Source: Hevea brasiliensis
Taxonomy: Eukaryota > Streptophyta > Magnoliopsida > Malpighiales > Euphorbiaceae
Assembly (NCBI RefSeq): GCF_030052815.1
Contig: NC_079501.1
Location: 84,081,849-84,145,848 of the forward strand
Direction of reading: 5' to 3'
DNA length: 64,000 nt
Shown here: positions 1 through 64,000 of the stretch, piece by piece
Position numbering within the stretch: the stretch's first letter is position 1
How the letters are laid out: every line of letters starts with the position of its first letter
Notes under the pieces: generated by a model
Databases searched by the model: none
Told to the model about the DNA's origin: nothing
What the model saw: only the letters and a program-made list of their open reading frames with translations
Program-made: the position numbers and the translations under genes

Positions 1-2497
1 GTTTAATAGAAGAAATGGTCATTTGTGACCTAATTAAGTGTGTTAGAAGTGTTTAAATCAAAGCCAAATTCGGATTGGGTATGAAGCATGACCAAAAGTC
101 AACTTTGAGAGACCAAAAATGAAATTTTACAAGTCCAATTGATATGGGACCAATTGGGAATGAAAATAGGCACTAAATGACACAATTTTCATTTAGGAAG
201 CATGCCCAAAAAGTGACTAAAACCTAGTAAACAAATTGACCAAAATTAAAAAATTACAGGCTGCCTTGTATAAACTGAACAAATGAACAGTATTTGTTCA
301 TTTGGTCATAACTCGAGCTAGGCAGGTCAAAATGATCTGAAATTTTACCAGTGGTTAGATGAGATATAGACCTAAAACTTTCATGAAAAAACCAATCCAA
401 ATTATACCATTAACCCAATCAAATTATTGAGCAAAGTTGAGTCACTGAATCTGCAGAACTGCAGATTTGCCATATGAACAGTAAAGTTTCAATGGCTATA
501 AATCTCTCTAGAAAACTCTGATTTAGGTGATTCTTGAACCGATGGAAACCTAAGACATAGTAGAACATTTCATATGAAGAAAATTAGACCAAATTATGGA
601 CTTAACTTGATCAAATTGCTGAACGAAGTTGGATCAATAAATCTGCCAGAACTAAAATCTGTAGCATGAACAGTAACTGTATTTTGGCTATAACTTGAGC
701 TACAAAACTCCAATTGGAGTGATTCAAAAAGGAGAATAAACTTAAGACAATGGGGAACATTTTCTATGAAGAAAGTTTTGCTAAATTCCAACAGTAAGGT
801 GACCAATGGAACAGTGCAACTAGGGACACCAAAAGTAAAAATTTGGCAATTTTGCCTAAAAGACCTAAGTTTTGAGAAAATGACCAAAACTAACAAGTTT
901 AGTGACCAAAATGTGGTATATGGGTGAAGTTGGAATTCCCATACCTATTAAGCCTTAGAAAGTCAATAATTTGACTTGAATAGTGTAGTGAATAGTAACC
1001 CGAAACACAAAATTTCACGAACGTCGAATTTAGCACGTTAGAGCTAGGTAAAAGTGAAGTTAAATTTATTTTTGGATTTATGCTAAGTTATGGTACTGAA
1101 ACACTGTAAAATTGTGTGTTTCAGTTGAAAAGAATACCGGGAAAGAACCCGAGGAGCCGAGTCAAGGCCAAGAGGCGACTCGCTTGAGGTTTGTGCTCAA
1201 CATCACTATGCTTTAAAATTCATTGGTAAAGTGAATGAAATATGCATTTTACTTTTGCTTTGAATTGTTGAAAGTTTATTGTGACCTTATTTATGATGTT
1301 TTGATTTAAATTGTGAAAGTTATTGTGTATATTTGAAATGACAATGTTTAGCAAATTGTTAAGATAAGTTTTGAAACCACAGTGTCATGGCCATATATTT
1401 GAACACCTCACTAGCACGACTAGTGGGGGTAATTAGTTTCGAATTTTGATTCCTTCTCTGAAGAAGTGTTGAGGTGTGCCAGTAGAAGAGGATGTGAATG
1501 GATATCCATATATTTGAGCTAGCTAGCCTTGTGATGTAATTTCTCTTTAGCCTCTGGCTATTGAGATTATATTTTCGAATGGCATGATATAACTATGGGT
1601 TTTATGAAATTTGTTTGATACTTCGAAATGAAATTGTTTGGTATAAAATCTCATAATTCATGTTTTGTGTTTAACTCGCATGCTCAGTTCAATTTTTGAT
1701 TAAATGTGATTTAAATTCTGCATAAAGATTCTTTTAGTATGTTGTGCATCACTGAGTCCTAGTACTCAGCGTTAGCTTTTATTGCTATTGCAGATTTAGA
1801 GACTAGAGGAGCAGCAGACTGAGCTGCTAAGGTGTGAGGATCTATCAGTTTGAAGTTATCGGGTATAATTTATACCCTGACTGTAAATATTTCTTTTGAT
1901 ATGTGTATTGCACATAAATGTATGAACATGTAAATTCGGTCTTGAGCAGCTTACACAAAATTTGTATAAAGTTATAATAAATTTTAGTTTGAATTTCTCT
2001 TAATGTAAATTTTGCAATGATATATATAAATTATCTTTAATGAACTATGAATGGAACTATTTTATTTAATTTGAATGAAATGGATTGCTAGTATTTTGAT
2101 GATCATTGGATAGTGGATTTGAAATTTGAAAGTTGATAAATGTGTTGAGAATTTGATTGAGATTGAGTATGAATTTGAAGCAGTGGTTGAAAAATTATTG
2201 GAAGTGCCTTTTTTTCAGGTATTTGAAGAACTGTTTTCTCAAAATACAAACGGAACTCTGGCAAAATTTTTATAAAATTTGCGAAAAAATAAAATGGACC
2301 AAAAATATTAACTAGTTTTAATTTCAATTAGATGTTTTAAATACCTATTAGAAAATGCTCACCACTTATCAAAAATAAGAAAATTGTTTTAAAATACCTT
2401 GTAGGGTACTTAATGAGTTATCGGTAGGTGAAGTTCAATAGTTCATTAGGTATTCTATGGGATCATGTTATGCCTTACAGAGGGGTAAGGTGTGACA
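1..2497 (+). repeat. End of a long Ty3/Gypsy-type LTR (Tekay/Del-like), truncated by window start
   Basis: The stretch holds no credible coding sequence and ends in GGTAAGGTGTGACA at 2484-2497, a CA-type LTR terminus. The last ~155 bp recur as an inverted copy at 63855-64000, so this is a repeat family with a fixed end. No primer binding site follows 2497, so this is a 3' LTR or a solo LTR. The long non-coding body is typical of Tekay/Del chromovirus LTRs, but the lineage is inferred because no pol is present. The left end lies outside the window. Confidence 0.6.
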
Positions 2498-2626
2498 TGT
2501 AGTACATGTCACGTTTTCTAATTATAATATTAATTGTCTTATGCTGCCTAACTTAGTAACATTACATGTTTCAAGTAGACTAATAGACCCACTTTTGCTT
2601 AAATGATAAGGATAATTAAAGGATAG

Positions 2627-4049
2627 TGTTGACCCCGTGTAGCTTAAAATGAGCATTGATTTTGATGATAACAAAACTCAAAAAGAATCTATCTAACCCA
2701 ACTTTAAAGTGATGTGTAGATTCTTTGTCTTATTCCTAAAGTATCTTTGAAGTTGCATCTAAGGAGAAAGGATACTCAAAGGCATTTCAAGACAAATCCA
2801 AAATGAGAAAAGAACAAGACTATGAAAGCCAAGACTCAAAGAAAAGGTATGAAAGTCATAGAGTTAGAGATAGAGTCTTAGGTCTTATATGAGAAGAATA
2901 GATGAGAATTTAGTCAAATGGAGCTCAAAAATGAAATTCTATTTTATGATTACTTTTTCTCATCATGACCTTGGACACTACTATTGAAACATTTTTTTTT
3001 AAGGTCTAAATCATTTTATTTAATATTGCAAGTTGAGACATGCAGTTGTTGACTTAGTTTGCTAACTGGTTTGCTAAAATTTTTAGTTTGCTAATGTGTT
3101 TGCTAAAAACATTAGTTTACTAACCAGTTTACTGACTACTGCCAAAATTTCATTAGTTTGCTAAATGATCAGAGCTGCTCAACTTCACACAAAAGGAAAA
3201 AATAACGGCCATTTTATCTTGGGCAGTGTGTATAACGTTCCAAAAGGGTTTCAAACGGTCTAAAATGATTTGGGACTATAAATACACCTTCTTTACTTCA
3301 TTTACACTTGATGAAAGCTTACATTTGAACTCCAACTTTGATTTTTCATTTATTGCTTTCATTAAAGAGCTTTAAAGTCTTTGAGCTATCATTGGCAAAT
3401 CAACTCATCTCTTCTTTATAGTTTGATTTGTATTCAATAAAAGTGAGTGTTAAAACATTTAATTACATTTAAGAGAGGTTGTACAAGCACCTATTGAAGC
3501 TTGAGAGAGTAAGTGCTTGAGGTAGCACTTGTGAAGGTTTTAAGCTACCTTGGTAAAAGCTTGGTGTTGAAAAGTTGTAAAGGTCTTTTGGTCTCTTGCC
3601 TTCAAAAGAGCAAATATTGGAGAGAAGACTCAAAGAGGGTTCTTTGAGAGAGTGGATGTAGGCTAGTTAAGCCGAACCACTATAAAAATCATTGTGTTTG
3701 ATCTCTCTAACCTTGACCTCCTTACTTTTGTGCAATTTAAATGTTTCTTTTTATACATGATGTTGAATGTTGGTTGAATAGATTGAATTGATAAACTTGA
3801 AGACATATTGAGTAACTTGAGAAATTAGTTGTATATAGTATGATGCATGTTTTGTTAGATTTTGCCTTAAATATTGATTGAGGCTTAAATTGCAACTTAG
3901 GAACACTTTGTTGAGACACATATTACTTTCATTATAAAGAGAGAAGCACCTAGTTGAACAAAGCCATAATTTTTCATTAGGCTACAAGCAAGAGCCGAAA
4001 AATTGGTAAAGTCCAATTCACCCCCCTCTTGGACTATTTTGGGACAACA
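2627..4049 (+). repeat. 5' LTR of SIRE-type element
   Basis: It starts TGTTGACCCC and ends GGGACAACA, pairing with 12022-13442. It contains a TATA box at 3277-3284 and a cluster of AGTTTGCTA-type repeats at about 3055-3165. This LTR would drive the gag-pol transcript. Confidence 0.93.
3277..3284 (+). promoter_or_regulatory. TATA box in SIRE 5' LTR
   Basis: TATAAATA stands in a locally GC-richer context and is conserved at 12670-12677 in the 3' LTR. It is the only good TATA motif in the LTR and sits in the expected place for the U3/R boundary. Transcription start is not demonstrated. Confidence 0.6.
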
Positions 4050-4052
4050 AAT

Positions 4053-4064
4053 TGGTATCAGAGC
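4053..4064 (+). other. Primer binding site, initiator-Met tRNA type
   Basis: TGGTATCAGAGC lies three bases after the LTR end and matches the complement of the 3' end of plant initiator-Met tRNA, the usual primer for Copia elements. Confidence 0.9.
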
Positions 4065-4108
4065 TTGTCTCTCTTGCTTAGGGTGTTACAACCTTAGAGT
4101 GATCCATA

Positions 4109-5884
4109 ATGGCTAGTTCATCTAGCAATACTATCGGTATACCCGCACCTTTAGCTAAAGGCTACTCAATCACTAGACCACCACTCTTTAATGGCACTAA
4201 TTATTCATTTTGGAAAGTAAGAATGAGAAATTTCATACAATCTGTAGATATTGATGCATGGAGAATTATTAAAAATGGTCCACATGTTCCTCAAAAGAAT
4301 GGTCCAGGAACTACAAAAGTTCCAAAACATGAAGATGAATATGATGACAATGATTGGAAGAAAATTTCTATAAATGCTAAAGCTATCAATATTTTGCATT
4401 GCTCACATGACCTTAATGAATAAAATCATGTTTCAGGATGTCAATCTGCTAAGGAAATTTGGGATAAGCTTGAAGTCACTTATGAAGGAACTGATGTCGT
4501 CAAAGAGTCCAAAGCAAACCTTCTTATTCGAGATTATGAGCTGTTTGAAATGAGGCCAGGAGAATCAATTGCGGATATGAGTACAAGGTTTACCGATCTT
4601 GTAAATCTTCTCAAAGCACTTGGAAAAAGATTTGAGGAAGCTGAACTTGTGAAGAAAATTCTTAGATCACTTCCAAAATCTTGGGAAGCAAAGACTACAA
4701 TTATCCAAGATACCAAGTATTTTAAAACATTCACTTATGATGAACTCATTGGATCTCTCATTGCACATGAGATGGTATACAAGAAAGATGAAGTTGAAAA
4801 TGAGCAGAAAAAGAAGAAAAGCATTGCTCTTAAGTCAAACAAAGATGAAGATAAGAAGAAAGGAGTTGCATTCAAAGTTGACTCAAGTGACAACTCAAGT
4901 GCTTCAAGTGATGATGATGATGAAATGGCTATGCTTGCAAGAAAATTTAAAAGAGCTTTCAAGAAGGGAGGAAGCAAATACAAGAAATTCTTGAAAAAGT
5001 ATACTCCCAAGGATAAACACTTCAGGGATTCAAAAGAAGAAATTGTTTGTTATGAGTGTCACAAACCTGGACATATCAAGCCCAAATGTCCATTGCTCAA
5101 AAAGAAGAAAGGAAAAGAAGATAGGAGCAAGAAAGCTATGAAAGTAGTATGGAGCAACAGTGAAGAATCTTCAAATGATGAATCAAGTGATAAAGAGACT
5201 GCTCTTCTTTGTATGATGGCACTTGAAGAGAAAGTCGAGAGTTCACAAAAGGAAGAAGAAAGTGACAATGAGTTAAACTCTTATGAATCTCCTAATGTGG
5301 AAGAACTTGAGCTTGCATTTGCTAAAGTATATGATGAGTATAGAAATTACAAGAGAAAGTACACTAAAATGAATTTAGAAATTGAATCATTGAGATCACA
5401 AAATATTTTCATGTCCAATGTGCATAAAGAAAATGAATTTTACAAAGGAAAAATTGCTTTGTTTAAAGAACTAGATTTAGAGTTGAAAATCTCAAAAGAG
5501 ACTTGTGAAATGCTCATTGAGAAAAATAAAGTTCTTGAAGCTAAAGTAGAATCTTTAACAAATGATTTGGCAAAATTTACAAAAGGAAAAGAAACTCTAG
5601 ATGTACTTCTTAGAAACCAAAGAATTTCAAATGAAAAATATGGAATTGGTTTTGATGGTTTCATGAACTATGACAAGTATAAAAATCATTTCATTAAAGC
5701 ATCTACATCCTCTTTGCCCAATATTACATGTTATTATTGCAATAAAAGGGGTCATATGATTAGTTCTTGTGCACTTAGGAAAGGTCTTTTTAAGGTAAAG
5801 AAGGTATGGGTACCAAAGGGAACCTTACCTAAGGTCACTAACCCCCAAGGACCCCAAGTTGCTTGGGTACCTAAACTCCAATGA
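4109..5884 (+). pseudogene. gag: SIRE gag (capsid/nucleocapsid), one in-frame stop
   Basis: Gag would form the cytoplasmic virus-like particle and bind element RNA. The ATG at 4109 opens a frame of about 590 codons. The N-terminal part carries the Copia gag signature around FNGTNYSFWK, followed by the UBN2-like region (LRSLPKSWEAK near 4665). A first zinc knuckle CYECHKPGHIKPKC lies at about 5050-5095 and a second, CYYCNKRGHMISSC, at about 5730-5775, with a charged coiled-coil-like stretch between them. A single TAA at 4421-4423 interrupts an otherwise open frame. The terminal TGA (5882-5884) overlaps the pol ATG as ATGA. The two knuckles and long C-terminal part are typical of Sirevirus gag. 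Confidence 0.9.
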
Positions 5885-8800
5885 TTAAATTTCAGGTTTG
5901 TTTCAAAGGGATGAAGGAAAGTAAAAAATGGTATATAGATAGTGGTTGTTCAAAGCACATGACTGGTGAAAAGGACAAGTTTTCAGAAATTACAATGAAA
6001 GATGGAGGATATGTAAAATTTGGAGATAAAGGGAAAGGAAAAATAATTGGAAATGGCACTATTGGAACCAAACCTTGTATTAAAGATGTGTCGCTCATTG
6101 AAGGATTGAAATACAACTTGCTAAGTGTAAGCCAACTTTGTGATAAAGGTTTTGAGGTAAAGTTCACTTCTTCTCTATGTACAATCAATAACTTAGATAA
6201 TAACACATTGTTCATTGCCAATAGATCCAATAATGTTTACTTGCTTGACATGAATAATTTTGAAACTAATCATGGTACATGTCTAGTATCTCTTGATAAC
6301 TCTAGTTATTTGTGGCATAGAAGACTGGGTCATGCAAGCATGCATACACTCTCAAAATTGTCTAAGAAAGAACTTGTTAATGGTCTTCCTAAGATCAATT
6401 ATGAGAATGAATTTCAATGTAGAGCATGTGCACTAGGAAAGCATACTAGAGCATCCTTCAAATCTAAAAATATTGTGTCTACCACTAGGCCATTAGAATT
6501 GCTTCATCTTGATTTGTTTGGGCCCGTAACTCCTACTAGTCTTGGTGGGAAGTCATATGCTTTAGTTATTGTTGATGATTATTCAAGATATACATGGACA
6601 TTTTTCCTTGCTCACAAAGATGAAACTTTTGAAAAATTCACCTTTTTTAGTAAAATGGTTCAAAATGAAAAAGGCTTTTGCATCTCATCTATAAGAAGTG
6701 ACCATGGAACTGAATTTGAAAATCATTTATTTAAGAAATATTGTGATAAATATGGAATCAACCATAATTTTTCAGCTCCTAGAACACCACAACAAAATGG
6801 GGTAGTAGAAAGGAAAAATAGGATTTTGCAAGAAATGACTAGAACTATGTTGAGTGAAAATAATTTGCCAAAGTACTTTTGGGCTGAAGCTGTCAATACA
6901 TCTTGCTATGTGTTAAATAGAGTTTTGATTAGACCAATTTTGAAAAAGACCCCCTATGAGCTATGGAAAGGAAGAAAACCAAATATCTCATATTTCAAAG
7001 CATTTGGTTGTAAGTGCTATATTTTAAATAACAAGAAGGATAACTTAAAGAAATTTGATGCTAAATCCGATGAAGGAATCTTTCTTGGGTATTCAACAAA
7101 GAGTAAAGCTTATAGAGTGTTCAATAGAAGAACTTTAGTTATTGAGGAAACTATTCATGTTTTGTTTGATGAAACAAACCCTTCTATCAGAAGGAAAGAT
7201 GTTTGTGATGATAATAATGAGCAGGTGTTTGGAAAAGAAAATATAATATCAAGTCAAGAAACGGAACAAATTAATGACAAAGATGAAGAAACTCAAGGAG
7301 ATATTACAATAGATGTCCATAATACCAATGATGATCAAATCAATGAAGAAATGCCAAATTTGGAAGAATTACAAGTAAATGAGCCTCAACATGAAGATTT
7401 ACCTAAAGAATGGAGATTCCATAGAAATCATCCCCAAGAAGACATTATTGATGATCCATTTCAGAGGATGATGACTAGAGCATAATTGAGAAGATACTTT
7501 GGTAATGTTGCTTTTGTTTCACAAATTGAACCTAAATTTTGAAGATGCTCAAAATGATGAAAGTTGGATTCTTGCCATGCAAGAAGAACTAAATCAATTT
7601 GAGAGAAATAAAGTTTGGAATTTAGTGCCTAAACCAAAAGATCATTCAATTTTGGTACTAAATGGGTTTTTAGAAACAAAATGGATGAAAAAGGCAATGT
7701 TGTTAGAAACAAAGTTAGACTAGTGGCTCAAGGCTACAACCAAGAGGAAGGGATTGATTTTGATGAAACCTTTGCTCCGGTTGCTAGAATTGAAGCTACT
7801 AGAATGTTGTGTGCCTTTGCATGTTATAAGGATTTTATGCTTTATCAAATGGATGTCAAGAGTGCATTTTTAAATGGTTATATTGATGAGGAAGTGTATG
7901 TTGCACAACCTCCAGGCTTTGAAAATCATGAGCATCCAAATCATGTTTATAAACTTACTAAAGCTTTATATGGTTTAAAACAAGCTCCTAGAGCATGGTA
8001 TGAAAGGCTTAGTAAATTTCTTTTACAAAATGATTTTCAAAGAGGCAAAGTGGATACAACACTTTTTGTTAAGAGGCATCATAATGATATGCTCATTGTG
8101 CAAATTTATGTTGATGATATAATTTTTGGTGCTACTAACAAATCTCTTTGCAAGAAATTTTCTAAGATTATGCAGAATGAATTTGAAATGAGCATGATGG
8201 GTGAGCTCACATTCTTCATTGGACTTCAAATTAAGCAAATGAAAGATGGCATCTTCATAAATCAATCAAAGTACATCAAGGATATGCTAAAGAAATTTAA
8301 GATGAAAGATTTGAAGAGCATGTGCACTCCTATGAGTTCAACAATTAAAATGGACAATGATGAAAAAGGTAAAGAAGTAGATACCAAGCTTTACAGAGGT
8401 ATGATTGGCTCTCTTTTGTACCTTACTGCATCTAGGCCAGACATACACTTTAGTGTTTGCTTGTGTGCAAGATTTCAATCTTGTCCAAAAGAATCCCATC
8501 TAAGTACAGTTAAAAGGATCTTTAGATACCTCATTGGCACACACTTAATTGGTTTATGGTATCCAAAATGTGAATCATTTAATCTTATTGGTTATAGTGA
8601 TTCCGATTTTGCTGGAAGTAGATTGGATAGAAAAAGTACTTCAGGAACTTGTCAATTTCTTGGTCTTGCACTAGTTTCTTGGCACAGTAAGAAATAAACT
8701 TCAGTAGCTTTATCTACAGCTGAGGCAGAATATATAGCTGCTGGTAGTTGTGTTGCTCAAATTTTATGGATGAAACAACAATTGGAAGATTTTGGTTTAA

Positions 8801-9057
8801 AATATAATCTTGTTCCAATTAGGTGTGACAACACAAGTGCCATAAACTTGATCAAAAATCCAGTCCAACATTCAACAAGAACAAAACATATTGAGATCAG
8901 ACATCATTTTATTAGAGATCATGTTCAAAATGGAAATATCAAAATAGAATTTGTTGCCTCTGAAAATCAACTTGCTGATGCTTTTACAAAACAACTTAGT
9001 GAAGAAACCTTTTGTAAAATTAGAAGAGAAATTGGTATGTGTGAACCACTTGCTTGA
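5881..9057 (+). pseudogene. pol: SIRE pol: protease, integrase, reverse transcriptase, RNase H
   Basis: The domain order is Copia. Protease has WYIDSGCSKHMTG near 5930. Integrase has its HHCC finger (WHRRLGHAS ... CRACALGKH, 6310-6450) and a DDE core with visible Asp, Asp and Glu (LDLFGP, SDHGTEFEN, NGVVERKNR). Reverse transcriptase (7680-8450) has the catalytic IYVDDIIFG at about 8105. RNase H (8590-9050) has STAEAEY and the C-terminal ADAFTK block. Breaks: TAA at 7483-7485; a one-base gain near 7540 and a one-base loss near 7655 that put 7550-7655 in another frame; TAA at 8695-8697 replacing a Gln codon. The frame before and after is the same, so these are point lesions in a once-continuous gene. 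The integrase catalytic residues look intact. Confidence 0.92.
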
Positions 9058-9663
9058 AATTTAAGTCATAATAATTTCATGTATTTGCATTTTATTCAAT
9101 GTGTGAGTAATCTGCTGTGATATAAGTTTGCTGAGAAATTTTTAAAGAACATTAGCTAACTTGTTTGTGTACTCGAGAAATTAGTTTACTAAGTTGTATG
9201 CTAATGTTGCGTGACTAAAATTAGTTTGCTATATCATGTACTGTTCAAATTTCAAACCAAAAGGTGATTGTGCTTGAAACTCTCTGCATGTCCAGCAATG
9301 CGTTTATCTTTTCACATTTGATATCACATTCTCAGTGCTGTGTCAGACATGTAGAAATATATATTTGTGCATATAAAGATAGATAGACTTGTTTGAAATA
9401 AAAAAAGGGGAAGAAAACAGGTTCAGATAAAGTATAGTGGAATAAGAAAAGCGCGGGACTCAAGAGAACTTAAATCCTCTGCCACACGAAACCGTCACCC
9501 TCTCTCTCCTCTGCATCGGTTCACGACACTACACCTCTAAAACAAACCCATTTTCTTTTTGACAAAATATACCCAAACCCATCAGACCTCTCATCTCTCC
9601 TTTCTTCTCCACTCTTTACATACCGAAAAGCCAGTGTTCAATTTCACCATTTTTTTTGTGTCA
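9058..9663 (+). other. SIRE pol-env spacer
   Basis: No coding signal is visible. Variants of AGTTTGCTA/TTAGCTAAC recur at about 9125-9235, the same motif as in the LTR and in the 3' untranslated part. A pyrimidine-rich stretch at 9480-9660 precedes the third ORF and could supply a leader or a 3' splice site for a spliced env-like message, but this is inference. Confidence 0.6.
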
Positions 9664-11445
9664 ATAGCTCGTGCTAAACGCAAGTCCCCTATTGCTGCTG
9701 CTGCTTCGTCATCCTCATCAGCCTCCGACGATATCCCTATCGCCGCATTGCTAAAGAAATCGAAAGGGAAGAAAAACTTACTTGAATAGAAATCAGCTAG
9801 TGCGTCTTCCGACCCATCCAAGGCTATTGAACCCACTGAATCGACACCAGAAACACAAAAGAAGAGGAAAATGCGAGGGATTGATACCCAACGCAAAAAG
9901 GGCGCTGTAAAATCTTCGGGTTCAGTGGATAAGGCGTTGCTAGATTGTAAATTTATCAAATGGGAGTACTTTAATCAGGTAAATTTTCAATTCAAAGAAC
10001 TTTTTGAGTTTCAAGGATGGATAGATGTTTGTGAATGTACAAATGAGTATTACCCTAGGCTTGTTGAAGATTTTTATAGGACTTTAAGAACAGTTGATGA
10101 TGAGGACAAATTTGAGGTTGTTTTGAATGACAGTGTATATGGTGTCTCTGTTGAAATGATAGCTACGGCTTTGAACTTGCCTAATGATGGAAATAAAATT
10201 TCCACACATAAGGATGTTGCTAGGGTGGCAGGCTTTAATTTGGTTGAGTTTGAAAACGAAGTGTTCCCTGCTAACACTGCCACAAATGAAAAGTCCACTA
10301 GCACAAAAGCTTTTCAACATATCAAAATCGTTCACAGTATGGTGAACTACATTTTTTGTCCTAAATCTGGTTGCTATGGTTATTTGAGTCACCTAGACAT
10401 GTGTATTATGTGGCACATTGTTAACAAAGTAAGGATGAATTTGGCTTATTTGATTTTTAAGAACATGTGCAAAGCTTATGGAATTGGAAAATTGCCTTAT
10501 GCACATCTCTTGACTGCTGTGTTTAAAGAGCTGAATATAAATGTCTCTAAGGAAAGTTCTAGGACTGATTTAATTATGCTTAGAGAAATTCACTCTGACA
10601 CTGATGGAAGAAAGAAAAGGTTTGAAAAGGGTGGTTCTTTCTCAGCTAAGGTTAGTTCAGATTCCATAAATGAATTTATGAGTGAGCTTCAAGGGCTAAA
10701 AGCTGCAATTAATGAGCAATTCAGTTCAACCTATCAGTCCATTAAACTTCTGAGAAAATATGTGGATGTGATTGACTACAAAGTGAGTCACTTGCTTACT
10801 CAAAATGAGAAATTAAAGAAGCTAATAGTGGATCTTCAGTAGGCCAAGGAAACTGGTTTCCCAACTAAGGTTGGGGCTGCTACTCAAGTCTCTGCTCATA
10901 GTACTGGTAAGGGTGAAAGTAATAAGGTTGGTGAGTTTCCAGCTGCTGTGGCACATGAAAGTGAACAAATGGTTGAACCTGAACTTGAACCTGCAGCTGA
11001 AGCCCCTGTTGACCATGCTAGTGAACAGGTCATTGAACCTGAAATTGGTCCTATAACTGATGTCCCTATTGAGCATGGCAGTGAAAAGATTGTAGAACCC
11101 GAAAGTGAGCCTCCTATTGAACCTCCAAGTGCACCACCTGTTGAACCTGCTGCTGCCCCTCCGCAGCAGAAGGAAGCCTCTCTCAAGGATCACCAAGCGA
11201 GTGCTCCATCTCAACTCTCTGCAGCTGCTGCCCCTACAGCCAAGAAAGGTAGAAAAAGAACTAAGTCGACTGTGTCAAATCCCTACCAATCCCTAGCTGC
11301 TACTCTTCAACCACCATCTGATGAAGATGAGCCACAGAAGGATGATTAATTGGCTGATCAAGAATCTCAGCCCCCTGCTTCTAAACCCACCAGGAAGAAG
11401 TTGGTGCCTTCCAAATCCACTCGCAAGAGCAAAAGACTAAAATGA
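9664..11445 (+). pseudogene. SIRE envelope-like third ORF, start codon lost, three in-frame stops
   Basis: The position after pol and the composition match the envelope-like/'putative plant transposon protein' ORF of Sireviruses; its function is not established. The basic, Ser/Ala-rich N-terminus probably began at 9664, where ATA stands in place of ATG just before a run of basic residues. A globular part (about 9930-10640) with LNLPNDGN near 10180 is followed by a coiled-coil-like stretch, then an acidic, Pro/Glu/Val-rich tail of repeated EPE-type blocks (10950-11160) and a basic C-terminus ending at TGA 11443-11445. Stops interrupt the single frame at 9787-9789 (TAG), 10840-10842 (TAG) and 11347-11349 (TAA). 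No signal peptide or clear membrane segment is visible. Confidence 0.8.
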
Positions 11446-12021
11446 TTCCCATCTAATATGGATTTTTAGTTTCCTATCTGTCTTTTTAGTTTACTAGTCT
11501 GTTTGCTAATATTGGTTTTTTAGTTTGCTACTGTTCACCTTACTGCATTTACATTTGGGTTGACATGATTCTTTTTGGGTTATTTTCTCCTGTTTCCTTT
11601 TTGATTGATGACAAAAAGGGGGAGAATAGGATGGAATGGATAGGATGGATATGGATATGGATATGGATATGGATATGTGTTTATACTTGTGTTGATGGAT
11701 ATGGATATGTGAATATATGTTTATAGGATGGATGTGAATGTGTTGATACTTGTGTTAATGGATATGTGTTTATACTTGTGTTTATACTTGTGAAAAATGG
11801 AAATTCTTTTTGAGAATATTGTGAATATGCTTTATAGCATAAATTCAGAGGAAGTTTTTGTACAGCAAATAGATTTCTTAGAAATTATGTGTATATATTT
11901 AGGGGGAGCATTTTCGGCATACTATACTGCTTGGATTCACATACTCACATAAACTTTTACACACTTTTATTTCTGATTGTTGATTCAATTGAGTTTTGTC
12001 ATCATCAAAAAGGGGGAGATT
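11446..12021 (+). other. SIRE 3' untranslated region with multiple polypurine tracts and GGATAT array
   Basis: Three polypurine blocks are visible: AAAAAGGGGGAGA at 11613-11625, TAGGGGGAGC at about 11900 and AAAAAGGGGGAGA at 12008-12020, the last directly before the 3' LTR and so the likely primer for plus-strand synthesis. Between them lies an imperfect array of GGATAT units at about 11635-11770. AGTTTGCTA motifs occur at 11485-11530. Extra polypurine copies are a known Sirevirus trait. Confidence 0.85.
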
Positions 12022-13442
12022 GTTGACCCCGTGTAGCTCAAAATGAGCATTGATTTTGATGATAACAAAACTCAAAGAGAATCTATCTAACCCAACTTTA
12101 AAGTGATGTGTAGATTCTTTGTCTTATTCCTAAAGTATCTTTGAAGTTGCACCTAAGGAGAAAGGATACTCAAAGGTATTTCAAGACAAATCCAAAATGA
12201 GAAAAGAACAAGACTATGAAAGCCAAGACTCAAAGAAAAGGTATGAAAGTCATAGAGTTAGAGATAGAGTCTTAGGTCTTATGCGAAAAGAATAGATGAG
12301 AATTTAGTCAAATGGAGCTCAAAAATGAAATTCTATTTTATGATTACTTTTTCTCATCATGACCTTGGACACTACTATTGAAACATTTTTTTTAAGGTCT
12401 AAATCATTTTATTTAATATTGCAAGTTGAGACATGCAGTTGTTGACTTAGTGTGCTAACTGGTTTGCTAAAATTTTTAGTTTGCTAATGTGTTTGCTAAA
12501 AAAATTAGTTTACTAACCAGTTTACTGACTACTGCCAAAATTTCATTAGTTTGCTAAATGATCAGAGCTGCTCAACTTCACACAAAAGGAAAAAATAACG
12601 GCCATTTTATCTTGGGTAGTGTGTATAACGTTCCAAAAGGGTTTCAAACGGTCTAAAATGATTTGGGACTATAAATACACCTTCTTTACTTCATTTACAC
12701 TTGATAAAAGCTTACATTTGAACTCCAACTTTGATTTTTCATTTATTGCTTTCATTCAAGAGCTTTAAAGTCTTTGAGCTACCATTGGCAAATCAACTTA
12801 TCTCTTCTTTATAGTTTGATTTGTAGTGAGTAAGAGTGAGTGTTAAAATATTAAATTGCATTTAAGAGAGGTTGTACAAGCACCTATTGAAGCTTGAGAG
12901 AGTAAGTGCTTGAGGTAGCACTTTTGAAGGTTTCAAGCTACCTTGGTAAAAGCTTGGTGTTGAAAAGTTGCAAAGGGCTTTTGGTCTCTTGCCTTCAAAA
13001 GAGCAAATAGTGGAGAGAAGACTCAAAGAGGGTTCTTTGAGAGAGTGGATGTAGGCTAGTTAAGCCGAACCACTATAAAAATCATTGTGTTTGATCTCTC
13101 TAACCTTGACCTCCTTACTTTTGTGCAATTTAAATGTTTCTTTTTATACATGATATTGAATGTTGGTTGAATAGATTGAATTGATAAACTTGAAGACATA
13201 TTGAGTGACTTGAGAAATTAGTTGTATATTGTATGATGCATGTTTTGTTAGATATTGCCATAAATATTGATTGAGGCTTGAATTGCAACTTAGGAACACT
13301 TTGTTGAGACACATATTACTTTCATTATAAATAGAGAAGCACCTAGTTGAACAAAGCCATAATTTTTCATTAGGCTACAAGCAAGAGCCGAAAAATTGGT
13401 AAAGTCCAATTCACCCCCCTCTTGGACTATTTTGGGACAACA
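12022..13442 (+). repeat. 3' LTR of SIRE-type element
   Basis: It pairs with 2627-4049 over its full length, with the same ends and the TATA box at 12670-12677. Differences are scattered substitutions with one small cluster near 12825-12860. Confidence 0.93.
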
Positions 13443-15039
13443 GATATTTATAGTTTTAATTGACCAACTATCTCAGTCAATTACTATTTAGATGATAATT
13501 ATAAAATTGAAATTTTATAGTTTTCGTTTCAAATTAAACATCAACTAATTAAACCATAGTTTATTTATAATTGAATTATAATTACAATCTTTATCATATT
13601 TTAATAATATTTTAATTAAATAATTAAACAATGTTAGCTCAATATTTTTGAAAAATAAAAAATTACTGGTTCTATTTTGAGCCTAATTTTTTTTTTTTTT
13701 TATAGTTTTTGTTTAAAAATTTCAAAAACATAAGACATATAATATAATTGATCATGAAATGGGCTACATATACAATTACAATTATACAGAGTGGCATATC
13801 TATTTTGGAGGCATTGTCCCCAATGTGAATTGAATTTGTTAAAAATTGAAATCTAACGTGGTTAGAATACAATGATTGTATATAATCTAATATACTGTAT
13901 AGATTATCAATGATAACATTGCTATACTATAATTTAATGTGAAAAAGTGTGTTTTGCCCTAACCTTTTGCCCTAACCATGTGCCTTCTATTAAAAAAAAA
14001 AAAATCAATTCCATTTTATACATATTTTAATTAACACCAATTTGACTATATTTATAAAAGAATTAATCAATTAAACTAAACCAATCAATTGTAGCTTAAT
14101 ATAAAGAGCTTAATATAAAGAACTATGTATCTGATATAATTTGTATTAGTTAAGCTAATCTATATTTTTATCTAATTGAGCTAATTAAATTGAAGTTTGG
14201 TGCAACTTTATTATATCATCTCATTTATATGATAAAATTGATATCTAATGTGTCTAATTTAATTGAATCTTTTATTTAACAAAATTAGTACATGATTATA
14301 ATTTAATTTATATGTTATATTTTTATATCCATTTGAAATTGAAAGTCAATTAATTAATATGTATCTCTTCATTTAAAGGTCAAATACTTAATTATTGGAA
14401 ATATTAAACTAACTAACATTTATATAGACCATTGCTATTTTAAAATTAAATTATTATTCTACCGTAAATGAGTAGATATTGAAAATTATATCACTAATTT
14501 CTTTGTTGCAACTTAAACAAGAGTCATTTCAATAATCAAATTAAATTAATATCTTATTAGTACGACTGTTAGTCCTTCAATGAAATACAGCAGCTGGCAA
14601 CACATTTGTTTACAATTCTTTATCTTCTCGGCTCCTCTATTTTTCCTTCTCCATTTTCTATCTCAGATAGATTTCTCCTCGCTGCTTCTCACAACCATTT
14701 TAGGCTAAGGAGAGATAATGATGACTTTCTCTTGGATTTTCTCTTCCAACCTTTCTTTGACCTTTTCTAATCCCATTGAAGTTTGTTTTTTTCTCACTGC
14801 TGATGCTACTGTAGAGGGCTAAGGATGCATGTCCATCTCGCAATGAACGACAAACTTGGTATCATCTTTCTGTTTTGTATTGCAGTAAGCACTCTCTTCA
14901 TCTTATCTCTCTTAATAGGCATGTCCAACTTTCTGAAGGTGTTGGACATGTATTCCGTGTCATGTCCCATGTTGTGTCATGTCGACATGGGTTCGGCATA
15001 GCTAAGGGACGAGTTCGAGTATCATTGACTATAACAGAG
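13443..15039. other. AT-rich intergenic spacer
   Basis: I see no gene. The first ~1.1 kb is very AT-rich with A and T runs (13690, 13990). From about 14600 the sequence is pyrimidine-rich, and 14930-15000 holds short self-similar CATGTCC/GTGTCATG words. It may be remnant repeat or the decayed upstream part of the Copia fragment that starts near 15040. Confidence 0.5.
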
Positions 15040-15476
15040 CAACATGGACATTTTTGTTGAACAACAAGGCTCAGACTCCTCTTGTCCTTTCTACATTCCT
15101 CAATACCGTACAAAGTCAATACCAAACTACTGTCAAGACCATATGCAGTGATAATGGGACTGAATTTATCAACTCCACATGCCAACAATTTTTCAATACA
15201 AAAGGGATTATTCATCAAAAGACATGAACTTATTCCCCACGGTAGAATAAGGTAGTTGAATGAAAGCACCAACACTTTCTCCAAGTGGCCTGCTCTCTAA
15301 TGTTCCAATCACACTTACCATCAAAGTTTTGGGGTGATTCCTTTCTTATAGCTACCCTTCTTATCAATCGCATTCCTTTAAGAATTTTAAATTGTAAAAC
15401 TCCTTTTAAGATGCCTAATGGGTGCCCTCCTAATTACTCTTTCATCAAAACCTTTGGATGTCTTTGCTACGCTACA
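15040..15476 (+). pseudogene. pol: Old Copia pol fragment, part 1 (integrase core)
   Basis: The translation shows integrase core signatures: the end of the first strand region (TWTFLLNNK), the second catalytic Asp in CSDNGTEF at about 15150, and the FWGDSFLIAT and FGCLCYAT blocks at 15330 and 15455-15476. Stops near 15222 and 15245 lie around the site of the catalytic Glu, and a frame change before 15285 shows it is inactive. Coding stops abruptly at the Gypsy A LTR and resumes in frame after 45334, allowing for the 5-bp duplication. No LTR or gag of this element was found upstream. Confidence 0.85.
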
Positions 15477-16432
15477 TGATACAAGCTCCCTTGATAACTT
15501 TCAAAGGAACAACCACTCTTGTTGTGGCAGCTAGTGGACCTTCCCTCCAATCAAGACTAAGTGATCTTCCACTCTTTCCCAACCCTCAACATCCAATGTG
15601 AAGAGAACCAGAAAATAAATGCAAGATGGTGTTCAATCCAAGAACAGTTTTTTCAAGAAGAAATACCCTTGAATTTCAATTAAAACTTACAAGAGAACAA
15701 ACCTTGCAAGAGTTGTAAATAAAGTTCATACAAAAACAAAGCTCCTTAGAGCATTACAGCCATGGAAGGCTCTCTCTACCTCTCAATTACAATATGAATT
15801 CTCCAGCAAAAAATGAAAACAAGAGCAGCTATATCTGCTGAGGTGGGTAGTTGGCCAAGCTTCCCTAATGGCCAAATGACAATTGCAAGCTTGGTTAATA
15901 CCCCACACTCTCCCTAAATTGTATATAAAATTCAAACATAAATAGTATGTTCTGATTGAGGAAGACACACATGAAATACAAGCTGAAAAGAAGTGCTTTG
16001 TCTTGAAGCTGAAAGTAGAAACTTTGCTTTTCCTATAAATAGTTGGAGCATGGCTGGAACTCTTATGCAAAGTTATGACCTCCAATTTTTGCAAAATGGA
16101 CAAAAGCATCTTCAAAAGGTTGGTGGAGTTGCGCTGCCAATTGTGCCGCCACCTAAGCATTCCACCTGGATGCCACTTCGAATGCCAACTAGGATGTACT
16201 TGCTGACGTGGCTGCCACATGTATGCCACCTTGGACGGATACTACTTGGTCTCTTGGCTCCTCAAATATGCTAAGGAATGTATAGCAAGGTTGGCTTTCC
16301 TCCTCCAAGTCCAAGCCGAATGCTTGCAACAGGTTGGACTTGCTGATGTGCTCATGTGCCAAGCTTTGAAGCTTCTTAGCCATTGCTCTACTTATTGGAC
16401 CTTGATGAGCCATGATGACCGGATCCTCATCA
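15477..16432 (-). repeat. 3' LTR of Gypsy A
   Basis: It begins TGATACAAGC and ends GGATCCTCATCA on the plus strand and pairs base for base in length with 44379-45334. The end nearest the coding region holds the C-terminal tail of pol (16189-16432). Confidence 0.93.
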
Positions 16433-17651
16433 TCCTTTCCCTCTTCAAAAGAATTCGACCTTGAATTTTCATCATCTACACAATAGGGAGAAAGATCAGT
16501 GACATTAAACGTAGCACTTACATTATACTCACTAGGGAGATCAATGCGTTATGCATTGTCATTTATCTTCTCAAGAACCTTAAATGGTCCCTCTACTCTT
16601 GGTTTAAGCTTTGATTTTCACTTGGAGGGAAATCATTCTTTCCTAAAGTGCACCCCTACCAAATCACTTGGTTGGAACTCAATATGTTTTTGACCTTTGT
16701 TGACTTGGTTTGCTCTCCTTGCATTGATCCTCTCCATGTTTTGTTTAGCCCTTTGATGCATGGATTTTACAAGTTCGGCCTTTTTCTTTCCATTTAAACT
16801 TGACAACTCATTAGTAGGCAATGGAAGTAAATCAAGTGGAGTGAGAGGATTAAAACATTAAACTAACTCAAATGGAGAATAACCAGTAGAAGAATGCAAT
16901 GACCTATTATATGCAAATTCTACAAATAGTATGCAATCTTCCCAAGACTTAAGATTTTGTTTGATCATGGGCCTCAACATAGCTCCTAAGGTCCTATTGA
17001 CCACTTTAGTTTGGCCATCTGATTGTGGATGGCAAGTAGTGGAGAAACACAACATGGTGCCCAACTTGGCCCAAAATACCTTCCAAAAATGACTTAAAAA
17101 TTAACATCCCTATCACTAACAATTGTCCTAGGAATGCCATGCAATCTTACTACTTCTTTGAAAAATAAACTTGCAATGTAAGATGCATCATCAATTTTAT
17201 GACAAGGAATAAAATGAGCCATCTTGGAGAATCGGTTGACCAGCATAAAAATGCAATCATGCCCTCTTTTAGTCCTATGCAGCCCTAACACAAAATCTAT
17301 AGACAAATCTACCAAAGGCTCACTAGACACACTCAAGGGCATGTATAACCCATGCAGTTTGAGTTTGGAATTCGCTTGCATGCACACCACACATTTGGCA
17401 CACACTTTTTCTACATCCTTCCTCATGTGTGGCCAATAAAAATGCTCTTTCGAAATGTCTAATGTTTTTATCACACCAAAATGCCCCATTAAACCTCCCC
17501 TATGTGATTCTTTAACTAACAAGTCTCTAATGGAACACCTAGGAACACATAACCTTTTATCCCTAAACAAAAATCCATCATGCCTATAGAATTTCTCATA
17601 TGCAACATTCTCACATTTAGCAAACAATTCGGAAAAATCAACATCATTTGC
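16189..17651 (-). pseudogene. pol: Gypsy A integrase with C-terminal tail reaching into the LTR
   Basis: The integrase HHCC finger is visible (final Cys pair in CAKCVVCMQ near 17390), then the core: LSIDFVLGL (first Asp), SDRDVNF (second Asp, near 17100) and GQTKVVNRT at about 17005, where the usual catalytic Glu is Lys. A one-base gain near 17095 shifts the frame. From 17064 to 16189 one frame continues, broken by TAA at 16858-16860, TGA at 16633-16635 and 16618-16620 (both in Arg positions) and TAA at 16549-16551. This frame crosses the polypurine tract and enters the LTR, where GPISRAMAKKL near 16400 is followed by an acidic tail ending at 16189. The tail is also conserved in the other LTR (45091-45315). 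Confidence 0.87.
16433..16446 (-). other. Polypurine tract of Gypsy A
   Basis: On the minus strand GAAGAGGGAAAGGA lies directly against the 3' LTR. Unusually, the pol frame runs through it. Confidence 0.8.
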
Positions 17652-19100
17652 TTATAGTTCTTTTACAAGCTCAAATCCTAACATTTTGGCATCAAGTAGG
17701 GAAAGAAGTGTGTACCTCTTAGACAAGGCATCTGTAACAACATTTTCTTTACCTTGTTTGTATTGAATCACATATGGAAAGCTTTCAATGAACTCACTCC
17801 ATTTAACATGGCACTTGCTCAACTTCTTTTGGCCATTCAAATACTTGAGTGACTCATGGTCACTATGGATTACAAATTCCTTCGGCCACAAGTAGTGTTG
17901 CCAAGTCTCCAATGCTCTCACCAATGCATACATTTCTTTGTCATAGGTGGAGTAGTTCAAAGAGGCACCACTCAACTTCTCACTGAAGTAGGCAATAGGC
18001 CTCCTTTCCTGTATCAAAACAGCACCTATACCCATTTCAGAGGCATCACATTCAACTCAAATGTTTTAGAAAAATTAGGCAATGCAAGTAAAGGAGCAGA
18101 ACATAACTTTTCTTTCAACAAATTAAATGCATGCTCTTGCTCAATTCCCCACTTAAAACCCTCATTTTTCTTGACTACTTCATTAAGGGGTGCAGCTATG
18201 GTACTGAAGTCTCTCACAAACCTCCCATAGAAACTAGCCAAACCATGAAAGATCCTAACCTCACTCATAGTCCTAGGTGTAGGCCAATCTCTAATAGCTT
18301 TAATCTTTTGCTCATCTACTTCAGTACTATTTCCACTCACAACATACCCCAAAAAGATAACTCTATCCATGCAAAATGTACACTTTTTCAAGTTAGCATA
18401 TAATTGCTCCTTTCTAAGCACATCAAATACCAATTTCAAATGGTGCAAATGATCTCCCATGTTCCTGCTATACACTAGAATGTCATCAAAGTACACAAAA
18501 ATAAACTTTCCTAGGCATGCATGCAAGACATGGTTCATCAACCTCATAAATGTACTAGGTGCATTAATCAACCCAAATGGCATAACCAACCATTCATACA
18601 ATCCATATTTGGTCTTAAAAGTAGTTTTCCATTCATCCCCTAATTTCATTCTAATTTGATGATAACCACTTTTTAAATCAATCTTGGAAAATATGCATGC
18701 ACCATGTAACTCATCAAGCAGGTCATCAAGTCGAGGGATAGGATGTCTATACTTTACAGTGATTTTGTTTATGGTACAACAATCCACACACATGCACATA
18801 GAACTATCTTTCTTTGGCACTAAAAGAACCGACACAACACATGGACTCATACTCTCCCGAACATGGCCCTTTGCAAGCAACTCTTCCACTTGCTTTTGAA
18901 GTTCCTTAGCCTCCTCCGGGATTGTCCTATAGGTAGGTCGGTTTGGGATCACGACTCTTAGAAGAAAGTCAATTTGGTGCTCAATTCCTCTAATGAGTGG
19001 CAACCCACTCGGAATCTCTTCTGGGAAGACATCTTGGTACTCCTACAAAAGAAGCATATCACTAGAAGGAATAGAAGTGTCATGGTCAGTTAAGGCTGAA
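17652..19100 (-). pseudogene. pol: Gypsy A reverse transcriptase and RNase H
   Basis: RT motifs run in order: [48 protein letters not shown] and the catalytic [10 protein letters not shown] near 18490, then FLGYVVS and [12 protein letters not shown] of the connection region. RNase H follows in another frame (18035-17652) with [10 protein letters not shown], the [10 protein letters not shown] block and [10 protein letters not shown]; the switch near 18045 is a one-base loss. TAA at 17652-17654 separates RNase H from integrase in the same frame. These enzymes would copy element RNA into DNA within particles. The CVDCC in place of the usual CVDYR-like stretch is another sign of decay. Confidence 0.9.
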
Positions 19101-19169
19101 TAGGCTCTCTTGCCAATAAGGAAAAGCACAAACCTATTGGCATAAAAAGCACTCCTCACATCTCTTGCT

Positions 19170-19789
19170 TCAGCTAGTAAGCTCACTTTCGCTCTTCTTT
19201 TCCTCACTTTCTTTTGCACTTGAACTTCCCTCAATTACTTGAAATCTTTTTGCTTTCTCTATCTTTTCCCTCTTCTTTTTCTCTCTTTCACTTTTCTCTC
19301 TCTTCTCCTTTCTTTCTTTCCTCACTATGGCTTCCTTTTTCAACATCTCATCCATAGTCTTTTTTATTCTACCTTGATCTTCATAAGCCTCATGGGGTAG
19401 CAAAGGAGCTAATGTCACCCTTCGACCCTCAAACTCAAATGAGTACCTATTTTTGCGCCCATCATAAGTGACATTCCTATCAAATTGCCATGGCCTCCCC
19501 AAGATGATATGATCAGCATGCATTGGGACCACATCACATAAACTTCATCCTTATATCTCCCAATTATTAAGGGAACCAGCACTTGAAATTGCACCTTCAC
19601 TTCCCCACACTCATGCAACCATTGCAACTTATATGGCTTACAGTGCCTAATCATAGGTAAGTGAATTTTTTCAACCATCAAGGTACTTGCAACATTACAA
19701 CAACTTCCACTATCTATAATCAGGCTACAAATTCTATCCTTCACTATGCATCTAGTGTGAAAGATGTTGTCTCTTTTGTAATGCATCAT
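19170..19789 (-). pseudogene. Gypsy A protease region and Lys/Glu-rich linker
   Basis: LIIDSGSCCNVAS near 19700 is the aspartic protease active site (DSG) and IILGRPWQFD near 19500 is the second conserved protease block. The two are in different frames, so a one-base indel lies near 19525. After the protease comes a strongly charged KERKEKREKSEREKKK-type linker (about 19340-19240) before the RT. The protease would mature Gag-Pol inside particles. Confidence 0.82.
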
Positions 19790-20940
19790 CTCTATTCTCC
19801 TTCACAATTTGGGCACTCAAAGCACACCTAACCACTAAGGCTTGTCCCCTCATGGCAGGTTCTATATCGTCTAACTCTTCCAAGGGTAGTTCTCCCTCAC
19901 CTTCATTTTCATCATCATCAATCGCATAGTCATCCTCACTCTCTATCTCACCATTCGGCCTCACCATCATCACCTTGGCATTGGGACATTGTGATGCATA
20001 ATGCCCATGCCCTTGAACCCTAAAGCATTTAATGTCCCTAGTCCTCCCACTTGAAGAAGCAGTCACCTTACCCTTGTCATACAGATGCAGTTTGTTAGGT
20101 GTGTTTGGTTTTCCAAAAGACTTAGTCTCTTCCTTTTTATCCTTTGACACAACCTTATCATCCTTAGGACTTTTGGTCCAATTCAGCTTCCAAGTGTAAA
20201 AGTGGTAACCGGCCGCATTTGTCCTCCATACTTGGCAAATCTTTTCTCTTTTAATTACCTCTCAATTTTGATAGCCATATTAAGCATGTCATCAATCTCA
20301 ACATAATGCTGTAACTCCACTTGAAAGGCTATATCTCTATTAAGTCCCCTTAAGAACCTTGCCATAGTAGCCTCCCTATCCTCTTGAATATTGGCTCTAA
20401 TCATAGCCATCTCCATTTTCTTGAAGTATTCTTCCACACTTTTAGTTCCTTGCACCAAGTTTTGTAGTCTTTGGTGCAATTCCCCATAGTAATGGGAAGG
20501 CACAAATCTGCCCCTCATAACCCTCTTCATTTCAACCCATGTATCAATTTCTCCTAAGCCATGTCTCCTCCTTTTGGTCACCATTTGGTCCCACCAAATA
20601 ATTGCATAGTCTGTGAACTCCACCATGGCTAGTTTCACCTTTTTCTCTTTAGAGTAGTTATGGCAATCAAATATGAGTTCCACCTTCCTTTCCCACTCCA
20701 AGTATAGATCAAGATTAACTTTGCCTTGGAATGGTGGCATCTTCATTTTTATGCCATGAACATTGCCATCCACTAGGTCCATTCCATCTCTCCCTCTTGG
20801 ACCTTCCATCATAGGTCTCCTAAACCATCTACCTCCTCTATTTCCTCTTCCTCCTCTTCCCATAAGTCCTCTATACCCATAGTCATCTTCATAAGCATAG
20901 GAGTTTCAGTCATCATCATAGTTATCATAATAATCAGAGT
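19752..20940 (-). pseudogene. gag: Gypsy A gag, 3' part (capsid core and zinc knuckle)
   Basis: Retrotransposon gag capsid signatures are visible: MPPFQGKVNLDLYLEWERK near 20740, the FVPSHYYGELHQRLQNLVQG block near 20480 and EDREATMARFLRGLNRDI near 20370. The zinc knuckle near 20010-20050 reads CFRVQGHGHYASQC, so the second Cys of CCHC is Val. A TGA interrupts the Asp/Tyr-rich segment near 20905. At 20940 the reading is cut by the Ogre LTR; the 5' part lies at 42814-43205. Confidence 0.87.
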
Positions 20941-21350
20941 TGTCGCAAGGGATTTTGCGGTCGCCTGAACGAACCCCCACCGAAGTGGAAAAGAGTGAGG
21001 AGTCGCCACCTTAGTTTTGAGGGAAACTAAAGAAAACCATTTGTGAAGATAAATTGAAATAAAACCACTTCAAAACAGAGATTCTAAGTTCGGGGTTCGC
21101 AAACAGGTGGGAAGGTGTTAGGCACCCCACCTCGTCCCTTAATAAGGGTAAGTAGATTTAACTTTGCATTCTTTATAAATTAGTTAGGAGGGCTTGAATA
21201 GAAATGTTAATCCTTTTAACAAAAAGGAATATTTGATTTTTCACTAAATTCGGATTACCCAGATACATAAGTAAATGAGACAACCTTAGTGAGTTACTGT
21301 TGTGTGTTAATTTTGTTTGAAGGGGCTATTTGGTTAAAATTCAATTTGAG

Positions 21351-21788
21351 AATCGGATAAGAACTCTCCTCCGATCTCTTTTAGATTAAGATTCGAATTT
21401 TGGATCGAATAAGAACTCTTCTCCGATCACTTTTAAAATTTTGGATTGAGAATCGGATAAGAACTCTCCTCCGATCTCTTTTAATTAAAATTTTGGGTTC
21501 TCCTCCGATCTCTTTTAAATGTTTGTTAAAGTTTTTAAGTGAGAATCGGATAAGGACTCTCCTCCGATTTCTTTTAAATATTTATTAAAATTCTAGCTTG
21601 AGGATCGGATAAGAACTCTCCTCCGACCTCTTTTAAATATTTATTAAAATTTTTAGTCTGAGAACCGGATAAGAACTCTCCTCCGATCTCTTTTTAAATA
21701 TTAAAATTTTTAGTTTGAGATCCGGATAAGAACTCTCCTCCGATCTCTTTTATTTTAATGAGACTCGGATAAAGACTCTTCCGATCTC
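21351..21788. repeat. Tandem array with inverted ATCGGA/TCCGAT words in Ogre 3' LTR
   Basis: Eight full units and one partial unit of about 50-60 bp each contain ATCGGATAAGAACTCTCC followed by TCCGAT, so each could fold into a 6-bp stem with a 12-base loop. Units are separated by TTTTAAAT-type AT-rich linkers. The right LTR has the matching array at 37605-38008 without the partial unit. Confidence 0.85.
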
Positions 21789-23432
21789 TCTGAAATTTGA
21801 TCACAACTATATATCATAAGAGTCTAAGTTTAAGAGTTCTAATATTTAAAAACGCCAAGGGTCGTAATGAGACTTCTTTTAACTCATTGATACTTTGTGA
21901 CTAAATAAGGGATGCCGGACTGAATTTTACCGACTTCCTATATGGTCGCCTTACCAGTATCCTATCCGTTCCATTCTACTTATCTGAGATTTTATTCCGT
22001 CTTATGGCATTATGCCGGATCGCCTTCTTCGTCAGCCTAGTGATTCAATTTGGCTATTTCCCCTGACGTGTTATTTAGACCCTCTTTTCAAAGAGACCTC
22101 TAAAGTACAGTTACCTATTTTATCCTAACCACTTACATATTATTCGAGACTAGATGACTTGCGTTCAAAAATAATAAAGATCAACAAAAATATGGATTGG
22201 CCGACGCGGAAGCAAACCAGAGCACAACCCATCTTCGCATTTTCAAGTATGATATGACCATAAAGAAAATAACATGCATAAAAAAAAATAAAAAAAAGAA
22301 AGGAAATACGTAAAACGAGAACTAAACTTAATAAAATAGGATTATGAACACTGACCTGTAAGGAGTCGAATCTTAATGGGCTAACTACGGAATCACAGAT
22401 CGTAATAAAATCGCTAGTGGATAGCCGGGAGACTAAGGTTTGCCTTGGAACAAAGAATACTTCACTAAATACAATCGAGTCAGAACTATGCCCGAGTTTA
22501 AATGAGATTGAGCGTGGACGACGGAAATAAAAATGCAGATAACCAGGAACTAAAAACAGAAAAAAATGGGAACGCTACAGGATAATGAAAGAGCTGAAAA
22601 TGAAAAGTTTCAGTGTTCAAAATCTTTTTTTTAAGAAAATACTTCAGAAAACTGGTTCCAAAAGTTCTTCTTATGAAAGCAGAGTAATGATCTGAATTAA
22701 ATTTCAGAGTTCTTCCGCTATAGTAACAACCTTCTTTTTTTCGTCCGTCCCCTGAACAGTTTTTCATGCAGGTATTTATAGGAACCGGGTGCTCTCCATG
22801 AAGGGTCAAGATCTATTTTGAGGGAGATGGAGGGTCAGGATTTCAAAGGACATGATCGGATGCTTGAAAATTAAAGAGAATCAAAATGAACGGCCGAGAT
22901 CATTCTTATGATACTTGTCCTTTTCTTCTTCTAATCTGACGGTCCGAAACTTCGTTGACCTGGGCGATCCAAGGGCTAGGAATAAAAGGCGCCGGTCTTG
23001 TCGTCTTCTCCTTTGATCTAAAGGCTCTGGACTCGTCCTTGCAAGTGAGACCGACGGTGGAGATTGGGATGTACAGGACTGTCATGACATACTCTGGCAC
23101 CTGTCAGCATTGTGGGCGATTCTCAGGCGTGCGGTAGAGATTTCATATGCAACGCTTTAACTACCTTAGTTCTGATTCTGACGACGGTTATTGGGATTTG
23201 TCTTATTCTTTTTGCCTTTCGATCTCCCCTCTTTCTGATCTTCTTGGCATGCGCCCTTTTTGATCTTTCATACCGATCTCCCCTCTTCCGATCTCTATGA
23301 TTCCGATCCTTTCCTTAGTCAGGCCTGGTCCGGTCAAAGCATTAATTTCCCCCGATTCTTGAAGCGTCTTCCCCTCGATTCTCGAAGCGTCCGCTTCGCT
23401 TTCTGCTTAGCAATAAATGCCCGATTTTCCCC

Positions 23433-23440
23433 TATATATA
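23433..23440 (+). promoter_or_regulatory. TATA box upstream of small antisense LTR ORF (left)
   Basis: TATATATA in CCC-TATATATA-CCCC context lies about 115 bp before the ATG at 23555. It is conserved at 39653-39660. Its orientation is antisense to the Ogre gag-pol. Confidence 0.5.
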
Positions 23441-23554
23441 CCCCTGACAGAAGAAACTTTCCTCATTCGATTTTCCTCTCTCCCTTCTCCCTTTCCTGTT
23501 TTAGCTGCTCCGGTGATAGTTCCGGCTACAACTGTGGCTTTTGATCCCTTTCCG

Positions 23555-23797
23555 ATGGACTTCTTTATTCCCCGACTGAAAATTTACAATCCCGGTGACC
23601 GAATGGTCGTGATAACCTTATCTGATGATGGTGAGAGAATTGCTAAAGTTCCACCGATCCTTGGCAGTTGCTCTTTCAAATTTATTCGGCTTTTCATCAC
23701 ATTGGGTGTTCCGACAGCGGCTTTCCTCCACATTGGGTGTTCCGACAGCGGCTCGGTTCGCTGTCGGTTACATCCTTTGGATCAGTCACAATGTTGA
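23555..23797 (+). CDS. Small antisense ORF in Ogre 3' LTR, unknown function
   Basis: The 80-codon ORF begins MDFFIPRLKIY and is preceded by a TATA box. I do not recognise the family. A 31-bp direct duplication (CACATTGGGTGTTCCG..., units starting at 23698 and 23729) shifts the frame near its end; the other frame after the second copy remains open with a hydrophobic stretch (VGYILWISHNV), so the ancestral protein was probably slightly different at its C-terminus. The right LTR copy at 39775-40017 has the same length and the same duplication, so the duplication predates insertion. It could be non-coding leader sequence instead. Confidence 0.4.
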   Translation: MDFFIPRLKIYNPGDRMVVITLSDDGERIAKVPPILGSCSFKFIRLFITLGVPTAAFLHIGCSDSGSVRCRLHPLDQSQC

Positions 23798-24242
23798 CTT
23801 TCACGTAGCCCCCCCCCCCCCCTTTTTAGATAGGATGTTCTGCTGATCTTTAGAGATCGGCCTTTTGATGTAATCAGATTTTTAATGTAATCCGATTTTA
23901 AGATCGCCCAAATGATGTAATCTGACTTTTAGAAATGTAATCCGATCTCTTGAGATCGCCCAAATGATGTAATCCGATCTTTTGGAAATAAAAATCTTAT
24001 TTCGCCAATTATCATCTTATTGATTATTTTTCGATCTCTGATGTATTTATCCGATCTAGTTCCTAACAAAACAACCCTTAACTGATCCTTTATTCAAAAT
24101 GTTCATGTTAATATGCCGATTTTCGATTAACCGTTCTCTTTATGTAATTTTGGAATGTTCGAGAGACGTGTCAGAACAGCTGGCGAATCCCGCTAACCGA
24201 TGCATTGCCTGGGACATCATGAGCATTAAATGCTCGGACGAG

Positions 24243-24250
24243 TATAAATA
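24243..24250 (+). promoter_or_regulatory. TATA box of antisense LTR gene (left)
   Basis: TATAAATA followed by GGGGTGGGGG lies about 155 bp before the ATG at 24407 and is conserved at 40475-40482. GTAAGG at about 24356 between the TATA box and the ATG could be a leader splice donor. Confidence 0.6.
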
Positions 24251-24406
24251 GGGGTGGGGGTTAGCCAGTTTCTCACTTATGCCATTTTCTGTCTCTCGCA
24301 AACAATTCCAAAATTCTCTCGATTTTCAAGCTCTTCCGATTCCGATCAAGCTCCGGTAAGGGTTTTGATCCCTCTTTTACTTTTGAGTTCTTTATTTCTT
24401 TTGAAA

Positions 24407-26278
24407 ATGAGCGGTGCCGAAAGTCAGAGAGCGGCAAGCCCACTTTCCATCCATGTTTCATGGTCGTCCGACGAAGCGGAGGTGGTTGGACCAAGCGCAC
24501 AACCTGAACCCCCTAGGGCCTCTGTTCAAGTTCGGGAGCGAGCAGAACCTTCAAGGCATGTGCATTCTTTAGGGAGGGAAAGTCTTCCTGTAGACGAGCT
24601 ACCGTCGATCCTTCAAGAAGCCGACCTACAATCGTTTAGCCAAGAATACAACATTCGGCCCGATTCGTACGAGCTAATTAAGTGCCACGGCGATTTTCGT
24701 GCCGATCACTTCTTCGAAGAGAATGATATGCTCATGGTCTACGAAGAACAATTAAAAGCCGGTCTGCGGTTCCCTCTAGACGATTTTTTCAAAAAGGTCT
24801 TAAAATTTCACCAAGTGTGCATCGCCCAAGTTCACCCGAACTCGTGGCGGATCCTGGTGGCTTTCAGGGGGCTCTGCCGTGCCAAGGGACTCTATCCTAC
24901 AGCCAAAGTATTTGCCGAACTACATAGACTAACCCGCCGAAAGGATGACGAGTACTGGTTCTTTCAAGCGAAGCCTCATTGTGGGCTCTTTACCGATCTG
25001 CCCTCCTCCTTGAAGAATTGTAAGAACCGCTTCTTTATTCTGAGGAGAAAAATTCCGAACGGCTTCGAGGGCTTCCCTCGAAGCTGGCTACATCTGAACC
25101 CTTCGCGTCCAAAGCATCTCGCCCTGAATAGGGAAGAGGGAGCCGTGGTGATGGAATTGAAAGATCAAGCGGCTAGGGAGAAGTTTTCTTGTTTGGATGC
25201 AGTGACAGCCGAACTGCATCATTGGACGATGCAGCTGATCACTGGTCAAGATCGGGAGCTTCAACTCTCTGACCTCGGCATCGGTATTTTCTACATCTCA
25301 GATCTCGGGACCTTAGTGATCTCACTGACCTCTCTTTTGTGCAGGTATGGCAAGAGACGAAGCCTCCAAGAAGAAACGGAAGCGAAAGAGGGAGATCTCC
25401 CGGAAGGTGCGAGAGATGAAGCGATCCTCACTACTTCAAGCGCCCGGTCATGAGCCTGGGGAAATACAAGAAGGCTCGTCTCAGCCTTTGGGGCAGCCGA
25501 TCCCCGAGGTAGAAGTGATCCGATCTCCTCCTCGTTAAGAAGAGCCGCCTCCACCTCCTCCAGTTACTTCGGGCGCGGAAGGGGTTCCTTCCCAACAACA
25601 GGCGAGGCCCCTTTCTCGCGGTGCTCAAGTACTGCTCAATTCACTAGAGAAGAGTCGAACGGTCCGAGAGAATCCGGGCTTTGCTAAAGTGCTGGCGTGC
25701 TCTTTCTGCCTTCGAGAAGATCGGGATAGGCTGTCTCCGGATAGCCTTGATGATATCTTGACCAGATCTATGAGCTTGAACGTTGAGTGTTTGGTGAATT
25801 AGCACATGATCCGGGAGAAGGCGCATCGGCTGGGTAAAGAGGTCGAGAGGATAGGTCATGAAGCAGCTTCCCTCCGATCTCAACTATCATCCGCCCAGAA
25901 CTATATATCCAACATCGAGGGGCAAATGAAACTTTATGAGGATAAGCTAGCCGAGCAGACTCATGTCTGGCTGAGCGAACTCGTATTCTGGAAGAAGTTC
26001 AGGCGCTTCGGGCTGATGAAGTTGCTCAACTTGCTCACCTTGCTGAGGGGCTCAAAGAGAAAGAGGAAGAGATAGTGACTGGAGTGGCCGGCGCTTGTGT
26101 GAATGCCCACAGAGATCTCCTGACTGAGCTCAAGAAGCGTTACCCGGAGGAAGATTTCTCCTGGATGGCCAAGCTGGCTCTCGAGGATGAAGATGAGGAG
26201 AGTGAGGAGGAGGCTGAGGGTGAGAGGGGAAACGGACAAAATGTAAATCAGGCTGGGGGTGATCCTCCAGCTGAATAA
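24407..26278 (+). pseudogene. Antisense gene in Ogre 3' LTR, 'putative gypsy-type transposon' (Transposase_28-like) family
   Basis: The reading runs opposite to gag-pol. Exon 1 starts at ATG 24407 (MSGAESQR) and holds a globular region (about 24600-25200) with FRADHFFEEND, FPLDDFFKKVLKF and RRKDDEYWFF, which resembles plant proteins annotated as putative gypsy-type transposon. Exon 2 starts at 25345 after the acceptor TTTTGTGCAG; donors at 25245 or 25284 (introns of 100 or 61 nt) both keep frame. Exon 2 begins very basic (KKKRKRKRE), continues as a Pro-rich then coiled-coil-like region and ends in a Glu-rich acidic tail at TAA 26276-26278. Lesions here: TAA 25536-25538, TAG 25800-25802 and a one-base loss near 25966. 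The first is absent from the right copy; the second lies in the segment deleted there. Function unknown. Confidence 0.72.
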
Positions 26279-26857
26279 CTTGTACAAATTTTGAAATGAA
26301 ATGAAATAGAATGCCTCTTTTGTTCGAAGAATGGTTGTGATCGGAACACTTGATTGTTTGAGTATGTTGAAATAACTGAGAGTGATTATTAACCCAAGTG
26401 GGAGAGATCGGAAAACACAATGAGCATGAGATCGGTAGAGAACCAACGCTAAACGGGACTTAATTAAAATTGAAAATTTGGCTTGAACATTTGAGATCGG
26501 GATCATCATTAAACCGAAACGGAACCTTTGAATATTCTTAAATTTTTGAAAGGGGGATCGGCAATAAAATTGGTAACAAGGACCTAGTGTTTGTCAACAG
26601 AGATCGGGAATACACTTGACTGGTCTGAAGATTCGACAGGGTTTGAGAGATCGGTGAGTGATTTAATAGACCGGTAAGGCTTAGACTGATGTGAGGACTT
26701 AGCATTGATTCAATTCCTTGTGAGGAGAGATCGGAAATGTGGTTATCTAGCAAGGAGGGATCGAAAATGTGATTGGCTGTCAAAGGGAGACTTAGTACTG
26801 GGGATCGGTTTCGAAGTTTATTGATTCTGGGGGATCGGCCAAAATATGGTGTCGACA

Positions 26858-26870
26858 GCTGCCCCTCTTT
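26858..26870 (-). other. Polypurine tract of Ogre element
   Basis: On the minus strand AAAGAGGGGCAGC abuts the 3' LTR start TGTCGACACC. It would prime plus-strand synthesis. Confidence 0.88.
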
Positions 26871-27024
26871 ACATAATTTCTATTAAAGGGAAAAATTTTC
26901 TGTGTAGGAATTATGTAAAGATTCAGACCCATATTTTGGACGATTAGGTGTTCGAAGTTAGGGAACTAAAGCATACCTAAGTTAGTGACCTAGAGATTGT
27001 CAACAGAAGTTAAAATACTTTAAA

Positions 27025-27787
27025 ATCAACTTGGATCAAGGAACCAGGGGTTGATATTCAGGAAATTTAAATTGCAGGAAATTAAAATCAACTTAGATCA
27101 AGGAACCAGAGGTTGATAACAGGAAATTTAAATTGCTGGAAATTAAAATCAACTTAGATCAAGGAACCAGAGGTTGATAGCAGGAAGTTTAAATTGCTGG
27201 AAATTAAAATCAACTTAGATCAAGGAACCAGAGGTTGATAGCAGGAAATGTAAATTGCAGGAAATTAAAATCAACTTAGATCAAGGAACCAGAGGTTGAT
27301 AGCAGGAAATGTAAATTGCAGGAAATTAAAATCAACTTAGATCAAGGAACCAGAGGTTGATAGCAGGAAATGTAAATTGCAGGAAATTAAAATCAACTTA
27401 GATCAAGGAACCAGGGGTTGATAGCAGGAAATGTAAATTGCAGGAAATTAAAATCAACTTAGATCAAGGAACCAGAGGTTGATAGCAGGAAATGTAAATT
27501 GTAGGAAATTAAAATCAACTTAGATCAAGGTTTGCAGGAAATTAAAATCAACTTAGATCAAGGAACCAGAGGTTGATAGCAGGAAATGTAAATTGTAGGA
27601 AATTAAAATCAACTTAGATCAAGGAACCAGAGGTTGATAGCAGGAAATGTAAATTGCAGGAAATTAAAATCAATTTAGATCAAGGAACCAGAGGTTGATA
27701 GCAGGAAATATAAATTGCAGGAAATTAAAATCAACTTAGATCAAGGAACCAGAGGTTGATAGCAGGAAATGTAAATTGCACTTACAA
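27025..27787 (-). repeat. 61-bp tandem array in Ogre 3' untranslated region
   Basis: About 13 units share AAAATCAACTTAGATCAAGG, GAACCAGAGGTTGATAGCAG and GGAAATGTAAATTGCAGG. The start-to-start spacing is 61 bp over at least seven successive units (for example 27089, 27150, 27211, 27272, 27333). One unit near 27516-27535 is truncated and the first units are more diverged, so the array is freshest in the middle. It lies between the coding region and the 3' LTR, where Tat/Ogre elements are known to carry variable tandem repeats. Confidence 0.95.
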
Positions 27788-27899
27788 AGCGAGCCTAATC
27801 CGGACACAAGAAGTTCTTCCCCAACGAAGTGTACTTAACAGAATCTCGAAGGTCAATGATGAATGGAGGACGAGTTGAAAGACTTGACCTATGACTACC

Positions 27900-28522
27900 A
27901 TTTCTTCAAATCCTCCTTTTTTCCCGAAAAGCGCCCTTGCTGGTTTTCACTTTTCTTTTTTCTATATGACTAGAAGTGCCCTTCTGGGTTTTCATCCCTA
28001 GTTTTTTTTTTTTTTTTTTTTTTCGATGCCCTTTCGGGTCTTCACTTCCCCTTTGTCTATGTGACTAGAAGCGCCCTTCCGGGTTTTCACCTCTAGTCCT
28101 TTTTTGTGTACCCTTTTCGAGACCATTCCCCGCAAATCTCATAGTAAAGTACGTGAGGTTATCAATTTTCCAATCCTAATCTTATGGCAAAATTTTAACT
28201 GATTAATAGCGCATTAAACAAAGAGAAAGGATAGTATTAAAGAGTGAGTAAACAGGAAAGAATAAAAGCAGAAGGAATAAAGTATAACTTTATTATGGTT
28301 TTAGAAAAAAAACAAGGATAGACTTTCAAAGGAAAAAGGGGACAAGGATAGATCTCACATATTCCATATGATTGGCTTTGAAAACCCTTAATCGCCATTA
28401 TTTCAAGTTCTCTGAAGCCTTATGCCGTGACAGTTTCCTCTTCATCCTGGTTTCCTGCCCCCCATTCCTTATTTCTCCCTTTTTGTTCTTGGGATGCCCT
28501 TTTGGGTTTTCACCCCTAGGCC

Positions 28523-28556
<34 letters not shown>

Positions 28557-28690
28557 CATGCTTGCTCTTTTAGGATGCCCTTTCGGGTTTTCATCCTTCA
28601 CTCATTTTACAGAAAGCGCCCCTTCGGGGTTTTCGCCTTCTTTTCCACATTTTGCTAGGAGCGCCCTTTCGGGTTTTCACCCCTACCCTT
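27900..28690 (-). repeat. Dispersed GCCC/GAAA repeat family and poly(T) tracts, Ogre 3' untranslated region
   Basis: Eight imperfect copies of GCGCCCTTTCGGGTTTTCAC occur near 27930, 27972, 28025, 28070, 28490, 28573, 28615 and 28660. In element orientation each reads GTGAAAACCCGAAAGGGCGC, which places a GAAA tetraloop between CCC and GGG. Long T runs lie at 28003-28023, 28527-28556 and 28690-28702. The segment 28095-28480 between the two clusters shows nothing codable. Confidence 0.8.
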
Positions 28691-28699
28691 TTTTTTTTT

Positions 28700-31600
28700 T
28701 TAGGCATAGTATCTCTTGACAGTGTCAGCATTCACCGGTCTTGGAAATTCTTCTCCATCCATGTGGGTCAAGATCAAGGCTCCTCCAAAAAATGCCTTTT
28801 TAACCACATAGGGTCCCTCGTAGGTTGGTGACCATTTGCCCCGGGGATCGTTTTGATTCGGCAGCACTTTCTTCAGAACTAGGTCCCCGGGTTGGAATTC
28901 GCGTGGGCGAACGCTTTTGTCAAATGCCCTAGCCATTCTCCTTTGGTATAATTGCCCATGACATGCCGCTGTTAACCTTTTCTCATCCAGCAAGTTTAAC
29001 TGATCCAACCTCGACTGGATCCATTCTGACTCATCAATCCCTGATTCCCTCAGAATCCTTAGGGAAGGAATTTCAACTTCAATAGGTAATACTGCTTCCA
29101 TCCCATAAACCAGTGAGTATGGAGTTGCCCCTGTTGAGGTTCTCACAGAAGTCCGGTATGCGTGAAGAGCTTAGGGAAGCATATCATGCCAATCCCTATA
29201 TGTGATGGTCATTTTCCAGATTATCCTCTTTAGATTTTTATTTGCGGCTTCCACCGCTCCATTCATCTGGGGACGGTATGGGGAGGAATTGAGATGTCGA
29301 ATTTTGTATTGATCACACAATTTTTGAATCTTTGGACCATTGAGATTCTTGGCGTTGTTAGTGATGATTTCATTGGGGAGACCATGCCGGCAGATGATAG
29401 TGCTTCTGAGGAATTTAAGAAACGTGTTCTGTGTGATGTGAGCATAGGATGTCGCCTCGACCCACTTGGAGAAATAGTCGATGGCTACAAGGATGAATCT
29501 GTGCCCATTGGATGCCTTGGGATTGATGGGACCAATCACATCGATGCCCCACATTGCGAAAGGCCATGGTGAGATGAGGTTGAACAACTTGTGAGGTGGC
29601 ACGTTTATCGGATCGACATAAATCTGACACTTATGGCACTTTCGGAAATACTCGATGCAATCCTTTTCCATTGTGGTCCAAAAATACCCCCGTCGCATAA
29701 TTTGCTTAGCCATCATGTGCCCATTGGCATGGGTTGCACAATTTCCCTCATGAGTCTCAAAAAGGATCCTCTTCTCCTCTTTTGCATCCACACATCTCAA
29801 CAATTCGCCGTTGGAGTTCCTCTTGTATAGGACTTCTCCACTGGGGAAGTATCCCAGTGCTAATCTTTGGATCATCCTCTTTTCGTTTTTGCTTGCCCCC
29901 GAAGGGAATTCTCTGGTTCTGCAATAGATCAGGATGTCATGATACCAAGGCTTACCATCGGGCTCTTCTTCAATCATGAAGCAATAAGCTGGCTCATCCC
30001 TTGCTTTAATCCTCAATACTTGGGTTGTCTGCCCCTCTTCCATTTGGGCCATAAATTGATTCTTGTCTCTACTAAGGTGAGTGAAAGAGATTTCTTTGAA
30101 TTTCTTAATCAGCTCCAGTAAGTACTTCTGGTATGGGATTAGCTTCGGATCCTTGGTTTGCCATTCCCCTTTGACTTGATAAATAATCAGGGCTGAGTCT
30201 CCATATACCTCCAACTTCCTGATTTCCATTTTGATGGCAGCTTGTAGACCCATCACACAAGCTTCGTATTCTGCGACGTTGTTGGTGCAGTCAAATCTCA
30301 ACTTAATGGCTATCGGAAAGTGTTTTCCATCCGGGGATATCAATACAGCTCCAATTCCATTACCGGACAAATTGACAGCTCCATCGAAATACATTTCCCA
30401 TACATCGGCTGGCCCCTCTTCTTCGTAGTCTACTTCATTAATATGCTCATCAGGGAACTCAAAATCCAGAGCTTCGTAATCCTGGATAGGATTTTCTGCT
30501 AAGAGGTCAGTGATTACGCTACCTTTCACCGCTTTCCGGGTCATATAGACTATGTCATATTGGGAGAGTATAACCTGCCACTTGGCTATCCTACCTGGCA
30601 CGAATGGGCTTTCGAATACATATTTGATAGGATCCATCCTGGAGATGAGCCATGTCTGGTGATTCAACATGTAGTGCTTGAGGCGGTTTGCTGTCTAGGC
30701 TAACACGCAGCAAGTCTTTTCTAAGAAAGAGTACCTTGACTCACAATCATTGAACTTCTTGCTCAGGTAATAAATAGCCCTCTCCTTTCGGCCGGTATCA
30801 TCATGTTGTCCCAAAACGCATCCCATCGAGTTCTGTTGGACCGCCATATACAGGATAAGAGGCCTCCCCGCCACGGGTGGAACCAATACTGGTGGGCTTG
30901 ACAAGTATTGCTTGATTTTCTCAAAAGCCTCTTGGCAAACTAAATCCCATTGGGTGGAGTTGTTCTTCCGGAGTAGTCTGAAAATAGGCTCAGCTTTGGC
31001 AGTGAGGTTGGAAATAAACCTTGATATGTAGTTCAATTTTCCCAGGAAACTGCGCACCTCCCTTTCTGTTCTTGGGGGTGGCATCTCTTGAATAGCTCGA
31101 ACCTTGTCTGGATCAACTTCTATTCCCCTATCACTTACTATGAATCCCAACAACTTTCCAGATCTAGCTCTGAATATGCATTTGGCAGGGTTCAGTTTCA
31201 GCTGATATTTCCTGAGCCTTTCGAATACCCTCCTCATTACCTGAACGTGGCTCTCTTCTCCCCTGGATTTGATGATCATATCATCCACGTACACCTCCAC
31301 TTCTTTATGCATCATATCGTGGAATAATGTGACCATTGCGCGCTGGTAGGTAGCACCAGCATTCTTCAACCCTAAAGGCATGACCCGATAGCAAAATACT
31401 CCCCATTGAGTGATGAAAGCAGTTTTATCCTTGTCTTCCTTGTCCATTGGGATTTGATTGTACCTTGATGCCCCATCAATACATGAACACCTACCTAATC
31501 CCGCAGCATTGTCTACTAACACATCAATGTGGGGGAGAGGGAAATCGTCTTTCAAGCTTGCTTTATTAAGATCCCTGTAGTCAACGCACACCCTGACTCT

Positions 31601-32061
31601 CCCGTCCTTCTTCATTACCGGGACGATGTTAGCCACCCATTGGGGGTATTTGACCACTTCCAGGAACCCAGCGTCATACTGTTTCTTGACTGCATCCCGA
31701 ACTTTGAGCAGTGTGTTGGGATTCATTCTCCTTAACTTCTGCTTTACCGGGACTGTCCCCGGAATTAGGGGAATTTTGTGCGTTACTATCTGGGGGTCCA
31801 AACCAACCATATCATCATAGCTCTAGGAAAATACGTCGAGGAATTCTTTAAGCAGACTGATCATATCTCCCAATTCTTCACTCTCCACTACCTTAAGTTC
31901 CCTTTTTACTTCTTCTGTGCCTAAGTTTATGGTGTGCGTTTCATCTTCACAAGGCACTAGGGAGGGTTCATCCTTTTCATTGCATTCTTCTGTAAGGTCT
32001 TCCTCAAAATCACTTGAAGTAATGGCAGTTATGGGGATTTCAAAATTAACCAGAGGAATTT
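28700..32061 (-). pseudogene. pol: Ogre pol: RT, RNase H, archaeal-type RNase H, integrase
   Basis: One frame holds everything from about 32059 to TAA/stop at 28700. RT (31800-31000) shows VPVMKKDGRVRVCVDYRDL, FPLPHIDVLVD and the catalytic VYVDDMIIKS; the connection region has GKLLGFIVSDRGIEVD. A first RNase H (30880-30690) is followed by an archaeal-type RNase H (about 30400-30030, WEMYFDGAVN, NNVAEYEA), the Tat hallmark. Integrase has its HHCC finger (29760-29620), WGIDVIGP, then NGAVEAAN for the Glu; the second catalytic Asp is Asn (codon 29357-29359). Stops: TAG 31823-31825, TAG 30695-30697 (both at Trp positions) and TAA 29171-29173. The archaeal-type RNase H lacks the expected ADALA-like block after KNQF near 30055. 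Confidence 0.93.
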
Positions 32062-32283
32062 CTGAGTCTATTGGATTATTAAGTGTTAATTGATGAATGG
32101 TCCTGAATGAATAAGAATAGAACGTATTATAAGGATGGAATTCAAAAGGAAAGAAAGAGAATTGGATTTAAAATGCGCTATTAATTCATTAATGTTTATG
32201 CCATAAGAAAAAGGTCCATTTACAGTATTACACTTGTCACAATGGACAAAATGATCAAGTGTAGATAACCAAAAGTACTTTAC
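32062..32283 (-). other. Intron-like non-coding segment between Ogre gag and RT
   Basis: The segment starts with donor-like GTAAAG just after the gag end and ends with acceptor-like TAGACTCAG, and is full of stops on the minus strand. Ogre elements are known to have an intron near the gag-pro/RT boundary. Joining these exact sites would leave the two frames one base out of register, so either an indel has occurred or the boundary differs. Short imperfect direct repeats flank it (32283-32303 and 32039-32059). Confidence 0.5.
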
Positions 32284-34045
32284 TCGAAATTAAGTATAGG
32301 GATGTCCTCTGCTGTCCAGTTGCCCAGTTCTTGCTCCTCAGCTATTGGCGAGACTAGAGCTCCATACAAGGAATCCAGGTAGATGACATCGATGGATGGT
32401 TCTAGGGGAGATTCTTTGCTTTCATCCCCAAGTTCTATCATATTCACGCCATTGCCTGTACCATGAGTGGGCAATGGGTTTGACGTGACATTGGGGAGGG
32501 AACCATTCCCTTCAATCTTCAGCCACCCGTTCCGGATTAAAGCGTGCACCCTCCCCCTGAGTGCTCCGCAGTTGTCAGTTGAATGCCCTTGTGCCCTTCC
32601 GTGATACTCACAACGGGCAGTGGCATCATACCACCTGGGATATGGAGGCTGAATTGGGTCTAGGGGAACTGGTACTATCTGATTTATACCGACAAGATAT
32701 CGGTATATTTCACTGAGCGGGAGGGGAAGAGGTGGATCAGGGTTTCTTGGGGGCCTTGGGTTATTTTGTGGTGGTCTTGGTTGAGCAAGAGGAGGAGGTG
32801 GTCTAGGTTGGTAATTTGTTGGTGGGGGATACTGCGGGCGTGGGTGTGGATAATTCGGGAAAGAAGGCGAAATGTTTGCGATGGTTTGGCCATGAGGGGA
32901 AGGATATGGCCGGTAGTTATTTTGGGGAAGTGGGGAGTAATTATTTTGCCAGGTGATGGAATGCACATCACCCTCCTTTTTCTTGCCAAAATTAGCAGTC
33001 TTCTTTGCAGGGTTCTCAGCCAACTCCTGCAGTCGTCCCATTCTTAAATTGGCCTCTATTCTTTCACCGGCCTGGATGATGTCAGAGAAGCTGTTGGAAG
33101 TGTTCCCAATCATCAAATTGAAATAGGGGGCCTTCAATGTCTCAATGAACAGGGAACATAGTTCATTGTCGATCCTTGGGTGTACTTACGCCTTTTCTCT
33201 CCATCTCTGGTCATACTACTTGAAGATTTACCTGTCTTTCGCACTGTTACGGAGGTCCTCCTTGTGGGGGCCACATCGCAATTAAACTTATGCTGCTTGA
33301 GGAAAGCATCTGCCAAATCTTTCCAGGAGCGTAGTTTGCTCCTGTCTAACTGAATGCACCACCTCAGGGCTGCCTCGGAGAGGCTCTCATGAAAGAAGTG
33401 GACTAACAGTCTGTCATCATCTGTCAGAGCGGACATCTTGGCGATATAGGTGGCCAAGTGAATGCGAGGGTCCGAATTCCCAGTATACTTGTCGAAATCA
33501 GGGACCTTGAACTTAGGCGGCACCACCACATCAAGAACCAATCTAAGCGATGCCACATTGACTGAACCATACATATTTAGTCCTTCGATTGCCCTCAATC
33601 TCTCCTCTAGAGCAGATAGTTTCTCGCTTTCTTTTGTCTTATTTTCCCCTCCCACTGCATGGAATACTCCCCCAGTTGGGAGATGAGGGGCGGAGTGTAC
33701 TGGTGGGATTAGGATTGAAGGGTATGGGTCGGTGTTTGAAACAGCTGGGTAATGAGAGTAAGGTAAGTCATTATTTATGGTAGCCAGATTGACAGTGATT
33801 GTCGGGTCCGGAATAGGTGACTGAAAGGTAAAAGAAGTTGAAGCTTGATAGGGATCCATTGTTGTAGGTGGTGGAGGAGGTAGTGGTAGGCTAGGCTCTG
33901 AAGCGGGTTTATTCTGGGACATTTCCCTCATTAGTCTCATAAGTTCTGAGACCTGATCCTTCAATTCAGAAACCTGCCCTTGTAGGTTCTGTACTTGTTC
34001 CTGATCTTCCATTATCTTCTTTGTTCGAGATCTTGTTAAGTACAC
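32280..34045 (-). pseudogene. gag: Ogre gag
   Basis: ATG at 34045 opens a frame with an N-terminal coiled coil (LQGQVSELKDQVSELMRLM), a Pro-rich linker, then the retrotransposon gag capsid region (FKVPDFDKYTGNSDPRIHL near 33510, KDLADAFLKQHKF near 33290). A one-base loss near 33262 shifts the frame, which resumes with IGNTSNSFSDIIQAGERI near 33100. A very Pro-rich stretch (32860-32700) precedes the Cys/His finger CEYHGRAQGHSTDNC near 32610. Further stops occur between 33260 and 33160. The gag ends at 32280 with no protease after it. Confidence 0.9.
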
Positions 34046-34440
34046 TCGCTTGGGTTGAACCGTGTGCTTGGTCAGACTTGCCTTGTTTGGAGCAATGTTG
34101 ATTTCCTGTAAGGAAGTAAAAAACTTTTAATAAATTTTGGATTTCGTAAAAAAAAAACTAAAGGTCCTGGTTCGGACGAAGGATACTGTGGCATCTGGGA
34201 GCCAAAATGGGGTCTGGAGAAGGATAATTGCATCAATTTTATCATGGCATTGTTCGATAGTCTGACGGTGAATGACTGGATTGAACACGTCTCTATGGTA
34301 CTTGTCCATATGGCGCTTCCAACTTTTCGCATAACCCTAACGAGGGAGTACCTACGGGAGTCATACTATCCATTCACAATTTTGCTAAACAATGGTCCAA
34401 AAATCATTTCATTAATTGAATAATTTGTACACCGTATTCT

Positions 34441-36336
34441 TTACATCGGCCTAGGCTCTGGGAGATTCTTTATAATGAGATGACATTTTCTGAGATACTC
34501 ATATAACCTTTCTTCTTGCTTGGCAGGGTCGAATGCTTTCAGAGCATATTCGGATTCGGGTAATAGTTCTTGTTTTCCCTGTGCTATCGTTCTCTCCAGC
34601 TGGTCAACATTTTCTTTCAGTTCTTGATAGAGAGCAGCTTGTCTTTCTTTCTCTTTCCTTTCCTTAGCACACTCTTTCAAGATATCGTTGATGAGTAGTG
34701 CCTGTTCTTTCAATTCGAGCTTATTCTTTTTGTTTTCTTGCTTATACTCTTCAACGAGTATTCCTTGGTATTTCATTTTTTCCTGAAGCTTACTATTCTG
34801 TACTTCTACTTCTTTTACTACAGCTTGGAGAGAGTCTTTTTCCTTTTCCCACCGTACCTCTTACTCTTCGAACCCCATCTTTTCGGCCCTTGCCTCTTCC
34901 CTGAGTCTTCTCACCTTTCTTTTAAGGTTCTGCCGTTGGTCCTCCAACTGTTTTATTTGTTCTTGCAGTTGTGAGTTTTCGGTATTTGCCTTTTGTAGTG
35001 AGTCAGCCAGACGATTATCAGCTTCTACTACTAGGATGCTTCGGCGAGGGTCATTGTCTTCGAATTCCGCAGTTGAGTGTTCTTAGTCCCTGTCAGCCCT
35101 CCATTTAAGATAATCGAGTGTGGCACTTGGACCTTTAGGCGACCTTTCCATCAGAGAGATGTTTTCCCAAGACCTGCGAGCCATTTTCAACCCTTCCTCT
35201 TCCTTGAGCTCATGGTAGAAATGACCTTGGTGGTATTCTTCAATGTTGATTCTGGATTGTGTTGAGCCAAACTGCCTCATTACCAATGCCAGAGTGTAAC
35301 TTGTGTATCCGGTTACTCCGATTAGGGATACCGACTGATTACCTCCCGTGTTGATCAAAACAGATTGGCCTGACACTCACAGTTTCCTCCAACAGTAATC
35401 ATGACTATTGAAACTCAAAATCCGTTCCTGCCACTGCTGTTCATTTTTTGGACTGATTACTAACCGGGTCATCTTCTCAATGGGAGGCTGGTCAAGGTAC
35501 CAAGTCAATCCCTTTGTCTCCATAGGACACATGTGACTGATAATCCAGAGGTACAACAATTGAGAACAACACTTAATGGACCCTTTGCCCTGTTGTCTGC
35601 AGTAGGTAAGGGTTAACAAGGTCTCTGCAAGAATTGCCGGTATCGGATTGACCTCCTGCTTTTCTACTGCCCAGAATACTTCCACCGTGCTGCAAGTTAT
35701 GATTCCCAATGGTCCCGGGAACAAAATCAGGCCATAGATTCCCAATGCGAGTGCCGCTGAAGCTCGATCCCACTGTTTCTCTTGGAGGTATTGATCTAAC
35801 CACTTATTGAGATGTGTCTAATACCAACCATGCGTGTTTCCTTTGACAGTTTCTTTTGCCTTTACTTCTTCTGGGGAAGTACCCAACATATGTGCCAATC
35901 GTTTCCAGGTCTGCCTATGCTCGAGGTGTAGGTAGATCCGATTCTGCGATGAATAAGGAATCTCTAGTAATGCCTGATATTCTTCCATAGTGGGAACTGT
36001 ATCAATATCATTGAAAGAGAATACCCCGTACTTAGGACTCCAAACCGACAGCATGGCCTTTAATGCCGGGATTTGGACCTTAACTCGCATTAAAGTTGCA
36101 ATCCTCCCGTACTTCTCCTCAAATCGTGCCTTGACCTGATCGGGAAGCGACCTCCAACCATTAGACAGACCCTCGAGGCTGTTCATTCTAACCTCAATTT
36201 TATTCAGATCCAACGAAGGTAATAAACTAACATGTGTCTTGGAAACATCATTTTGCGGGGGTACTGGAGTATGAGCTGACTTGGACCAAAGTTTAGCATT
36301 CTGAACCTCTTCTGCCGACTGACTCGAGGATGCCAT
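34441..36336 (-). pseudogene. Ogre ORF1 (extra ORF upstream of gag)
   Basis: ATG at 36336 (MASSSQSAEEVQN) starts a frame of about 632 codons to TAA at 34441-34443. The N-terminal globular part has FSFNDIDTVPTMEEYQALL near 36000 and ALGIYGLILFPG near 35740, features of the DUF7745-like ORF1 protein of Ogre elements. From about 35080 the protein becomes a long Glu/Lys-rich coiled coil. Four single-base stops interrupt the frame: TAG 35818-35820, TGA 35377-35379, TAA 35083-35085 and TAA 34861-34863. Its role in the life cycle is unknown; position upstream of gag is diagnostic for the lineage. Confidence 0.85.
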
Positions 36337-37172
36337 GATAAAAATGATGCCTATCCTTTTTACAGACTTTTGGTTTGGTGATGCCTGCAGGAAAAATTCG
36401 TTAGCAGGATAAATTTGGGTAATTTTAAATCATACTGTACACATTTATCAAAGTAGGAAAATGTTTAGGTGTTTTAGTAGAATTCAAGATTACCCTCACA
36501 AAAACGAACAAAAGGAAATTAAAGCAGAACAAGGTAAGAGTAAGTATGCCCCTTTTGTCCTAAAATAGGGAGACTCCTGATACCGGATGAGTGCTACCTA
36601 ATTGGATAGTTCTATCTTATAAGGTAGCTTACTACGGCTTTCAGCTATCGTGATAGTTTAGCTCATGGTATAATTTTCTAAAAGCCACAGGTTCCCAAAT
36701 TGCCCCTACTGTAAACAGTAGAGCCCCATTCTATAACCATGATATTAACGGGAAAATTCCACGGGTATCACAGTGAATAGAACGAGTTTCAATTTGAGCA
36801 GAAGCCTTCACGGATACTAACGGGGTAGAACCCACGGGTACCACTACATGACCCCCTCCTACTTTCCTAAAAGGGTAAGAAAGCCCGGGTATAGGGCTGA
36901 AGTGTGTGAGGACATTGCGTGAGTGTTCAGTGTGTGAAGGGACATCTTTACCTCTTCCCAATTCAAGGGGATTTTATTTTTCCATTTTTCTTCTTTTTTT
37001 TTTTTTTAAATGAAGAGCACTGTAAGGAGTAAAACAAGCAAAACAAGCAGAACAGTTAGTAGGAATAAACAATAATTAACACATAAAATATTGCCGGGTG
37101 AGCCCACCTAACTATAATTTAATCGAAAAATTAAATCTACTTTTGGACCTCTAGACCGGGGTTAAGATAAAC
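36337..37172 (-). other. Ogre 5' leader
   Basis: No credible ORF is present. The stretch lies between the primer site and ORF1 and contains an A/T-run near 36990-37005. It would be the untranslated RNA leader with packaging signals, though none can be identified by eye. Confidence 0.7.
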
Positions 37173-37191
37173 GTCCCCAGCGGAGTCGCCA
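37173..37191 (-). other. Primer binding site, tRNA-Arg type, Ogre
   Basis: On the minus strand TGGCGACTCCGCTGGGGAC lies three bases after the 5' LTR end. This is the tRNA-Arg primer sequence characteristic of Ogre elements. Confidence 0.88.
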
Positions 37192-37604
37192 AGCTGTCGC
37201 AAGGGATTTTGCGGTCACCTGAACGAACCCCCACCGAAGTGGAAAAGAGTGAGGAGTCGCCACCTTAGTTTTGAGGGAAACTAAAGAAAACCATTTGTGA
37301 AGATAAATTGAAATAAAACCACTTCAAAACAGAGATTCTAAGTTCAGGGTCCACAAACGGGTGGGGAAGGTGTTAGGCACCCCACATCGTCCCTTAATAA
37401 GGGTAAGTAGATTTAACTTTGCATTCTTTATAAATTAGTTAGGAGGGCTTGAATAGAAATGTTAATCCTTTTAAAAAAAGGAATATTTGTTTTTTCACTA
37501 AATTCGGATTACCCAGATACATAAGTAAATGAGACAACCTTAGTGAGTTACTGTTGTGTGTTAATTTTGTTTGAAGGGGCTATTTGGTTAAAATTCAATT
37601 TGAA

Positions 37605-38008
37605 AATCGGATAAGAACTCTCCTTCGATCTCTTTTAGATTAAGATTTGAATTTTGGATCGAATAAGAACTCTTCTCCGATCACTTTTAAAATTTTGGAT
37701 TGAGAATCGGATAAGAACTCTCCTCCGATCTCTTTTAAATGTTTGTTAAAGTTTTTAAGTGAGAATCGGATAAGGACTCTCCTCCGATCTCTTTTAAATA
37801 TTTATTAAAATTCTAGCTTGAGGATCGGATAAGAACTCTCCTCCGACCTCTTTTAAATATTTATTAAAATTTTTAGTCTGAGAACCGGATAAGAACTCTC
37901 CTCCGATCTCTTTTTAAATATTAAAATTTTTAGTTTGAGATCCGGATAAGAACTCTCCTCCGATCTCTTTTATTTTAATGAGACTCGGATAAAGACTCTT
38001 CCGATCTC
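37605..38008. repeat. Tandem array with inverted ATCGGA/TCCGAT words in Ogre 5' LTR
   Basis: Eight units match those at 21351-21788; the extra partial unit of the left array is absent here, so the array has changed by unit gain or loss since insertion. Confidence 0.85.
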
Positions 38009-39652
38009 TCCAAAATTTGATCACAACTATATATCATAAGAGTCTAAGTTTAAGAGTTCTAATATTTAAAAACGCCAAGGGTCGTAATGAGACTTCTTTT
38101 AACTCATTGATACTTTGTGACTAAATAAGGGATGCCGGACTGAATTTTACCGACTTCCCATATGGTCGCCTTACCAGTATCCTATCCGTTCCATTCTACT
38201 TATCTGAGATTTTATTCCGTCTTATGGCATTATGCCGGATCGCCTTCTTCGTCAGCCTAGTGATTTAATTTGGCCATTTCCCCTGACGTGTTATTTAGAC
38301 CCTCTTTTCAAAGAGACCTCTAAAGTACAGTTACCTATTTTATCCTAACCACTTACATATTATTCGGGACTAGATGACTTGCATTCAAAAATAATAAAGA
38401 TCAACAAAAATATGGATTGGCCGACGCAGAAGCAAACCAGAGCACAACCCATCTTCGCATTTTCAAGTATGATATGACCATAAAGAAAATAACATGCATA
38501 AAAAAAAATAAAAAAAAGAAAAGAAATATGTAAAACGAGAACTAAACTTAATAAAATAGCATTATGAACACTGACCTGTAAGGAGTCGAATCTTAATGGG
38601 CTAACTACGGAATCACAGATCGTAATAAAATCGCTAGTGGATAGCCGGGAGACTAAGGTTCGCCTTGGAACAAAGAATACTTCACTAAATACAATCGAGT
38701 CAGAACTATGCCCGAGTTTAAATGAGATTGAGCGTGGACGATGGAAATAAAAATGCAGATAACCAGGAACTAAAAAAAGAAAAAAAATGGGAACGCTACA
38801 GGATAATGAACGAGCTGAAAATGAAAAGTTTCAGTGTTCAAAATCTTTTTTTTAAGAAAATACTTCAGAAAACTGGTTCCAAAAGTTCTTCTTATGAAAG
38901 CAGAGTAATGATCTGAATTAAATTTCAGAGTTCTTCCGCTATAGTAACAACCTTCTATTTTTCGTCCGTCCCTTGAACAGTTTTTCATGCAGGTATTTAT
39001 AGGAACCGGGTGCTCTCCATGAAGGGTCAAGATCTATTTTGAGGGAGATGGAGGGTCAGGATTTCAAAGGACATGATCGGATGCTTGAAAATTAAAGAGA
39101 ATCAAAATGAACGGCCGAGATCATTCTTATGATACTTGTCCTTTTCTTCTTCTAATCTGACGGTCCGAAACTTCGTTGACCTGGGCGATCCAAGGGCTGG
39201 GAATAAAGGCGCCGGTCTTGTCATCTTCTCCTTTGATCTAAAGGCTCTGGACTCGTCCTTGCAAGTGAGACCGACGGTGGAGATTGGGATGTACAGGACT
39301 GTCATGACATACTCTGGCACCTGTCAGCATTGTGGGTGATTCTCAAGCGTGCGGTAGAGATTTCGTCTGCAACGCTTTAACTACCTTGGTTCTGATTCTG
39401 ACGACGGTTATTGGGATTTGTCTTATTCTTTTTGCCTTCCGATCTCCCCTCTTTCTGATCTTCTTGGCACGCGCCCTTTTCGATCTTTCATACCGGTCTC
39501 CCCTCTTCTGATCTCTATGATTCCGATCCTTTCCTTAGTCAGGCCCGGTCCGGTCAAAGCATTAATTTCCCTCGATTCTCGAAGTGTCTTCCCCTCGATT
39601 CTCGAAGCGTCCGCTTCGCTTTCTGCTTGGCAATAAATGCCCGATTTTCCCC

Positions 39653-39660
39653 TATATATA
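39653..39660 (+). promoter_or_regulatory. TATA box upstream of small antisense LTR ORF (right)
   Basis: TATATATA in the same context as 23433-23440 on the left, about 115 bp before the ATG at 39775. Confidence 0.5.
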
Positions 39661-39774
39661 CCCCTGATAGAAGAAACTTTCTTCATTCGATTTTCCTCTC
39701 TCCCTTCTCCCTTTCCTGTTTTAGCTGCTCCGGCGATAGTTCCGGCTACAACTGTGGCTTTTGATCCCTTTCCG

Positions 39775-40017
39775 ATGGACTTCTTTATTCCCCGACTGAA
39801 AATTTATGATCCCGGTGACCGAATGGTCGTGATAACCTTATCTGATGATGGTGAGAGAATTGCTAAAGTTTCATCGATCCTTGGTGGTTGCTCTTTCAAA
39901 TTTATTCGGCTTTTCATCACATTGAGTGTTCCGACAGCGGCTTTCCTCCACATTGGGTGTTCCGACAGCGGCTCGGTTTGCTATCGGTTATATCCTTTGG
40001 ATCAGTCACAATGTTGA
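39775..40017 (+). CDS. Small antisense ORF in Ogre 5' LTR, unknown function
   Basis: The 80-codon ORF matches 23555-23797 with a handful of amino-acid changes and carries the same 31-bp internal duplication. A poly(C) run follows at about 40040-40052. The family is not recognised. Confidence 0.4.
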   Translation: MDFFIPRLKIYDPGDRMVVITLSDDGERIAKVSSILGGCSFKFIRLFITLSVPTAAFLHIGCSDSGSVCYRLYPLDQSQC

Positions 40018-40474
40018 CTTTGACGTAGCCCCGACGTGCCCCCCCCCCCCCCCTTTTTTAGATAGGATGTTCTGCTGATCTTTAGAGATCGGCTTTTTGA
40101 TGTAATCAGATTTTTAATGTAATCCGATCTTAAGATCGCCCAAATGATGTAATCTGACTTTTAGAAATGTAATCCGATCTCTTGAGATCGCCCAAATGAT
40201 GTAATTCGATCTTTTGGAAATAAAAATCTTATTTCGCCAATTATCATCTTATTGATTGTTTTCCGATCTCTGATGTATTTGTCCGATCTGGTTCCTAACA
40301 AAACAACCCTTAACTGATCCTTTATTCAAAATGTTCATGTTAATATGCCGATTTCCGATTAACCGTTCTCTTTATGTAATTTTGGAATGTTCGAGAGACG
40401 TGTCAGAACAGTTGGCGAATCCCGCTAACCGATGCATTGCCTGGGACATCGTGAGCATTAAATGCTTGGACGAG

Positions 40475-40482
40475 TATAAATA
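40475..40482 (+). promoter_or_regulatory. TATA box of antisense LTR gene (right)
   Basis: TATAAATA identical in context to 24243-24250, about 155 bp before the ATG at 40639. Confidence 0.6.
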
Positions 40483-40638
40483 GGGGTGGGGGTTAGCCAG
40501 TTTCTCACTTATGCCATTTTCTGTCTCTCGCAAACAATTCCAAAATTCTCCCGATTTTCAAGCTCTTCCGATTCCGATCAAGCTCCGGTAAGGGTTTTGA
40601 TCCCTCTTTTACTTTTGAGTTCTTTATTTCTTTTGAAA

Positions 40639-42234
40639 ATGAGCGGTGCCGAAAGTCAGAGAGTGGCAAGCCCACTTTCCATCCATGTTTCATGGTCGTC
40701 CGATGAAGCAGAGGTGGTTGGACCAAGCGCGCAACCTGAACCCCCTAGGGCCTCTGTTCCAGTTCGGGAGCGAGCAGAACCTTCAAGGCATGTGCATTCT
40801 TCAGGGAGGGAAAGTCTTCCTGTAGACGAGCTACCGTCGATCCTTCAAGAAGCCGACCTACAATCGTTTAGCCAAGAATACAACATTCGGCCTGATTCGT
40901 ACGATCTAATTAAGTGCCACGGTGATCTTCGTGCCGATCACTTCTTCGAAGAGAATGATATGATCATGGTCTACGAAGAACAATTAAAAGCCAGTCTGCG
41001 GTTCCCTCTAGATGATTTTTTCAAAGAGGTCTTAAAATTTCACTAAGTGTGCATCGCCCAAGTTCACCCGAACTCGTGGCAGATCCTGGTGGCTTTCAGG
41101 GGGCTCTACCATGCCAAGGGACTCTATCCTACAGCCAAAGTATTTGCCGAACTACATAGACTAACCCGCCGAAAGGACGACGAGTACTGGTTCTTTCAGG
41201 CGAAGCCTCATTGTGGGCTCTTTACCGATCTGCCCTCCTCTCTGAAGAACTGGAAGAACCGCTTCTTTATTCTGAGGAGCAAAATTTTGAATGGCTTCGA
41301 GGGCTTCCCTCGAAGCTGGCTACATTTGAACCCTTCGCGTCCAAAGCATCTCGCCCTGAATAGGGAAGAGGGAGCCGTGGTGATGGAATTGAAAGATCAA
41401 GTGGCTAGGGAGAAGTTTTCTTGTTTGGATGCAGTGACAGTCGAACTGCATCATTGGACGATGCAGCTGATCACTGGTCAAGATCGGGAGCTTCAACTCT
41501 CTGACCTCGGCATCGGTATTTTCTACATCTCAGATCTCGGGACCTTAGTGATCTCACTGACCTCTCTTTTGTGCAGGTATGGCAAGAGACGAAGCCTCCA
41601 AGGAGAAACGGAAGTGAAAGAGGGAGATCTCCCGGAAGGTGCGGGAGATGAAGCGATCCGAGCTGCTTCAAACGCCCGGTCATGAGCCTGGGGAAATACA
41701 AGAAGGCTCGTCTCAGCCTTCGGGGCAGCCGATCCCCGAGGTAGAAGTGATCCGATCTCCTCCTCGTCAAGAAGAGCCGCCTCCACCTCCTCCAGTTACT
41801 TCGGGCGCGGAAGGGGGTCCTTCCCAATAACAGGCGAGGCTCCTTTCTCTCGGTGCTCAAGTACTGCTCAATTCACTAGAGAAGAGTCGAACGGTTCGAG
41901 AGAATCCGAGCAGACTCATGTTCTGGCTGAGCGAACTCGTATTTTGGAAGAAGTTCAGGCGCTTCGGGCTGATGAAGCTGCTCAACTTGCTCACCTTGCT
42001 GAGGGGCTCAAAGCGAAAGAGGAAGAGATAGTGACTGGAGTGGCCGGCGCTTATGTGAATGCCCACAGAGATCTCCTGGCTGAGCTCAAGAAGTGTTACC
42101 CGGAGGAAGATTTCTCCTGGATGGCCAACCTGGCTCCTGAGGATGAAGATGAGGAGAGTGAGGAGGAGGCTGAGGGTGAGAGGGGAAACGGACAAAATGT
42201 AGATCAGGCTGGGGGTGATCCTCCAGCTGAATAA
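40639..42234 (+). pseudogene. Antisense gene in Ogre 5' LTR, Transposase_28-like family
   Basis: This is the second copy of the gene at 24407-26278. Exon 1 runs from ATG 40639 to a donor at 41477 or 41516; the acceptor GTGCAG ends at 41576 and exon 2 continues to TAA 42232-42234. Its own lesions are TAA 41044-41046, TGA 41615-41617 and TAA 41828-41830 (all where the left copy has Gln or Arg codons) and the 277-bp deletion near 41910, which shifts frame. The left copy is open at the three stop positions, so the gene was apparently intact when the element inserted. Confidence 0.72.
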
Positions 42235-42813
42235 CTTGTACAAATTTTGAAATGAAATGAAATAGAATGCCTCTTTTGTTCGAAGAATGGTTGTGATCGG
42301 AACACTTGATTGTTTGAGTATGTTGAAATGACTGAGAGTGATTATTAACCCAAGTGTGAGAGATCGGAAAACACAATGAGCATGAGATCGGTAGAGAACC
42401 AACGCTAAACGGGACTTAATTAAAATTGAAAATTTGGCTTGAACATTTGAGATCGGGATCATCATTAAACCGAAACGGAACCTTTGAATATTCTTAAATT
42501 TTTGAAAGGGGGATCGGCAATAAAATTGGTAACAAGGACCTAGTGTTTGTCAACAGAGATCGGGAATACACTTGACTGGTCTGAAGATTCGACAGGGTTT
42601 GAGAGATCGGTGAGTGATTTAATAGACCGGTAAGGCTTAGACTGATGTGAGGACTTAGCATTGATTCAATTCCTTGTGAGGAGAGATCGGAAATGTGGTT
42701 ATCTAGCAAGGAGGGATCGAAAATGTGATTGGCTGTCAAAAGGAGACTTAGTACTGGGGATCGGTTTCGAAGTTTATTGATTCTGGGGGATCGGCCAAAA
42801 TATGGTGTCGACA

Positions 42814-43205
42814 ATAGTCATCATCCCACTCACCACCAAAATTTGGCACATGTACCCTAGGTCTAGCTCCACCTTAATTCGATCTAGGATTTGTATTTCT
42901 CCCATTACTTCCAATGTTCTGGTTTTGGTTCTCCCCATTAGGTTCAATTCGAATGCATTGCCACTTCCATTTCCATTTCTTCCATTGTTGTTGCCATTGC
43001 CACCAACACTTCCATGATTATTTCCCCTAAAACCTTCATTTGACCTAGCATTACGTTGACTCCTTTCAACCCTTTCAAGCCTATCCAGAATGGTATTCAA
43101 CATCATATTAATTCTTTTTATGGTTTGCCCCATTGATTGTCTATAAATAGCTTCAGGTATCTCACTTCTTTCTTCACTAGTTTGTCCAACTACTTCATTT
43201 GCCAT
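42814..43205 (-). pseudogene. gag: Gypsy A gag, 5' part
   Basis: ATG at 43205 (MANEVVGQTSEE) opens a segment with a short coiled-coil-like stretch (MLNTILDRLERVERSQ), then a low-complexity Asn/Gly-rich stretch (43020-42950). A frame change near 42950 and a stop near 42895 show decay. The last codons before the Ogre boundary are Asp/Tyr-rich and continue in kind at 20940, consistent with one gag gene split by the insertion. Confidence 0.85.
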
Positions 43206-44378
43206 GTTTTAAAACCTGCAAGAAAATTAGTTAGCTATAAAACCTCACCACTCCCTTGCATGTTTCACTCTAAATTAATGTCACTCAAGTGTTTCCCTTA
43301 AGTATTAGGCTTTTTACCCTCTTTTAGTCTCACACACATTTGCCTTTTTCCACTCAAGCTCTTGATCACTAAGTTCTTACATGAACTATAATTTCACTCT
43401 TTTGGCAGCCTCTCAATTAAGTTTTAAGGGCTATTCAAGGTGGCAATAAGGAGCAAAATGTGAAAAGGAAATTTAATTACTAACTCTAAAAGCCAAAGGG
43501 TGAAAGACTCCAAATAATGAAACAAGTATATCCAAACGATATAATCTTGCTAAACTGATTTTAAGACACTCAAATGACACTAAAAACAAAGTAGAAAAAC
43601 GTTGTTTGGGGTCCCAATTGTCCAGTTTCAGGAATGAACACAAAAATGGCCTATTGAGCGCAGTCCTTTAATCACTAAGTAAATGGTAAAATCTATACAC
43701 CAAATTTGATATGTAGGCTAAATATAAGGTCAATAACAGCCCCAAAAAGTTTGAACAAGTTCTGGGTTGGTTTGCTAAAGGGTGCTTCAACCCAGGCCCT
43801 AAAACAACAAAAATCAGAAAATTCACAACACTTGGCCAATTATACAAATTTTGTTCTTTTCTTTCTTTTTCTCCTCTTCTCCTTTTTTTCTTTATTTCTT
43901 TTCTTTTCTTTTTCTTTTTTTTTTTTGGGCTGGCCAAAATCCTAAGGTTCAAATAGGCAGATTTTTGTTCAAGTCAACAACAATGAAACTCAAGCACTCC
44001 AACACACATACACTAACCTCTAAACACTTTCAATACTTTGACCTCCCTTCCAATAACACAAACACTCCAAATAAGCTTCAAATGTAGAAAAGAAGCAAGA
44101 AAAATTTTCAATTTCACAAGGATAGCACACAACAGAAATGGAACCACATTGTAAAAAAAATTCAAACAAATACAAAGGGGAAAAGACACAAACACATATG
44201 AGGGTTAGTAGTTCCTAGTGTTAACCTTACTACTAAACCTTATATGCAAGGAAAATGTGAAGAAAATAGCAGAAAAATAGAAAAAGAGAACTCAACTCAA
44301 ACACAAAGATAATACAAAGAAAACACAAGAAAAAAAGGATAGTGACCTGATTTGGAGAGCCTAAGCTTTGATACCAAA
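43206..44378 (-). other. Gypsy A 5' leader and primer binding site
   Basis: About 1.1 kb without coding potential separates the 5' LTR from gag. A pyrimidine-rich C/T tract lies at about 43855-43930. The primer site TGGTATCAAAGC (minus, 44365-44376) lies two bases from the LTR and resembles the iMet primer with one mismatch. Confidence 0.8.
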
Positions 44379-45334
44379 TGATACAAGCTCCCTTGATAAC
44401 TTTCAAAGGAACAACCACTCTTGTTGTGGTAGCTAGTGGACCTTCCCTCCAATCAAGACTAAGTGATCTTCCACTCTTTCCCAACCCTCGACATCTAATG
44501 TGAAGAGAAAAAGAAAAAAAAAATGCAAGATGATGTTTAATCCAAGAACAGTTCTTTTAAGAAGAAATACCCTTGAATTTCAATTAAAACTTACAAGAGA
44601 ATAAACCTTGCAAGAGTTGTAAATAAAGTTTATACAAGAACAAAGTTCCTTAGAGCATCACAGCTATGGAAGGCTCTCTCTACCTCTGAATTACAATCTA
44701 AATTCTCTTACAAAAAATGAAAACAAGAGCAGCTATATCTGCTGGGTGGGTATTTTGCCAAGCTTCCCTAATGGCTAAAGGACAATTGCAAGCTTGGTTA
44801 ATACCCCACACTCTCCCTAAATTATATATAAAATTCAAACATAAATAGTATGTTCTAATTGAGTAAGACACACATGAAAGATAAGCTGAAAAGAAGTGTT
44901 TTGTCTTGAAGCCGAAAGTAAAAACTTTGCTTTTCCTATAAATGGATGGAGCATGGCTGGAACTCTTGTGCAAAGTTATGGCCTCCAATTTTTGCAAATG
45001 GACAAAAACATCTTCAAAAGGTTAGTGGAGTTGGGCTGCCAATTGTGCCACCACCTAAGCATTCCACTTGGATGCCACTTTGGATGCCAACTAGGATGGA
45101 CTTGCTAACGTGGCTGCCACATGTATGCCACCTTGGATGGATGCCACTTGGTCTGTTGGCTCCTCAAATATGCTAAGGAATGTATAGCAAAGTTGGCTTT
45201 CCTCCTCCAAGTCCAAACCGAATGCTTGCAATAGGTTGGACTTACTAATGTGCTCATATACCAAGCCTTGAAGCTTCTTAGCCATTGCTCTAGTTATTGG
45301 ACCTTGATAAGCCATAATGACTGGATCCTCATCA
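44379..45334 (-). repeat. 5' LTR of Gypsy A
   Basis: It is 956 bp, the same length as 15477-16432, with about 6% difference by eye over the first 370 bp. It carries the same GPITRAMAKKL-containing open frame (45091-45315) as the 3' LTR. Confidence 0.93.
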
Positions 45335-47480
45335 TTACAAATACCACACCTAATAAGCCAAATTGCTTCACAAGTTCATCGTTGTGTCTTTATTGGTTAC
45401 CCTCTTGGCCAAAAGGCATACAAATTGTACAATCTTGATACTCACTCCGATTGTATCTCTTGTGATGTAATTTTTAAAGAACACATTTTTCCTTCTTAAT
45501 TTCTTCATTATTTTTCCTTCTATACATTCTATTGCCCAACCTATCATCCCTAATGAAATTCTTGACACCTTTGACTCTCAACCCTCATCATCTGTGCATA
45601 CATCCCCTTTACCTAACATACAAACACCTAATACCCATTCACCTTTCCCAAGTAATTCACCTACTCCCATTGATATGTCATATTCACCTAGTGTCCCATC
45701 CTTATCATGTAAAACCATACCTGCACTAAATTATCCTGATCCCTCACCTTCAATTTAATCTGACACACAATCCTTCACCCCTCAAATTTGAAGCACATGT
45801 CCTACCATTAAAGCCACATGGCTTAGAGATTTTGCTGCTACTACCCACACTTGGTCCTTCCTAGGATCCTAATCAACCACTTATGAATTGTTTATTGGAT
45901 ACTGCTCCACTCCAAGGTATGTCTTTTTTTATCTTAACCTTCCTTTCACCCTTCTTATATTTAGTTTGTTGTAAACATTTTAGTGGTTCATGAACTTTCT
46001 AATAATTCTTAGGCTAAGAATGATCCACACTGGATTAATGTAATGACTCAAGAGTTGGAAGCATTAGAAAAATGGTACATGGGAGTTAACCAGCTTACTT
46101 TCTCACATAAGGCAATTGATTCTAAATGGGTATATCATGTGAAATATAATCCTAATGTCTCAATTGATCGATATAAAGCCATGTTTGTTGCCATAGGCTA
46201 TAATCAATTATCGCAAATAGATTATACTACTAGTTTTTCTCCATTGGCTAAAACAATGATAGTGAGGCTCCTTCTAGCACTTGTGGTAGCAAAGAATTGG
46301 GTTATCCATTAGTTGGATATCAATAACGCCTATTTACATGGCTTTATTATTGAGGAATTATATATGAAGCTGTTATGAGAATGCTTAGAAAAGGCAGGTT
46401 TATCAATTAAGCAATTGTGTTGGGTTAAAGTAGGCTAGGTGGCAATGTAACAAAGAACTCACTTCAAAATTATTGACATACGAGTTTGTTTAATCAATTC
46501 ATGATAATTGTTTTTTCACAAAAGGTGTTGATTCCACTTTCATAGCCCTTCTTGTATATGTCAATGATGTTCTTATTGCTATTGTTGAAGAATCATAAAT
46601 TATTATAGTCAAGGAATTTCTGTATTCTTCATTCACAATCAAAGATCTTGGCTATGCCAAGTACTTTCTTAGTGTTGAACCAGTACATTCCACTTCATGC
46701 TTATTCCTTGGCCAATGCAAGTATATTCTTGATATTCTTTATGATGTTGGTTTAATTAATTACAAGCCTAAAGAGTTTCCCATGAGCAAACAACTTGCAT
46801 CTTGATGATCAAACTAGCAATATCCTTTTTGATCCTGAAAAATACCACTATGTTGTTGAATGCCTACTTTGCCTAAACCTAACTCATCCGAATAACTCAT
46901 ATGCGATTCAGAATCTTAGCCAATTCATACAACAGTCACACAAATCTCACTAGGATGCTTTTTAAGCTCTTTTATGTTACTTTAAAGGAATTCCAACTAA
47001 GGGCTTTTCTTTCCTACAAACACACATATGAGCTCGCTGTGATGCTGATTGGGCTACATACCCCATCTGTAAGTCTCTCATAGGATTGCATCTTTCTTAG
47101 ACCATCCTTGGTTTTGTGTAAATCAAAAAAATAATCAATAGTTAGCAAATCCTTTGTCGAAGCTAAATATCGCAACATGGCTATGATGGTGTGTGAACTT
47201 CAGTGGATTACATATTTGTTGCATGACTTGCAAGTGCCCCTCACCTTACCTATTCCCCTCTTTTATGATAATAAGGCTGCTGTCCATATTTCAAAGAACC
47301 CGGTATTTCATGAGTGAACTAAACAGTTAGACATTAATTGTCATTTGGTTTGCTAAAAGGTATTTGAAAAGTTTATTCTCACAGCCCATCTTTCCACCAA
47401 AGAATAGCTTGTAGACTTTCTCACCAAACCTGTCACTTCTTAGCTATTTCATCAAATTTATCCAAGATGGGATTGGTTTC
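45335..47480 (+). pseudogene. pol: Old Copia pol fragment, part 2 (end of integrase, RT, RNase H)
   Basis: Immediately after the Gypsy A LTR the integrase C-terminal part resumes (GYPLGQKAYKLYNLDTHS near 45420), followed by a Ser/Pro-rich linker. RT begins near 46015 (MTQELEALEKW at 46043, SKWVYHVKYN, LDINNAYLHGF near 46315). The catalytic box near 46558 reads YVNDV, with Asn for the first Asp. RNase H is recognisable from EAKYRNMAMM near 47160 to YDNKAAVHISKNP near 47290 and the LVDFLTKPV block near 47415. Many stops and frame changes occur. It is the oldest element in the nest. No 3' LTR was found with confidence. Confidence 0.85.
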
Positions 47481-47844
47481 TTTGAACTCATCTCCATTTT
47501 TTTTTTTTTGGCAGGTGGGGGGGGGGGGGGGGGGTGGGGTGGGTGGTTGTGGGGGGTTGAGGAGAGAGGGGATGGGGATTTAGGATATACTTAAATTATT
47601 GGCAAGAAGCTTTGTTGTTATTAAGGTAGCATAGCTAGTTAGAACTTTGATGTGGATATAGTAGAGCTGGAAGCAAGTGGTTAAGATCTATTCCACATTC
47701 TAACCACATGCAATCTTATATGTAAAACAACAAGTTACAATCAATTGAAAATATATAAGTTTTCTCTCATTTCTTTATTCTTTGTTTTTCTCTGATTTCT
47801 TTTTATACTAAAGTAGTTTTTGTCAGGGAATAAGGTAGTTATTG
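47481..47844. other. Tail of Copia fragment with T run and G-tract
   Basis: A T run (about 47497-47510) is followed by a G-rich tract (47517-47560). The remainder is AT-rich, without ORFs; it may be decayed 3' LTR of the Copia fragment, given its position right after RNase H, but its ends cannot be defined. Confidence 0.4.
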
Positions 47845-48399
47845 CTAGGGGTGTGCATTATTCGATTATAACTGAATAACCGAATTGAATCAATGAAATT
47901 TGATTATTTTGGTAAGAGTGAGAGCGGTTCGGTTTAGTTTTCGGTTAGTAACTCTAAATTTATTTCTATTTTTGATTATCAATTCAGTTAGTTTTGATTT
48001 AGCAACTGAACTAACCGAAATAATAAAATTTATATTAATTATTATATTAATTATATTTTTGTTAATAATATATTTTTTATAATTATTATTTTTATAATTT
48101 TATTAACAATATTTGATTTGTAAATATTCTTTTATTAATAATAAATCATTTTTTATTATTTTTATAAGTGAAAAAATAAAAATTGTACTTTAATTGATTA
48201 TTAACTAATTAATTAATTAATATTATAAATATGTTATATTTTTTCGGTTAATTTGGTTATAACTGATAATCGATGAAATATTTTCATTTTCGGTTATATT
48301 TGATTTTCTCTCAATTTCAGTTCAGTTCGGTTGACATAAATAGAGTCAATCAAAATTTCTGTTAGCTCAAAATTTGGTTAATCAAACATTTACCCCTAG
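47845..48399. mobile_element. hAT-like MITE (CTAGGGGT termini)
   Basis: The stretch begins CTAGGGGTGTGCATT and ends TTTACCCCTAG, which read inward as inverted repeats CTAGGGGT. Inside are repeated TTCGGTT/GGTTATAACTGA words and AT-rich filler, without an ORF. The termini and composition match a common plant MITE type. No clean 8-bp target duplication is visible, so the superfamily is tentative. Confidence 0.55.
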
Positions 48400-48792
48400 T
48401 TTTATATATTTACTAACTTAAATACAGTCTATATTATGATTTTAATAATTAGTACCAATTACTCTACTGTTCAAATAAAGGAAAGGCTTTGTTCTCTTAT
48501 TTATGACTATCCAATAGGGATTAGGATTCCCTCCTCTCTTGATACTGAAAGGTCAAGGTTATTAAACCTTTTTATATAAAACCAAACCAACCAAAAAAAT
48601 AAGTTCTTGATTTTTTTATTGAGTGCACCAAATACATGTAAAAGTAGCGATAGCATCATTATTAGTCTTATATGGTGGAGATACTGTTGGATGACAGGGA
48701 TCATCATCCATTCAACCTTTCCCAATAGTACCAAGCATGTTAAAGAAATGAATGTAAGTTTAGCTAGCCTTACATATACATATACAATCAAT

Positions 48793-48880
48793 TAGGGTAA
48801 TTTAGTTGGCCACAACCTTGATTTTAAGAAAAAATAGTGAGGGGAAGTGTAGGTTCAAATCTCACCCTTCTAAAAAAATT
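48793..48880 (+). repeat. SINE-like stretch with tRNA-type box B
   Basis: GGTTCAAATCTC at 48852-48863 matches a box B promoter, with AATTTAGTTGGCC about 50 bp upstream as a weak box A. It is followed by repeated TTCTAAAAAAAT blocks that could be a decayed A-rich tail. Evidence is weak. Confidence 0.35.
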
Positions 48881-49754
48881 TAAATCTCACCCTTCTAAAA
48901 AAATGTAGTCGCTTCTAAAAAAATGTAGTGTCTTAGTGGCTTATTTTCCAAATAGATCCACAACCTCTTCCTCGTTGAACCCTTTACTAACATTAACCCA
49001 TTAACGGTGCACTCTGCTAAGGAAGCAAACCTAAAAACTATTCAAAGTTCAAGAAAAAAAAAAAAAAAACTAGGATCTATGGTTGCTCTTGCAAACACTG
49101 CACATTAAGATTACAACAATACGTACAAAGTTATTTGAATATCAGAAGAAGAAAATGATAAACCCTAGATAGCACTAGTCCTAGCTCCACTCTACGTCTA
49201 CATGATTTTGTCTATTATCGTATATTTGGGATATTGAGAAGTATTTAGCATTTACACTCTTCATTCTCACTCTTTGAACGCGTCTCAAACACAAAGATAG
49301 GGCCAAACATGTTTGAACTACAAAACAAGGAAAATGGACTAGGAAAACATAACCATAGCAGACCTAGCAATAGCACCAAAACTAGGGAGCAATATTGACC
49401 CCAAGCAAATATCAATGAAGAATCATTTGCAAAATACCCAAACCAAACATATAATGAAAGCAAAAAACAGATGATTACAAAAAAAGAAAACAAAAAGGTG
49501 GCTCCACTGGAAATCCAAGAGGAAATATGAATGAAGGTTGGGTTTGCTCCAGTTGGCGACGACGACGGGTTCAGTGTCATAAACAAATGAGAGTTTAGGA
49601 AGTAAGAACGACAGAGTGTCGGGAGAGAGGGAGAGTAAAATTGGGAGGTGGGATTTTCACTTGATAACAAAATGAAAAATTGGAGATTTTGATGTTTAAA
49701 ATGCAAATTTCCGATGGATTTTAACCCGTCAGAAATTCAGTCGTTGAATTTTTT

Positions 49755-49774
49755 TTTTCCCATATATATATATA

Positions 49775-49806
<32 letters not shown>
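49755..49806. repeat. (AT)n(ATT)n microsatellite
   Basis: ATATATATATAT passes into ten or so ATT/TTA triplets. Confidence 0.9.
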
Positions 49807-49807
<1 letters not shown>

Positions 49808-50371
49808 AGAAAAATTAATAATATCATTTTTACTTATATTATATTTTTATTTGATTTTAGGTTGATGTCTAAAGGATCCAAAATTTTTAATAATATATAT
49901 TATTTGACTATTTTAATGATATAAACCTCTAATCAAATATAGATGATTTTTCTTTCCCCTTTTTGTATTAGTTGATATTATATATAGTTTTTTTTTTCTT
50001 TTTTCTTATATTAATAAAATACTATATTCAATCTTAAATTATTATTTAACACATTTTCTATTAAAAATTATTCATATACATTAAATTAGAGATCTTTGTG
50101 ATGCAATTTAAAATTGAGGGATGCTTGTGGTCCACTATCCATGTTGAAGGATGATAAGTAAAATTTAGCTATAAATTAACCTATAAATTGGTAATAAGTT
50201 TAGAAATTTTATGATACAATTTGAAGTTGAAAAATGCAACTGACACAACACCTAAACTATAAAACGGCGGGTGAAATTAACACAATTCAAGCCATATCAT
50301 AACAATTTTAATATTCATGCTTAGTCTTAGGAACCGGAATTTTTACATGTAGATTCCACAAGAAGTGTGCA

Positions 50372-50372
50372 A

Positions 50373-50405
<33 letters not shown>
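50372..50405. repeat. (ATT)n microsatellite
   Basis: About eleven ATT/TTA triplets in an AT-rich context. Confidence 0.9.
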
Positions 50406-50407
<2 letters not shown>

Positions 50408-50743
50408 AAATTTGCTAATTTCAATTACAAGCAAATTTTTATTTAGACTAGAGTATTTATATACCTAATTAAAAGAAAATTATAAAATGTATTTATCTAT
50501 GGGACTTACTATGATATTAAATATTGTATCATTTATGAAGAATTTTTCTTATTTAAATCCTGTCTATTATGACTTAAGACACAAGATAGATAGTAAGACC
50601 AACCTATTAAAAACATGAGTTTCATATATTTGTTTTTTTGAATCTATGATAGATTCGATTTAGACAAAAATTTCCTGATTTGTGAATTGGCTGGTGTACA
50701 CATCTAGGGTGTAGGAAGACTTACTTTCAATTACAAATTATAA

Positions 50744-52262
50744 TTAACCGGACATGTGTACGAGTTTTTCAACAAATTCGTCGATGCTTTTATCAGAGCT
50801 ACCACCTGTATCTACGGCTTCATTGGCCAATTTCTTCCATCGATCTGAATTATTTCTCATCTCACTTCCTTTTTCTCCAACCATGATTTCCTTAATGCAA
50901 AGCTCTATCTCTTCTGTTGTTACCAATCCTTTCTCATCAACCTTTGCCCGAACCCCCTACCTTCCAAACATCTGTAATGAACTTTGCGTTGGTTGTTTGA
51001 TCTGTCCATTGTGGCATAGCTATCATTGGCACTCCTAAGCTTAATGCTTCAATCGTCGAGTTCCAGCCGCAGTGGGTCAGGAAGCACCCCACAGACTTGT
51101 GTGCCAGCACCTCCAACTGAGGGCACCAAGGGACAACTAATCCCTTCTCTGATGTCTCCTGTACAAAGTTGCTTGGAAGTTTTATTTCCTCTGTTTTTCC
51201 AACCACCCACAAGAAGTATCTATTGCTTCTCTTTAGGCCCCAAGCAAGTTCAGTGAACTGCTCTTCTCGGAGGGCAGCTGCACTTCCAAATGATACAAAA
51301 ACAACCGACCCAGTTTCCTTGGAGTTTAGCCAACCCACGCAATCAATATTCGAGTTCAGAAGGGTGCAGCCATATTCTTTGTCATCTTCTAACTGCTTGC
51401 CTACGTAAACTGATGGAATTGTTGGCCCTATTGCCTTGATCGCCCTTATGCTTGTCATCCAATTCATTACCTGATAGAAATAAGCAAAAATATCAGTGTC
51501 ATTCAGAAGAAATGATTGAAACATACCTATCGAAATCTCATAAGATAATTAGCTCGTTCTTGAGTTGTGCGTTGGTACCTCTTCCTCTAGCATGTTGAAA
51601 GTATTAATGAAGATCCAATCAGCTTCTCTGAAATTAGAAAACTGATTGCATACTATTTTTAGCACGAATGGATAATCTTTGGTGTTGTAAACAAATGAAG
51701 GTAGTTCCTAAATGCCTAGTTCCGGCAATCCTGGCAGGGACACGGACGGCTTCTCTACCGGAATCTTGAGCTTTCCTTCATTAACGTTATAATAGATAGC
51801 GGTAACGGCACATGACTGCGTGAAAAATGAAGCTCCGGCAACCCCAAACTCTCTGGCTATGTCTAAAACCCAAGGCATGGCTCAATCATACACAATGCAA
51901 CTTACCAGGGACCCATCTTTTGTTTGTTTGGCAATGAATTCTGGCAATTTTGTTGACAATATATCTTGGAAGTTTTTGAAGAATGAGCCATCTAGGCATT
52001 TTGTTTTATTGTCACCTTTAGGATTTGAGCCATCGAGGCATTTTGTTTTATTGTCGCCTTCAGAATTATGAGAAATGGTCTCTATTTTGATTAAGGAAAA
52101 TTGGGTTTGGTGAACCTCCATGTCTGAGAAGATGACTAGTGTGACTTTGAGTCCTTTGAAGGCTAGTCGCTTGGAGAATTGGATCAATGGGTTTATGTGA
52201 CCTTGACCAGGAAATGGAATAACTAATACATGAGTCTTGGGGGCAATTTCTTTATTATCCAT
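50744..52262 (-). pseudogene. UDP-glycosyltransferase, UGT74-like, two exons, broken
   Basis: Family members transfer glucose from UDP-glucose to small hormones or metabolites in the cytosol. ATG is at 52262 (MDNKEIAPKT). The catalytic His is at residue 22 in PGQGHINPL, and the partner Asp is probably the last residue before the first stop (CIVYD). Exon 1 ends at 51579; a GT-AG intron of 108 bp (51471-51578) lies in phase 0 at the conserved UGT74 position before VMNWM. Exon 2 has the PSPG box from WCPQLEVLAHKSVGCF to NSTIEALSLGVPMI and the WTDQ end (51125-51000). Lesions: TGA 51882-51884, TAG 51708-51710 and a one-base gain in a G run near 50955. Residues 69-79 and 83-93 are a tandem duplication. 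Length is otherwise full, so loss is recent. Confidence 0.92.
51984..52058 (-). repeat. 42-bp tandem duplication inside UGT pseudogene
   Basis: The block encoding GDNKTKCLDGS occurs twice, 42 bp apart and in frame, in the variable N-terminal region. Confidence 0.85.
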
Positions 52263-52621
52263 TTTTTCTAAGCAAATGAACCCAACTCCAGAAATATTTG
52301 ATAGGCGTAGTACTTGCATATATGTGCATGCTATTTCGATGGACCACATACAGTATTTCTAATTTTGTAGACTAAAGTGGATGTTCTATTTGCAGGATAT
52401 ATCATTTATGGTGGTTTCCTATTAAGATTCTTCTATCCATCCATATTCGCTCCCTTTACGGTTAGACACTAATATATATTTTTTATCGAAAAAATTTGGC
52501 TAGAATAACTATTCAGCCCTAAATGAAGTGGCACATATTGACTTCATTTATTTATTGGGAATAGGATATCACAGAAGGCAAATCCATCAATCTATAGATA
52601 GTTTCAACCAGCTTAACTAAC

Positions 52622-52665
<44 letters not shown>

Positions 52666-53524
52666 AATTGCATTTATAGCATTCCAAAGCTTGACCTTTA
52701 AGAATACTTGCCATTCAACCTCTCAATTTTTGCTCGAAATATTTGAAAATTTGAGCAGGTTGTAATCAACATAGAAATATTTTGTAGTTCACTATCATTA
52801 TATAAAACCTTTAAATACCAAAATTCTACTTTTCATACAAAAATCATTATTAGTATATATAGAAACACAGTGTCCCAACCCTTCCAATAAATTTTGTTAA
52901 TCTTTCCTACCTTCCGAGCATAATTTCATAATAGTCCGTTTTTAAGTATTTATATGAACTCTTTCAAAATGTTGGTTTAATTAAAGCATTTTGATAATAA
53001 TTTTGAAATTTCAATTTTTTGACAAGAAAATGGCAAGTGTTATACAGACTAGCCTTGCAAGTTCTTTTTTATTGATTTGATCAAAATATTTGATAATTAA
53101 CTTGGGATTGGGAAGGTTGCAAAGACCCAAATTGCCTAATTTTGATTTGTGAGGTGTTGATCCCCATCTCGAACAAATGCTTGTTATGCATGTGCCTCGT
53201 AAAAGGTCTTATGTCCGCCTTCTTCCTTGAATATGAATATTTGATGACAATTTGTTGATGAAGTTTGTTAAAAAGCACCTTAAATATGTTGGGTTTTAGG
53301 GACTTGCATCCTTGCTTGGCTTGTGTTATAGCCTTCCTTTTCATCTAAGTTAACATGTTAAACTCTTTTGATTTGAACATTAGTTTGGATGAGCAAATGA
53401 TTATCGACTATTGAATAATTAACCAATCATGTTGGTTTCCATAAGTTGAAAATTAGGATAAAAAGAAAATTTTCCAACTTTTTCCTTGCCCTCATTGCTT
53501 TTTGGACCCCTTCAAGAACCCCAA
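52263..53524. other. Intergenic, no gene recognised
   Basis: This is upstream of the UGT pseudogene and should hold its promoter; no convincing TATA box was chosen by eye. An (ATT)n run of about 14 triplets lies at 52623-52664. The rest is AT-rich unique-looking sequence. Confidence 0.5.
52623..52664. repeat. (ATT)n microsatellite
   Basis: About fourteen ATT/TTA triplets. Confidence 0.92.
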
Positions 53525-54985
53525 TGATAAGTGCATAATTTATTAATTTTACTCCCATCACATTTAGTGTTTCTAGAGTATTTTTATGCATAATTCAGTT
53601 GATTAAAGTATATTTATCATTTAGGCATATTTTTTGATAGTTGTTGGAATAATTGTGTTAAATGGAGAAATTTTCAGCATTTGCATAAATTTGACTCCTG
53701 CTGTATTTTTCAGGGTTTTGGTGAAGTCCCAGAACATAGAAGTGTGGAAGGAAGCTTGGAAAGGTCAAAGGATTGAGAAGCGTTGTTGATACAAAATACA
53801 CGGGTCATGTAAGCATAACCAAGGATTCGTGTAACATTCTGCCAGAAGAAATCCAGAGAGCCAAGGAAGAAACAAAGTACACGGGCTGTGTAACTTAACC
53901 CGTGTAAATCCTGGAGACCCGTGTAACCTTTTGTGCCAATGCAAGATATACCCATTCAGCTCCAATAAGTTACATGGCCCTGGGCCGTGTAGTGATACAT
54001 GGGTCGTGTATCCATTGATAGTCAGTTTCCTGATTTCACTCCAGTTGCAATTTTTGACAGAGAGAAAGATTCTTAACACCTTAGGGACTCTGAAAACCTA
54101 ACCCTAGGCCATTTATTATAAATAGAAGAGGCAGCCTTCATTCGAGGGGGGAGATTTCTTCAATTTTTCTATTTTATTTTTCTGTAAGAAATGAATATAA
54201 GTGGCTAAGTTCTTAATTCAATTCAAGGGATTCAAATTCTTTTGCGTGATTTGTGAGATCAAGTTCTTAATTTAATTTAGGTCTTTTGAATATCTATTAT
54301 TTTCTGATTTCATTGTCTTTGATCTATTGAATGTTTTGCTAAAAAGGCCTATTAGTTAATTGTTTAATGAGATCAATTGCTAGTTCGTCTTCATAATTCG
54401 TAATTATTGAGTAGCAATTAGGTTTTATTGATTATGATCCAAGTTTTCAATAATAACCTAAGGAAACAATAGGATGAATTAAATAATTTATGCTTCATAA
54501 ATTGTTGTTCATCTTAACTACTTTCTTTTCTTAAAGCAATTATTAATTTGATGAGGATTGCTTAATACCAATTCGGTTAATAATTAGAGTCAATATGAGT
54601 GCTGGGCTCGAGTTGATGAATATAGGGAAGTTAGGGGTTTTACCTCGCTGTTTGATAAATCTACGTTAAGTAGTCAATAAGAGATAATTGTATTTCTTTT
54701 GTCTATGATCGAATCAATGCATTAGAATACGAATTATATTGGACTGAAGTTTATTTAATTTGAGAGTTTCATATTTAATTTTAGTTCTTAATTTCTAATT
54801 TTCGATTTCTTCTTTGGACCGCGAATTACCCCCCCCCCCCCCAACCTTTGTTTCTTTTTCCATTACACAAGTACATGAAATTTCATAATTCAGTTTCTAG
54901 GGTTTCGACCTGGATTTACCACTTACTGCAGAAAATATTTCATAACTGGTAATTTCAGTTAATTTAATTTTTGGTGGATTCAACA
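53525..54985 (+). repeat. Probable solo LTR of a Ty3/Gypsy element
   Basis: It starts TGATAAGTGCATAATTTATT and ends GGTGGATTCAACA, with the GACCTGGATTTACCACT word near the end that is common at the ends of plant Ty3/Gypsy LTRs. Neither a primer site follows it nor a polypurine tract precedes it, favouring a solo LTR left by LTR-LTR recombination. ACACGGG/CGTGTAA words repeat six or more times at 53800-54010, and a poly(C) run lies at 54829-54842. No clear 5-bp duplication was seen (CCCAA versus GCCAT). Confidence 0.55.
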
Positions 54986-55786
54986 GCCATTCCTTTTTAT
55001 TTTTATTTTTTAACTTCACGGACAAAATATGATGAAATATAAGGAAGTTTGTAGCAAGGTTTTTAAATCTGACCCAATTAGCCAATCGGTGAAGACGAAG
55101 AATTATGGTTTAAGGTCAATTAGGATTTAACATATATAATATTAAATATATTATAAAATTAATAATTTTCTTAAAAATAATAATAAATATCATGTATTAT
55201 TATAATAAGTAGTATGATATATTTTATAAATAATAATTAAAATAAATTTATTTAAATTTTAATGTGTAAATAATTATTTAAAAATAACTCAAAATTTTAA
55301 ATGATAATATTTTACAATAAAAAAATTTATAATAAAATTTTATAGTAACAAATTTATACATATCAATAAAAATTAATTTTAATATATTAATATTAATAAA
55401 AAAATAAACTAAAAAATAATTCATATTAACACATGAATAACGTAAATTATTAGAATAATTCATAGTGTGTCAAAGCTCATGCCTCAACCAAGGATCAACT
55501 CCTAGATTAACTAGCACATTCTTGAATTTATTTTTATTTTAATTTTCATTTATGAGAAGCGAACCAATTAGTATGATTGGAAACCCGACCAAATAGTTAA
55601 AACTCGGTCAGTTTGACAGGTTCATTGGCTATCCAACCGGTTCATTTCAGTTTAGGACAGGTTTATGAAAACTATGATTTTGTGAGTGTGGGCGGCAGGT
55701 TTCACTCCTTCCCATAACACTACCATGGGCCTTGGATATTAATGTCTCAATAGGTGGAAGATTGAGATATGGATGATAACTTACTT
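54986..55786. other. AT-rich stretch, possibly with a decayed MITE
   Basis: 55140-55450 is over 80% A/T with no ORF of interest. Words near 55055 (AAGGTTTTTAAATC) and 55655 (GTTTATGAAAACTATGATTT) could be the decayed inverted ends of a MITE, with ACCGGTT words just inside. 55700-55786 is similar to 62860-62945. Confidence 0.35.
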
Positions 55787-58150
55787 TATTTTTTTTTTTA
55801 AGTAAGCAAAAGAAATTTTATTAACAAAGAAACCAGGAAAAACCTAGCAAATCACATTATGCTAAGCCATGCCAATAGACTTCCCCAATACACCCAGCCT
55901 AAATGTGAGATGCTAAGTTAAAAAACCTGGAGAAGGGATACATCCAAGTAAAGTCAGGATCAAAGAAAAACAAATCATCACACGTTTAAAGGAATGCAAC
56001 AAAATCCTCATTCCTATCTCTACCCAATTTAGCTAAGAAATTAGCAAAACATTTGCCTCGTGAGCAGAGCGAACAAAAGAAAAGCTGGGCAGGGATGCAG
56101 CATGATTTAAAACCTTCTTGATCAAACTGTCCAACCTCCAAGGGCATCTTGATGAACTAGTGATCCAACTGAAAGCATTAGCAAAATTTGTTTCAAAGTA
56201 AATGCAATTGTAGTTGCTAAAAGAGGGTAGAAACTATTGAGTTAACATCAAAATTTTGAGGACCACAGTTAGTTTAGCCTCATTGGACTCCAAGATACCT
56301 AAGGGAGAAAAACACACACATAAAACATTTCCAAGGTTGTTTCTTGATACGTCCCCAAAACCACTCAATCTTGGCTTTCCATTTGGAGACCCATTCGCAT
56401 TCCACTTCAAACAATTCATTAGAGAAGGGGACCAAGGAACAATACTTCTTTTTATTTTAACATTCACCCATGATTTAATGGCATTAACTTCTTGAGCAAG
56501 TTGAAGCCCAGTATAAGGAAAGATGTTGTCAACACTATTCATCCAAATAGAGAATCTAAAGAAGATGATGCTATAAATAATGACATGGCCTAGGCTAGAG
56601 GCCTTAAAAATCACATCATTCCTTAATAGCCATATTGACCATAAAATTGCAAAAAGTAAACACGTCCCAAAATGTTATTGAAATTAATTTACCCATAGCC
56701 AACAACCTTCACTGCTAAAAGACATACAATGTCCCTAGGTAGACAAAAGTCCACCCCTCACCATTTTAAGAAGAAGAACCATACTTTAGAAGAGAAGGAA
56801 CAAAGGAGAAATAAGTGATTAACTATTTCTACACAGCAAGAACAAAATGGGCAAATGTTGTCTACCAATGGTGTAAGACCACTATAGAAGAGCTTAGGAA
56901 TGGCAATGGGCTGGGTTGGGGGTGGGGATTGCTCCTCCTATCCTTGCCCCACACAGGAGTTCAGGGTTAGGACGGGGACTTCCCCACTGGGGAGGGGGGC
57001 GGGGCGAGTTTCCTGTGGGGAGTTTTCTTTTTATTTTTTTTATTTTTTTTTCATGTTAATTATTAGTATATAATATAATTTTATTTATTAAAAATGAAAT
57101 ATAATAAAAATACAAGTTTTAGATGTTATTTTAACAATATATTTATTCTTTTTACTAAAATTATCATATTTAAATATATAAATGTATAAAAATAAATTAT
57201 TTTTTGATAAAAAAATACTATGTTAATGTGCAGGGTGCATTATGAGGATTCAAGGCGAGGAGAAAGTCTTTCCATCCTTTCCCCATACAAATCGAGGTTG
57301 GGAAAAATTGATCAAGCTTAGGGTGGGTCAGATCAGGTTTGAAAACTTTTGCCATCCCTAGAAGAGCCAGTCACGAATTAGCAATCTATCCTTGCGGGCT
57401 AACCAACAAAACATCTCCACTTTAGGGGGCACTAATATTTAACCATACAAAGGAAAAGTCCATTAACATGAAACTTGTAATCTCAACCAAAGATTTATAA
57501 AGATAGCCAACAGAAAAAAAAAAAAAAAAACTTTGAATTAGGTTTCCAAATCAAAGAGTCAAATTTAGATGAACAAAATGTGGCACCATGGAGAAGCCTT
57601 AAAATTGCTGCAAAACTTGAAAAATCCCTTCTTCTTGGAGTTCTTATCCACTTAAAATCGTAGATCCATAAAAGAGCCCTCCAATATCTGAAGAAAGAGA
57701 TTGTAGCATCCTTACTCACAAAGAAACCAAATAACTAGGGATAAATAGATTTAAGGGGCAATTTGGTAGCCAAACATCATTCCAAAAGAGAAAGGAGGAG
57801 TTGTTTCCAACACTAACACCACTACTTGATTTGATGACATTAGAGGCAGCTTTACTAGAAGTCATAATAGCCTAAATGTTCCTCCATAATGTTGAAACAT
57901 TACTCCTTTACAAAGAGAGCAGATCAAAAAGCTTCTGTGGCCCTTATTTGTTAATAATATCAATCCCCAAATAGAGTCTTGTTCAAATTGGATGCACTAA
58001 AGCCACTTAAAAAGTAGGGCACGGTTTTGAGTTTTAATGTCCAATATGCCTAAACCATCTTTCCTCTTAGGTAATAAAAGTAAAGACCATTTAACCAGGT
58101 GAAGTTCCTTGCAATTGACCCCCCTGACCAGAAAAAACCACCCATAATTC
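55787..58150 (-). pseudogene. L1-like LINE fragment (RT end, zf-RVT, RNase H), 5'-truncated
   Basis: On the minus strand the end of the RT region (58140-57900, VKWSLLLLPKRKDGLG), a zf-RVT zinc-binding region (about 57480-56650) and a plant LINE RNase H domain (about 56420-55990) follow in order. RNase H reads WNANGSPNGKPRL, where the first catalytic Asp is Asn, then SNEAKL with the Glu. A T run at about 55787-55800 is the poly(A) tail in element orientation, marking the 3' end. The RT catalytic core and ORF1 are missing. A MITE at 56894-57359 splits the zf-RVT region; stops and frame changes elsewhere show it is dead. Confidence 0.8.
56894..57359. mobile_element. hAT-like MITE inside the LINE, 8-bp target duplication
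   Basis: AGAAGAGC occurs at 56886-56893 and 57360-57367. The termini AGGAATGGCAA and (reverse complement) AGGGATGGCAA are inverted repeats. Internal sequence is G/C-rich at the left end (GGGGAGGGGGGCGGGG near 56990), AT-rich in the middle, and has no ORF. The 8-bp duplication and ends fit a non-autonomous hAT element. Confidence 0.85.
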
Positions 58151-61100
58151 TATTTATGGACTAGTTTAGCTCCATCTTTCTATAAAACTACCATCAAGCC
58201 CAATGGCCTAGGTTTAGGATAGTGGATATGAAAGAAGGTGTTAGGCACCCTCTGCACTTGGACTCACCTTAGAACAATGGTAGTCTCCACTTATGTTTCT
58301 TATAGTTTCTCTTATTTTTTCCTTATTAACATTCTTACTTATATGAGATTTAGATCTAAATTACAAGCACACAATGTTCAACTAAGCATATAACAACCAT
58401 AACATGCACACTTTGTAGCCCTATATCACGCTTCATTTCTATTTTAGAAGTTATTACCATATTTATCGCATTGCCTTGTTTATCATATTCCTAAATTCAT
58501 TTCATGCTTTAGGTTATTGAAGGAAATTTAAAAACAACCCCTAAGCATGCTTCCAATGTCTCTAACATGCATCACTTATTTTAGTTTTACCTTATTTCCT
58601 TATGTTAATTTACTAAGTCAATTAAATGTAATTGGTGATATTGAGACATAAAGTAAACATCTATAGAAGGGAGAGGAGAAAAGAATTACAAAGCCTAAAA
58701 AAAAATCTATAACTGAAGAAAGGGGAGGAGAAAAGATTACAGAGGAGAAAAGATTACAAAACCTAATAAACTTTAAAAAAAATCTACTAAGTGTTATTAC
58801 ATGGCCCATTTGGTCCAATATCTCATACAAGAGGCCTTGAAGTCATCCTTGTACTTTACCTCACTTTTTGGTTCTCCTAGGGTTGCCTTCTTGGTTTCTT
58901 GCCTTTTTGATGTTTACTTGCCTTACATAAGGAGATCTTACTTTTCATGTTTGGGTACTTAACATATTCACAACTTACCTTATTCAAACAAAGAAAATAA
59001 TAAGACTACTTACCTATTTAAACTTACCATATAGAATGAACACAAGTAAGGAAGCAAATTAAACATAGAAAGCAAAGAAAAAGAAAGGAAGATAAAACCA
59101 TAATACACACACCATTAGACTAGGGTTGTGAATCAACCCTAGCCAACACCTTCTTTGATCTAAGCCATAGTTTTGAAGTCCCAAGAACACCATAAACAAA
59201 CACACAAAGTTAGTATTGGATTAAATAACAAAAAAAGAAAAAGTCAAAAAAGAAATTAAAGTATGTGATCTTTGCCTTTTCAGTTTCAGAGGTAATAATG
59301 ATAAAAATTATATAAATATGAAACATGCTAAAAATGAATAAAACTTTATATAAATGTTCTTAAGACATCATATATGAACTTAGAAAAAAGAAACGATAAA
59401 AAAGAATTGAAAAAAAATCAAATTCTTAAAATATTGTTTGTTACATGTGCTCAGATTCTGTCCATCGATTTTATAAAAGGTTTACACACCAAACTCCATA
59501 GGATTAAGTGAAACACAAAACATAAAAAATTTATAGGACATCTTGAAATCAATTAAAGGAATCAATAGTATATGAATTCATGCAAAGGATCTATCTAGTT
59601 GTTTAACCCCCTGCCTCGAGTAGAAAAGATGAAAATGAAAGAAAATTTTCCACTTGCTTAATGACAAAAATTGGATATCATGGAAGGGATGCCCATTAAG
59701 TGATTAAAAAGTCATGAGGGCTTACAAATGATACCTTGAACTGTCATATCAAATGAGATAGGGAAGCTAACAAGTGGTGGGCAAAGAGGGGAGTGCACAA
59801 AAATGTTAAAGAAGGAAAAGAAAGCCAAACTATAAAGGCATTTATTAAGATATAATACAATGACATTCTAATCCCAAAAGAGGTTAACCAAAGGGTTCAA
59901 TAGGAGAAAAGAGACTCAGACCCTAATACGGTTTCCTACTGTAATGCCAATAACAAATAGGAATCAAGAAAGGAAAATAAGGTAACAAAAAAGAAGGGTA
60001 GCCTAGAGGTAGGTCATTTCACTAACAGGCAAAGAGATAGTTAAGAATTTAAGAACATGGAAGAAAGTGTTGAGGAAATTCCTCCTAAAGTAGAGGATGA
60101 AATATTGTTCCTTAAATAGTAGTGTGCTGAAACCTGATAAAATAATTTTTCTAACTACCTAGGGATTTGACTCCCTGAAGAATTATCCTTAGGTAGGTAG
60201 AAATGCTATGCCTAAGAGAATTGGGAGATTGTGCCCAAAATTTATTAGCACTCACTCTCTAAAAGTGAAAATGACAAGTTCCCTAAATAGGTACAGACCC
60301 AACAACAAAGAGGAAAGGATGATTAGGAAAAAAGATAACAGTCGACTCAAGTCGATTCCTAGCATATATGTTAGGATGAATAAGAATTCAAGGGAAGAAT
60401 GGATAACCCCAACATATGGGGGTGGGGGTGGGGGGGGGGGGTGGGGTGGGGTTTTGTGGAAACCTTAAACCATGAAATGGAAGTGCTTTTGGTGAAAATA
60501 ATAAGAGTAAACTGAGCATAACATTCTGTAGAATGCAATAAGGAGTATCACTATACATGGAAGAACCATAGATAAAGGTGATGGAGTCTATAGGTATGTT
60601 CAAGAGCAAGGCTAGATATAATTCATCTAATCACAGTTTACTATGGTTAAAGAAATTCTCTTGAAGTGTAATTAATGCCTATGCCTTATGAAGGACTAAC
60701 ACTAAGTAGAAAGTGATCTCATTAGTTGAGATCACAATTTAAAGGAAAATAAGATGAAAGAGAAAGACTACCTTAAAATGGGGGAAGTCCTATGGCAATG
60801 GTGGGAGGTAGTTAAGGAAAGAGGCTACTTGAAGTGACTAATTAGAAGTAAAATAGTTACCTCCTAATGTCAAGTTGATGTGATATGTGTGTTTCGAGGT
60901 AGTACATCAAGAGATAACAGTAGAACGTAATGGTTGGAACATAGATGCACTGGAAAGAGGGGAAGGTGCCCTATTTACATCAATATACCATAGGTTATCT
61001 CCCTGTAGGAAGTAAAGTTAGTAAAAGCCAAGAATAAAAGACCCTAGGTAGCAAACTGGATGAGGGGACTAATGAAATAGCAACTATAGAGATGGAAAGG

Positions 61101-62341
61101 CTATGACATATGGAAGATAGAGAATGAGGACGATGACACACACACTGGGTATGTTAGCTAAAGTGAGTCATAATTTAGTCAAGTTCCTTACTAGACCTCA
61201 ACTTGCTCTGGTATTTCCATCTTGTATCATGACCTAAGAGTTAGTGCAAGTGAAACTCTTGAAATGAGCACCTTATGAAAGATATGATGGCCATTTATAA
61301 GCCTTACAAGCTCAATGATGATCAAGTCATGCTTGCTTATTATCAAGCAAGACTTTTGTTAATGAGGAAGGTGATGAGACCTAATTAAAGTGAAAAGATA
61401 AGGTTGGAAGAAGAAAATAAAGAAAAGAAAAAAAAAGCAAGGGAGTTGGTCAAAAGTGCACCTTAAATAAACTTAGAATAGACACCAAGACTTAGCAACT
61501 CTTTTGAACTCTATGATGGGGAAGGAGCTATATATTGGATAAATTGAGTTAAAAGAAAGAGGCGTGGAAATACCCTTTTACGATAAGTGTCGGATGTTTC
61601 TTGATAATAAAAGTAGCATAGTGTTAGTGTAGGGACATGAGAGTCTACTAAAGAAGTCCCTCAGGGAATTAAGACCTTAGAAAATAGTAAAAGTAGAGGT
61701 GGATTGTGAAGATAAAGAAAAAACTAATTACATACGTCAAAAGCTAAAGGTCTTATGTCAATTTCAAGGAAACTTGAAGACAAAAGGTTAAGTTAAGAAG
61801 CCAAGGATGTAGATAAATGGAAAATCTGCATAGATTAAGATTCCTAAGAGGAGTTAGTACAAAGGGAATTTCCCTAAGCCTGGAAGTGTTAACAGCAACA
61901 AGAATGACTGAGAATGGCTAACAATGATCATAAGGGCAAAAGAAGAGAATTTAGAAACAGGAAACCCTAAGAAGTATAACAAATATTTCCCTTAGCGATA
62001 TTTTCTTTAGCGGGTCCTTTGCAATAGATGAAGAGGACCTTGAGAACTCCATAGCAAAATGAAGTTGGCTAATAATCTTTAGTACCACCAAGGGTGAAAG
62101 TGCCCTTATACCATAGTTAATAAGAAGCTGTGCATGGCGGAACATGAGTTGAGGGTTCATAGGCTTGTAGATTTAAGAAAGTATGGGAGAACCAAACAAA
62201 AAGAGGGGTTCTAGAAAGATAAGGACCAAACCAACAAAAAACCAAACTAGGAAGTAGTGAAGTAGGGGTAATGTCTCCCTTAAGAACTAGTTTCCCTTTT
62301 GGTTGAACATTCAGGCACAAATGTTCTTAAGTGGGAAAGAT
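58151..62341. other. Degenerate purine-rich tract, probable LTR-retrotransposon remnant
   Basis: No coding domain is recognised in 4.2 kb. AAGGTGTTAGGCACCC at 58235-58250 is identical to a word near one end of the Ogre LTRs (21112-21127, 37367-37382), hinting at a Tat-related LTR or untranslated region. From 59600 the plus strand is conspicuously A/G-rich with many AAGAGG-type words and few open frames. GTGGGAAAGAT at 62331-62341 looks like a polypurine tract for the LTR that starts at 62342. Confidence 0.4.
60416..60454 (+). repeat. G-rich low-complexity tract
   Basis: GGGGGTGGGGGTGGGGGG-like runs give more than four G-tracts within 40 bases, a potential G-quadruplex on the plus strand. Confidence 0.8.
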
Positions 62342-63854
62342 TGTAATACCCTACACTTAGGGGTAGCTGAAATCCATACCTAGAGAGGGAAATGTCCTAA
62401 GAAATCCTAAAGAGAAGAAAAAACTAAGAGGAGTGGTGTGTTTGGGAAAAGGATAAGAAAATAGGGATTAGAGTGTAATAAGCTTTTCTAGGCAAGTTTG
62501 ACCACTGAAATTAGTCTGGCCCTCTCCCTCATTTTCTCCATCTCTCTCCCCTTTTCTTCCTTCTCCATTTGTTTCCTATAATCCATATCCCTAAAACTCT
62601 CAATCCTAGCCCTTCTATGAAGAAAATGATCCTAAACCACTTCAAAGGGTAAAGAGTACTATTTTCTCTCTTCCCTCAAGTGAGTTAAAGAAGAAAAGGA
62701 AGAAACTCCTTCCTTGGAAATCATATCAAAATAGGTAAGCTTCCTTCTCTTTCTTCTTAGTTTAATTAAAGACTTTGGGGTAGTATCTTATCAAAGAAAT
62801 GGTTGTTTTAGGGTTTGTGGGTGTTTAGTTTGTTCTCCATTCCTAATTTAGCTCCATCTTTCCATAACACTACCATGGAGCTTAAATATAAATGCCTTAA
62901 GAGGCAAAGATTGACTGAAGTAGACACTTAGATGATATAAAGGAATATGCTTCTAACATCATTTAAAGAGGAGATTTGATCTTGAAATTTATGAATTATA
63001 AGTAACAAAAAAAAAATGGTAAACGTTAGTATTTACATTTGAAATTTCTTAATCAAGATGGTTATCCACATCATAACTATATGATTCATTTAAATCTTTT
63101 ATTTTAAATTGATGAAAATGATATGAATTAATCATTAGTCACTACTTAAAATTAAGTAAAAAATTTGATAACCGTAATTTTCTTACTTTTAATTTTTAAA
63201 ATTTCTAATGAGGCTTTAACTTATAATCTTATACTCTTAAAAGGACTACTTACCATTAAGTGGAAGTTTAAAGGGACAAATTGGAGAATTAAGAATGCCC
63301 TCATCTGAGAAGGAACTTGGCCCTCTACTGGAGGACAATAAGGTGACTGAAAAAGTTAAGCATCGTGAATGTGATGAGAATATGGAGACTATTGGTTTTC
63401 TTTTTCATGATATTATGATATGGTATTGGATGGACATATTGTTGGGAAAAAGATTAATATGGATGAGAATGATCTTATAATTAAAAGGGAGGGCATGATA
63501 CCTAAACTTAAAATTTCTCTGAGACTTTAGAATTTGTTTGCTAAAAAATGGCATCTAGTAGATGTGGATATAAAGCCTTTTACAATAGGCTTCAGTAGAT
63601 GTGGATTCTATCATCTTCCATAGTATTGGATATTGGTAAAGGTTTTTTTTTTTTTTGGGTTCACATTGGAGTTAGATTATCATAGTGCCATGCCTTATGG
63701 TTCAGTTATGGAATAAAGATTTTAATATTATGAATGTAGAGATCAATTTTGTAGTTTGTCCTTCACCTTAAACAAGGCAATTATTGTTTGTTCTGCTTCT
63801 TAATCTCTATGCTTTCTTTCTTTTATATCCTGATAGCTTGGTAATAGCTGCATC
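62342..63854 (+). repeat. Probable LTR start and decayed sequence
   Basis: TGTAATACCCTACACTTAGG at 62342 follows a polypurine-like stretch and resembles the start of Gypsy LTRs. 62470-62760 is pyrimidine- then purine-rich. 62850-62945 shares sequence with 58160-58200 and 55700-55786. The right end of this LTR cannot be set. 63000-63850 shows nothing coding with family support, including the short frame at 63295-63480. Confidence 0.35.
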
Positions 63855-64000
63855 TGTCACACCTTACCCCTTTGTAAGGCATAACATGATCCCGTAAAAT
63901 ACCTAATGAACTACCGCACTTCGCCTACCGATAACTCATTAAGTACCCTACAAGGGAGTTTAAAACAATTTTCTTATCTTTGACAAATGGTGAGCATTTC
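63855..64000 (-). repeat. End of Tekay-like LTR, inverted copy of 1-2497 family
   Basis: TGTCACACCTTACCCC and the following ~145 bp are the reverse complement, with a few changes, of 2345-2497. The element runs off the right edge of the window. Confidence 0.75.

What the first reader, a model, noticed from the sequence alone, without database searches (positions are those of the whole stretch)
24243..26278. Antisense, TATA-driven, spliced gene inside each Ogre LTR
Both LTRs carry a TATA box, a ~590-codon two-exon reading and a conserved short intron, all opposite to gag-pol. Two possible donors (25245, 25284) with one acceptor (25344) both preserve frame. Most disabling lesions differ between the copies, so the gene was apparently intact at insertion. 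Two antisense genes per element could interfere with gag-pol RNA, silence it, or provide a trans-acting function. Antisense ORFs are known in some Tat-lineage elements; placement within the LTR itself, duplicated with promoter, deserves attention.
Basis: partly seen in the sequence, partly recalled or inferred. Interest (0 to 1): 0.85.

Follow-up and report, generated by a model that had tools for sequence, protein, structure and literature searches.

The report
Spliced gene inside a retrotransposon's LTR
A very large jumping element in what appears to be the rubber-tree genome carries a reverse-strand, intron-containing protein gene with its own promoter inside each of its two end repeats, and evolution has protected that protein, so the repeats look like carriers of a gene and not just switches.

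Summary
A 22-kb Ogre-like (Tat-clade) element on the minus strand has a plus-strand gene in each LTR: TATA box, ATG, 292-codon exon 1 with Pfam Transposase_28, a 61-nt GT-AG intron and a coiled-coil exon 2. Both window copies are broken, and no shared lesion was seen. The genome (taken to be Hevea brasiliensis) holds more copies. Five of 42 are open through both exons. In exon 1 the nonsynonymous/synonymous count is 1.4-1.9 between LTRs of one element but about 0.5 between divergent elements, against about 2.5 expected if neutral: the protein was under purifying selection. LTR placement is confirmed by LTR ends, PPT, PBS, five solo LTRs with perfect TSDs, and a more distant subfamily. Antisense Transposase_28 ORFs are known from Retand elements, but between pol and the 3'LTR. 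What seems new is a whole spliced gene in U3, pointing away from the candidate gag-pol promoter and kept in solo LTRs. Its function is inferred, not shown.

The parts
20941..26857 (-). 3' LTR (5917 bp); minus strand reads TGTCGACA...TGCGACA
   Evidence: self-BLAST and LTR alignment
37195..42813 (-). 5' LTR (5619 bp), 2.5% diverged from the 3' LTR
24243..24250 (+). TATA box of the antisense gene, 3'LTR copy (TATAAATA, 164 nt before the ATG)
   Evidence: a TATA at -157 to -165 in 42 of 42 copies
24407..25283 (+). exon 1, 3'LTR copy, open; 292 codons plus 1 nt; Transposase_28 at residues 111-175
25284..25344 (+). 61-nt GT-AG intron, 3'LTR copy
   Evidence: GT 42/42, AG 41/42; same junction in P0001
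25345..26278 (+). exon 2, 3'LTR copy; basic start, coiled coil, acidic tail; broken by two stops and a 1-bp frameshift
   Evidence: coiled coil from the model of P0001
40475..40482 (+). TATA box of the antisense gene, 5'LTR copy
40639..41515 (+). exon 1, 5'LTR copy, one in-frame stop
41516..41576 (+). 61-nt intron, 5'LTR copy
41577..42234 (+). exon 2, 5'LTR copy, two stops and a 277-bp deletion
22775..22780 (-). candidate sense (gag-pol) TATA box in the 3'LTR, LTR offset 4077; would place the gene in U3
   Evidence: also present in the 5'LTR; start site not tested
38996..39001 (-). candidate sense (gag-pol) TATA box in the 5'LTR
37173..37191 (-). primer binding site TGGCGACTCCGCTGGGGAC (tRNA-Arg type by recall)
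26858..26880 (-). polypurine tract abutting the 3'LTR
35377..36429 (-). upstream extra ORF, DUF7745 (two pieces)
32280..34126 (-). gag region (Retrotrans_gag match at E 0.00039, under the Pfam cut-off)
28700..31822 (-). pol: RT, RNase H, second RNase H (RVT_3), integrase
26950..27902 (.). 61-bp tandem repeats between pol and the 3'LTR

Best explanation
It is a real accessory protein gene of an Ogre-like (Tat-clade) LTR retrotransposon that lies wholly inside the LTR, most likely in U3, on the strand opposite gag-pol. Shown from sequence: its own TATA box, two exons, a conserved 61-nt GT-AG intron, a Transposase_28 domain; presence in both LTRs and in solo LTRs; purifying selection on the protein between elements and relaxation after insertion. 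Inferred: transcription starts near 24270 and runs away from the gag-pol promoter; the spliced mRNA makes a ~600-aa protein that enters the nucleus (basic stretch at the start of exon 2) and self-associates by its coiled coil; it acts in trans on the family's LTRs or pre-integration complexes, as an activator or a balancer of element expression. If the gene is in U3, genomic RNA carries it once (in the 3'LTR) and reverse transcription doubles it. The intron would survive because its splice signals are on the other strand from genomic RNA.
For: Pfam Transposase_28, E 7.8e-12. TATA 42/42, GT 42/42, AG at 61 nt 41/42, exon 1 open 31/42, both exons open 5/42 (sample chosen by protein score). Junction matches NCBI model P0001. 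Exon 1 pairwise dN/dS about 0.14 over 496 pairs of 32 copies, one per presumed element. N/S 0.48 in 16 disjoint between-element pairs against a neutral expectation of 2.56 and 1.38 in 8 LTR pairs, Fisher p 4e-11. A sample found by LTR DNA outside the gene: N/S falls from 1.48 (closest) to 0.54 (most diverged) over 351 pairs. Exon 2: LTR pairs 2.32, between elements 0.71-0.95 where S is 25 or more; 80 of 119 indels against one reference copy are multiples of 3, counted per copy. LTR end 1.9-2.5 kb after the ATG in 40 of 42, PPT next to it in 15. Of 8 copies tested at the other end, 5 are solo LTRs with perfect 5-bp TSDs and 2 have a PBS. Long helix in P0001's exon 2 part, 93 residues with pLDDT of 90 or more.
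Against: No RNA evidence was available; P0001 is a gene model. The exon 1 fold failed (pLDDT 34). Nuclear location, DNA binding and trans action are untested; the basic stretch is read by eye. Most copies are decayed: 6 of 40 in the DNA-chosen sample have an intact exon 1. In exon 1, LTR pairs have N/S 1.38 and 1.86, under the neutral 2.1-2.6; sampling by protein score and wrong pairing may explain it. The sense promoter that defines U3 is a TATA match only.
Confidence: 0.66

Rival explanations
1. Cis-acting antisense RNA: the transcript, not the protein, regulates gag-pol by convergent transcription or dsRNA and small RNA at the 3'LTR.
For: Gag-pol RNA should run antisense through the 3'LTR copy; antisense RNA roles are proposed in the review PMC7264820.
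Against: Selection is on amino acids and exon 2 indels mostly keep the frame (80 of 119). In the 5'LTR the two candidate promoters point apart. It may still act in addition.
Confidence: 0.15
2. Neutral passenger: an old captured gene now decaying in the LTR, with no role.
For: Both window copies are broken; most copies in the DNA-chosen sample have a broken exon 1 (34 of 40).
Against: N/S of about 0.5 between divergent elements in exon 1, with higher values after insertion (exon 2); TATA and splice sites kept in 41-42 of 42.
Confidence: 0.03
3. The repeats are not LTRs but duplications, so the gene is not in the LTR.
For: The TSD of the window element matches in only 4 of 5 bases.
Against: TG..CA ends, PBS and PPT; 15 of 42 copies with the PPT at the same edge; five solo LTRs with perfect TSDs; same edge in two element pairs of a more distant subfamily.
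Confidence: 0.01
4. The protein works at the pre-integration complex or in target choice rather than in transcription.
For: Proposals in PMC7264820; a coiled coil fits a structural role.
Against: No transposase-like fold was found; Foldseek with the P0001 model gave nothing with E below 6, and exon 1 could not be modelled.
Confidence: 0.25

Closest known systems
Retand lineage antisense TRP28 (PF04195) ORFs (PMC11963269; passages seen)
   Same: Tat clade; ORF antisense to gag-pol; same Pfam domain; reported for 97% of recently active clusters; other antisense ORFs there carry Smc and similar domains
   Different: There the ORFs lie between pol and the 3'LTR; the word 'intron' does not occur in the text. 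Here the gene is wholly inside both LTRs, has an intron, and sits in an element with an upstream DUF7745 ORF.
Maize Grande gene23 (as told in PMC7264820; original not held)
   Same: antisense accessory gene with its own promoter; nuclear protein reported
   Different: between pol and the 3'LTR, not in the LTR
Ogre elements (PMC6317226; passages seen)
   Same: very large, long LTRs, extra ORFs, tandem repeats, second RNase H between RH and INT
   Different: the plant mobile domain is reported in 57% of Ogre, Transposase_28 in 23% of Retand; no gene in the LTR is mentioned in the passages seen
HTLV-1 HBZ (PMC1459196; abstract seen)
   Same: spliced antisense transcript starting in the LTR, encoding a regulator of transcription; its bZIP coiled coil and nuclear site are recalled
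   Different: only its first exon is in the 3'LTR; no homology claimed
HIV-1 LTR antisense gene (PMC1654176; abstract seen) and MMTV sag in the LTR (recalled)
   Same: protein gene located in an LTR
   Different: animal retroviruses, unrelated; MMTV sag is sense-oriented (recalled)

Membership tests
Transposase_28 (PF04195) proteins | score above the Pfam cut-off | tested here: met
   45.7 bits against 26.2, residues 111-175
Retand lineage | antisense TRP28 ORF between pol and 3'LTR | tested here: not met
   the ORF is inside both LTRs
Retand lineage | RT phylogeny places the element in Retand | not tested
   no reference RT set was at hand
Ogre lineage | extra sense ORF upstream of gag | tested here: met
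   DUF7745 ORF pieces at 35377-36429; that this marks Ogre is partly recalled
Ogre lineage | second RNase H between RH and INT | tested here: met
   RVT_3 before the integrase in 29171-30694; shared with Retand per PMC6317226
Ogre lineage | tRNA-Arg type PBS, large LTRs, tandem repeats before the 3'LTR | tested here: met
   the tRNA assignment is recalled
Ogre lineage | RT phylogeny places the element in Ogre | not tested
   no reference RT set was at hand
LTR (location of the gene) | TG..CA ends, PBS, PPT, 5-bp TSD | tested here: met
   window TSD 4 of 5 bases, five solo LTRs 5 of 5

The most novel reading that the evidence does not exclude
The LTR of this family is a self-contained mobile gene: a divergently transcribed, spliced U3 gene that each integration duplicates and that survives as a free-standing locus when LTR recombination deletes gag-pol. 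Many solo and paired LTRs could then supply one trans-acting protein, so full elements, non-autonomous copies and solo LTRs would share a diffusible regulator, and a host could in principle co-opt a solo LTR as a ready-made gene.
Probability: 0.3. Interest if true: 0.8.

Novelty: new variant of a known kind. Interest (0 to 1): 0.62.

Why it matters
LTRs of plant retrotransposons are usually treated as promoters and terminators. Here selection kept a spliced protein of about 600 residues inside the LTR. That makes the old question of what antisense Transposase_28 genes do directly testable: the same gene sits in paired LTRs and in solo LTRs, and post-insertion LTR pairs give a built-in neutral control. 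It also means that annotation that masks LTRs, or that calls such loci host genes (as NCBI's LOC131183419 seems to be), will mislabel them.

Tried and rejected
Alternative donor 25245: rejected, GT in 10 of 42. An intron-less copy at C18:1879114, suggested by an open frame of 593 aa: rejected, the 61-nt intron is present. Structure of exon 1: pLDDT 34, unused. Fold search of P0001: no match with E below 6. Profile search of solved structures: one weak match, E 0.043, ignored. Viral contigs: 9 stretches matched a pattern, none a relative. Homologues outside Hevea: none identified. Three proteins passed: P0001 from Hevea and two N-terminal pieces on short contigs whose species is not given; P0002 has a 95% match in this genome. 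DNA-chosen sample from the divergent subfamily (L043 query): not completed. RT search of the own genome: not completed. Rows dropped: L055, L065, L073 and L074 from the DNA-chosen sample because they aligned badly; with them kept, N/S between elements was 1.47 and rose again to 1.86 in the most diverged bin. L012/L013 and L016/L017 were left out of the LTR pairs, because both L012 and L013 carry a PPT and L016/L017 are not nearest neighbours; with them in, the ten pairs gave dN/dS 0.45. Of the nine same-element candidates, four had another copy as nearest neighbour. L010 was kept although its first codons are out of register.

Full report
What is there. The window holds a 22-kb Ty3/gypsy element on the minus strand: 5'LTR 37195-42813, internal part 26858-37194, 3'LTR 20941-26857. 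The LTRs differ at 138 of 5615 aligned sites (113 transitions, 25 transversions; K2P 0.025). They end in TG..CA; [quoted passage not shown] The flanking 5-mers are AGAGT and ATAGT, 4 of 5 alike. The internal part has an upstream ORF with DUF7745, a gag region (weak Pfam match), RT, RNase H, a second RNase H-like domain and integrase, and 61-bp tandem repeats near the 3'LTR. This is an Ogre-like Tat-clade layout; RT phylogeny was not tested.

The gene. On the plus strand each LTR has TATAAATA (24243; 40475), an ATG 164 nt later (24407; 40639), a 292-codon exon 1, a 61-nt intron (25284-25344; 41516-41576) and an exon 2 that ends at 26278 or 42234. Exon 1 carries Transposase_28 (45.7 bits, cut-off 26.2). 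The only named relative found, an NCBI Hevea model (P0001), joins the end of exon 1 to exon 2 at exactly this junction. G000, 1.88 Gb, has a contig of the same length as P0001's contig, so the genome is taken to be Hevea brasiliensis.

Copies. A protein search of the genome scored 135 of 17033 first-look candidates. I fetched 40 copies and added the window's two. TATA is present in 42 of 42, GT at 25284 in 42, AG 61 nt on in 41, ATG in 41, exon 1 without a stop in 31, both exons open in 5 (591-603 aa; one has a different tail). The window's two copies show no shared lesion, so the gene was probably intact at insertion; one stop of the 3'LTR copy lies where the 5'LTR copy is deleted and cannot be compared.

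Location. After the gene the LTR edge was found in 40 of 42 copies (in L031 only as a partial match) and not in 2. The PPT follows in 15 and unrelated DNA in 25. For 8 of these 25, picked for an open exon 1, I fetched the other LTR end: 5 are solo LTRs with perfect 5-bp TSDs (read by eye from the printed flanks), 2 have a PBS (5'LTRs of full elements), 1 had no end in the stretch. The five solo LTRs have an open exon 1 but a broken exon 2. Same-strand pairs 13-20 kb apart number 10 among the 135 hits (0.034 expected by chance; two of the ten are doubtful as LTR pairs) and 5 among 150 hits of P0002 (0.042 expected; one opposite-strand pair also occurs). P0002 is 64% identical to the window's exon 1 over 70% of it; the hits that I read are 78-80% identical to P0002, and their identity to the window's exon 1 was not measured. 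In both P0002-type pairs that I read, one copy's LTR edge is followed by the PPT and the other's by unrelated DNA. So the LTR position seems older than the split of these subfamilies.

Selection. Between one copy per presumed element (32 copies, 496 pairs) mean dS is 0.451 and dN 0.064; dN/dS falls from 0.44 at dS below 0.1 to 0.12 above 0.5. With a mutation model taken from LTR sequence upstream of the gene in 8 LTR pairs, neutral exon 1 should give N/S of 2.52-2.58 (2.13-2.34 if all transitions are deaminations). The eight LTR pairs gave 1.38 and 16 disjoint between-element pairs 0.48; Fisher p is 4e-11. Frame +1 had the lowest ratio to neutral of the six frames (0.19); frame -2, which shares its third positions, had 0.26 but 141 stop-codon cells against 13. 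Because these copies were chosen by protein score, I took a second sample with an LTR piece outside the gene (40 hits scored of 4203). Of these 40 copies (two are the window's, eight others overlap the first set) 6 had an intact exon 1. After dropping 4 badly aligned rows and one of each candidate pair, 27 copies gave N/S 1.48, 1.09, 0.89, 0.57 and 0.54 with growing divergence over 351 pairs. Nine same-element candidates gave 1.86. Exon 2 behaves alike: 2.32 in LTR pairs, 1.55 in the closest and 0.71 in the most diverged between-element pairs, and 80 of 119 indels, counted per copy against one reference, are multiples of three. The intron is itself conserved (p-distance 0.145 against 0.33 at third positions of exon 1, 8 by 12 copies), mostly at its donor and its 3' half.

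How it likely works. A minus-strand TATA (TATAAATACC), present in both LTRs, lies about 1.46 kb from the antisense TATA and points the other way. If it is the gag-pol promoter, the gene is wholly in U3, the two promoters are divergent, and only the 3'LTR copy is crossed by gag-pol RNA. Genomic RNA then carries the gene once and reverse transcription copies it into both LTRs (established retroelement replication). The intron is safe in genomic RNA because its signals are on the other strand (inference). The start of exon 2 is basic (KKRKRKREISRK), and P0001 models as a long helix, residues 173-307, with 93 residues at pLDDT 90 or more, so a nuclear, self-associating protein that acts on the element's LTRs or integration complexes is the best guess. 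That last step is not shown.

Relation to the known. Antisense Transposase_28 ORFs typify the Retand lineage: PMC11963269 reports them in 97% of clusters and places the antisense ORFs between pol and the 3'LTR (passages). [quoted passage not shown] PMC6317226 (passages) gives Transposase_28 for 23% of Retand and the plant mobile domain for 57% of Ogre. I found no report of such a gene inside a plant LTR in the listings of the searches; the 2011 survey of extra ORFs and the Grande paper are not held, so an earlier mention is possible. HTLV-1 HBZ (abstract) is the nearest functional parallel. A shift of the polypurine tract upstream of an internal antisense gene would explain how it came to lie in the LTR; this is untested.

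Noticed in passing
15476-16433 and 44378-45335, with 17094-20905 and 42774-43208: The Ogre-like element is nested in what looks like another Ty3/gypsy element whose LTR-like repeats (93% alike) flank it; gag, RT and integrase pieces lie on the left side. The minus-strand ORF at 42774-43208 on the right had no Pfam match.
   Followed up: partly
2621-13445: A Ty1/copia element with 97.4% identical LTR-like repeats and, after pol, an extra sense ORF (9790-10842) with a sub-threshold match to Transposase_32.
   Followed up: partly
50937-51548: A fragment of a UDP-glucosyltransferase gene.
   Followed up: no
37587-38009 and 21334-21796: An array of about 59-bp repeats near the downstream end of both LTRs.
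   Followed up: no
23417-23797 and 39637-40017: A second plus-strand ORF of 126 codons, open in both LTRs, upstream of the antisense gene; it overlaps part of the stretch that I used as neutral reference.
   Followed up: no
L030, L040, L041 exon 2: Exon 2 stops after the same number of residues (175) in three copies, perhaps repeated deamination at one codon, or a shared short form.
   Followed up: no
genome-wide: First look for Transposase_28 in the genome gave 9594 candidates; 150 were scored and are listed, and the 14 control genomes had none.
   Followed up: partly
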